From the NCBI RefSeq assembly GCF_030063185.1, contig NZ_JASISP010000004.1, positions 1-42,752 on the forward strand: a DNA stretch of 42,752 nucleotides, in the 5' to 3' direction. The position numbers and the translations under genes are program-made. This stretch comes from Arthrobacter sp. H35-D1 (lineage in GTDB: Bacteria; Actinomycetota; Actinomycetes; Actinomycetales; Micrococcaceae). Below are positions 1-42,752 of the stretch, one piece after another; position 1 is the first letter of the stretch; each line of letters begins with the position of its first letter. The notes below the pieces were generated by a model. That model was not told where the DNA came from, did no database searches, and saw only the letters and a program-made list of their open reading frames with translations.

Positions 1-13
1 CATTGTCAGCTCC
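1..13 (-). other. Possible start codon and Shine-Dalgarno of a gene leaving the window leftward
   Basis: Bases 1-3 read on the minus strand are ATG, and 10-13 give GGAG with a 6-nt spacing. This is what the start of a leftward gene would look like. Only one codon is visible, so nothing can be said about the product. The divergent gene at 168 would then share this intergenic region. Confidence 0.4.
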
Positions 14-132
14 ATAGAAACTGGCGTACCCGACACCGCAGAACCAGACTTGAAACCACGCCGAAGCGGATGAAATCAAATGAGGCAACGTATGTGGATA
101 CGCGGAGGTTTTCTATGAGTCAACGCGCCCGG

Positions 133-161
133 TTGACGTCCAGTCCGCCCGCGCCTAGCGT
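133..161 (+). promoter_or_regulatory. Sigma-70 type promoter, leaderless arrangement
   Basis: TTGACG at 133-138 is followed by a 17-nt spacer and TAGCGT at 156-161. Six bases further is the ATG at 168. Both hexamers and the spacing fit the actinobacterial housekeeping consensus, and the transcript would begin at or next to the start codon. This fits the lack of a Shine-Dalgarno sequence before that gene. Confidence 0.6.
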
Positions 162-167
162 GGCGCC

Positions 168-728
168 ATGCGATGGGAACTACTATTTGGTGATTTGGAA
201 ACGCAAATGCAGGCAGCCTCACAGCAGGACCTGGAGCACCATATCAACGAACTGGCGCGGGTAGAGGCGGCCCGGCTGACGATGGCCGAGGCTTTGCGCG
301 GATCCGTTGGCAGCCGGCTGTCCATCGTGATGAGAACCGGAACGGCCTTTCATGGGCGGCTGTGCCGGGTGGAAACGGAGTGGGTGCTGTTGGACGAAGG
401 CAGCCGGTCAGTGCTTTTGCCGTTGGCCATGATCCAGCGGGTGCAGGGGTTGGGTACGCAACGGGCCAGGGCGCCGTCGAAAATCCCCTATACATTCGCC
501 GCCGCACTGCGCGTTCTGTCCCGCAACAGATCGGCGCTGGTGCTGGAATTGGACAGCATCCGCCCGGCCGCCTTGCGCGGAGTGATCGACGAAGTGGGCT
601 CTGACTACATCCAGCTCATGCAGCTGTCCGACGGCGTCAATCGAGACCGCGAGAATCGACAAGGAAGCGTGGTGGTGCCGACGGGCGGGCTGGTTTCCTT
701 GGCGTCGTCGCCGGACAACGAGTTCTGA
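168..728 (+). CDS. Conserved actinobacterial protein of unknown function
   Basis: A soluble 186-residue protein with no signal peptide or membrane segment. The opening, an MRWE-L-F-DLE pattern followed by a charged helix rich in Glu, Arg and Ala (residues 1-45), is typical of a conserved but uncharacterised actinobacterial family, and this is why the start at 168 was kept although ATG also occurs at 207. Residues about 47-95 and 110-170 look like two related beta-rich modules (a G-V-G-S-R-L-S-I and an N-R-S-A-L-V-L-E pattern, each followed by a G-V-I/R-V stretch). They could be small barrel folds; that is inference. There is no Shine-Dalgarno sequence, but a strong promoter sits six bases before the start, so translation is probably leaderless. 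It is convergent with the HTH gene 25 nt downstream. Function unknown. Confidence 0.75.
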   Translation: MRWELLFGDLETQMQAASQQDLEHHINELARVEAARLTMAEALRGSVGSRLSIVMRTGTAFHGRLCRVETEWVLLDEGSRSVLLPLAMIQRVQGLGTQRARAPSKIPYTFAAALRVLSRNRSALVLELDSIRPAALRGVIDEVGSDYIQLMQLSDGVNRDRENRQGSVVVPTGGLVSLASSPDNEF

Positions 729-753
729 CCGCCGACAGTGCAGCGGGCGGGCG

Positions 754-972
754 TCAACGGCCGGGTGTTGAATTCTCGGCATCCAGCATGGCACGGGCCG
801 CAGCGTGGCGGTCCTCGATGAATTGCTCGAACTTTGCCGCATCCACGCGCCATTGCCCGCGGCCGCCAATTTGGAACGCGGGCAGTTCGCCGCTGTGGAC
901 AAGTGCATAGCAGGCGGCGGCGGAGATTTGCAGTTGTTCGGCAACGTCGGCCAATGTCAGGAAACGAGGCAT
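754..972 (-). CDS. Small helix-turn-helix protein, excisionase/BldC (MerR-like) family
   Basis: A 72-residue protein that is essentially one winged helix-turn-helix domain. LTLADVAEQLQIS forms the first helices, the A-CYALVHSGELPAFQIGG segment the recognition helix and wing, then GQWRV-AAKFEQFIE. This is the common actinobacterial excisionase-type DNA-binding family that includes BldC. The reading frame extends upstream to 1038, but the ATG at 972 is preferred because the domain begins right after it and AAGGGGG lies about 11 nt upstream; the extra 22 residues have no family counterpart. It probably acts as a small transcriptional regulator or nucleoid-associated protein; the target is unknown. 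It is transcribed away from the SAF gene, so the 973-1231 interval may be a shared control region. Confidence 0.8.
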   Translation of the reverse strand: MPRFLTLADVAEQLQISAAACYALVHSGELPAFQIGGRGQWRVDAAKFEQFIEDRHAAARAMLDAENSTPGR

Positions 973-1019
973 GCAACCATTATCCCCCTTTTGACCACCT
1001 TTGACGAGATTCGTGAAAG

Positions 1020-1056
1020 ATATCCACAGGTCCGGCAATGCCGCTCGTTGTCCACA
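1020..1056 (+). promoter_or_regulatory. Pair of DnaA-box-like 9-mers
   Basis: TTGTCCACA at 1048-1056 matches the high-GC actinobacterial DnaA-box consensus exactly. ATATCCACA at 1020-1028 differs from TTATCCACA at one position. Both are in the same orientation, 28 bp apart, between the HTH gene and the SAF/ATPase pair. No AT-rich unwinding element or dnaA/dnaN gene is nearby, so this is not an origin; a DnaA-controlled promoter or a titration site is the more likely reading. Confidence 0.4.
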
Positions 1057-1231
1057 GATTCAGCCTGCATCGGCACAAGGTCTTTCCACCGGAGCGAAGA
1101 GGCGGTAGAAATGGTAGACGGCGGCAGGGCGCACAGGCAACGCGCGCACGGCGGCCCACACTGGATGCGACGGCGGATCCTTCGACAGGGCCGGCAGCAC
1201 GTGGTGGCACGATCCCGTAGGGGGAGGAACC

Positions 1232-1873
1232 ATGACGATGGAAGGGCGAGGGCCAGCCCCTCGACTGAAGAAGCCGACGTGGAAAGATCCCAGGCTCTTG
1301 ATTGGCATACTGCTGGTTCTGGCCTCCGTTGCAGGTGTCGTGGCGCTGGTGGGAAATGCCGAAAAGACCGTGCCAATGTATGCGGCACGGGATGCGTTGG
1401 TGGTGGGCCAGAAGATCAATGCCGGCTCCTTCACCATCGTCCACGTCCAGTTGGGGGAGGCCAGCGGTCAGTATTTGGACCCAGCTGAGGAGCTGGTGGA
1501 GAACGCTGTCGCAGTGCGCATGGTGCCCAAGGGCGAAATTGTGCCCCGCTCAAGCATCGGTCGCACCGACGCCCTTGATCGCAAGCCCGTCTCCGTAACC
1601 ATTGAGGAGCCCCTGCCGAAGGAAGTCATCGCCGGCACGCACGTCGACGTGTGGGTTTCGCTGCCTGATGAGCGAAACGGCTTCCAGGCTCCGGTGCTCA
1701 TGCTGCCGGGTGCGGAGGTTGCAGCCTTGAATGTCGCCGCCTCCTCACTTGGCTCCAGCAAAAACATGCAGTTGATGGTCCTTGTCACGGACGCGCAGAT
1801 GCCGAAGTTCATCGGTGCCGTCGCCAACAAAGCCAAGATCTCCGTCGTGTGGAACCCCGGGGCCGCCCCGTGA
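1232..1873 (+). CDS. SAF-domain membrane protein, CpaB/RcpC-like
   Basis: A 213-residue protein with a short basic cytoplasmic N-terminus, one membrane span (residues about 22-43) and an extracytoplasmic SAF domain (about 48-115, with the AARDALVVGQKI start and the MVPKGEIVPRSSIG motif). The remaining C-terminal half is beta-rich, as in CpaB/RcpC proteins that assemble Flp/Tad pili. The start is supported by a strong GGGGGAGG sequence at 1219-1227. The stop overlaps the GTG of the following CpaE-like ATPase by 4 nt, so the two are translationally coupled. No TadA, TadB, TadC or pilin gene follows, so a role in pilus assembly is only a family-level suggestion; a pair working with a Tad system encoded elsewhere is possible. 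Confidence 0.8.
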   Translation: MTMEGRGPAPRLKKPTWKDPRLLIGILLVLASVAGVVALVGNAEKTVPMYAARDALVVGQKINAGSFTIVHVQLGEASGQYLDPAEELVENAVAVRMVPKGEIVPRSSIGRTDALDRKPVSVTIEEPLPKEVIAGTHVDVWVSLPDERNGFQAPVLMLPGAEVAALNVAASSLGSSKNMQLMVLVTDAQMPKFIGAVANKAKISVVWNPGAAP

Positions 1874-3558
1874 AGCCGGTGACTGTCATTGCAGTGGGGG
1901 ATACGGAAGCGGCCGTCGTTGAAGAGCTCGCGCAGCAGCAAGGGCGGCTGCACATTGTGCGGCGCTGCCCGGAACTGCCCGAATTGCTGGCTGCCTGCCA
2001 GAGCGGGTTGGCACAAGTGGCGTTCGTCGCCGGATTCTCCGGCGACTTGACTGCAACTCTTGTGGACAGGCTGACAGCTGTCGGCGTGAGTGTCGTGGCG
2101 GTCGCAGACTCGCCCGAGGAAGCACGGCGGCTGCGAGGCATCGGTGCCACACCCGTCGCCGCGCGCGTTGCGGCAACTTCGCTGGTTGGGGTGGTTTGCG
2201 CCGCAGTTGAGGACCGCCGCCACCCTGGCCATTCCGGCTATGCAGTTGCGTCCGCCGAAGCGGCTCTTCCGCCGGGCAGGGCAGTGCCCACGGACCACAC
2301 CGGGGTGGCGGCGCCACTACACAACAACGCTGCAGGGGACGGCGACAACGGCGGCAACAACGCCGGGCCCGGGCACCAGACGGACTCCACGGGCGGAAGC
2401 CCGCCTGAACCCGACGCCGGAGACGACGATGCCAGCGGGACAGGAAACGAAAATGCGGCTGAGCCGCCAGAGAACAACCTCCACCTCCGCCGACCAGAAA
2501 AGGTGGGCGAAGACGGGTCGCCGCCGCAGGACTCGAGCCAGCCAGAAAGAACTGCAAGCTGGAGGGCGATGATCACCGCCAACCTGCGTCCGGGCAGGAA
2601 CAGGGACAGCGACCGAGAAGCGGACCAAGCCGGGGCATCAAGGCGGAAATTAAGGAAGCAGGGGTCCAGCCCCGCCGCACCGTCCACCAAACCTGCCGTC
2701 CCCGGCAGGATTGTGGCGGTGTGGGGGCCGATCGGCTCCCCGGGAAGGACCACCGTGGCCATCAACCTGGCAGCCGAACAAGCAGCTGCCGGCCGAAGGG
2801 TCATGCTGATCGACGCGGACAGCTACGGTTCCAGCATTGCCGCCACCTTGGGATTGTTGGATGAATCGGCGTCTTTTGCCCAGGCGTGCCGCGCAGCGGA
2901 TCAAGGGGCGCTGTCCCCTGCCGCACTGGCAAAAATCACCACTGAGCTAGTCTTTTCCGGAGGAACATTTTCACTGCTGACCGGACTCACGCGGGCGGAC
3001 AGGTGGCCGGAATTGCGGGCAGCCGCCGTCGAACGGGTCCTGGGGCTGGCCCGGGGCATGGCCGAACTGGTGGTGGTGGACTGTGGCTTTGGGTTGGAGA
3101 ACGACGAAGAACTCAGCTACGACACTGTGGCCCCTCGGCGCAACGCAGCCACCTTGGCGGTGCTTTCACAGGCGGAGCTGATTTATGCCGTCGGCAACAG
3201 TGACCCGGTGGGCATTCCGCGCTTGATCAAGGGGCTGAGCGAGCTGGCCGAGGCGTGCCCTGGCGCCGATGTGCGTGTGGTGGCCAACAAAGTGCGCCGC
3301 AAGGCTGTGGGCAGCTCCCCTGAGAAGGCGCTCGCACAGGCTTGGGACCGCTTCGGCCCGGCGATGGGCATCAGCCATTTCCTGCCGTGGGACCCGGAGC
3401 TGACGGACAAGGCCCTGCTGGAGGGTCGGCTGCTTTTGGAGATTGCCCCTGATGCGCCGCTGCGCAGGGCCATTCGGGACATCACTTGTGCAGCTGACCA
3501 ACAGAAGTCAAAAGTTGCTGTAGCAAAAGCCACTGCAAAGCTTGAAGTTCAAGGCTAG
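1870..3558 (+). CDS. CpaE/ParA-like P-loop ATPase
   Basis: A 562-residue protein in three parts: an N-terminal receiver-like domain (about 1-125, opening VTVIAVGDTEAAVVEEL), a long disordered linker rich in Gly, Asn, Asp and Pro (about 140-275), and a ParA/MinD-type ATPase (about 280-555). The P-loop is GPIGSPGRTT (residues 286-295): the deviant-Walker signature lysine is absent and Arg293 occupies the usual lysine position, a form common in actinobacterial CpaE-like proteins. LIDADSYGSS (about 313-322) is the Walker A' region and VVDCGFGL the Walker B. The frame is open from ATG 1849, but GTG 1870 gives the usual 4-nt GTGA overlap with the SAF gene and is preferred. CpaE proteins localise Tad machinery at the pole; with no other Tad gene in view the partner is unknown. 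Confidence 0.8.
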   Translation: MKPVTVIAVGDTEAAVVEELAQQQGRLHIVRRCPELPELLAACQSGLAQVAFVAGFSGDLTATLVDRLTAVGVSVVAVADSPEEARRLRGIGATPVAARVAATSLVGVVCAAVEDRRHPGHSGYAVASAEAALPPGRAVPTDHTGVAAPLHNNAAGDGDNGGNNAGPGHQTDSTGGSPPEPDAGDDDASGTGNENAAEPPENNLHLRRPEKVGEDGSPPQDSSQPERTASWRAMITANLRPGRNRDSDREADQAGASRRKLRKQGSSPAAPSTKPAVPGRIVAVWGPIGSPGRTTVAINLAAEQAAAGRRVMLIDADSYGSSIAATLGLLDESASFAQACRAADQGALSPAALAKITTELVFSGGTFSLLTGLTRADRWPELRAAAVERVLGLARGMAELVVVDCGFGLENDEELSYDTVAPRRNAATLAVLSQAELIYAVGNSDPVGIPRLIKGLSELAEACPGADVRVVANKVRRKAVGSSPEKALAQAWDRFGPAMGISHFLPWDPELTDKALLEGRLLLEIAPDAPLRRAIRDITCAADQQKSKVAVAKATAKLEVQG

Positions 3559-3564
3559 GCTCAA

Positions 3565-3594
3565 GTGACGGATCGCAATGAAGCGGTCTAAACT
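3565..3594 (+). promoter_or_regulatory. Candidate promoter for the glutamate dehydrogenase gene
   Basis: GTGACG at 3565-3570 and TAAACT at 3589-3594 are separated by 18 nt in the 59-nt gap before the gene. A Shine-Dalgarno GGAGG lies at 3603-3607, 10 nt before the ATG. The -10 is good and the -35 only fair. Reading through from the ATPase gene is also possible. Confidence 0.4.
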
Positions 3595-3617
3595 TTTTTG
3601 ACGGAGGCGTTATTTTC

Positions 3618-6600
3618 ATGTCATCGCACACAAGCAGCCACGAGCCTGAACAGAACCAAACCAGGTACGGCGGCCAGTCATTCTTGGATGACTATTTTGT
3701 GCAACTATCCGAAGAAGACGCGGGCACTTATGACACCGAACGGTTGAGCGCCAGGGCCTGGGCCCACCAGGAGCTGGCAGCCAATCGCAGCCCGGGCGAG
3801 GCCAACCTGGAAATCCGTGATGAGCGCGACGCCAGCGTCGTTTACATCGTCACCGATGACATGCCATTCCTTGTCGACTCGGTTAGCGCAGAGCTGGTGC
3901 GGCAGGACATGGCCATCCACCTGGTCACCCACCCCGTCTTTGTAGTCGCCAGGGACAAGACCAGCAACGACCTGACAAAGGTGACAAAGGTTCCTTCGCA
4001 TGCCGGCGTGGCCAGCGGCGACACCTCCGCACTGCCCAACATTGCCTACCTCCTCGGGGATGGCGAAAACAGCTCCTTCCTGGAATCATGGATTGCCGTT
4101 CAAATCCCCAAAACCAGTGCGCCTGAGAAGGAAGCTCTGCTTGCGGGAATAGCCAAGGTCCTCACAGACGTCCGAGCTGCTGTTGAAGACTGGCCGGCCA
4201 TGCGCGAGAAAGCCCTGAGCAGGGCAGAGATTCTGGCCTCCGTGCTTTCCGGGGAATCCTTGGTGGACCTGCGCGAAGCCGAAGATCTCCTGCACTGGAT
4301 GGAAGCGGACAACTTCGCCTTCCTGGGCTACCGGGAATACGACCTTGAGAAGCGCGACGGCGAAGACGTCCTTGTCAACCGCGAAGGCAGCGGGTTGGGC
4401 CTGCTGCGGGACGGCTCCGGCCACCCGACGGTGCAGCACCTGACCAAGACGGGACGGCGCAAGGCCCGCGAGAAGCGTGTCTTGGTGATCACCAAAGCCA
4501 ACTCCCGCTCCACGGTGCACCGTGGCGCCTACTTTGACTACATTGGTGTGAAGTCCTTTGACTCCCAAGGCAATGTCAACGGCGAGCAGCGCTTCATCGG
4601 GCTGTTTGCCAGCGCGGTCTACACCGGCTCGGTACGGAATATCCCCGTGGTGCGCGAAAAGGTTGATGCCGTGCTGCGACACTTTGGCTTCCCGCCCAAC
4701 TCACACTCCGGCAAGGACCTGTTTGCCGTCCTGGACACCTATCCTCGCGACGAACTCTTCCAAATCGAAGTTGACGACCTGATCGAGATCGCCGAGGGCA
4801 TCCTCCGGCTGGCCGAACGCCGTCGCACGCGCTTGTTTTTGCGACCGGACATCTATGGCCGTTTCATGTCCGCACTGGTTTACATTCCCCGCGACCGGTA
4901 TACAACGGCCGTGCGCCACCGCATTGAGCGGGAGCTGATGCGCACCTTCGACGCCAGCTCCATTGACTTTGAAGCCCGCATGAGCGAATCAGCGCTGGCC
5001 CGGTTGTTCTTCCGCATCCGGCTGCCCAAGGACTACATTGTCTCTGCCGAGCTGCATGCCGCGGAGCTGGAACAGCGTCTTGTTCGGGCGGCACGTTCCT
5101 GGCCCGAAGGGATCGCCCAAGTGCTGCGCGACTCCCGCCACCTGGATGTGGCCGACCCGCTTGTCACCAAATGGTCCGACGCCTTCCCGGCCGGCTACCG
5201 GGTGGACTTTGAAGTGGAGGAGGCGCTGGCCGACATTGCCCGCTTTGAGAGCTTCGACGCCGACTACAAGGCTGTGGTTGCTGCCGGCCTGGCACCGAAC
5301 CAGTGTCCTCCCGGCATGCACGTTTATCTCCCGGCAGGCACCGGTGCGTTGCTGGAAGAGGACGCGCGCGTCAAGCTGTACATGGCACACCCGAAAAGCT
5401 TGAGCAAGATTGTGCCGTTCTTCCACAATCTTGGGCTTGAAGTCCTGGACGAGCGCCCCTTTGAAATTGAGACAGCCGATAAACGCGACTTTTTCCTCTA
5501 CGACCTGGGCCTGAAGTATCCCCAGGGGGTTGACCCGCTGGCGACGGCGGAACTGCTCACCGAAGCATTTGGGGCCGCCATCACGGGCAAAAGCGAATCG
5601 GACCACTTTGACATGCTGGTGCTCACCGAAGGCATGCCGTGGCGCCAAATCGTGATCCTGCGCGCGTACGCCAAGTACATGCGCCAGATTGGAAACACCA
5701 ACTCCTTCGGCTTCATCGCCGACACGCTTTTGCAAAATGTGGCCGTGACAAGGGGGCTCGTTGAACTGTTTGAGGCCCGGTTCGACCCCGCTGTCGACGC
5801 AACGGCCAGGCCCGGCTTGCAAGCCGAGATCCACGAGCGGCTCAACGCCGCACTGGAGGACGTCCCCACCTTGGACGCGGACAGGATCCTGCGCACCTTC
5901 GCCAACCTCATCGACGCCACCCTGCGCACCAACTTTCATCGCGACCGGGCATACCTGAGCCTGAAACTCGATCCCTCCGCCATCAATGGCTTGCCCGCCC
6001 CGCGGCCCATGTTCGAGATCTGGGTGTACTCCCCGCAGGTGGAAGGCAGCCACTTGCGTTTTGGCAAGGTGTCCCGAGGTGGTTTGCGCTGGTCGGATCG
6101 TCGTGAGGACTTCCGCACCGAGGTGCTGGGCCTTGTGAAGGCGCAGACGGTCAAAAACGCCGTCATTGTTCCCACCGGCGCCAAGGGCGGCTTCTTCGCC
6201 AAGGCGCTGCCCAACCCTGCAATCGACCGTGGCGCATGGTTGGAAGAGGGTCGGGAAAGCTACAAAATGTTCATTCGCGGCCTGCTCGATGTCACGGACA
6301 ATCTCAAGGCCACCGCCGAGGGTGAAGTGGTGGTTCCGCCGGAGAATGTGGTCCGTCATGATGCCGACGACAGCTACCTGGTGGTCGCCGCGGACAAGGG
6401 CACGGCATCTTTTTCCGACACCGCCAATGCCATCTCCGCCGAATACGGCTTCTGGCTCGGGGACGCTTTCGCCTCGGGCGGCTCGGTTGGCTACGACCAC
6501 AAGGACATGGGTATCACCGCCCGCGGCGCGTGGGAGTCGGTCAAGCGGCACTTTAGCGAGTTCGACGTGGACACCCAGACCCAAGCGTTCACGGCAGTGG

Positions 6601-8492
6601 GTGTCGGGGACATGTCGGGGGATGTCTTTGGCAACGGCATGCTGCGCACCCGCCACGTGCGCCTTGTCGCGGCGTTTGACCACCGCGACATCTTCCTTGA
6701 TCCGAACCCCGATGCGTCGGCGTCCTTTGACGAGCGCCAGCGCCTGTACGACCTGCCGCGCTCCTCTTGGCAGGACTACAATGAGGAGCTCATCAGCGAG
6801 GGTGGCGGCGTGTTCTCACGCACGCTGAAGTCAATCCCCATCTCCGCCGAAGTCCGCGCTGCGCTGGGGTTGCCCGAGGGAACCCAAAAGCTCAGCCCGC
6901 CGGAACTGCTGCGTGCGGTGCTTTTGGCGCCGACGGACCTGCTGTACAACGGTGGCATCGGCACCTACATCAAGGCCAGCACCGAATCCAACGCCGATGT
7001 GGGGGACAAGACCAACGACTCCATCCGGGTGGACGGTGCGGATCTGCGAGTGAAGATCATTGGCGAAGGCGGGAACCTCGGCATGACCCAGCGAGGCCGT
7101 GTCGAGGCAGCCCTGCACGGGGTCATCCTCAACACCGACGCCATTGACAATTCAGCCGGCGTTGACTGTTCCGACCATGAAGTGAACATCAAAATCTTCG
7201 TTGACAGGATGGTCGTGGCAGGAAAGCTGGATCCGGCCGAGCGCACCGAGTTCCTGATGTCCATGACAGATGAAATCGGGCAGTTGGTGCTTGAAGACAA
7301 TATTGAGCAAAACATCCTGTTGCTCAATGACCGCCAGAACGTGGTTGAAGCAAGTCCCAGCTTCGAGCGCTTCATGGACTGGTTGGAGGAATGCGCCGAC
7401 CTTGACCGCGAGCTGGAGGCGCTGCCCAGCAATGCCGTGTTGCGGGAACGTGTGGCTGCAGGGCAGGGGCTCACCTCCCCGGAACTGGCCGTGCTGCTGG
7501 CCTACGCCAAGATGGAATTGGCCTCTTCGTTGGCCAAGAGCGACTTGGCCAACGACCCGTGGTTCAAGTCGACGTTGCGGCGCTACTTCCCGGCTCAGGT
7601 GGCGGACCGTTTCGATGCCGAGCTCGACAGCCACCCGCTGCGGAAGGAGATCATTGCCACCGTGGTGGCCAATGACATGGTGAACCTCGGCGGCATCACC
7701 TTCGTCTTCCGGGCCTTGGAGGAAACTTCGGCCAGCGAGGTCGCCATTGCCAAGGCCTTTGTGGCACTGCACGAGATCTTTGACATGGACTCCATGCGCT
7801 CGGCGTTGCGGGAGCTGCCGCCGAGCTTCCCCACCGGGCAGTGGTGCGATGTCCAGCTGGACATGCGCCGCCACCTGGACCGGTCCGTGCGCTGGCTGCT
7901 CAATGAAGGCACCGGAGCGCAAGAGATCGAGGATGTGGTGAAGCGCTTCAGGCCGGTGGTCGGCAGTCTTGGTGCTCGCATGGACGACTTCCTCCAAGGA
8001 GTCGACGCCGAACGCGTCGCCAGCTGGTACGGCCGTGCCGAAGCCGTCGACATGCCCACGACCCTGGGGCGCCGCTGGGCGGAACTTTTTGAGACGTTCC
8101 CGCTCCTTGACGTGGCCAAGGTCAGCGAAGGCCTGGGGCAACCCCAGGCCGCCGTTGCCAGTGTGTATTATGCGCTGTACAACCGCTACAGCGTGGACGC
8201 GTTGCTGGACCGCATCACGTCGCTGCCGCGCAAGGACAGGTGGCAGGCCCTGGCCCGCGCGGCCTTGCGCGACGACCTGTATGCGACCATTGCCGACATG
8301 GTGCGCAATGTCATGGACAGCACCACCCCCGGCGCCGGCCCGCTGGAACGGATTGAGGAATGGGAAGCGCAGAACGAGGAGCAACTGGCCCGGTCCATGC
8401 GCATGTTTGCCGAAGTCAACGCCCTTGAACAAGACGACATGGCGTCGTTGTCTGTAGCATTGAGGCTCTTGCGTTCGATCGTGCGGCGTTAA
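3618..8492 (+). CDS. NAD-specific glutamate dehydrogenase, large 180-kDa type
   Basis: A 1624-residue protein of the large NAD-GDH class (about 1600 residues is normal), which interconverts glutamate and 2-oxoglutarate plus ammonia in the cytoplasm and usually works in the catabolic direction. The N-terminal half (about 1-780) is the regulatory part with ACT-like folds. The catalytic core begins near residue 820 with GGLRWSDRREDFRTEVLGL, followed by the active-site AKGGFF motif (about 855-860). The dinucleotide-binding GVGDMSGDVFGNGML lies near 994-1008. The C-terminal helical region (about 1250-1624) is complete. No frameshift is seen. The next gene begins 102 nt downstream after a strong hairpin. 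In mycobacteria the homologous enzyme is controlled by the GarA FHA protein; no garA is present here. Confidence 0.95.
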   Translation: MSSHTSSHEPEQNQTRYGGQSFLDDYFVQLSEEDAGTYDTERLSARAWAHQELAANRSPGEANLEIRDERDASVVYIVTDDMPFLVDSVSAELVRQDMAIHLVTHPVFVVARDKTSNDLTKVTKVPSHAGVASGDTSALPNIAYLLGDGENSSFLESWIAVQIPKTSAPEKEALLAGIAKVLTDVRAAVEDWPAMREKALSRAEILASVLSGESLVDLREAEDLLHWMEADNFAFLGYREYDLEKRDGEDVLVNREGSGLGLLRDGSGHPTVQHLTKTGRRKAREKRVLVITKANSRSTVHRGAYFDYIGVKSFDSQGNVNGEQRFIGLFASAVYTGSVRNIPVVREKVDAVLRHFGFPPNSHSGKDLFAVLDTYPRDELFQIEVDDLIEIAEGILRLAERRRTRLFLRPDIYGRFMSALVYIPRDRYTTAVRHRIERELMRTFDASSIDFEARMSESALARLFFRIRLPKDYIVSAELHAAELEQRLVRAARSWPEGIAQVLRDSRHLDVADPLVTKWSDAFPAGYRVDFEVEEALADIARFESFDADYKAVVAAGLAPNQCPPGMHVYLPAGTGALLEEDARVKLYMAHPKSLSKIVPFFHNLGLEVLDERPFEIETADKRDFFLYDLGLKYPQGVDPLATAELLTEAFGAAITGKSESDHFDMLVLTEGMPWRQIVILRAYAKYMRQIGNTNSFGFIADTLLQNVAVTRGLVELFEARFDPAVDATARPGLQAEIHERLNAALEDVPTLDADRILRTFANLIDATLRTNFHRDRAYLSLKLDPSAINGLPAPRPMFEIWVYSPQVEGSHLRFGKVSRGGLRWSDRREDFRTEVLGLVKAQTVKNAVIVPTGAKGGFFAKALPNPAIDRGAWLEEGRESYKMFIRGLLDVTDNLKATAEGEVVVPPENVVRHDADDSYLVVAADKGTASFSDTANAISAEYGFWLGDAFASGGSVGYDHKDMGITARGAWESVKRHFSEFDVDTQTQAFTAVGVGDMSGDVFGNGMLRTRHVRLVAAFDHRDIFLDPNPDASASFDERQRLYDLPRSSWQDYNEELISEGGGVFSRTLKSIPISAEVRAALGLPEGTQKLSPPELLRAVLLAPTDLLYNGGIGTYIKASTESNADVGDKTNDSIRVDGADLRVKIIGEGGNLGMTQRGRVEAALHGVILNTDAIDNSAGVDCSDHEVNIKIFVDRMVVAGKLDPAERTEFLMSMTDEIGQLVLEDNIEQNILLLNDRQNVVEASPSFERFMDWLEECADLDRELEALPSNAVLRERVAAGQGLTSPELAVLLAYAKMELASSLAKSDLANDPWFKSTLRRYFPAQVADRFDAELDSHPLRKEIIATVVANDMVNLGGITFVFRALEETSASEVAIAKAFVALHEIFDMDSMRSALRELPPSFPTGQWCDVQLDMRRHLDRSVRWLLNEGTGAQEIEDVVKRFRPVVGSLGARMDDFLQGVDAERVASWYGRAEAVDMPTTLGRRWAELFETFPLLDVAKVSEGLGQPQAAVASVYYALYNRYSVDALLDRITSLPRKDRWQALARAALRDDLYATIADMVRNVMDSTTPGAGPLERIEEWEAQNEEQLARSMRMFAEVNALEQDDMASLSVALRLLRSIVRR

Positions 8493-8495
8493 AGC

Positions 8496-8527
8496 CACAG
8501 CCTTGTGAGGCTGTGCCAGCGGCACAG
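8496..8527 (+). other. Two mutually exclusive hairpins downstream of the dehydrogenase gene
   Basis: GGCTGTGCC at 8509-8517 can pair either with the upstream CACAGCC (8496-8502) or with the downstream GGCACAG (8521-8527), but not with both. The terminator-like hairpin at 8542-8572 follows. The arrangement resembles an attenuator, but no leader peptide or known ligand motif is seen. Confidence 0.35.
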
Positions 8528-8541
8528 TTGCAACAGCCTAT

Positions 8542-8583
8542 GCGGTGCCCGCCTGCCACAGGCGGGCACCGCCACCCATTTTT
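8542..8583 (+). terminator. Terminator-like hairpin between gdh and pdtaS
   Basis: A perfect 14-bp GC-rich stem (8542-8555 with 8559-8572) with a 3-nt loop, followed after six bases by a run of five T at 8579-8583. It ends about 11 nt before the Shine-Dalgarno GAGGAG (8584-8589) of the kinase gene, so besides ending dehydrogenase transcripts it could limit read-through into pdtaS. Confidence 0.55.
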
Positions 8584-8594
8584 GAGGAGCCAGC

Positions 8595-10073
8595 ATGGCA
8601 ATTTTTGCCGACATGATCAGGGAAAGCACGGGCTTGTGCCCGGGCGACGCCGAATGGCTGCACCTACTGGTGGGGGACTGGCAGATGATTGCGGATCTCT
8701 CGTTCGCGGACCTGGTGTTGTGGTTTCCGTCCAGCGACGGCAAGAGCCACGTTGCCTTGGCGCACGTGCGCCCCTCCACCTCCCACACCATGTTTCACTC
8801 CGATTTCGTGGGGGATTCGGTGCAGCCCGAGCTTGCGCCCCTGATCCGGGCAGCGTGGACAAACCAGAACATTGAGCGCTCGCATGAGACGAAAATTTGG
8901 AATTCGGACATGGCGATGCGTGTTGAGGCGATCCCGATGGTCCGCAGTGGCCGAACTCTGGCTGTCATCACCACGCACATGGATCTGACCAGTTCACGCA
9001 TGCCCTCACGGCTGGAACTGACGTACCGCCAGTGCGCCTACGACTTGCTGAAAATGGGCACCTTGGGGTTGTGGCCCGACTTTGCCTCGCCCACCGGTTC
9101 ACGCCGTGGAGCCCCACGCGTGGGCGATGGACTGCTGCGCCTTGATGTTGACGGGATCGTGCAATATGCCAGCCCCAACGGCGTTTCGGCCTTCCGGCGG
9201 CTGGGCGACGGTGAATCATTGGAAGGCCGTTCCTTGGCCGAAGTCACCACGTCCCTGCTCAAGGACCGACGCATGGTGGATGAATCCCTGCCGTTGGTGG
9301 TCACCGGGCGGATGCCATGGCGCACCGAGATTGAGTCCCGCGGTGTCAGCCTGTCGCTGCGAGCCATTCCGCTGCGTGATGCCACTGAGCGGTTTGGTGC
9401 CCTGGTGTTGTGCCGCGACGTCTCTGAACTGCGACGCCGCGAACAGGAACTGGTGACCAAGGACGCCACCATCCGTGAAATCCACCACCGGGTGAAGAAC
9501 AACCTCCAAACCGTGGCCGCCCTCCTGCGCATGCAGTCTCGACGCATGCACAGCGAGGAAGGCCGGCAAGGGCTTGAACAGGCCATGCGCCGCGTGTCCA
9601 CGATTGCCCTGGTGCACGAGACGCTGTCCCAAGGGCTGGCCCAGAACGTGGACTTTGATGAGCTCATCGACAGGCAGTTCAGGCTGTCGGCCGAAGTGGC
9701 CTCGCCGTCGCAGCGAGTGCACACCGAACGCGAGGGAGCGTTTGAAGAGTTGCCCAGCGACTTCGCCACCCCGCTGGCACTGGTGATCAACGAATTGGTG
9801 ACGAACGCCGTCGAGCATGGCCTGCAGGACAGGGAAGGGACGGTGTGGCTCACCGCGCACCGTTACAAGAACGAGTCGGGGGACGATGCCTTGACGGTGA
9901 CCATTGCCGACGACGGCGTGGGTCTGCCGGAGGGGCAGATCGCCGAGGGCCTGGGCCTGCAAATTGTGCGGACCCTTGTCACCAGTGAACTTGGCGGCAC
10001 CATTGACTGGTCCCCGCGGGCGGGCGGCGGAACCGTCGTCGAACTGCAAATGGCGTTGATCAGCCGGCACTGA
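8595..10073 (+). CDS. pdtaS: PdtaS-like sensor histidine kinase (HisKA_2 family)
   Basis: A 492-residue cytosolic histidine kinase without membrane segments. An N-terminal GAF-like sensor domain (about 1-150) is followed by a PAS domain (about 165-280, DGLLRLDVDGIVQYASPNG), then the HisKA_2 phospho-acceptor box IREIHHRVKNNLQT (about 293-306) and an HWE/HATPase domain with NELVTNAVEHG (N box, about 399), DDGVGLPEG (G1, about 440) and GLGLQIV (G2, about 453). This architecture and the whiB1 neighbour match mycobacterial PdtaS, whose partner PdtaR is an ANTAR-domain RNA-binding response regulator encoded elsewhere. No response regulator is in this window. Shine-Dalgarno GAGGAG is 5 nt before the ATG. 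It is convergent with whiB1. Confidence 0.9.
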   Translation: MAIFADMIRESTGLCPGDAEWLHLLVGDWQMIADLSFADLVLWFPSSDGKSHVALAHVRPSTSHTMFHSDFVGDSVQPELAPLIRAAWTNQNIERSHETKIWNSDMAMRVEAIPMVRSGRTLAVITTHMDLTSSRMPSRLELTYRQCAYDLLKMGTLGLWPDFASPTGSRRGAPRVGDGLLRLDVDGIVQYASPNGVSAFRRLGDGESLEGRSLAEVTTSLLKDRRMVDESLPLVVTGRMPWRTEIESRGVSLSLRAIPLRDATERFGALVLCRDVSELRRREQELVTKDATIREIHHRVKNNLQTVAALLRMQSRRMHSEEGRQGLEQAMRRVSTIALVHETLSQGLAQNVDFDELIDRQFRLSAEVASPSQRVHTEREGAFEELPSDFATPLALVINELVTNAVEHGLQDREGTVWLTAHRYKNESGDDALTVTIADDGVGLPEGQIAEGLGLQIVRTLVTSELGGTIDWSPRAGGGTVVELQMALISRH

Positions 10074-10110
10074 GTCCGGTATTGAGAACTGCCCGCCTTG
10101 AAATTAAACG

Positions 10111-10178
10111 CAACTGGCCCGCAGCGCGGACCGAAGACCATTGCCAACAATGGTCCGGCCGCTGCTGCGGGCCAGTTG
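10111..10178. terminator. Large inverted repeat between convergent pdtaS and whiB1
   Basis: A 15-bp arm at 10111-10125 (CAACTGGCCCGCAGC) is exactly complementary to 10164-10178. A second nested hairpin, GACCATTG at 10136-10143 with CAATGGTC at 10148-10155, lies inside it. Symmetry and position between converging genes suggest a bidirectional terminator, though there is no long T-tract. Confidence 0.6.
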
Positions 10179-10188
10179 GTGCGAAAAG

Positions 10189-10437
10189 CTAGCTGGCGCG
10201 TCGAGCGCGGGCAGCGCGACGCTTCATGGCGCGGCGTTCATCCTCGCTCAAGCCACCCCAAACCCCTGCGTCCTGCCCGGATTCAATGGCCCACTTCAAG
10301 CAGGTGTCGATCACGGGACAGCGACGGCATACGCTCTTTGCTTCCTCGATTTGCAGCAAGGCCGGGCCCGTGTTTCCAACCGGGAAAAACAATTCCGGGT
10401 CTTTGTCGAGGCAGGCTGCGCGACTACGCCAGTCCAT
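10189..10437 (-). CDS. whiB1: WhiB1-type iron-sulfur transcriptional regulator
   Basis: An 82-residue WhiB protein closely resembling mycobacterial WhiB1. It opens MDWRSRAACLDKDPELFFPVG, has the four cysteines expected to hold a 4Fe-4S cluster (C9, then CRRCPV and TC), the WGGLSEDERRAMKRR segment (G[VI]WGG turn), and a basic C-terminus for DNA contact. WhiB1 in mycobacteria binds sigma-A region 4, is essential and responds to nitric oxide. A GTG at 10446 is also in frame, but ATG 10437 is preferred because the family begins MDWR and because AAAGGAG ends only three bases before that GTG. It carries a CRP-like site upstream and is convergent with pdtaS, the same neighbour relationship as in Mycobacterium tuberculosis. 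Confidence 0.95.
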   Translation of the reverse strand: MDWRSRAACLDKDPELFFPVGNTGPALLQIEEAKSVCRRCPVIDTCLKWAIESGQDAGVWGGLSEDERRAMKRRAARARRAS

Positions 10438-10472
10438 GCTGATCACTCACTCCTTTTAGAACACGAGACACT

Positions 10473-10488
10473 TGTGAAAAAATTCACA
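10473..10488. promoter_or_regulatory. CRP-type cAMP receptor protein binding site upstream of whiB1
   Basis: TGTGAAAAAATTCACA is a perfect TGTGA-N6-TCACA palindrome centred 43-44 nt upstream of the whiB1 ATG. In M. tuberculosis the whiB1 promoter is known to be controlled by CRP (Rv3676). An additional half-site TTCACAC lies at 10551-10557. The transcription start is not obvious, so activation versus repression cannot be read from the sequence. Confidence 0.75.
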
Positions 10489-10502
10489 TTGGCCGCATAA
10501 GA

Positions 10503-10522
10503 AAGGGCCCTGTATGGGCCCC
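10503..10522 (-). other. GGGCCC-loop-GGGCCC hairpin in the whiB1 upstream region
   Basis: Two GGGCCC hexamers separated by TGTAT can form a short stem. On the minus strand it is followed by TTTCTT, giving a weak terminator-like look upstream of the CRP site. It could insulate whiB1 from upstream minus-strand transcription, or lie in a long whiB1 leader. Confidence 0.3.
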
Positions 10523-10655
10523 TGTTGGTCACTGAGTTAAGAATGGCATGTTCACACGGCGTAAACAAGAGGTTCGGAAGGAAAATCCGCTGTGCGGCCT
10601 GAGCGATAAATCACAGTGACTCAGGGCGTCTTGGCTGCTAGACAGCAATCTCCGA

Positions 10656-10661
10656 TAAGGT
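10656..10661 (+). promoter_or_regulatory. -10 element of a probable leaderless transcript
   Basis: TAAGGT is followed by exactly six bases and the GTG at 10668. A TTGGCT lies 19 nt upstream (10631-10636), a little far for a -35. There is no good Shine-Dalgarno sequence before this start. Confidence 0.35.
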
Positions 10662-10667
10662 GCTGTT

Positions 10668-11147
10668 GTGCAAAACAATCCCCAAAATCCAGCTGAAACG
10701 CCCCCTTCCGAGGACGACGGAGCGGCGGAAACAATCGCCGGGACCGACGACGTGAAGCGACCGACAGGCGTTTTTGTGGTGGCTGGCGTGGTGGGCCTGG
10801 AAGCTCTCGCGCTGGGGGTGGTCGGCGTAGGGTCGGTCGTTGCGATGTTCACCCAACCGGTGTTCTCCCTGGCTAGCGCCATTTTCCTTTCCGTGTTGCT
10901 CTTGGGGCTGGCTGCGGCATTGGGTGCCGTGGCGGTCAATGCCTTCAAGGGATTCCGGTGGACGCGGTCGGCGGCGTTTGTGTGGCAGCTGCTGATGGTG
11001 GCAATTGCCACGCCGATGTTGCTCGAAGGAAACCTGCTGCTGGGGCTGGCGCTGTTGCTGCCGCCGATGGCCGTGGTGTTTTTCCTGTTCACCCCGAACG
11101 TGGTGGCCTTCTCACTGCGCGCCGGAGCCAGCGACAAAGTGGTGTAG
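10668..11147 (+). CDS. Small polytopic membrane protein, function unknown
   Basis: A 159-residue protein with an acidic, Pro-rich cytoplasmic N-terminus (1-30) and about four hydrophobic helices (approximately 33-58, 64-88, 97-118 and 121-143). The basic turn around KGFRWTR between helices 2 and 3 and the short hydrophilic tail are typical of small actinobacterial integral membrane proteins. No catalytic motif is seen. The start is GTG with no clear Shine-Dalgarno sequence but a -10 element six bases upstream. It converges on the FHA/FtsK gene with only 18 nt between stops. A minus-strand open frame covering the same bases is Ser/Thr-rich low-complexity and is taken as a shadow. Confidence 0.75.
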   Translation: MQNNPQNPAETPPSEDDGAAETIAGTDDVKRPTGVFVVAGVVGLEALALGVVGVGSVVAMFTQPVFSLASAIFLSVLLLGLAAALGAVAVNAFKGFRWTRSAAFVWQLLMVAIATPMLLEGNLLLGLALLLPPMAVVFFLFTPNVVAFSLRAGASDKVV

Positions 11148-11165
11148 GCCCTTTGGCCGAGCCCT

Positions 11166-14100
11166 TCATGGTCCGGGACGTCGGAGCGCTGTATGGCCTG
11201 TGTCGCCCGTGTGGCCCGCAGGGCCAGTCTCGGGCAGCGGGAACTGAAACCACGAGCGCGGGCCCCTGTCCAGCAGCACTCCGCGGCCCAGCGGTTCGGC
11301 CCCTGCCGTGTCCAGCCGCACGCCAAAAAGCTCGCCATCGCCGCTGCGTTGGGGTCTGAGGACAACGCCTTGTTGTGCCGTTCGCAGGCCCCACTCCAGC
11401 GGCAAGCTGGACAGTGCCGGTCCCGGCCAGGAGAATGCGACCACCAGCACCATACCTGCCGCCAAGCCGTCCCGTGCTTGCTGCAACTGCAGGGACGTCA
11501 GTGATGCGGCGTCGTCCAGAAAGAGCGTCCCGGGATCGTGGCCGGTTTGGCGCACGGCGCGGACGGAGCCACAGTTCAATTGCTCCAGCGCGTGGAGGAA
11601 ACTTGATTTCCCGCTTCCCGGACTGCCGAGCACGGGAAACACGGTTCCGGGAGCCAGCGCGACCCGCACAGGCTGGCGTCCGTCTCCGCCCAGCCCAACC
11701 ACCAGCGTTGTTTCGCAGCGGTCCCGGCTGCCGGGTGCCGGCAGCTCCCCCGAAACAGCCTCGTGCATTTGCACCATGGAGACCGATTCCGGCAAACCTG
11801 TGACGAGGAGGGTGGCGGCAGCGCAGTTTTCGGTGCCCGCGACACTGCGTTTCGGCGCGGCTGCGCCCCCGCGCGTTGCAGCTGCGCAGGGTGGTGGCGA
11901 CGGAGAATTTCCGAGCTGCGCAATATGCAGCTGCTCAGCCCCTCCGGCTGAAACCACGGGATTGACCGGGCCGGCTACGGCGCCCCGCCCGTGGAGGGGT
12001 TTGAAGCCCGGCAGTCGAGGCCACAGCATGGTCGATTCGGAACTTGCCCCATACGGCAGGAAGATCCGGTTGGGGACCGACGGCAGGAAGGTGGCCGTCA
12101 ACAGCTCACGGCCACCGCCCATGACCGCCACCAGGTTTGGACAGCCGAAGCGGACCAGCGCGGCAATGCTGTCCTCGGTTTCGTGCCAAGGACTGGCACG
12201 GAGTGCGGCAGCCCAGCGGCCCCAGTCGGATATGCACAGGACAAGGGTTTGCGTGCTGCCTGCGGCGGCCTGCCCCAACCGCTGGACCAGGTGTGCTGCA
12301 GTTCGCAGCTGGTTCGGTCCCACACACCCGCCCACCCAGGGGCTTCCCGAGAAACTGCCCAGCGAGCCGTCCCCGTCCAGCAGATACAGCAGCCGCGGCA
12401 CGGAACCGCCAGCTGCACCTGCAGCGCCGGTGGCTGCGTCGTTGGTGGCTGCGTCGTTGGCTGCCAGGAGCTGGCCGGCGACCAAGGCCACGGCGCATGA
12501 GGTTTCCGCAGGCGTGCCAACGCAGGCGAGGTGCGCATTCAGCTCAGGATTCCACAACAGCGGCTCCACCGACTGGCGGTGCGGAACGTCCACCAGCCCC
12601 AGCAGCAGGGATACTTTGCCGGGCGGGTTGCACAGCTCCACCTCCGCCGGCAGCCCGGCGGCGACAACGGCAGGGGCTGCGCGACGGTTGGGATCGGCGG
12701 CGCTGCAGCGTTCCCACGCTTCCGCCATGAGCTTGGCGAGGGCGCCCACGTCACTTGCAAAGGCTCCCCGCGCTGCCTCATGGGCGGGGGTGGCTGCCAA
12801 GTGTTCACGGGCATCCTCCACCACGGGGATCAGCCCGGAGTCCGCAACAGACAGGCGCAGTGTGGCACTTTGGAACTCCTGCGGTGGTGCACCTGCCTTG
12901 CTGATGTAGGCCCGGCCCGGGACGGTGACGCTGATGGTTGCGGCAACGCCGGTGCCTATGACATCCGTGGAGTCGAAAGGGGATTGCACGCGCAGACAAA
13001 TGGAACTTGTTACATTGGCACGGATGTCGGCGTTCAAGGCGCCTTGCGGCCGTTGCGTGGCCATGACCAGGTGGATGCCCAGCGAACGGCCGACGGCGGC
13101 AATGCGCATGAGTTCGGCCATGGCATCGGGGAACTGGTCCACGAGCACCCTGAACTCATCAATGACCACCACCAAGTGGGTCATGGCATGGCCGTCCTGG
13201 CCGGACGGCTGCACGCGGTGTCGAGCAGCGGAGCGGTAGGAGTCGCTGTCTGCAGCTTCGAGGGCGGCAAGCGCAGCTTCGCGACGGTGGAGTTCGGCCC
13301 GCAGCGAGGCCAAGGTGCGCTCCATCCCCTCGCCGCCCAAGTCGGTGATGAGCGAAGTGGTGTGCGGGAGCCTGCACAAGGAGCCCAAGCCTGCCCCGCC
13401 CTTGAAATCGATGAACACAAATTGCAGGTCTGCGGGGGAGTGCGCGGCGGCCAGGCTGCCTGCGAGGGTACGCAAGAGTTCGGACTTTCCCGATCCGGTG
13501 GTGCCGCCAAGCAAGAGATGAGGGCCGTCCCGGCGAAAATCGAACATGACGGGGCCTGCCGTCGACTGTCCAAGAGGGATGGGGAGCAGCGGACCTCCGC
13601 TCGAGAGCTGCCATTGCAGCATGAGGGAATCAACTGTGCACAGTTCAGCAAGTGGCAGGGAATTGGGCGCCAGGTCGCCTTGCACGGCAGGTTCTGCTTT
13701 GCTGGCGAACCCGGGGTCGCCGTGCTGTCCGGTCCGGGAGCCGCTCCCCGGGCGTGGCTGTCCCGCAACGGACAAAGCACGACGGCGGGCATAGGCATCA
13801 AATACTGTGGGCGGCACACCATCGGGGACAAACTCTCGGCCGGCACAAGATCCCACCAAGCGATTTCCGGCAGTACGCAGCTCCACAGTGGCCGGTGTGG
13901 TCGCGGCCCCGCGTCGGTGGGCGGCAGTGCGTGGTGGCGCTGCCGCCGCGCACCCTCCGGACGGAACCCCGGAGGGGAACCCGCTGCCGGACGGGTCCGA
14001 AACAGGCCGTGAAAGCCGGGCCTGGATAGTCCCTGTGTTCGTGCCGGGGCCGTCGGGGGCACGCACCGCGAAGTGCACCACCCGCAGTCCCGGATTCGTG

Positions 14101-15524
14101 TCGAGCCAGGCAGCGGCGGGCTCATCAACAAGCAGCAACACGGCCGGATGAGTTTCAGTGCCGTCGCCTGCCGGGCCGCGCAGACTGGCCAAGGCGTGTG
14201 AGGCGGCAGCAGCGGATGTGGCGAGAAGAGTGCGCGGCAGAAACCTGGCTGCCAGCGGAACGGTCTCTGCCGGGCCCAGCAGGACTGCAGGGATGGCGGC
14301 GGCATCCAATTGCATCAGAACATAGTTCAACGTTGCCACCACGGCACGAGCAGGCCCGGAGACCGTGACCGGTTCGTTCGTCAAACCGACGCACAGGGGA
14401 AGCCCCTGCAGCTGGGGCGCCGAGAAGCCCGCATCAGCCGGTGCCACCTCAATGGCGGCCGCCTGGGTGGCCGTGCCAAGGCGCAGCGCGGCCTGTGCGC
14501 CGGAGGGCGCTGGCCAGGGAGGCCCCGGCCCGGCCCGGGCGGCAACCATCAAGGTTCCGGCATCGGGGAAGGTGCGAAAACGTCGACTGGCGTCCTGCCA
14601 TGCTGCAGCTTCGACGGCCGAACGGAACGTCCTGCGCCGCTTGAGGCCGCCGAACAAGGGAACCAGCACTGCCATGGCGCCCATGGCAGCAAAGGCCAGA
14701 AACATCCACGAACCCGTCAGTAGCGCCAGCCCCAAGCCCAACAACAGCGGGAGGCAACCGGCAACAGCCATGGCGGCACGGTTGCGCGTGGAACCGGTGG
14801 TGTTCGGTACGGACAGGGCACCCAACGCTGCGGAATCCAGCAAGCGCGGCCCGGCACCGGACACGGGCAGGACAGGATCATTGAAACGAAGCTCAAGGGT
14901 GCTGCTTCCGCAGGCAACCACGTGGCCCACCTCAAGAACCACTGTGCCCTTGACGCGCTCGGCGCTAGCGGTCGGGGAAGAATTCCGGGAACGGAGACTG
15001 AATCCGCTGGATCCAACAGCAGCACTCAATGTGATCTCATGCGCACCCACCACCAGGGTGCCGTGGTGCCGCGACAGGGATGGGTCGGCGACCCGGATGC
15101 GGCACTGGCCCCGGCCCAAAGTGTAGCTGCCGCGATGCAGTGCAAAGACGGCCCCTGCCCCGGGTCCGGAGCAAACGGACAACACCGCTGCGATGGCCCC
15201 GTCACGATCTTGGAAGACGGCCCGTGCCGGCTGCCTGTCCGGCCAGGCCACCAAGACGGCGCCATTGACAAGGGGAACGATGCCCGCTTGCAACGCTTCG
15301 AGGGGCTCGCCTGAGACGGTAAAGGACAAGCCGGGCCAGCGCTGGGCCAGAGCTTGGTGCAGGGACAGGCCCGAACAACTTGTTTGCGGCACCCCGGACG
15401 GCCAGGCGATGCTGAGTTCGGCCCAAGGGAATGGTGCAGCAGTCAAGACTGCCCCGTCCCCGCCTCCGCTTCCCCCTCCGTTTCCGGCACCGGGCCCTGC
15501 CACGACCGTGACTTCAAGCAACAT
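11166..15524 (-). CDS. FHA and FtsK/SpoIIIE ATPase, EssC/EccC-like (type VII secretion)
   Basis: A 1452-residue membrane ATPase. In order: an N-terminal ubiquitin-like/FHA-type region after a Gly-rich loop, a clear FHA domain (about 125-205, YTLGRG and SLSRHHG), two membrane spans (about 249-291), then three FtsK-type ATPase modules. The first is canonical: GGTTGSGKSELL (about 670-681), FIDFKGGAG, Walker B VVVIDEF (about 781). The second has a degenerate P-loop (GTPAETSC, about 1003). The third has GSPGSGKSSFL (about 1295) and LFLDDAAS (about 1335). FHA plus transmembrane plus tandem FtsK domains is the EssC plan; EssC/EccC powers export of WXG100 proteins. No WXG100, EccB, EccD or mycosin gene is in the window, so this is an orphan or its partners lie elsewhere. 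It is divergent from glf. Confidence 0.85.
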   Translation of the reverse strand: MLLEVTVVAGPGAGNGGGSGGGDGAVLTAAPFPWAELSIAWPSGVPQTSCSGLSLHQALAQRWPGLSFTVSGEPLEALQAGIVPLVNGAVLVAWPDRQPARAVFQDRDGAIAAVLSVCSGPGAGAVFALHRGSYTLGRGQCRIRVADPSLSRHHGTLVVGAHEITLSAAVGSSGFSLRSRNSSPTASAERVKGTVVLEVGHVVACGSSTLELRFNDPVLPVSGAGPRLLDSAALGALSVPNTTGSTRNRAAMAVAGCLPLLLGLGLALLTGSWMFLAFAAMGAMAVLVPLFGGLKRRRTFRSAVEAAAWQDASRRFRTFPDAGTLMVAARAGPGPPWPAPSGAQAALRLGTATQAAAIEVAPADAGFSAPQLQGLPLCVGLTNEPVTVSGPARAVVATLNYVLMQLDAAAIPAVLLGPAETVPLAARFLPRTLLATSAAAASHALASLRGPAGDGTETHPAVLLLVDEPAAAWLDTNPGLRVVHFAVRAPDGPGTNTGTIQARLSRPVSDPSGSGFPSGVPSGGCAAAAPPRTAAHRRGAATTPATVELRTAGNRLVGSCAGREFVPDGVPPTVFDAYARRRALSVAGQPRPGSGSRTGQHGDPGFASKAEPAVQGDLAPNSLPLAELCTVDSLMLQWQLSSGGPLLPIPLGQSTAGPVMFDFRRDGPHLLLGGTTGSGKSELLRTLAGSLAAAHSPADLQFVFIDFKGGAGLGSLCRLPHTTSLITDLGGEGMERTLASLRAELHRREAALAALEAADSDSYRSAARHRVQPSGQDGHAMTHLVVVIDEFRVLVDQFPDAMAELMRIAAVGRSLGIHLVMATQRPQGALNADIRANVTSSICLRVQSPFDSTDVIGTGVAATISVTVPGRAYISKAGAPPQEFQSATLRLSVADSGLIPVVEDAREHLAATPAHEAARGAFASDVGALAKLMAEAWERCSAADPNRRAAPAVVAAGLPAEVELCNPPGKVSLLLGLVDVPHRQSVEPLLWNPELNAHLACVGTPAETSCAVALVAGQLLAANDAATNDAATGAAGAAGGSVPRLLYLLDGDGSLGSFSGSPWVGGCVGPNQLRTAAHLVQRLGQAAAGSTQTLVLCISDWGRWAAALRASPWHETEDSIAALVRFGCPNLVAVMGGGRELLTATFLPSVPNRIFLPYGASSESTMLWPRLPGFKPLHGRGAVAGPVNPVVSAGGAEQLHIAQLGNSPSPPPCAAATRGGAAAPKRSVAGTENCAAATLLVTGLPESVSMVQMHEAVSGELPAPGSRDRCETTLVVGLGGDGRQPVRVALAPGTVFPVLGSPGSGKSSFLHALEQLNCGSVRAVRQTGHDPGTLFLDDAASLTSLQLQQARDGLAAGMVLVVAFSWPGPALSSLPLEWGLRTAQQGVVLRPQRSGDGELFGVRLDTAGAEPLGRGVLLDRGPRSWFQFPLPETGPAGHTGDTGHTALRRPGP

Positions 15525-19066
<3,542 letters not shown>

Positions 19067-19070
<4 letters not shown>

Positions 19071-19972
19071 GTGTAAAGGTGGGGGGAAGTGGCACCTCAA
19101 ACGCTCTTCTCCCGCTGACCAGCCCGGGGCATGGCAGCGGCCTGCTGGATATATTCCGGTCCCGCTACCTTTTGAACCTGCTGGTTCAGAAGGAACTGAA
19201 GGTACGCTATCGCGGTTCGGTGCTGGGAATTCTCTGGTCCTACGTGAAGCCTGGCATGCAATTTGTTGTGTTTTACATTGCCCTGGGCGTGTTTCTGGGT
19301 TTGGAGCAGAGCCCCACCAACAGGTCGGGGATGCCAAACTATGCCATCTACCTGTTTTCCGGCATAGCCCTGATCAACTTCTTCACCGAAGCCTTGGGCA
19401 ATGCTGCACGTTCAGTGGTGGGAAATTCAGGGCTCATCCAAAAGATCTACCTGCCACGCCAGCTGTTTCCGGTGGCCTCCGTGTGGGTTTCGGCCGTGCA
19501 TTTCCTGCCCCAGGTGCTGATCCTTGCCTTCGTTTGCGTGCTCAACGGCTGGCGCCCGGGATTCCTTGAGATTGGGGTGGCCGTGGCCGCCTTCGTCATG
19601 GTGGGGCTGCTGGCAACCGGGCTGGGCCTTTTCTTCGGTGCCGTCAACGTGTACTTCCGCGACGCCGAGAACTTTGTGGATATGCTCCTGCTCGTCGCCA
19701 CGTGGGCATCCCCGGTCCTGTATTCGTGGGAAATGGTCCACAACAAAGTTGGTCCCACCTGGTTTGCCCTGTACCAGCTCAACCCTTTGACGGTGGCGGT
19801 GGAGAGCTTCCACCTGGCATTTTGGTATCCCACCACGGTCGAAACAGTGGCCTTGGTGCCAAACCTGCTCTCACTGTGGATTCCGGTGGGCATGGCTATT
19901 TCCCTGACAGTGCTCATCCTTGGGCAGTTGGTCTTTCGGCGGCTCGAGGGCCGCTTCGCGCAGGAGCTCTAA
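19067..19972 (+). CDS. wzm: Polysaccharide ABC transporter permease (Wzm type)
   Basis: A 301-residue ABC-2 permease with about six membrane spans. The cytoplasmic N-terminus carries the characteristic LLNLLVQKELKVRYRGSVLG segment and LWSYVKPG, both typical of O-antigen/teichoic-acid/galactan permeases such as Wzm, TagG and Rv3783. The IYLPRQLFPVASV loop is the coupling region to the ATPase. It forms the channel through which a completed lipid-linked polymer is moved across the membrane. The GTG start overlaps glfT2 by 4 nt (GTGA) and its stop overlaps the wzt start by one base (TAATG), so permease and ATPase are co-translated. The substrate is inferred to be galactan from the two preceding genes. 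Confidence 0.92.
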
Positions 19973-20700
19973 TGACCACTAATTCAATCGAAATCAAGGA
20001 CATCAGCAAGAAGTTTGTGCTGCGCCACACCCGTTCGCTCAAAGAAGCTTTTGTGTGGATCATGAAGGGCCGCAAAGGCGACCTGTCCAAGAAATTCTAT
20101 GCTTTGGACGGCATCACCTTGGATATTGCAACGGGGGAGTCAGTGGCCTTGCTGGGCCTGAACGGATCAGGAAAATCCACTCTCCTCAAACACATCTCCG
20201 GCGTGATGCTTCCCGACACGGGAAGCGTTGCCACGCGGGGACGGGTGGCAGGGCTGATCGAGGTCGGAGCAGGCTTTCACCCCGACCTCAGCGGCAGGGA
20301 CAACGTCTACCTCAACGGCGCGATCCTCGGCATGAGCAAGGAGGAGATCGATGCGGCTTTCGACTCCATCGTCGCCTTCTCCGAAATCGAAGAGTTCATT
20401 GACACGGAAGTGAAGTTCTACTCTTCCGGAATGTACTTGCGTTTGGCATTTTCCGTGGCAGTCCACACAGATCCCGATGTCTTTCTCATTGACGAAATTC
20501 TTGCGGTGGGCGACGAACCCTTCCAAAAGAAGTGCCTGGCAAAAATCAAGGAACTCCACGCAGCCGGCAAGACACTGATTGTGGTCAGCCACGATTTGGA
20601 CGTTGTGGCCAAGGTTTGCGACCGGGGCATTTTGATGCAGCAAGGACACGCCGTCATGGACGCTCCCGTTGCCGAGGTCATTGCCAAGCTTCGAAGCTAG
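19972..20700 (+). CDS. wzt: Polysaccharide ABC transporter ATP-binding protein (Wzt type)
   Basis: A 242-residue ABC ATPase. Walker A is GLNGSGKST (residues 62-70), followed by GLIEVGAGFHPDLSGRDN (the region typical of the Wzt/TagH group), signature YSSGMYLRLAFS, Walker B VFLIDEILAVGD and the H-loop in VVSHD. It lacks the C-terminal carbohydrate-binding domain of O9a-type Wzt, so it resembles mycobacterial Rv3781 and TagH, where export does not depend on a chain-end modification. The frame is open 270 nt further upstream, but the ATG at 19972 gives the one-base overlap with wzm and matches the family start. Confidence 0.92.
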   Translation: MTTNSIEIKDISKKFVLRHTRSLKEAFVWIMKGRKGDLSKKFYALDGITLDIATGESVALLGLNGSGKSTLLKHISGVMLPDTGSVATRGRVAGLIEVGAGFHPDLSGRDNVYLNGAILGMSKEEIDAAFDSIVAFSEIEEFIDTEVKFYSSGMYLRLAFSVAVHTDPDVFLIDEILAVGDEPFQKKCLAKIKELHAAGKTLIVVSHDLDVVAKVCDRGILMQQGHAVMDAPVAEVIAKLRS

Positions 20701-20810
20701 TAGTTGGCAACGGCCCTTAATATTGCCCGACAGCTTGTGAAGCGGGGGAAACCTCAACCGGGGCGCAACCCCGGCACAACGTGCGCCCGCCTTTAACCTT
20801 GGAGGAAATC

Positions 20811-22772
20811 GTGTCCTGGTGGACAACAGTGCCAGTCATGCTGGTATGTATTGCCCTGGTGCTCATTCCAGGCGGCGCCCTGGCGTATGCGCTTGGCTTT
20901 CGGCGTGTTTCCGTGCTGGGCCTGGCCCCGGTGCTGTCACTATCCCTGGTAGGGGTTGCAGCTGTCGGTGCCTCGTTTGTGGGCGTTGGTTGGAATATCT
21001 GGGCAGTTGTGGTCCTGGCTGTCGTCGCCTGTTTGGTGGCATGGCTGATTACCGACTTCCGCCAAAAGAGCACCAACAGGGCCGGTTTTCACCGCGATTC
21101 CTGGCTGACTTTGGGGGCCATGGTGGTGGGTGTCGCGGCCGGAGCATTGCTCATTGCCCGGCGCTTCATGCAATTGGTGGGGGCCCCGGACAACATCTCC
21201 CAACGCTACGACAACGTCTTTCAGCTCAATGCCGTTCGGCATATTTTGGACACCGGCGACGGGTCCACGCTCACGCTGGGCCAGATGGCCGGCGGACACG
21301 GGCTGGGGGCCGTTTATCCTGCCGTCTGGCACGACCTTGCCGCGTTGCTTGTCCAACTCACGGGAACCCCCATTGCTGTGGCGGAAAACGCCGTCAACAT
21401 GTGCGTTGCTGCGCTCATTTGGCCCATTTCGATTATTTTTCTCACACGGGTGGTGGCAGGGCCCAAACCGGTTGCGCTCATGGCGGCGGGCGTTGCCTCC
21501 GCCGGTCTGGTCGCCTTCCCGTTCCTGCTGCTGGTCTGGGGTCCGCTGTTCCCCAACCTGCTCTCCATCAGTGTTGTGCCGGCCGCCTTGGCCATCGTCA
21601 TTTTGCTGTGCAAGCTCTCCGACCAGCGGGAACGGCCCTTGCGGCTGTGGGCCACGACCGTGATCATGATTCCCGGGCTGGCGTTTTCCCACATGAGCGC
21701 CCTCGGCGCCCTGCTGGCCTTCGGCGCGCCCATGATTCTTTGGGCAGTGGGACTCCACGTGAAAGCGTTGGCGAAGGACAAGGCACCAATCCGAAAATAC
21801 GCAGTGGTTGCGGCCGCAAGCGTGGCCGGTCTGGCCCTTGGCTTGCTGTTGTGGCTGAGGCTTCGCCCCGACGATTACAGCGGATGGACGCCCCACACCA
21901 ACGTGCCGGGGGCCATCGGGGAAGTGGTCGCCAACGGTGTCATGGGCACTGAGGCAACGTGGGTGATTTCCATTCTTGCCGTTATTGGCGGTGCTGTGAT
22001 TCTGGGCAAGCGGACCCATATTTGGTGGTTGCTCAGCTACGCCGTGGCCGCCTCGCTGTACATAGCCGATGCGTCTTTGGACCGAGGCTTTATTAGGACT
22101 TTCCTGACAGGAGTCTGGTACGCGGACACGAACCGCGTTGCAGCGTACCTGCCCATCTTTGCCGTGGTCTTGGCAGCCATCGGATTCAAACGCGTTGTTG
22201 AAGTGGTTCTCTCAGCCGTATCGAGACTTCAGCGGAACACTTCCTGGTGGACCAAATCCATTGCCTTGGCGGTTGTGCTGGCCCTGTTCGGCTTGCTGGC
22301 CCTTGGCACGCAGGTGGGCACCATCCGGAACTACATCGGTGCACAAAAGGTGTTCTATGAACGGGACACAGGCTCGTCCATCCTCTCCGACGACGAGTAC
22401 AAGCTGCTGGCACGGATTGACAGCGAAGTGCCGGCAAATGCCGTCATAGCAGGCAACCCATGGAACGGCTCCGGTCTTGTCTACGCCTTCGCAGACCGAA
22501 AGGTGCTTCGCTACCACCTTTCCCAGCACGGCACTCCTGCCGAAGTGCTGGTGGAGGAAAAACTCAACACCGCAAATTCGGACCCTGCAGTGTGCAATGC
22601 CGTTAGGGAGCTCAACGTAAAGTACGTGCTTGATTTTGGCGAACAGTACCTGCTGAATCATCCCGACAGCAAAGATTTTGGCGGACTTCAGAATTTGGCC
22701 GGCTCCGGGACAGTGGAGTTGGTTGACCAGGAAGGGGCTGCGAAGCTGTACCGGGTCACGGCGTGTTGGTGA
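20811..22772 (+). CDS. Large polytopic membrane protein, DUF6541-like, possible GT-C type transferase
   Basis: A 653-residue protein with roughly a dozen or more hydrophobic helices over residues 1-510 and a soluble, probably extracytoplasmic C-terminal portion of about 140 residues. The first external loop after helix 4 has SQRYDNVFQLNAVRHILDTG (about 130-149). The acidic residue there and the overall plan recall GT-C glycosyltransferases that use polyprenyl-phosphate sugars, but no diagnostic motif proves it. GTG 20811 is chosen over GTG 20781 because GGAGGA lies 5 nt before it. It follows wzt by 110 nt in the same direction, so a step in galactan or teichuronic polymer modification on the outer face of the membrane is a reasonable inference. 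The 3' end carries a 14-bp tandem duplication. Confidence 0.75.
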   Translation: MSWWTTVPVMLVCIALVLIPGGALAYALGFRRVSVLGLAPVLSLSLVGVAAVGASFVGVGWNIWAVVVLAVVACLVAWLITDFRQKSTNRAGFHRDSWLTLGAMVVGVAAGALLIARRFMQLVGAPDNISQRYDNVFQLNAVRHILDTGDGSTLTLGQMAGGHGLGAVYPAVWHDLAALLVQLTGTPIAVAENAVNMCVAALIWPISIIFLTRVVAGPKPVALMAAGVASAGLVAFPFLLLVWGPLFPNLLSISVVPAALAIVILLCKLSDQRERPLRLWATTVIMIPGLAFSHMSALGALLAFGAPMILWAVGLHVKALAKDKAPIRKYAVVAAASVAGLALGLLLWLRLRPDDYSGWTPHTNVPGAIGEVVANGVMGTEATWVISILAVIGGAVILGKRTHIWWLLSYAVAASLYIADASLDRGFIRTFLTGVWYADTNRVAAYLPIFAVVLAAIGFKRVVEVVLSAVSRLQRNTSWWTKSIALAVVLALFGLLALGTQVGTIRNYIGAQKVFYERDTGSSILSDDEYKLLARIDSEVPANAVIAGNPWNGSGLVYAFADRKVLRYHLSQHGTPAEVLVEEKLNTANSDPAVCNAVRELNVKYVLDFGEQYLLNHPDSKDFGGLQNLAGSGTVELVDQEGAAKLYRVTACW

Positions 22773-22785
22773 CGGCGTGTTGGTG
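22758..22785 (+). repeat. 14-bp perfect tandem duplication across a stop codon
   Basis: ACGGCGTGTTGGTG occurs twice in a row, at 22758-22771 and 22772-22785. The TGA stop of the membrane protein (22770-22772) spans the junction. The duplication therefore lies at the extreme 3' end and adds nothing to the protein. Confidence 0.8.
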
Positions 22786-22872
22786 GCGCAGAGTGGACCT
22801 GCAGGAGTCGCCTTGTTGCTGCCTGCGGCGTGGTTTTGCTCTCACCTGAAGCGCAGGCGGCCCAAAGGCCGA

Positions 22873-22878
22873 TATTCT
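22873..22878 (+). promoter_or_regulatory. Candidate -10 element for the nucleotide-sugar operon
   Basis: TATTCT lies about 70 nt before the GTG of the dehydrogenase gene, in a 175-nt gap. No convincing -35 was found at the right distance. It marks the likely start of the dehydrogenase/acyltransferase/aminotransferase/oxidoreductase operon. Confidence 0.35.
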
Positions 22879-22947
22879 AGTGGACAACTGCCGGTGGAAG
22901 CATGCTCCGGTCCGTCACCAAAGCTATAAAGAAAAGGCTACTAAAAC

Positions 22948-24237
22948 GTGAAGATTGCAGTTATCGCACTCGGTAAGATCGGGCTGCCATTGGCAGTTCA
23001 GTTTGCTTCCAAGGGGCACGAGGTTGTCGGGGTCGACGTCAACGCGACCGTAGTTGACCTGGTCAACGCAGGCAAGGAACCCTTCCCCGGCGAAGCGCAC
23101 CTGCAGGAGAAGCTTTCCGAGCTGGTGCCAGCTGGCAAGCTGCGCGCCACGACGGACTATTCCCAAGCGGTCCCCGGTGCCGACGCAGTGGTGCTGGTGG
23201 TGCCCTTGTTCGTTGACTCCGAGGCCAAGCCCGACTTTGGGTGGATGGATGGCGCCACGGCCGAACTGGGCAAGCACCTGACGGCAGGCACGCTTGTCTC
23301 CTATGAGACAACGCTGCCGGTCGGAACCACACGCAGCCGCTGGAAGCCCGCACTGGAGGCCGCCTCCGGCCTGGTTGAGGGCAAGGACTTCCACCTGGTG
23401 TTCTCCCCTGAACGCGTTCTCACCGGCCGCGTCTTTGCGGATCTGCGCAAGTACCCCAAGCTCATTGGCGGGCTGTCTGTTGCCGGGGCAGCCAAGGCGA
23501 CGGAATTCTACGAGTCCGTTCTGGACTTCGACGACCGCCCCGACCTGAACCGCCCCAATGGTGTCTGGGACTTGGGCTCGGCTGAAGCTTCCGAGCTGGC
23601 CAAGCTGGCCGAAACCACGTACCGCGATGTCAACATTGGCCTTGCAAACCAGTTTGCCCGTTTTGCTGCCAAAACCGGCATCGACATCTACCAAGTCATC
23701 GCGGCCTCCAACTCCCAGCCCTTCAGTCACATCCACCAGCCAGGCATCGCCGTCGGCGGACACTGCATCCCCGTCTACCCGCGCCTGTACCTGTGGAACG
23801 ATCCTGACGCCACTGTGGTCCGTGCTGCCCGCGCAGCCAACGCAGACATGCCCGACTACACCATCGGACTGCTCGAAGGCGCCTATGGCGACCTCACCGG
23901 AGCACGCGTGGTGGTGCTGGGTGCCGCCTACCGAGGCGGCGTGAAGGAAACCGCGTTCTCGGGTGTCTTCGACGCCGTGGAAGCCATCACCCGCCGCGGC
24001 GGCACAGCCATGGTGCAGGACCCCCTGTACACCGATGCCGAGCTGGAAAAGCTCGGCTTTGCCCCGTACCACCTGGGCGAGGCCGTTGACGCTGCCGTGG
24101 TGCAGGCCGACCACGCCGAGTACCGTGAGTTGACGCCAGCGGACCTGCCGGGGGTCAAGGCATTCATCGACGGGCGCAGGGTCAGCTCGGCCGAGCAGTG
24201 GGACGGCGTTACCTATCGCGTCATCGGCAAGGCCTAG
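22948..24237 (+). CDS. UDP-HexNAc 6-dehydrogenase (WbpA/WecC family)
   Basis: A 429-residue nucleotide-sugar dehydrogenase that oxidises C6 of a UDP-sugar to the carboxylate in two NAD-dependent steps. The NAD fold is at the start (IALGKIGLPLAVQFASKGHEVVGVD), followed by SYETTLPVGTT, the SPERVLTGR motif, ETTYRDVNIGLANQFA, and the active-site cysteine at about residue 273 in GGHCIPVYP. The family is shared by WbpA (UDP-GlcNAc) and WecC (UDP-ManNAc); the following acyltransferase, aminotransferase and 3-dehydrogenase genes favour a WbpA-like role, making UDP-GlcNAcA. The start is GTG with a weak AAAAGG about 10 nt upstream. Substrate assignment by context is inference. Confidence 0.85.
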   Translation: MKIAVIALGKIGLPLAVQFASKGHEVVGVDVNATVVDLVNAGKEPFPGEAHLQEKLSELVPAGKLRATTDYSQAVPGADAVVLVVPLFVDSEAKPDFGWMDGATAELGKHLTAGTLVSYETTLPVGTTRSRWKPALEAASGLVEGKDFHLVFSPERVLTGRVFADLRKYPKLIGGLSVAGAAKATEFYESVLDFDDRPDLNRPNGVWDLGSAEASELAKLAETTYRDVNIGLANQFARFAAKTGIDIYQVIAASNSQPFSHIHQPGIAVGGHCIPVYPRLYLWNDPDATVVRAARAANADMPDYTIGLLEGAYGDLTGARVVVLGAAYRGGVKETAFSGVFDAVEAITRRGGTAMVQDPLYTDAELEKLGFAPYHLGEAVDAAVVQADHAEYRELTPADLPGVKAFIDGRRVSSAEQWDGVTYRVIGKA

Positions 24238-24282
24238 AAAACCCAATTCGCCCGCCACACGGGCCGAGTCAGGAGAAACAGC

Positions 24283-24879
24283 ATGAGTTATGTAGCACCC
24301 AGCGCCGACGTGTCGGATCAAGCCGCGATCGGCGAAGGCACCAAGATTTGGCATTTGGCCCAAGTTCGCGAAGAAGCCGTGCTTGGTGAGAACTGCATCG
24401 TTGGACGAGGGGCCTATGTTGGAACCGGCGTGCGCGTCGGCGACAACTCCAAGATCCAAAACTACGCCTTGGTGTATGAACCGGCAGTCTTGGGCCATGG
24501 TGTTTTCATCGGACCGGCCGTCGTGCTGACCAATGACACCTACCCGCGCGCCGTCAGCCCCGATGGATCACTGAAAAGTGCCCACGACTGGGAACCGGTT
24601 GGCGTCACCATCGAAGACGGTGCAGCCATTGGTGCTCGGGCAGTTTGCATAGCTCCCGTAACAATTGGCCGGTGGTCCACCATCGCGGCCGGTTCAGTGG
24701 TGACGAAGGATGTTCCCGCCTTTGCCCTGATGGCCGGCGTACCAGCCCGTCGCCTGGGCTGGGTCGGGAAGGCCGGATTTCCGTTGAAGCTGGAGGACGG
24801 TTTTTGGGTTTGCCCTGAAACTGGAGCAAGATACATAGAGGATTCAAACTCCCTGAAAGAGGCAGAGGACAACGCATGA
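24283..24879 (+). CDS. Left-handed beta-helix N-acetyltransferase (WbpD-like)
   Basis: A 198-residue hexapeptide-repeat acyltransferase. Successive I/V-G-x-x-x turns run from residue about 5 to 60 and from 110 to 150. The NDTYPRAV loop (about 86-93) and the ending VPAFALMAGVPARRLGWV are hallmarks of WbpD-type enzymes that acetylate the 3-amino group of UDP-2-acetamido-3-amino-glucuronate. Trimeric cytosolic enzymes of this family use acetyl-CoA. AGGAG at 24271-24275 is 7 nt before the ATG, and the stop overlaps the aminotransferase start by 4 nt. The dehydrogenase upstream and the aminotransferase downstream define the pathway. Alternatives are other sugar O- or N-acetyltransferases of the same fold. 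Confidence 0.85.
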   Translation: MSYVAPSADVSDQAAIGEGTKIWHLAQVREEAVLGENCIVGRGAYVGTGVRVGDNSKIQNYALVYEPAVLGHGVFIGPAVVLTNDTYPRAVSPDGSLKSAHDWEPVGVTIEDGAAIGARAVCIAPVTIGRWSTIAAGSVVTKDVPAFALMAGVPARRLGWVGKAGFPLKLEDGFWVCPETGARYIEDSNSLKEAEDNA

Positions 24880-25967
24880 GCCAGGACTTCATTCCCGCAG
24901 CAAAACCGATCATTGGCGACGAGGAACGGGCAGCGGTCGACGCCGTCATGGCCTCCGGCATGTTGGCCCAAGGCAAGGAGGTGGCCAACTTTGAGCTCGA
25001 GTTCTCCAAGGTTCTCCTTGACGGCCGCGCCAGCGTTGCCGTGAACTCGGGCACCTCCGGCCTGCACTTGGGCCTGCTGGCCAGCGGGGTCGGCCGAGGC
25101 GATGAGGTCATCGTGCCCTCGTTCACCTTTGCCGCCACCGGCAACTCGGTGGCCTTGGCGGGGGCCACCCCCGTGTTTGCCGACATCGAGCTGGACTACT
25201 ACTCTCTCGATGTGGCCCACGTGGAGTCGCTCATCACGGACAAGACCAAGGGCATCATGCCTGTTCACTTGTACGGGCACCCGTTTGCCGCAGACGCGTT
25301 CGCCGCACTGTGCGACAAGCACAACATCGACCTGTACGAGGACGCGGCCCAGGCCCACGGCGCCGCTCTGAACGGCAAAAAAGTCGGCACCTTCGGCAAG
25401 TTCGGCATGTTCAGCCTGTACCCTACAAAGAACATGACCTCCGGGGAGGGCGGCATGGTCTCCACCTCGGATGCGACAGTGGAGCGCAACATGCGCCTGC
25501 TGCGCAACCAGGGCATGGAAAAGCAGTACGAAAACGAACTGGTGGGCTTCAACAACCGTATGACGGACCTGCACGCCGCCATCGGCCGGGTGCAGCTGAC
25601 AAAGATCGAGGCCTGGACCAAGAAGCGCCAGGAGAACGCCGCGTTCCTGACGGCCAACCTCGAAGGCGTGGGGACGCCGAAGGTCGCCGATGGTGCCGAG
25701 CACGTCTACCACCAATACACGATCCGCGTACCCGAGGGCCGTGACGAACTGCACGAGAAGCTGCGCAGCGAGTTCAACATCGGCTCCGGCGTCTACTACC
25801 CGGTCCCGAACCACCGCCTGCCCTCCTTCAACCGCACGGAAGACCTGCCGAACACGGAGATCGCGGCCAAGGAAGTGCTCTCGCTGCCGGTCCACCCGTC
25901 GCTGACCCAGGACCACCTGGAACGCATCGTCTCCGCCGTCAACACCATCATGAAGGCAGGTGCCTAG
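24876..25967 (+). CDS. DegT/DnrJ/EryC1 PLP-dependent sugar aminotransferase (WbpE-like)
   Basis: A 363-residue aminotransferase of the DegT family. AVNSGTSGLHLGLLA (about 50-64) forms the phosphate-binding region, FTFAATGNSVALAGATPVF follows, DAAQAHGA holds the PLP-contacting aspartate, and SLYPTKNMTSGEGG contains the Schiff-base lysine (Lys185). In a WbpA/B/D/E set it transfers an amino group, usually from glutamate, to the 3-keto sugar, giving UDP-2-acetamido-3-amino-2,3-dideoxy-glucuronate. The ATG overlaps the acetyltransferase stop (ATGA) and the next gene starts three bases after its stop, so these are one transcript. A different keto-sugar substrate cannot be ruled out from the sequence. 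Confidence 0.88.
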   Translation: MSQDFIPAAKPIIGDEERAAVDAVMASGMLAQGKEVANFELEFSKVLLDGRASVAVNSGTSGLHLGLLASGVGRGDEVIVPSFTFAATGNSVALAGATPVFADIELDYYSLDVAHVESLITDKTKGIMPVHLYGHPFAADAFAALCDKHNIDLYEDAAQAHGAALNGKKVGTFGKFGMFSLYPTKNMTSGEGGMVSTSDATVERNMRLLRNQGMEKQYENELVGFNNRMTDLHAAIGRVQLTKIEAWTKKRQENAAFLTANLEGVGTPKVADGAEHVYHQYTIRVPEGRDELHEKLRSEFNIGSGVYYPVPNHRLPSFNRTEDLPNTEIAAKEVLSLPVHPSLTQDHLERIVSAVNTIMKAGA

Positions 25968-25970
25968 ATC

Positions 25971-26963
25971 GTGGCGAACTTGCGCGTAGGACTCATCGGA
26001 CTGGGCATGATGGGCCGCCACCATGCCCGCGTCATCCGCGAGGTCGACGGCGTCGAGCTCTTCGCCGTGGCCGACGCCTTTGGCGACCCGCACGGCGTGG
26101 CCAGGGAACTGCCCGTGTTGTCAGGTGTCGAGGAACTGATTGCGGCCGGCATCGACATGGCCGTAGCGGCCGTGCCCACCGGCATGCACGAGGAAGTCGG
26201 GCTGGCTTTGGCGGAGGCGGGAATCCACACCCTCGTGGAGAAGCCCATCGCCGCCAGCGTCCCCGCCGGGCAGCGCCTCGTTGAGGCATTCGCCGCCAAG
26301 GGCCTTGTCGGCGCCGTCGGACACATTGAGCGCTTCAACCCGGCGCTGCAGTCGCTGCGCAAGCGCATCGCCGACGGCGAACTGGGCGAGGTCTATCAGA
26401 TCGCCACCCGGCGGCAGGGCCCGTTCCCTTCGCGCATTGCCGACGTGGGCGTGGTCAAGGACCTGGGTACGCACGACATCGACCTGACCGCTTGGCTGGC
26501 GCAGAGCCGGTTTGCCTCGATCTTTGCCCAGACCACCACGCGCAGCGGGCGCCCGCACGAGGACATGGTTGCTGCCACCGGCAAGCTCGCCAACGGCATC
26601 ATCACCAACCACCTGGTGAACTGGCTTTCACCCATGAAGGAACGCCTCACCATCGTCACCGGTGAAAAGGGTGCGTTTGTGGCGGACACCGTCACCGCCG
26701 ACCTCACGTTCTACGAAAACGGCACCATCGCCACCGAATGGGACTCCATCGGAGCGTTCCGCGGAGTCTCCGAGGGCAACGTCACCCGCTTGGCCATCCC
26801 CAAGCCGGAGCCGCTGCGCACCGAACACGAAGCCTTCCGCGACGCCGTGCTCGGATTGCGCAACGACGTGGTGACCATGGCCGAAGGGCAAGACACGCTC
26901 GTTGTGGCCGAGGCCGTGCTGGAATCTTCCCGCACAGGACAGCCCGTGAGGATGCTCTCTTAG
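25971..26963 (+). CDS. Gfo/Idh/MocA sugar dehydrogenase (WbpB-like)
   Basis: A 330-residue NAD(P)-dependent oxidoreductase. The Rossmann motif GLIGLGMMGRHHARV is at residues about 6-20, EKPIA at about 92-96 carries the conserved catalytic-region lysine, GHIERFNPAL follows, and DLGTHDIDLTAWL gives the active-site His. The GHIERFNP and KDLGTHDID segments are typical of members that oxidise C3 of UDP-HexNAc or UDP-HexNAcA. With the neighbours this fits WbpB, which makes the 3-keto intermediate for the aminotransferase. A GnnA-like role on UDP-GlcNAc is the main alternative. The start is GTG three bases after the aminotransferase stop; the stop overlaps the glycosyltransferase GTG by one base. 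Confidence 0.85.
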   Translation: MANLRVGLIGLGMMGRHHARVIREVDGVELFAVADAFGDPHGVARELPVLSGVEELIAAGIDMAVAAVPTGMHEEVGLALAEAGIHTLVEKPIAASVPAGQRLVEAFAAKGLVGAVGHIERFNPALQSLRKRIADGELGEVYQIATRRQGPFPSRIADVGVVKDLGTHDIDLTAWLAQSRFASIFAQTTTRSGRPHEDMVAATGKLANGIITNHLVNWLSPMKERLTIVTGEKGAFVADTVTADLTFYENGTIATEWDSIGAFRGVSEGNVTRLAIPKPEPLRTEHEAFRDAVLGLRNDVVTMAEGQDTLVVAEAVLESSRTGQPVRMLS

Positions 26964-28135
26964 TGGCAGCACACAAACCGTTGAAGGTCGTCGTCGCCAC
27001 AAGGCTTTTCACGCCTGAAGTGGGGGCGGCGGCCTTCCGCTTGAGAGCCCTGGTTGACGGACTCGTCGAACAGGGCGCAGAAGTCCAGGTCATCACGACC
27101 AAGCCGCCACGGGGGAGCAGACCGTTCAAGCCCACCTACGGGCTCAGCCGGTGGCCCGTGCTGCGTGACTCCGGCGGCAACGTCCGCGGTTACGTCCAGT
27201 ACCTCAGCTTTGATGTCCCCGCCTTCTTCAGGCTCCTTGCCGCGCGTGCCGACGTCGTTGTTTCCGAGCCGCCGCCCACCACAGGTGTGGCAGTGGCGCT
27301 GTCCTCGCTGCTGCGGAAGCGCCCTTATGTTTACTACGCTGCCGATGTGTGGACCGAGGCGCTTTCTGCCATGCAGGTGCCTTCCATCGTGAAGAAGGTC
27401 ATGGGCGCCGTCGAGGGGAGGGTGCTTCGCCGTGCGGCGAAGGTTATTGCCGTCTCCGAGCCGGTGGCAACCCAGGTGGCCCATTTCAACGTGCCCGCCG
27501 GCAGGATCGAGGTGGTCGGCAACGGCGTGGATACCGGCGTGTTCCGTCCGGACGGCACTGTGGCTACCACCGCGAACCCGTACTTTGTCTACACGGGAAC
27601 CATGAGCGAATGGCAGGGAGCGGACATCTTTATCCGCGCGCTGCCGCTTGTCCGCGAGCGGTTCCCCAACGCCGAGCTGAGGTTCTTTGGCCAGGGCGCC
27701 GACGAAGACCACCTGTCTGCCCTTGCCACCGAGACCGTGCCCGGGGCCGTGCACTTCGGCGGGGTTGTGCCACCAGCCGACGCCGCGGGGTGGATCCGCG
27801 GGGCCGTGGCGGCACTTGTTAGCATCAAGCCGGGTCAAGGCTACGACTTTGCCAAGCCCACCAAGATCTACGCGGCGGCAGGCTGCGGCACCCCCGTAGT
27901 ATTTGCGGGACAGGGCGACGGTGCAGCCATCGTCGAGTCCGGCCGCTTGGGCGCAGCGCCCGCCTACGAGCCCCGCAGCGTGGCGGACGCCATGATCGCG
28001 GTATTGAAGGACCCCGACCACGGCGGGACCGAGTCCCGCGAAGCACGAGTCCGGTGGGTGGCGGAAAACGCTTCCCTGAAAGCTTCGGGCCAAGCGGCTG
28101 CGCAAGCCATCTTGAAGGTGCGGACACAACCCTGA
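26963..28135 (+). CDS. Glycosyltransferase family 4
   Basis: A 390-residue GT-B fold retaining glycosyltransferase. The N-terminal acceptor domain begins VVVATRLFTPEVGAAAFRL, then SEPPPTTGVAVALSSLLRKRPYVYYAADVWTE. The donor domain carries IEVVGNGVDTGVFRPDG, YTGTMSEWQGAD, and the terminal FAKPTKIYAAAGCGTPVVF segment that replaces the usual EX7E loop. The frame is open upstream to 26738, but GTG 26963 is chosen because it overlaps the preceding stop by one base and the protein aligns with the family start. It is the last gene before the C5-epimerase-like gene and is the best candidate to add the diacetamido-uronic acid residue; that is inference from position. Confidence 0.85.
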   Translation: MAAHKPLKVVVATRLFTPEVGAAAFRLRALVDGLVEQGAEVQVITTKPPRGSRPFKPTYGLSRWPVLRDSGGNVRGYVQYLSFDVPAFFRLLAARADVVVSEPPPTTGVAVALSSLLRKRPYVYYAADVWTEALSAMQVPSIVKKVMGAVEGRVLRRAAKVIAVSEPVATQVAHFNVPAGRIEVVGNGVDTGVFRPDGTVATTANPYFVYTGTMSEWQGADIFIRALPLVRERFPNAELRFFGQGADEDHLSALATETVPGAVHFGGVVPPADAAGWIRGAVAALVSIKPGQGYDFAKPTKIYAAAGCGTPVVFAGQGDGAAIVESGRLGAAPAYEPRSVADAMIAVLKDPDHGGTESREARVRWVAENASLKASGQAAAQAILKVRTQP

Positions 28136-28140
28136 GTACC

Positions 28141-29184
28141 ATGATCGATCTGCAAGTTCCGCCGGTACCAGAAGTGCAGACTCGGCGTCGGCCGGAGCCG
28201 GGACCGCCGCCCATCGCCCGTCGTCGGCACCTTGCCCGGACCCTGCTGGCGCTGGTTTTGGTTGTCGCCGTCGGTTCGGTCCTCATTGTCTTCAGGGCTG
28301 AAATCTGGGGACCGCAATTCAACCACTCGGGTTATTCACTCAGCCGTGACGGGCAGTCCCCGTACATTGGCAACTACGTGATTCCGTTGACGGATACCAC
28401 TTGGGGTGAAACAAGCGAGGACGACGTCCTCATTACTCGGGTTGGTAATGAAGCCGTCTATCATCCCGTGAACTCGGCCTGGTACATCAATCAAATGCTC
28501 ACCTCGTTCAAGGAATCGAATAACCCGGAATATTTGGACCGGGCGATTGCCACCGCAAAATACCTCATCAACGTCTCGGCAACCGATGACAGGGGAGCCA
28601 TTTGGTTCCCTTATCGATTCGGCCATGATGTGAAAACACTTCGTTTGGGAGCTCCCTGGCATTCGGGCATGGCCCAGGGCATGATGCTGTCCACCTTCGT
28701 GAACCTCTACGAGGCAACAGGAGACAAGTATTGGAAGAAAATGGCGGCTGGCACCGTCAAGTCGTTTGACCAGCCCAAGGTGGAATCCGGGCCCTGGTTC
28801 ACCAACGTCATTGAGGAGGATGGGAAGAAGTTCGTCTTTTACGAAGAATATCCGGCACTGGCCGAAGAACAGAACACCCAGGTGGTCAACGGCCACATTT
28901 ATGCCCTCTATGGGCTCTACGACTATTACAGAATTACCGGTGACAAACGCATTGAATGGTTGTTTGACGTGGGGGCATCAAGCATTCGCGATTCCTTCGA
29001 TGCCTACCGGAATCCCGGCCAGGCCAGCTGGTATTCCCCCACGGAGTATGGGCGCACCGTGTGGGGCAATCCGGAGAAGTATCACAAGGGTGTCATCAGC
29101 CAATTGCGAACCCTCGGTGAAATAACGGGAGATGTTGCATTCTGGCAGCAAGCCGATATTCTCTACTCCGACTTTCACGAGTAG
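28141..29184 (+). CDS. Membrane-anchored glucuronyl C5-epimerase-family protein
   Basis: A 347-residue protein with a basic N-terminus, one membrane anchor (residues 31-51) and an extracytoplasmic (alpha/alpha) domain of the D-glucuronyl C5-epimerase C-terminal family (Glce_C). Matches to the animal heparan-sulfate enzyme are recognisable in APWHSGMAQG (171-180), YEEYP (234-238), NGHIYALYGLYDY (250-262) and YHKGVISQL (314-322). Y314 falls where the animal enzyme has a catalytic Tyr-His pair. Such enzymes invert C5 of uronic acids already in a polymer. Here the neighbours make a diacetamido-uronate, so the likely reaction is D-manno (or D-gluco) to L-gulo (or L-ido) on the exported chain; this is inference. 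Base composition looks less GC-rich than the preceding genes. The start at 28141 is five bases after the previous stop, without a clear Shine-Dalgarno sequence. Confidence 0.8.
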   Translation: MIDLQVPPVPEVQTRRRPEPGPPPIARRRHLARTLLALVLVVAVGSVLIVFRAEIWGPQFNHSGYSLSRDGQSPYIGNYVIPLTDTTWGETSEDDVLITRVGNEAVYHPVNSAWYINQMLTSFKESNNPEYLDRAIATAKYLINVSATDDRGAIWFPYRFGHDVKTLRLGAPWHSGMAQGMMLSTFVNLYEATGDKYWKKMAAGTVKSFDQPKVESGPWFTNVIEEDGKKFVFYEEYPALAEEQNTQVVNGHIYALYGLYDYYRITGDKRIEWLFDVGASSIRDSFDAYRNPGQASWYSPTEYGRTVWGNPEKYHKGVISQLRTLGEITGDVAFWQQADILYSDFHE

Positions 29185-29194
29185 GGACCCGCTA

Positions 29195-30259
29195 CTACTT
29201 GCCGAATGCCGCCAGCAATGCGTCCACCGTCCGTTGCGCCGCATGCCCGTCGCCATACGGCGTTGCATCCGTTGCAGCCGGTGCGGTGCGCTCCACGACG
29301 CCGGCCAGCAGGCTGAGGTCGTCGTTGACAAGGGCGTTCCAGCCCAACTCGACGGTCTCCACCCATTCGGTCTCGGGGCGGATGGTGGTGCAGGGGACAC
29401 GCAGCAGGAACGCTTCCTTCTGCAGTCCGCCCGAGTCTGTGACAACGCCGGCGCTGTTGGCCACCGCGTTGACAAGCTGTGGGTAGGCCAGCGGATCGCA
29501 GAGCCGCAGGGAGCCGGTGTTCAGGTCGATGCCGTGCGACTCGGCCAGCGCCCGCAGGCGCGGGTGGGCCAGCAGCAGCACCGGCTTGCCGAGGGCGGAA
29601 AGCGAGTCCACGATGGCCTTCAGCCGGGCGGGGTCGTCGGTGTTGTCGGGGCGGTGGATGGTGCACACGTAGTAGTTGCCGGCCGTGACGCCGTCGGGCA
29701 GCGGCTGGCTTTGGGCTGCGAGCTGGTCGCGGACGCTGTACAGCACATCGGTCATGACATCGCCCACCATGACCGAGCGTGCGGCAAGGCCCTCGGTGGC
29801 CAAATGGTTCATGCCCACTTCGGTGGGGGAGAGCAGGAGGTCGGAGGCATGGTCGGTCAGCACCCGGTTGTGTTCCTCGGGCATGCGCCGGTTGAACGAA
29901 CGCAAACCGGCTTCAAGGTGTGCCACGGGGATGTGGATCTTCACGGCCGCGAGGGCCGCTGCCAGCGTGGAGTTGGTGTCGCCGTACACGAGCACAACGT
30001 CCGGCCGGGACTCCTCAAACACTCTTTCCAGGCCTGCCAGCATGGAGCCGGTCTGCTCGCCGTGCTTGCCGGAGCCCACGCCCAGGTTGTAGTCCGGGGC
30101 GGGGATGCCTAGATCCTGGAAGAAGACGTCGCTCATCAGCTCGTCGTAGTGTTGGCCCGTGTGCACGATGACGTGTTCGGCGCGGCCGTCCATGGCCTTG
30201 GCGATGGGGGCAAGCTTCACAAACTGTGGGCGCGCGCCCACCACACTCAAAATTCGCAT
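29195..30259 (-). CDS. wecB: Non-hydrolysing UDP-HexNAc(A) 2-epimerase (WecB/WbpI family)
   Basis: A 354-residue GT-B-like epimerase that inverts C2 of a UDP-2-acetamido sugar. It has GARPQFVKLAP at the start, HTGQHYDELMSDVFF, the HGEQTG motif, VYGDTNSTLA, HLEAGLRSFNRRMPEE, HPRLR, the UDP-contacting DSGGLQKEAF, and a PYGDGHAAQR ending. The HGEQTG and RSFNRRMPEE forms are those seen in WbpI-type enzymes of O-antigen clusters rather than in E. coli WecB. It would thus convert UDP-GlcNAc3NAcA to UDP-ManNAc3NAcA, completing the pathway whose other four genes lie on the plus strand. The alternative is UDP-ManNAc formation. Its stop is 10 nt from the C5-epimerase stop (convergent). Confidence 0.9.
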   Translation of the reverse strand: MRILSVVGARPQFVKLAPIAKAMDGRAEHVIVHTGQHYDELMSDVFFQDLGIPAPDYNLGVGSGKHGEQTGSMLAGLERVFEESRPDVVLVYGDTNSTLAAALAAVKIHIPVAHLEAGLRSFNRRMPEEHNRVLTDHASDLLLSPTEVGMNHLATEGLAARSVMVGDVMTDVLYSVRDQLAAQSQPLPDGVTAGNYYVCTIHRPDNTDDPARLKAIVDSLSALGKPVLLLAHPRLRALAESHGIDLNTGSLRLCDPLAYPQLVNAVANSAGVVTDSGGLQKEAFLLRVPCTTIRPETEWVETVELGWNALVNDDLSLLAGVVERTAPAATDATPYGDGHAAQRTVDALLAAFGK

Positions 30260-30268
30260 GGGTCAAGC

Positions 30269-31456
30269 TTAATGGGTATCGCGCTGCTCCTTGGCAACCG
30301 GTGCGGGAAGGGGTGAGTCGTAGACGCCGGATCTGGAGCGGAGCCGCTCGTTCATGTAGTGCCGCACTACGGAATCGCCGGACACCAAGCTGCAGAACTT
30401 GTCAGTGAGCAGCTCCTCCTTCCGTCCGGATTTTTTGTGAAGAACGACGGCGTCACGCAGCTGCTGCTGGTCCTGCGCCTTGGCAGCGGCTCGGCACAGC
30501 GTTGCGTCGCGCCGTGAAAGTGCCGGGAGCGAACCACCGGCCAGCTCAAGAAGCTGCTGATGCGCCGATTTCCAAGCTGCACCATCAGCCTCCGACCACA
30601 CGGTGGCGGCAAGCGGCCCCGACATGGAACCTCGCCGCACCAGTGCTCCAATGCCATGGACTCGCAGGAGTTTGAGCGCGATCGCCCGGCGTTCCTGCTT
30701 TGGGGCGGAATGGATCCACACAGTCCCAACCAAGGCGTCCAGCCACAGGAACTCCTCGGCCAGGGGGCGAATGGCGCTGGTCACCCTGGTGCCACCGGAG
30801 GCGTCGGTTTGGTGGTAGGCCGGGCTCGAATAGGGGTAGCTGATGCGGCCTCCCCGGAACCACAGCCTGAGTGCTGCCTCCAGGTCCTCGCCGATCTCAA
30901 TTCCTTCCGCGTATCGAAACCCGCAGGCGAGGAGCGCGCTGCGGCGCAGCAATCCGTAGGGGACGCTGCGGTACGCCAGCCCGTCCTTGACCGCGTCCAG
31001 GACTGCGGGTTTTGACGGGCGAATTCGGGGGGATCGAAGAATTGAGCCTTCCGGCGTCCGCAGCGGCGCAATGACGGCGGCAGCGCCCTGGGCAACGGCC
31101 GCCTTCCACCAGGCCGCCAGCGACCCTGGTTCCAGGTAGTCGTCGGAGTCCAGGAAACTTAGGAACGTGGCGGAACTGTTGTCGAGGGCGGCGTTGCGCG
31201 GGCCGGCCGGGGAATTGATGCCGTCTGCATGGCCAAGCCACGTGACGGCGTCGTTCGTGGCATGTTCGGAGGAAAGGCCGGCCTTGATGTCCGCGATGGC
31301 AATGTTGTGGCAGACCACGGTGGTGCGGAGATCCACTCCCAGCGCTGACAATTCGGCACGCTGGCCCAGGATTGAGACAAGTCCCCGTTCCAGCGGCCGT
31401 GCCGGATCGTGCACGGGTATGACTACTTCAATGCTCTGGCTCATGCTTTGGCTCAT
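30269..31456 (-). CDS. Glycosyltransferase family 2
   Basis: A 395-residue inverting GT-A glycosyltransferase. The N-terminal IEVVIPVHDPARPLERGL begins the nucleotide-binding fold and the metal site is DSDD (103-106) in LSFLDSDDYLEPGSL. The GEDLEAALRLWFRG segment supplies the catalytic-base ED. The C-terminal 150 residues are helical and of unknown role. It lies 9 nt upstream of the 2-epimerase gene in the same direction, so they form a two-gene operon. CAGGAG about 10 nt upstream supports the start; the first 24 coding bases are a near-perfect 12-bp tandem repeat, so the start codon is duplicated (MSQSMSQS). It is a divergent paralogue of the gene at 31512. Confidence 0.85.
   Translation of the reverse strand: MSQSMSQSIEVVIPVHDPARPLERGLVSILGQRAELSALGVDLRTTVVCHNIAIADIKAGLSSEHATNDAVTWLGHADGINSPAGPRNAALDNSSATFLSFLDSDDYLEPGSLAAWWKAAVAQGAAAVIAPLRTPEGSILRSPRIRPSKPAVLDAVKDGLAYRSVPYGLLRRSALLACGFRYAEGIEIGEDLEAALRLWFRGGRISYPYSSPAYHQTDASGGTRVTSAIRPLAEEFLWLDALVGTVWIHSAPKQERRAIALKLLRVHGIGALVRRGSMSGPLAATVWSEADGAAWKSAHQQLLELAGGSLPALSRRDATLCRAAAKAQDQQQLRDAVVLHKKSGRKEELLTDKFCSLVSGDSVVRHYMNERLRSRSGVYDSPLPAPVAKEQRDTH
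31433..31456 (-). repeat. 12-bp tandem repeat at a start codon
   Basis: ATGAGCCAAAGC followed by ATGAGCCAGAGC, one mismatch. It gives the GT2 protein a repeated MSQS start and two possible initiation codons. Confidence 0.7.
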
Positions 31457-31499
31457 GACCGTGTTCTCCTGTGCAGGGTTCGTTCCTTTGGTTCCGCGA

Positions 31500-31505
31500 T
31501 AACCT
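31500..31505 (+). promoter_or_regulatory. -10 element of a probable leaderless transcript
   Basis: TAACCT is followed by exactly six bases and the GTG at 31512; no Shine-Dalgarno sequence is present. The -35 region is weak. It lies in the 55-nt gap between two divergent paralogous glycosyltransferases. Confidence 0.35.
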
Positions 31506-31511
31506 TACTGG

Positions 31512-32621
31512 GTGGACAACGATATTCAGGACTCAGCGTTGGTGGACGTGGTCATCGCCGTGCATACGCCCAACCGCCCCATTGAACGCACTGTCGCCTC
31601 CCTGATGGCTTCGGGACTGTCCACGGAGACTGGGTCGCCCAACCGGCTGCGCATCACCGTGGTCTGCCACAACACCGCGGTGGAGCCGATCCGCGCCCGT
31701 GTGGCGCCCGAACATCAGGGCCGGGTCCGGTTCGTGCACTTTGCCGATGGGATCAAGAGTCCGGCGGGTCCCTTCAACCATGGAATTTCCCTGGCCACCG
31801 GCACGTGGGTCTCAATTATGGGCAGCGACGATTCACTGGAGCCGGGTGCACTGGCGGGGTGGGTGCAGGCGGCAGAGAAGGACCGTGCTGACGTGCTCAT
31901 TGCGCCCATGGCCCATGCCGATGGGAGGGCCATCCGGACACCCGTGGTGCGCAGGCTCCGAGCGGCTGCCCTTGACCCGATTGCCGACCGCCTCACCTAC
32001 CGCACCGCACCGCTTGGGCTCATGCGGCTGTCCCTGGTTCGTGCGCTGGGCCTGGATTTCCCCACCAGGTACGCCACGGGGGAGGACCAGTCGTTTTCGG
32101 CCAAGCTGTGGTTTTCCGGGGCGAGCGTGAGCTACGGACGTGGCCTGCCCCGCTACGTGGTGCACGACGACGCCGCGGTCCGCGTGACGGCCACTCCTCG
32201 CAGCGTCACGGAAGATTTGGCCTTCGCCACGGATCTGGTGGGATCGGACTGGTTTGCCGGACTTGGCTCGGCGCAGCGGGCTGCGATCGTCACAAAGCTC
32301 CTGCGCATCCACCTATTTGGACACATCATGCTGCGCGCGGATGCCGGCACGTGGGATTCAGCCGATGCAGCAGAAATGGCTGGCGCGGCGCGGACCATGA
32401 TGTTCGCGGCCCCGGGAGCGGCCCGGCCGTTGTCGTTGGCGGACAGGGCGCTACTCGACGCGGTGGTCCGGCAGGAGCCCAACTCTCGCGTGATGAAGAC
32501 TCTGACTACACAGCGGCGCACCTTCACCAACCCGCGGACCTGGTTGCCGCGAGATCTCTCCCAGTTGCTCCACCCGGAGGCTCCGTTGCGGTTCATGGGC
32601 GCCTCCGCACTGGTGTCGTAG
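31512..32621 (+). CDS. Glycosyltransferase family 2, paralogue of the divergent neighbour
   Basis: A 369-residue GT-A enzyme. DVVIAVHTPNRPIERTVASL opens the fold, VVCHNTAVEPIRARV and FADGIKSPAGP follow, the metal site is GSDD (104-107) in SIMGSDDSLEPGALAGW, and GEDQSFSAKLWFSG is the acceptor/catalytic region. Each of these segments has a counterpart in the minus-strand GT2 gene 55 nt away, so the pair arose by duplication and inversion. The aspartate pattern differs (GSDD versus DSDD), which may mean a changed donor. The start is GTG with a -10 element six bases before it. A second GT (32687) follows 65 nt downstream. Confidence 0.85.
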   Translation: MDNDIQDSALVDVVIAVHTPNRPIERTVASLMASGLSTETGSPNRLRITVVCHNTAVEPIRARVAPEHQGRVRFVHFADGIKSPAGPFNHGISLATGTWVSIMGSDDSLEPGALAGWVQAAEKDRADVLIAPMAHADGRAIRTPVVRRLRAAALDPIADRLTYRTAPLGLMRLSLVRALGLDFPTRYATGEDQSFSAKLWFSGASVSYGRGLPRYVVHDDAAVRVTATPRSVTEDLAFATDLVGSDWFAGLGSAQRAAIVTKLLRIHLFGHIMLRADAGTWDSADAAEMAGAARTMMFAAPGAARPLSLADRALLDAVVRQEPNSRVMKTLTTQRRTFTNPRTWLPRDLSQLLHPEAPLRFMGASALVS

Positions 32622-32648
32622 CCTCCCATCCATAGAGCCCGCGTCATT

Positions 32649-32680
32649 CCCAGCCCCATTCGAGCCCAGCCCCATTCAAG
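32649..32680 (+). repeat. 16-bp tandem repeat in a leader region
   Basis: CCCAGCCCCATTCGAG (32649-32664) and CCCAGCCCCATTCAAG (32665-32680) are adjacent with one difference. The A in the second copy creates the AAGGAA Shine-Dalgarno sequence of the next gene. Confidence 0.7.
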
Positions 32681-32686
32681 GAACCC

Positions 32687-33808
32687 ATGAAGATCCTGGT
32701 CATTGCCACTTGGTACCCGCACGAGGAAAACCCTGCCGAGGCGCCTTTCAACGCTGAACATGTCGAAGCCATCCGCGGCCAGGGCCATGAAGTCCGGGTG
32801 GTTCATGCACGTTTGGGAACTGCCCTGCGCATGCCGGAAGAGACCAACGGCCTGTGGGAAGGAGTTCCCGTGCGACGCGTGTTGGCCGACCCCAAGCACC
32901 CGGCAACTTTACTCGCCTGCGAACGCCTGCTTGCCCGGGAAATGGCCTGGGCCGACGTGGTCCACACCATGGCCTTCTCCTCCATCCTGCTGGCAGTGCC
33001 GGCCTGGTCCGCACGCACCATGGCGGGACGTGGCAGCCCCTGGGTGCATACCGAACACTGGAATGGCGTGGTGAATCCCGCCAGCGTCTCGCCCTTGTGG
33101 AAAAAGCTCTCCGGGTTGCGCCGTGTGTTGCGGTTCCCACACGTGGTGACGGGGGTGACGGGACAGCTCGCGGCGGAGATGCAACGGTTTGCCCGGCCGA
33201 ATGCCTCGCGGGTGGTGCCTTGTGTGGTGAAGGGCCGCGGACCGGTTGTGCCCGCCACCTTTGGAACGCCGCTGCGCTTGGTGGCTGTCGGCGGGCTCAT
33301 TGAACGGAAACGCCCGCTGGCCGCCATTGCAACTATCGCGTGGCTGCGCGACCACGGAACTGAAACGCACCTGGTGTGGGTGGGCGAGGGACCCCAACGG
33401 GCCCAGTGTCAGGCACTGATCGAGCAACTGGGCCTGGCCTCGAATGTCACCTTGGCCGGATCGGTCCGCCCGGCCGCAGTGGCCACCCACTTGTCCGCAG
33501 CGGCCTTGTTTTTCCTGCCCACCGCCCAGGAGAACTTTTTCACCTCGGCTGCCGAGGCACTGGCGGCCGGACGAGCCGTGGTGGCAACCCGTGTAGGGGG
33601 TTTTAGCGACTACGCCGATGATTCCAACAGCAGGCTTGTCGACGATGTCAGCCCCGAGGCGCTGGGAGCAGCCGTGTTGTCGGCTGCAGACGCATTCCGG
33701 GAGACTCCCGCCGGAGACATTGCAGACCCCATAAGAGCGCGATTTTCCCCTGCGGCGGTCGGCGAACTTTTTGATGGTGCATATTTGGCCGCCGTGGCCA
33801 GCGCCTGA
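32687..33808 (+). CDS. Glycosyltransferase family 4
   Basis: A 373-residue GT-B enzyme. The N-terminal Rossmann domain starts MKILVIATWYPHEENPAEAPF and includes VHTEHWNGVVNP, a form often seen in GT4 enzymes of capsule and teichuronic clusters. The donor domain has VAVGGLIERKRPL, VWVGEGPQRAQ, and an FLPTAQENFFTSAAEALAAGRAVVAT stretch containing the GT4 EX7E-like loop. No membrane segment is present, so it acts at the inner face of the membrane. AAGGAA is a few bases before the ATG. The leader contains a 16-bp tandem repeat. The acceptor and sugar cannot be deduced. Confidence 0.85.
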   Translation: MKILVIATWYPHEENPAEAPFNAEHVEAIRGQGHEVRVVHARLGTALRMPEETNGLWEGVPVRRVLADPKHPATLLACERLLAREMAWADVVHTMAFSSILLAVPAWSARTMAGRGSPWVHTEHWNGVVNPASVSPLWKKLSGLRRVLRFPHVVTGVTGQLAAEMQRFARPNASRVVPCVVKGRGPVVPATFGTPLRLVAVGGLIERKRPLAAIATIAWLRDHGTETHLVWVGEGPQRAQCQALIEQLGLASNVTLAGSVRPAAVATHLSAAALFFLPTAQENFFTSAAEALAAGRAVVATRVGGFSDYADDSNSRLVDDVSPEALGAAVLSAADAFRETPAGDIADPIRARFSPAAVGELFDGAYLAAVASA

Positions 33809-33897
33809 CCCCAGGTTCGTCGCGGCCAGGGCACGACACCGTGGCCCAGCTTGGGTCTGTTGGACTACACGACATCTTTAACAACGAAGGAAATATC

Positions 33898-35142
33898 ATG
33901 GCTGCACGCCGACTCGTCCTGCTGGCAAACCAGTACCCATATGTCAACGGGGACCACGTCTTCGTTGCAGCGGAGATGCCGGCCCTGGCGGCACACTTTG
34001 ATGAGGTGGTTGTGTTCAATTACGCACCCGGGGAGCCGTCGGAAATGGCCATCCTGCCCAGCAATGTGCGCTTCGGTGGAAGCCTGTACGGCATTCCGCG
34101 TGCTGAGAAAATCAAGGCATTGTTATCCCCGCGGAACCTGACGCGACTGGCCGGCATCACACTCATGGAAGCGCGAACAGGACGTTTGGCCACGAACTTT
34201 CGGTCCTTCGTGGCAGGGACGATCGCTGGCATGGGACTGGCAAACGACGCTCGCCTCAAAGACGCGCTCTACGAACGAGGCATTGAAACCACTGTGTACA
34301 GCTTTTGGGGGATGGGCATCGGAATGCTGGTGCCGTGGATCCGGCCCCGGATCAGTTCCGTCAACCTTCGGCTGCACCGCTATGACCTGTATGAGGAAGA
34401 GTCAGGCTATCTGCCGTTCCGACCCGGCCTGTTTCGGCGCACGGACAGAATCTTGGCGATTTCCGAATCCTCACGGCGCTACCTGCTGGAGAAGTATCCG
34501 CGTGAAAAACTGGCAGAAAAGATCGAAATCCGACGCTTGGGGAGTGCGGCACCCCTTGAGCCGGAGGTGCCATTGTCGGAAAGAACAGGAGACGAGGAAG
34601 CAGGGCGAATAATCGTCAGCTGCTCATATGTCATTCCTGTTAAACGTGTCGCCCGAATTTTGGATGCACTGGAAAAGATTCCGGGAGACACCCCACTGAC
34701 GTGGATACATTTTGGTGGTGGAATATTGGAAGAAGAGCTGCGGAATCGAGCTTCGGCTCAGATACGGCCGGGCCTGTCGATTCAGATTCGAGGCGCAACC
34801 CCGCATGAGGAAATTATCGACTACTACAGAACCCACAAAATTGCGGCTTTCGTCAACGTCAGCGCCTCTGAGGGTGTCCCGGTGAGCATAATGGAAGCCA
34901 TTTCGTACGGCATCCCCGTGGTTGCCACGGATGTGGGCGGCACCGCCGAAATAGTGGGCGGGCCACTCAAAACAGGCGAACTCGTACCTGCAGATTTTAC
35001 CCAAGACGAACTCGCGGAGAAATTGCTTCACGTGTTGTCGGCAGCACCGGGCACATATACACCCAAGGAGCTGTGGGCCAATCGCTACAATGCTGTAGTC
35101 AATGCGGAGGCCACGGCAAGTCTCATAGCCAGCAAACCCTAA
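33898..35142 (+). CDS. Glycosyltransferase family 4
   Basis: A 414-residue GT-B enzyme. The N-terminal domain opens RRLVLLANQYPYVNGDHVFVAAEMPAL, the pattern of GT4 members related to WsaF/capsular transferases, and contains NLRLHRYDLYEEESGYLPFRPGLF. The donor domain has VSCSYVIPVKRVARILDAL, WIHFGGGILEEEL and NVSASEGVPVSIMEAISYGIPVVATDVGGTAEIV, which carries the EX7E motif. ATG 33898 is preferred over the upstream frame-open start at 33841 because AAGGAA lies 7 nt before it. The gene is less GC-rich than its upstream neighbours and converges with the ABC exporter gene (12 nt between stops). Confidence 0.85.
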   Translation: MAARRLVLLANQYPYVNGDHVFVAAEMPALAAHFDEVVVFNYAPGEPSEMAILPSNVRFGGSLYGIPRAEKIKALLSPRNLTRLAGITLMEARTGRLATNFRSFVAGTIAGMGLANDARLKDALYERGIETTVYSFWGMGIGMLVPWIRPRISSVNLRLHRYDLYEEESGYLPFRPGLFRRTDRILAISESSRRYLLEKYPREKLAEKIEIRRLGSAAPLEPEVPLSERTGDEEAGRIIVSCSYVIPVKRVARILDALEKIPGDTPLTWIHFGGGILEEELRNRASAQIRPGLSIQIRGATPHEEIIDYYRTHKIAAFVNVSASEGVPVSIMEAISYGIPVVATDVGGTAEIVGGPLKTGELVPADFTQDELAEKLLHVLSAAPGTYTPKELWANRYNAVVNAEATASLIASKP

Positions 35143-35154
35143 TTCCGGCCACAC

Positions 35155-37008
35155 TCAGGAGCTTTGATCGGGCACGGCCACCGGCGACGTCAGTCCGGCC
35201 AAGGCGGCCTGCTGCGCGAAACTTGAGTTGGCGGCAACCACTTCGTCAAACGTGCCCCGGGTCTCGATGGTTCCTTCACTCATGAAGAACACCTGAGCGC
35301 AGTCACGGATTGTGGACAGGCGGTGGGCCACCGAGATGACGGTTACTTCGCCATGGAGTTCATGGATGGCTGCGGCGACGGCCGCCTCCGTGGCAGTATC
35401 CAAGGCGCTGGTTGCCTCGTCAAGCACCAGCACCAGGGGGTTCATATAGAGGGCTCTGGCGATGCCAAGGCGTTGGCGCTGCCCGCCTGAAAGTGATCCG
35501 CCCCTTTCACCCACACGGCCGTGGATACCCTGTGGCCGGTTTTCAATCGTTTCGAGTAGCTGTGCCTTGGCAAGTGAGGTGCGGACGCGGTCCTCATCCA
35601 AGTCTGCTCCCCAAGACAGAGCGACGTTTTGTGCCACTGAACCGTCAAAGATGGCGACTTCCTGCGGAACGTAGCCCACCCTTTTTCGCCAATCGGCCAG
35701 CACGTCTTCCAGCGGGACACCGTCTAGGGTCATCGTTCCGCTTGACGGTACAAGTAGGCCCAGGAAGATATCGATCAGCGTCGACTTGCCTGCGCCGGAT
35801 TGCCCCACCACCCCTACTGAAGTGCCCAGCGGAAGTGTGAGGTTGATATTGGTTATTGCAGGGGTTTTAACCCCTGGATAAGTGAATTCAACGTTGCGTA
35901 GCTCAAGTGCTTTGGGGTCTCCCGAGATGGGAGTCTTGCCAAGAGTTTCGGCATTATTGCGGAACTCCTCGGCTTCGCGGATGTCTGCCATGACAAGTTC
36001 AGTGTAGGGCAGGGTGGACTGAACCAGCGTGACCTGTGACTGGATGGTGGTGAGCGCGGGGACCATCTTGAATCCCGCCAAGGCGAAAATTGCGACGGAA
36101 GACATGGCCGTTCCGATGCCACCGGTAAGGAAACCAACTGTGCCGATCAGTACGAAGCCGCCTATCAGCGCCATGTCAATCACAAACTTGGGCACCGTGG
36201 CGAGGAATCGAATGTTGGAGCGGGACCGTGCGGCCTTTTCCCTGCTGAGATAAACCACGTCGCCAACTTCCTCGGCCTTGTCCCTGAGCGTGATTTCCTT
36301 CAGTGCGGCCAGCATCTCCGCCACAAGGGTCGACATGCGCATGGCTGCGTCCCGGTTGACCCGTCCAGCTTCATACGATTTCCTGGACAGATACAGGTAG
36401 AGGAATGCAGCGATAATACCCAGATATATCACCGTAATCAGCGCTGTCTGCCATGAAGCAACGACCAATATAACGAACACCGACAGGAACGTAAGTGCCT
36501 GTGCGGGCAGGACCACGGCCGGAAACAACACCCCGGAAATCGTATTGGCAATTCCCACATCGATCATGCGGACTAGTTCACTCGTGGACCTGTTCTGACG
36601 TGAAATCCAAGGTGCTTTTATGTAGCTCTGAAAGAGCACCGTGCCGATCTCTAGTTCATAGTCTGCAAACTTCCTGGTGGAAACCCACTGCAGCCAGATA
36701 TTTAGAAACGACTTCAGGATCATGACGGCTGCTGCGACAATGAGGACAACCAGCCCGACGTTCTGAGAAATTTCGCCAGTGAGGGGCAGCTGCATCGTTC
36801 CACCGGCGGATTGCGTCTGCATGATTTGGTTCAGCACCAACGCGAACACTCCAAGAGCTGCAGCATCCAAAAGAACCAACACAGATGAGAGCGATGCGAA
36901 GAGGAGCAGAAACCTTCTCGCATTGGCGGGAAGCAACGGCAACAGCTGGCCAAGGGTGCGGCGCAGGTTTTTCAAGGTTTTACTCCATGACACAGTAGAA
37001 GAATCCAT
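35155..37008 (-). CDS. ABC exporter, MsbA/PglK-like half-transporter
   Basis: A 617-residue fused permease-ATPase. The transmembrane domain has about six spans (residues about 32-335) and the ATPase about 365-600: GQSGAGKST Walker A (near 402-410), Q-loop YVPQEVAIFDG, LSGGQRQRLGIARAL signature (near 503), Walker B VLVLDEATSALD and switch His in SVAHRLST. All catalytic residues are present, so it is an active homodimeric exporter. In envelope-polysaccharide loci such proteins flip lipid-linked oligosaccharides (PglK) or lipids (MsbA). It offers a second export route beside Wzm-Wzt, likely for a different glycan. It is the only minus-strand gene between 31.5 and 42.6 kb. Confidence 0.88.
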   Translation of the reverse strand: MDSSTVSWSKTLKNLRRTLGQLLPLLPANARRFLLLFASLSSVLVLLDAAALGVFALVLNQIMQTQSAGGTMQLPLTGEISQNVGLVVLIVAAAVMILKSFLNIWLQWVSTRKFADYELEIGTVLFQSYIKAPWISRQNRSTSELVRMIDVGIANTISGVLFPAVVLPAQALTFLSVFVILVVASWQTALITVIYLGIIAAFLYLYLSRKSYEAGRVNRDAAMRMSTLVAEMLAALKEITLRDKAEEVGDVVYLSREKAARSRSNIRFLATVPKFVIDMALIGGFVLIGTVGFLTGGIGTAMSSVAIFALAGFKMVPALTTIQSQVTLVQSTLPYTELVMADIREAEEFRNNAETLGKTPISGDPKALELRNVEFTYPGVKTPAITNINLTLPLGTSVGVVGQSGAGKSTLIDIFLGLLVPSSGTMTLDGVPLEDVLADWRKRVGYVPQEVAIFDGSVAQNVALSWGADLDEDRVRTSLAKAQLLETIENRPQGIHGRVGERGGSLSGGQRQRLGIARALYMNPLVLVLDEATSALDTATEAAVAAAIHELHGEVTVISVAHRLSTIRDCAQVFFMSEGTIETRGTFDEVVAANSSFAQQAALAGLTSPVAVPDQSS

Positions 37009-37320
37009 CCCATACTACGTTGGATAGCTAAGTGTCGCTGTGTTGTTCGACTTGGTCTGCCCAACAGGTTTGGCCCCAAGTCGTAAGCTGGAGTCTCGAT
37101 GCAATAATGGGTTGCAAGCGCCTAAGGGCTTGACACCCTGTTCTTTGAGCGGCCGTGGAGCTGGAGACCACAAGGATGACATCCCCTGGCGAGGCATCCG
37201 AATCCTCTGGAAATCCCTCGTGCCTGGCAGCACCAGTCGGGCAAGTCTGATATGCATTGTTCGGCTACACGAATGACCTGGGCGGCTACCGCCTGCATCG
37301 TTGAATTGGAGTAAGAAAGT
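37009..37320. promoter_or_regulatory. Divergent intergenic region before the GT gene at 37321
   Basis: A 312-nt gap with no convincing gene. TTGACA at 37130-37135 is a good -35 but has no matching -10. TAGTAT on the minus strand (37012-37017) lies only 3 nt before the exporter start, too close for a normal promoter. GGAG at 37308-37311 is the Shine-Dalgarno of the plus-strand gene, 9 nt before its ATG. No tRNA, small RNA or riboswitch was recognised. Confidence 0.4.
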
Positions 37321-38664
37321 ATGACTCGCCCCCACCTCTTGTACATCGCTTTCGCCTTCCCTCCCAGCTCCGCATCGTCGGTCTATCGATGTACTGCGGT
37401 CGCCAACGGCTTTGTTGAAGCAGGATGGGATGTCACCGTCCTTACCGTCGACGAGCATATTTGGGCAGAAGTGACGGGAGCGGACAATCGTTTGCTAGAT
37501 GCCGTGGACCCCAGGATCAAGGTTGTCCATGTATCCGACGGCGGTTCGGAGGAACCCAACCGCCGCGACTTGCGGCGCTATTCGCGACTCCGCATTGAGG
37601 CTCCTTATCTCTGGAAGGAACTATTTCGTCGTCGCAGCCGCAAAGGTTTTCCCGAGGACTTCCACGCCTCGTGGTTTGCGCCTGCCAGCAAAGCCCTCCA
37701 GAGGATCCACCAGCAGCAGCCAGTTGACCTTGTCATGGCCTCTGCAGCCCCCTACGTGTCGTATAAAATAGCGCGCGAATTAGTCGATGTTCCCTATGTT
37801 CTGGACTATCGAGACGCATGGTCATTCAGCACGTTCACAGGGGCCGAGATCTTTGACACTGCGTCCGAACGAGGCATGCTCGAACATGCCTATTTGAAGG
37901 GTGCGATGCAGACTTGGTTTGTGAATGACCCCATCCGCAACGAATACGCGCGCAGGTACCCCGATACGTGCAACAAGATGCGAGTGGTTCCCAATGGCTT
38001 TGACCCGCAACCGGGACACCGGAGTCCTGAAATCAAGGCAACACAGGAACCACGCATCGGTTACCTGGGTACGCTGCAGTACACGGCAGTTCCCTTGGAC
38101 GAGTTCCTGGCCGGATGGGATTCTGTCTTTGGCACTCCGGATGCGTCAAAGGCACACGCAATATTTCGGGGGAAGCTGAGCCCCACCGGATTGGTTCCGT
38201 CAGACGTCCTGGAAATCTTCAATTCAGGCATGCATCGCGGTCTTGCCTATGAAGGTCCCATCTCCAAGCGAGACGTTGCCAGCTTCTATCAGAGCGTGGA
38301 TGCGCTCCTGCTCATACTTCCGCCTGGCAAGTTCGTCACAGGAGGCAAGACGGCGGAGTACATTGCCACGGGGCTGCCCATCGTGTCTGTGCATGCGGCG
38401 GACAGCGCCGCATCAACGATGTTGCGGGACTATCCGCTCTGGTTCGAGTCCAAGGACCTGACACCGGAGGGCATCGCAGCCGCCTTGGAAGCATGCGCCA
38501 AGGAACTTGCCGCACCGGATCCTCAACGATGGGCAGAGGCATGGGAATTTGGGCAACAATTTGAACGGTCCGCGACCCTCCGCCCGGCGATCGCCGAACT
38601 CCGCTCCGCACTTGATTTGGGTGCTGTGCACACCCCACGAAACAGCGAGCGGAGCAAGCCATGA
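37321..38664 (+). CDS. Glycosyltransferase, GT4-like GT-B fold
   Basis: A 447-residue protein. The start LLYIAFAFPPSSASSVYRCTAVANGF is characteristic of GT4-like enzymes of surface-polysaccharide loci, with DLVMASAAPYVSYKIARELVDVPYVLDYRDAWSF in the acceptor domain. The donor domain has VVPNGFDP, IGYLGTLQYTA, and a C-terminal LLILPPGKFVTGGKTAEYIATGLPIVSV stretch in which the GGKTAEYIATG motif replaces the classic EX7E loop. The protein is longer than most GT4 enzymes because of a 60-residue insertion (about 80-140, rich in Arg). GGAG is 9 nt upstream. Its TGA overlaps the ATG of the small unknown gene, which is therefore co-translated. Confidence 0.85.
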   Translation: MTRPHLLYIAFAFPPSSASSVYRCTAVANGFVEAGWDVTVLTVDEHIWAEVTGADNRLLDAVDPRIKVVHVSDGGSEEPNRRDLRRYSRLRIEAPYLWKELFRRRSRKGFPEDFHASWFAPASKALQRIHQQQPVDLVMASAAPYVSYKIARELVDVPYVLDYRDAWSFSTFTGAEIFDTASERGMLEHAYLKGAMQTWFVNDPIRNEYARRYPDTCNKMRVVPNGFDPQPGHRSPEIKATQEPRIGYLGTLQYTAVPLDEFLAGWDSVFGTPDASKAHAIFRGKLSPTGLVPSDVLEIFNSGMHRGLAYEGPISKRDVASFYQSVDALLLILPPGKFVTGGKTAEYIATGLPIVSVHAADSAASTMLRDYPLWFESKDLTPEGIAAALEACAKELAAPDPQRWAEAWEFGQQFERSATLRPAIAELRSALDLGAVHTPRNSERSKP

Positions 38665-39149
38665 AGGAATCCATTCAACTTGCCATCCTTCTGGGCCGCG
38701 GTGAGCGGGCAGACATGGCCATTGCCGAGCTGTGGAGAAGTGCCCAGACTGCGGTGGCGGAATATGATGTGCCGGTACTCTGCGTCGCTGGATACGCCCA
38801 ATTGGGCCACGAGGCGGATACTCTCAGCCACACCAACGTGGAAGTCGTCGGGCTGAAAGTTCCCCTTGCAGGTCGATTGGGCGCCCTTGTTGACTCCCTG
38901 GCATCCAAGCAGGGTCCGTTGGGAATCATGGGACGGTTGGCGAAATACAATCTAGCCTCGCGCCGAGTAGCGCACGCCCTGAAAGCGAACAGCAGGCTCA
39001 TGGATCGTTTTTGCAACGCGGACGTCATTGTCGCCGCAGATCCGGAAGCTGACAGGGCTGTTTGGGGTTTGCGCGGCAAAACGGACGCACGACTCATGCA
39101 CGGCCCCTTTGCCATGGCCAACGCGTTGTCCGAGGCGGCCAAAGATTGA
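38661..39149 (+). CDS. Small protein of unknown function coupled to a glycosyltransferase
   Basis: A 162-residue soluble protein I do not recognise. It starts with a Rossmann-like SIQLAILLGRGERADMAIAEL, followed by a beta-alpha pattern (YDVPVLCVAGYAQLG, NVEVVGLKVPLAG) and a helical stretch. The end NADVIVAADPEADRAVWGLR then LMHGPFAMANAL looks conserved. It might be the N-terminal half of a GT-B fold without a donor domain, or an accessory subunit of the GT encoded just before it; its ATG overlaps that gene's stop (ATGA). No membrane segment or signal peptide. The codon pattern looks like that of a real gene. Confidence 0.6.
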   Translation: MKESIQLAILLGRGERADMAIAELWRSAQTAVAEYDVPVLCVAGYAQLGHEADTLSHTNVEVVGLKVPLAGRLGALVDSLASKQGPLGIMGRLAKYNLASRRVAHALKANSRLMDRFCNADVIVAADPEADRAVWGLRGKTDARLMHGPFAMANALSEAAKD

Positions 39150-39190
39150 GGCCGCGAGGAACTGCTGGCACCCGTGACTCGCGCCTATGG

Positions 39191-39196
39191 GATACT
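39191..39196 (+). promoter_or_regulatory. -10 element of a probable leaderless transcript
   Basis: GATACT is followed by six bases and the GTG at 39203. It keeps the two key -10 positions (A second, T sixth). The -35 is weak and no Shine-Dalgarno sequence is visible. Confidence 0.3.
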
Positions 39197-39202
39197 GGTG
39201 CG

Positions 39203-39868
39203 GTGAGTCGAACTTGGATAGTCATCCCCATGTACAACGAGGCGTCGGTTGTCGGCACCGTCATCGAGGGGCTGCGAGAGGTGTTCCCATTCGTCGTCTG
39301 CGTCGACGACGGCAGCACTGACGGCTCCCAAGAAGCAGCCCGTGCCGCCGGAGCCGTGGTGGTTCAACACCCGGTGAATCTAGGCCAAGGTGCTTCATTG
39401 CAGACGGGCATCGAATATGCGCTCAATGATCCAGAGCTGGACTGCATTGTCACCTTTGACGCCGACGGCCAGCATCGGGTGGTCGATGCGCAAGCCATGG
39501 CCGAGCGCATCAAATCGGGCGAAGCCGAGATAGTGCTGGGCTCCCGTTTCCTTGACAAAAGGACAAAGCTCTCCCCGGCCAAACGCTTGGTTCTGCGAAC
39601 CGCAGCCGTGCAGTCGCGCATGGCCACCGGACTGGCGCTTACCGACGCCCACAACGGGCTCCGCGCACTCAGCCCCAAGGTTGCTCGGGGCATCCATCTG
39701 ACACAAAACCGCATGGCGCACGCCTCGGAGCTGGTTCACCAGATTGCCGAGATGAAGCCCAAATGGGTGGAGCAGCCGGTGGAAATCATCTATACCGATT
39801 ATTCCAAGGCCAAGGGGCAGTCCCTGCTAAATTCGGTCAACATCATCGCCGACCTTTTGTTTAGGTGA
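39203..39868 (+). CDS. Glycosyltransferase family 2, dolichol-phosphate-mannose-synthase-like
   Basis: A 221-residue GT-A transferase. SRTWIVIPMYNEASVVGTVIEGL opens it, then VVCVDDGSTDGSQEAARAAGA (first acidic motif), HPVNLGQGASLQTGIEYAL, and FDADGQHRVVDAQAM (metal site DAD). LGSRFLDKRTKLSP and LTDAHNGLRALS follow; the latter replaces the usual D-x-T/S-G-F-R segment of polyprenyl-phosphate mannose/glucose synthases. There is no C-terminal membrane region, unlike GtrB. It most likely makes a polyprenyl-phosphate-linked sugar or transfers onto lipid-linked glycan. The frame is open to 39062, overlapping the previous gene; GTG 39203 fits the family start. A DUF2304 gene follows 4 nt downstream, a common pairing. 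Confidence 0.85.
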   Translation: MSRTWIVIPMYNEASVVGTVIEGLREVFPFVVCVDDGSTDGSQEAARAAGAVVVQHPVNLGQGASLQTGIEYALNDPELDCIVTFDADGQHRVVDAQAMAERIKSGEAEIVLGSRFLDKRTKLSPAKRLVLRTAAVQSRMATGLALTDAHNGLRALSPKVARGIHLTQNRMAHASELVHQIAEMKPKWVEQPVEIIYTDYSKAKGQSLLNSVNIIADLLFR

Positions 39869-39872
39869 CATT

Positions 39873-40289
39873 GTGCAAATAGTTGTTCAAATTTTTCTTG
39901 TCCTTGCCGTTGTCATCCTGTCTTTGGCGCTCATGCGTGGCGGATCGAATGCGCGGCACTTGGCGATCAGACGGATCATGCTGGTGCTGTTTGCCTGCGT
40001 GGCAGCGTTGTCAATCTTTTTCCCGCGACTGCTTTCGCAGCTTGCGGGCGTGTTTGGCATAGGCCGTGGAACTGATTTGGTCCTTTACGGGCTGATCGTC
40101 AGTTTCCTGGTGTTCATGGCCACCACCTATCAGCGTTTCCGACATATGGAAACCACCATGACCAAGCTTTCACGCAGGATTGCCCTCGATGAGACCAACC
40201 GGACTCAATCGCCGGCCATGGCAGCTGGCGTGATGGCAGCTGAAGTTGGTCCACCAAATCTTGGGCAGGCCGAGGCCGCCGCGGAATGA
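39873..40289 (+). CDS. DUF2304 family membrane protein
   Basis: A 138-residue protein with three hydrophobic helices (about 1-20, 30-50 and 65-85), then a charged helix (RFRHMETTMTKLSRRIAL) and a low-complexity Ala-rich tail. The pattern matches DUF2304, small membrane proteins regularly encoded next to GT2 glycosyltransferases and suspected to anchor or assist them. The GTG start is 4 nt after the GT2 stop with AGGTGA just before. The stop overlaps the acyltransferase start (ATGA), so GT2, DUF2304 and acyltransferase make one unit. Confidence 0.8.
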   Translation: MQIVVQIFLVLAVVILSLALMRGGSNARHLAIRRIMLVLFACVAALSIFFPRLLSQLAGVFGIGRGTDLVLYGLIVSFLVFMATTYQRFRHMETTMTKLSRRIALDETNRTQSPAMAAGVMAAEVGPPNLGQAEAAAE

Positions 40290-41395
40290 GTCAGGCAGCC
40301 AGTACTAGCGAACCCCGGGTGACGACTTCCGTTGCGGGCCAAGGCCGGCCGGCGCGCAACTACGGACTGGACGTTCTGCGGATCGTCAGTATTTGCGGAG
40401 TGGTGGCCATTCACGTCTTTGGACTTCGAGTGGGCGCAGAGCCCCATGATGGCCGGGGGTGGTGGGCGGCCGTCATTCTGGACATTGGCTTTATCTGGGT
40501 GGTGCCGGTATTTGTCATGATTTCAGGAGCGCTCCTGTTGGGGTCCCGCCAGGTGGTGGAGGCTCCAGCCGCGTTCTACCGTAAACGCGCCGCCAGACTC
40601 CTTCCGGCCTTGGTCTTTTGGAATGCTGTATATCTGGTTGGCGTCCGGATATGGATGAGACACGAGGAATTGTCCACTGCGCGGGTCTTGCAGCTTCTCT
40701 ATGACAGTTCAGTCTTCACGCAGTTGTACTTTATCTGGCTCATTTTGGGCCTTTATGTTATCGCCCCAGTCTTGGCACCGTTTATCACGGCCAAAGATAA
40801 CCATCGCGCGGTGGCCACTGCCTGTAGTTTGCTTGCCGTATCGGTCTTGGCCTTCATGGTGCCGGGTATTTTGGGATACTTCGATGTGTCCCGGCCCATA
40901 CCGATGAATATCTTTAGCTATTGGATGCCGTATGTTGGTTACTTCGCGGCAGGCTACGCCTTTCGCAACGTTCGACTCAAGGGCTTGCCGCTTGCTGCAG
41001 TTTCATTGGTGACGGCTGTGTTGATCGGCTTTACGATCTGGCATTACGGGCATCGAGGCATCCTTCCATGGGCTGACAGGCTGTTGTCTGTTTCGTACCT
41101 TGGTGCGGGTGTTGCCGCGGCGGCGCTGGGAGTCTTCGTGGTCGGGCTTTCCTTGTCAGTGTTCCTCAGCGTTTCCTCCCAGGCAGGGACCCTCCTCGTG
41201 TCGCTCTCGAATGCATCATTCGGGGTCTTTCTTGTGCACCTGGTGATTTTCGAGGCGATTCGGCTCAACGTCCCGGCAGTGCTGGGCGCTACGTCTTTCC
41301 CGGCCATCGCTGCGGCCTACCTGGCAACCTTGGCTGGCAGCTTCGCCGTTTCCCTGCTGGCTTCGAAGGTTCCGCTGCTGCGTCGGGTGTTCTAG
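40286..41395 (+). CDS. Acyltransferase 3 family membrane protein (O-acetyltransferase)
   Basis: A 369-residue polytopic protein with about ten membrane spans. The N-terminal YGLDVLRIVSICGVVAIHVFG carries the conserved family Arg and the His thought to be catalytic. VPVFVMISGALLLG and YRKRAARLLPALVFWN are the second and third hallmark segments of the OafA/WecH acyltransferase-3 family. SFGVFLVHLVIFEAIR near the C-terminus is the matching late helix. Members move acetyl or other acyl groups onto polysaccharides across the membrane. No SGNH extension is present. The ATG overlaps the DUF2304 stop by 4 nt. The target is inferred to be the glycan assembled by the nearby GTs. Confidence 0.88.
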   Translation: MSQAASTSEPRVTTSVAGQGRPARNYGLDVLRIVSICGVVAIHVFGLRVGAEPHDGRGWWAAVILDIGFIWVVPVFVMISGALLLGSRQVVEAPAAFYRKRAARLLPALVFWNAVYLVGVRIWMRHEELSTARVLQLLYDSSVFTQLYFIWLILGLYVIAPVLAPFITAKDNHRAVATACSLLAVSVLAFMVPGILGYFDVSRPIPMNIFSYWMPYVGYFAAGYAFRNVRLKGLPLAAVSLVTAVLIGFTIWHYGHRGILPWADRLLSVSYLGAGVAAAALGVFVVGLSLSVFLSVSSQAGTLLVSLSNASFGVFLVHLVIFEAIRLNVPAVLGATSFPAIAAAYLATLAGSFAVSLLASKVPLLRRVF

Positions 41396-41444
41396 GCCCC
41401 GGCATTGCGGCGCGGGTACTATTGCCGGCAGTTGATCGGGAATA

Positions 41445-42599
41445 ATGGACAGCATGACTGACCTTCCCTCTTTGCTGATCCTTACTTTCTCTCCCCTCCG
41501 GTCCGACCCCCGGGTCCTCAAACAAGTGGAGTTGTTCAAGGATAAATACCGTGTGGTCACCTGTGCCTACGGGGAAGCGCCCGACGGCGTGGCCGAGCAC
41601 TTTGCGTTGCCGGAAGATTCACGCGGCTGGCCCTCGGACAAGGTGGGGCTCGTCAGCCGCCAATACGGGAAGGTCTACAACTCACTGCCTGCCGTGCAGT
41701 CGGCCCGCGCAATATTGCCCAAGGGCTCTTTTGACATTATTTTGGCCAACGACCTCAACACCTTGCCGCTCGCCCTTGATTTGGCTCCGAAGATGGGCGT
41801 GCATGCCGACCTGCACGAGTTTGCGCCCCGGGAGAAGGAAGACAACCTCAAGTGGAGGCTTTTCATCGCACCTTTCATGCGGTGGCTGTGCTCCCGCTAC
41901 CTTCCCTCGGCTGCGTCGGTGACGTCGGTGTCTCAAGGCATCGCCGATGAATACCTCAAGGACTATGGAACTCCGACGGAGGTAGTCACCAATGCGGCTC
42001 CTTATGTGCAAGGCACCGTCAAGCCCGTGGGAGAGAAGGTTCGGCTCATCCACAGTGCAGCAGGACAGCGCTACAGGAAGCTGGAGAACTTCATCGAAGC
42101 CATGAAGGACGCCCCGGAGTGGCTGACCCTCGACATGATCGTCATGCCGAATGAACCAGACTACGTTGCCGAACTCAAGGCACTGGCAGCAGCTGTTCCT
42201 GCCATCACGTTCCGGGACCCGGTTCCCTACAGGGATCTGGTGGCCACCCTGGGCGAATACGACGTTTCTGTGGTCTTCCTGCCGCCCACCAACTTCAATT
42301 TGAAAAATGCGTTGCCGAACAAGTTCTTCGAGGCTGTCCAGGCCCGGATCGGGCTCATTGTTGGGCCTTCGCCTGCCATGATGGGGCTGGTCAGGGAATA
42401 CGGGCTCGGGGCCATCACAGAGGACTTCTCTGCAGAGTCCTTGCGCAAGACTCTTCTGTCTCTGACACCGGCGGCCATCACCGAATGGAAGCGCGCCGCC
42501 GACGCTGCGGCAAACCCCCTGTCAGCGGAAGCGCAAGTCTCGGTGTGGGAGGCCGCCATTGCCAGGATCGCCGCAATCGACGGTGCGGCGATCCGATAA
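41445..42599 (+). CDS. Glycosyltransferase (GT4-like, GT-B fold)
   Basis: A 384-residue GT-B protein. LLILTFSPLRSDPRVLKQVELFKDKYRVVTCAYG is a typical opening of GT4-like enzymes of actinobacterial glycan loci. FDIILANDLNTLPLAL and ADLHEFAPREKEDN lie in the acceptor domain, and VRLIHSAAGQRYRKLENFIEAM, VPYRDLVATLGEYDVSVVFLPP and NALPNKFFEAVQARIGLIVGPSP in the donor domain, the last standing for the EX7E loop. A second in-frame ATG at 41454 (MTDLPSLL) is nearly as good a start; neither has a strong Shine-Dalgarno sequence. TACTAT at 41417-41422 could be its -10. It is the last complete gene of the glycan region. Confidence 0.85.
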   Translation: MDSMTDLPSLLILTFSPLRSDPRVLKQVELFKDKYRVVTCAYGEAPDGVAEHFALPEDSRGWPSDKVGLVSRQYGKVYNSLPAVQSARAILPKGSFDIILANDLNTLPLALDLAPKMGVHADLHEFAPREKEDNLKWRLFIAPFMRWLCSRYLPSAASVTSVSQGIADEYLKDYGTPTEVVTNAAPYVQGTVKPVGEKVRLIHSAAGQRYRKLENFIEAMKDAPEWLTLDMIVMPNEPDYVAELKALAAAVPAITFRDPVPYRDLVATLGEYDVSVVFLPPTNFNLKNALPNKFFEAVQARIGLIVGPSPAMMGLVREYGLGAITEDFSAESLRKTLLSLTPAAITEWKRAADAAANPLSAEAQVSVWEAAIARIAAIDGAAIR

Positions 42600-42612
42600 G
42601 TGCAGCGGCTGG

Positions 42613-42752
42613 CTAGGGAACATAATTTTTGAGTTTGGCCAGGACGTTGTTGCTGACTGTGGTGGGTCCGCCGAGAATGATGATTCTTTGTGGTTTTAGT
42701 CGGGTGAGTTCTGCTCTGATGGCATCTGGCAGGACGTTGGTGGCTGTGAGGA
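42613..42752 (-). CDS. 3' end of a cell-wall-binding repeat 2 protein (partial)
   Basis: Reading the minus strand from the right edge gives 45 codons and a TAG stop (42613-42615). The peptide begins LTATNVLPDAIRAEL, continues TRLKPQRIIILGGPTTVS and ends KLKNYVP. The L-P-x-x-x-x-x-E-L spacing followed by a hydrophobic strand and GG-x-x-x-VS is the cell-wall-binding repeat 2 (CWB2, PF04122) motif. Such repeats occur in threes and tether secreted proteins to acidic secondary wall polymers. The rest of the gene, including its catalytic or other domains, lies outside the window. It converges with the last glycosyltransferase with 13 nt between stops. Confidence 0.7.
   Translation of the reverse strand, partial: LTATNVLPDAIRAELTRLKPQRIIILGGPTTVSNNVLAKLKNYVP

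Follow-up and report, generated by a model that had tools for sequence, protein, structure and literature searches.

The window, a stretch of 42,752 nucleotides from the soil actinobacterium Arthrobacter sp. H35-D1, contains at 28141-29184 (plus strand) a reading frame that is open from ATG to TAG, encodes a 347-residue C5-epimerase-type protein (PF06662) and forms the final gene of an operon. Upstream on the same strand are genes for a wbpA-type UDP-HexNAc 6-dehydrogenase (22948-24237), a wbpD-type hexapeptide N-acetyltransferase (24283-24879), a wbpE-type PLP aminotransferase (24876-25967), a wbpB-type Gfo/Idh/MocA 3-dehydrogenase (25971-26963) and, directly preceding the epimerase gene, a GT4 glycosyltransferase (26960-28135, a start chosen inside a longer ORF, 26738-28135); the intervals from wbpA through to the epimerase are 45, -4, 3, -4 and 5 bp. 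A wbpI-type UDP-GlcNAc3NAcA 2-epimerase gene (29195-30259, minus strand) converges on the operon and lies 10 bp from the epimerase stop codon. All five enzyme types of the WbpABDEI pathway are thus found in one locus, as the original prediction of a diacetamido-uronate locus adjoining the epimerase had it, and the gene set would be expected to yield UDP-ManNAc3NAcA.

WbpI is matched best among PDB entries by a UDP-2,3-diacetamido-2,3-dideoxyglucuronic acid 2-epimerase (E 1e-101; next molecule 3e-80), and the other four enzymes were assigned by family and context, each scoring below the NCBIfam equivalog cut-off. For WbpB the relevant model is NF040723, UDP-GlcNAc 3-dehydrogenase (E 4.3e-62), and for WbpD the best PDB match is 3mqg (E 2e-36), a sugar acetyltransferase of lipopolysaccharide biosynthesis; solved WbpE entries match the aminotransferase at E 2e-53, with ten other DegT-family sequences scoring higher. 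A minus-strand ORF (22924-24498) was rejected as a gene, having no Pfam match and overlying the site occupied by wbpA on the plus strand, and the presence of wbpA there likewise led to rejection of a cluster making the non-uronate UDP-GlcNAc3NAc.

Beyond wbpI are genes for a GT2-like glycosyltransferase just over the Pfam cut-off (30269-31456, minus strand), a GT2 glycosyltransferase (31512-32621, plus strand), a GT4 glycosyltransferase (32687-33808, plus strand), a GT4-type glycosyltransferase (33841-35142, plus strand) and an ABC exporter/flippase-like protein with membrane and ATPase domains that is a candidate glycan exporter (35155-37008, minus strand); an acyltransferase is also encoded further along. 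Upstream of the wbp cluster, a galactofuran-type export module consisting of UGM, GlfT2, an ABC-2 permease and an ABC ATPase occupies 15832-20700, and between it and wbpA is a gene for a 663-residue DUF6541 protein (20781-22772), which shows 32-83% identity in the congeners where it was found. Just past the window end (locus L145), genes for a polysaccharide pyruvyl transferase (PF04230; 3939-5117, minus strand) and an NDP-sugar epimerase/dehydratase (2645-3823, plus strand) are present, so the cluster glycan may also be pyruvylated.

Homology of the 28141-29184 product to the animal glucuronyl C5-epimerase GLCE, which the original prediction had proposed, was borne out with the same coordinates. 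C5-epim_C (PF06662) is the single Pfam domain above cut-off in the protein, scoring 107.6 bits where 23.3 are required (E 7.1e-31), and the gene is the only PF06662 match in its 4.46-Mb genome at a threshold of E 0.001. Searches of solved structures with phmmer returned zebrafish and human GLCE at E 2.9e-10 and 5.9e-8, respectively, and a profile built from 81 sequences returned the same two proteins at 1.5e-31 and 3.5e-31. GH76, GH127, GH47 and AGE matches of some family members were read as weak superfamily echoes. The GLCE fold extends over the catalytic domain of the structure model, scoring approximately 11 Z units higher than any other fold listed, and the catalytic tyrosines align (Y237, Y298 and Y314). 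In the alignment, with the mapping counted by hand, the five catalytic residues of human GLCE, E499, Y500, N510, Y560 and Y578 as listed in PMC13308652, correspond to E236, Y237, N250, Y298 and Y314, all five being kept. The four motif segments noticed earlier are all present (APWHSGMAQG, YEEYP, NGHIYALYGLYDY and YHKGVISQL), although two of the spacings had been given off by one and should read NG-x2-YALYGLYDY and YH-x5-QL. Relatives from other genomes, of which the best 80 of 244 were used, were collected by a scan that fixed the motif [ATP]PWxS[GA][MI][AS]QG beforehand, and therefore invariance of the motif columns carries no meaning; the catalytic columns fall outside it. Two positions depart from the relatives, namely V318, where 66 of the 81 sequences have His, and T301, which is Arg in animal GLCE (human position 563); judged from the aligned sequences, these substitutions would be compatible with another substrate and also with changed chemistry.

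The single N-terminal anchor that had been proposed was likewise recovered, as one hydrophobic stretch peaking at residues 35-53 and modelled as a helix spanning residues 24-56. Arginines precede this stretch, and an N-in/C-out topology is therefore expected. A hydrophobic stretch above threshold was detected in 63 and none in 17 of the 80 relatives (best 80 of 244). The 347-residue model is composed of the anchor helix, a helical domain and six short strands, and neither the beta-hairpin dimerization domain nor the beta-sandwich domain of GLCE (domain list in PMC13308652) is present or has room in it. Four intact epimerase copies that were compared are under purifying selection, with pN of 0.16-0.20 and pS of 0.69-0.82, the latter near saturation.

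Distant relatives carry modules that suggest an extracellular, wall-associated location. SLH domains are fused to the epimerase in all six proteins examined from family f25 (L147-L152), which are encoded beside wbp genes. In one f25 genome (G413), genes of the O-antigen ligase and polymerase types and one of the LytR-CpsA-Psr family are found close to that of the epimerase, and the L147 locus also has Wzy-type and LytR-CpsA-Psr genes. The LytR-CpsA-Psr family in general joins glycans to peptidoglycan. The SLH ligand and the edited polymer in f25 could be the same wall glycan. CWB2 repeats occur in 11 of the 81 sequences, nine of which were inspected singly, and additionally in L155 (genome G618). 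Five of the nine (L067, L079, L081, L114 and L128) are also wbp-linked, and five of the six CWB2-epimerase fusions formed by these together with L155 lie beside wbp genes. PSII, an anionic polymer of the C. difficile wall, is reported to be recognized by CWB2 motifs (PMC4973711). A cytoplasmic epimerase acting at the nucleotide-sugar level is disfavoured by the anchor helix and by the SLH and CWB2 fusions of relatives.

The pairing of the epimerase with wbp genes recurs well outside the window. In a sample of 395 genomes from the family, the epimerase was detected in nine, a close WbpI in 52 and both in eight (hypergeometric probability 4e-7, a calculation that ignores kinship). The two genes are less than 4 kb apart in six of the nine (the window, G270, G284, G221, G199 and G209); in G069 the distance is 16 kb, in G052 they sit on different contigs, and G032 lacks WbpI. 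The PF06662 proteins of G199 and G209 (L023 and L024) are very divergent, with approximately 25% identity to that of the window, and are encoded 2.5-3.5 kb from wbpI; belonging to another genus of the family, they apparently represent a separate lineage of the pairing. Across 396 genomes of the phylum, the domain was found in 31, WbpI in 60 and both in 28 (5e-23, again ignoring kinship), the WbpI threshold of E 1e-80 being one that may include plain UDP-GlcNAc epimerases; the two lie within 10 kb on one contig in eight of the 28. Genomes with both genes occur in 11 of the 13 family codes that have the epimerase domain (counted by eye). Within f25, six of the seven domain-positive genomes were examined, and wbpA-B-D-E-I is complete in four and cut by contig ends in two; the match of the G413 WbpI to the solved GlcNAc3NAcA epimerase has an E-value of 1.5e-128. 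In another genus of the class, one with large genomes, seven of 199 genomes have the domain, at nine places in all; only three of these places (in G586, G821 and G858) are beside close wbp genes, and one further place (in G891) has only a distant WbpE-like match.

In the neighbourhood survey of named relatives, the predicted association with uronate pathways recurs in other genomes and is absent from most loci. A WbpI, WbpB or WbpE match above thresholds is present in 14 of the 80 loci (best 80 of 244), these being from Arthrobacter, Oerskovia, Microbacterium, Agromyces, Bowdeniella, Ornithinibacter, two other Actinomycetota, one Latescibacterota and one Chloroflexaceae, and no wbp gene was found above thresholds in the flanks of the remaining 66; one locus (L074) was counted as a non-holder with WbpI at 248 bits against a threshold of 250. 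Since 26 of the 80 loci fall short of 15 kb, absence from the short ones is weak evidence; among the 54 of at least 15 kb, 12 have wbp genes. An NDP-sugar dehydrogenase is found in the flanks of only 10 of the same 80 loci, most of whose flanks name no uronate, and together with the 66 loci lacking wbp this indicates that the wider PF06662 family is not tied to diacetamido-uronates. On a 98-row tree, made by a quick method and carrying a long-branch warning, 14 changes of the wbp label are required, of which starred branches force at least seven, so the pairing arose or was retained more than once; the label 'other' (unpaired) is provisional for 28 of the 73 rows bearing it, which have less than 15 kb of DNA (four of them less than 4 kb).

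Within the genus the gene was detected in five of 23 sampled genomes, one copy being broken, and 13 congeners have wbpI without the epimerase. In six of the eight such congeners examined, the ends of the GT4 and wbpI matches are separated by 43-186 bp (1.4-1.8 kb in the other two), and five of those six (L136, L137, L139, L141 and L142) are collinear with the window through wbpI, GT2, GT2, GT4 and the ABC exporter. Because congeners carry the same cluster without it, the epimerase appears to provide an accessory step. That the epimerase-positive congeners form one clade was rejected on the wbpA/E/B/I tree, which needs three changes (one-clade test, p 4.6e-18), and the presence of the gene is therefore patchy. 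The nearest relative of the window on the wbp tree, G052, has five wbp genes 93-98% identical to those of the window and an epimerase copy that loses resemblance after about a third of its length, near residue 115. Beyond the break its contig (L021, around 9734-10246 and 5766-6668) continues into other genes, among them an IS-type integrase at a distance of approximately 3 kb, and wbpI is found at the start of another contig (L143, 1-160); this copy is a natural disrupted version of the epimerase gene.

The reading preferred here, to which a probability of about 0.6 is assigned, is that the protein, anchored in the membrane in type II orientation, is a C5-epimerase of the GLCE type and edits a UDP-ManNAc3NAcA-derived wall glycan outside the membrane; these bacteria probably flip the configuration of an acidic wall sugar once the polymer is outside the cell. 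The computed family, fold, aligned catalytic residues, operon position and recurrent linkage support the polymer-level C5 inversion first proposed, alongside the wall-binding modules and patchy presence, and we infer from them the substrate, product, polymer identity and post-export timing. In the proposed scheme, WbpA would oxidize C6 and WbpB C3, WbpE would aminate, WbpD acetylate and WbpI invert C2 to give UDP-ManNAc3NAcA, which the neighbouring glycosyltransferases would incorporate into a teichuronic-acid-like wall glycan that is then exported. Acting outside the membrane on the finished or growing glycan, the anchored epimerase would remove the C5 proton of the uronate and return a proton on the opposite face, using E236, Y237, N250, Y298 and Y314 by analogy with GLCE. 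The likeliest change would be D-ManNAc3NAcA to L-GulNAc3NAcA within the chain, as an accessory step on the cluster glycan.

The enzyme might instead act at the polymer level on plain glucuronate (GlcA to IdoA), like the Bermanella enzyme, with the wbp genes only supplying another sugar of the polymer. A tested bacterial member does make IdoA from GlcA in de-sulfated heparan sulfate in vitro, according to the available portion of PMC4432689, and three further strong UDP-sugar dehydrogenase matches in the genome mean that GlcA may exist elsewhere in the cell; none of the three, however, is on the window contig, whose one PF03721 match is wbpA, and distant lineages repeat the wbp linkage in other gene orders, leaving this alternative credible but unlikely. 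Inversion of GlcNAc3NAcA to L-IdoNAc3NAcA would bring the ring configuration closer to the GLCE reaction, the substrate of GLCE being a gluco-configured uronate. The part of PMC13274773 available cites a teichuronic acid, from an actinomycete, that has GlcNAc3NAcA in its repeating unit and places GlcNAc3NAcA at the reducing end in S. griseus, but the usual partner of the epimerase gene is wbpI, which turns the gluco into the manno precursor, and this version is regarded as unlikely. The toroid fold also houses lyases and glycoside hydrolases of uronate polymers, lyases share the abstraction of the C5 proton, and GH8, GH76 and unsaturated glucuronyl hydrolase come up as weaker fold matches of the protein, together with a weak GH76 Pfam match under cut-off; given the margin by which GLCE exceeds these folds and the five GLCE residues kept, an activity of this kind is improbable. 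A horizontally acquired gene placed by chance beside a glycan in which it has no role, as its GC content (0.551 against 0.588-0.666 in the five wbp genes, although the ABC exporter gene has 0.564) and its distribution in the genus might suggest, is very improbable for the last gene of an operon, under purifying selection and repeatedly paired with wbp genes in other lineages.

Neither the enzyme family nor the sugar pathway is of a new kind; what is new, and well supported as a hypothesis, is their union at the operon level, together with the wall-tethered distant relatives and the natural clusters lacking only this gene. Literature searches for an L-GulNAc3NAcA-type product, or for a C5-epimerase linked to teichuronic acid, brought up no relevant work (PMC9614988, in the part available, concerns alginate lyases and a glossary), subscription papers being thinly covered and absence thus not proven. 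More tentatively, it can be conjectured that across Actinomycetota 2,3-diacetamido-uronate teichuronic-type wall polymers undergo editing after export by heparin-type C5-epimerases that a membrane anchor, CWB2 repeats or SLH domains keep in the wall, and that, with the gene coming and going alone, strains with the same backbone can switch uronate stereochemistry, possibly escaping polymer-reading lectins or toxins. Were this so, GLCE-type epimerization would be a general form of bacterial wall-polymer editing beyond animal glycosaminoglycans, a source of L-configured diacetamido-uronates and an enzyme class for making such polymers would be at hand, and a single-gene switch would operate on the kind of wall glycan read by Streptomyces umbrella toxins. 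Among soil strains, one and the same cluster exists naturally with the gene, without it and with a disrupted copy, which makes the prediction testable.

The mannuronan C5-epimerases AlgG and AlgE are beta-helix proteins, whereas the window epimerase has the GLCE helical fold. A manno to gulo inversion in a finished bacterial polymer would nevertheless be the same chemistry as theirs, as described in the accessible text of PMC4432689. In Streptomyces griseus, the part of PMC13274773 available describes a teichuronic-acid-like polymer of GalNAc and ManNAc3NAcA on wall teichoic acid that serves as an umbrella toxin receptor, and a utr locus which resembles the window in that utrD/A/B/J/H cover the same five types of precursor enzyme, there supplying ManNAc3NAcA to the wall of an actinobacterium. 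The contents of utr clusters differ between species and include unspecified 'other epimerases'; the epimerases named there for S. griseus, unlike that of the window, are UDP-sugar 2- and 4-epimerases with no C5-epimerase among them, and both repeat sugars are taken as D (PMC13274773, same portion). The glucuronyl C5-epimerase of Bermanella marisrubri (Raedts 2013) is likewise a bacterial GLCE homologue and has been described as capable of acting after polymerization, but was shown to act on GlcA of a mammalian polymer, its natural target being given as unknown in the accessible part of the review (PMC4432689). With animal GLCE (PDB 6hzz and 4pw2) the window protein shares the catalytic helical domain and the E/Y/N/Y/Y active-site set and, it is inferred, polymer-level action, but it differs in lacking the beta-hairpin and beta-sandwich domains, in its approximately 21% identity, in having T301 for the Arg at human 563 and in a gene context of N-acetylated amino-uronate rather than GlcA. 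Haloarchaeal Agl32 is also a prokaryotic GlcA C5-epimerase that acts on an assembled glycan, and is without any GLCE catalytic residue according to its authors (PMC13308652), in contrast to the window protein, which keeps five.
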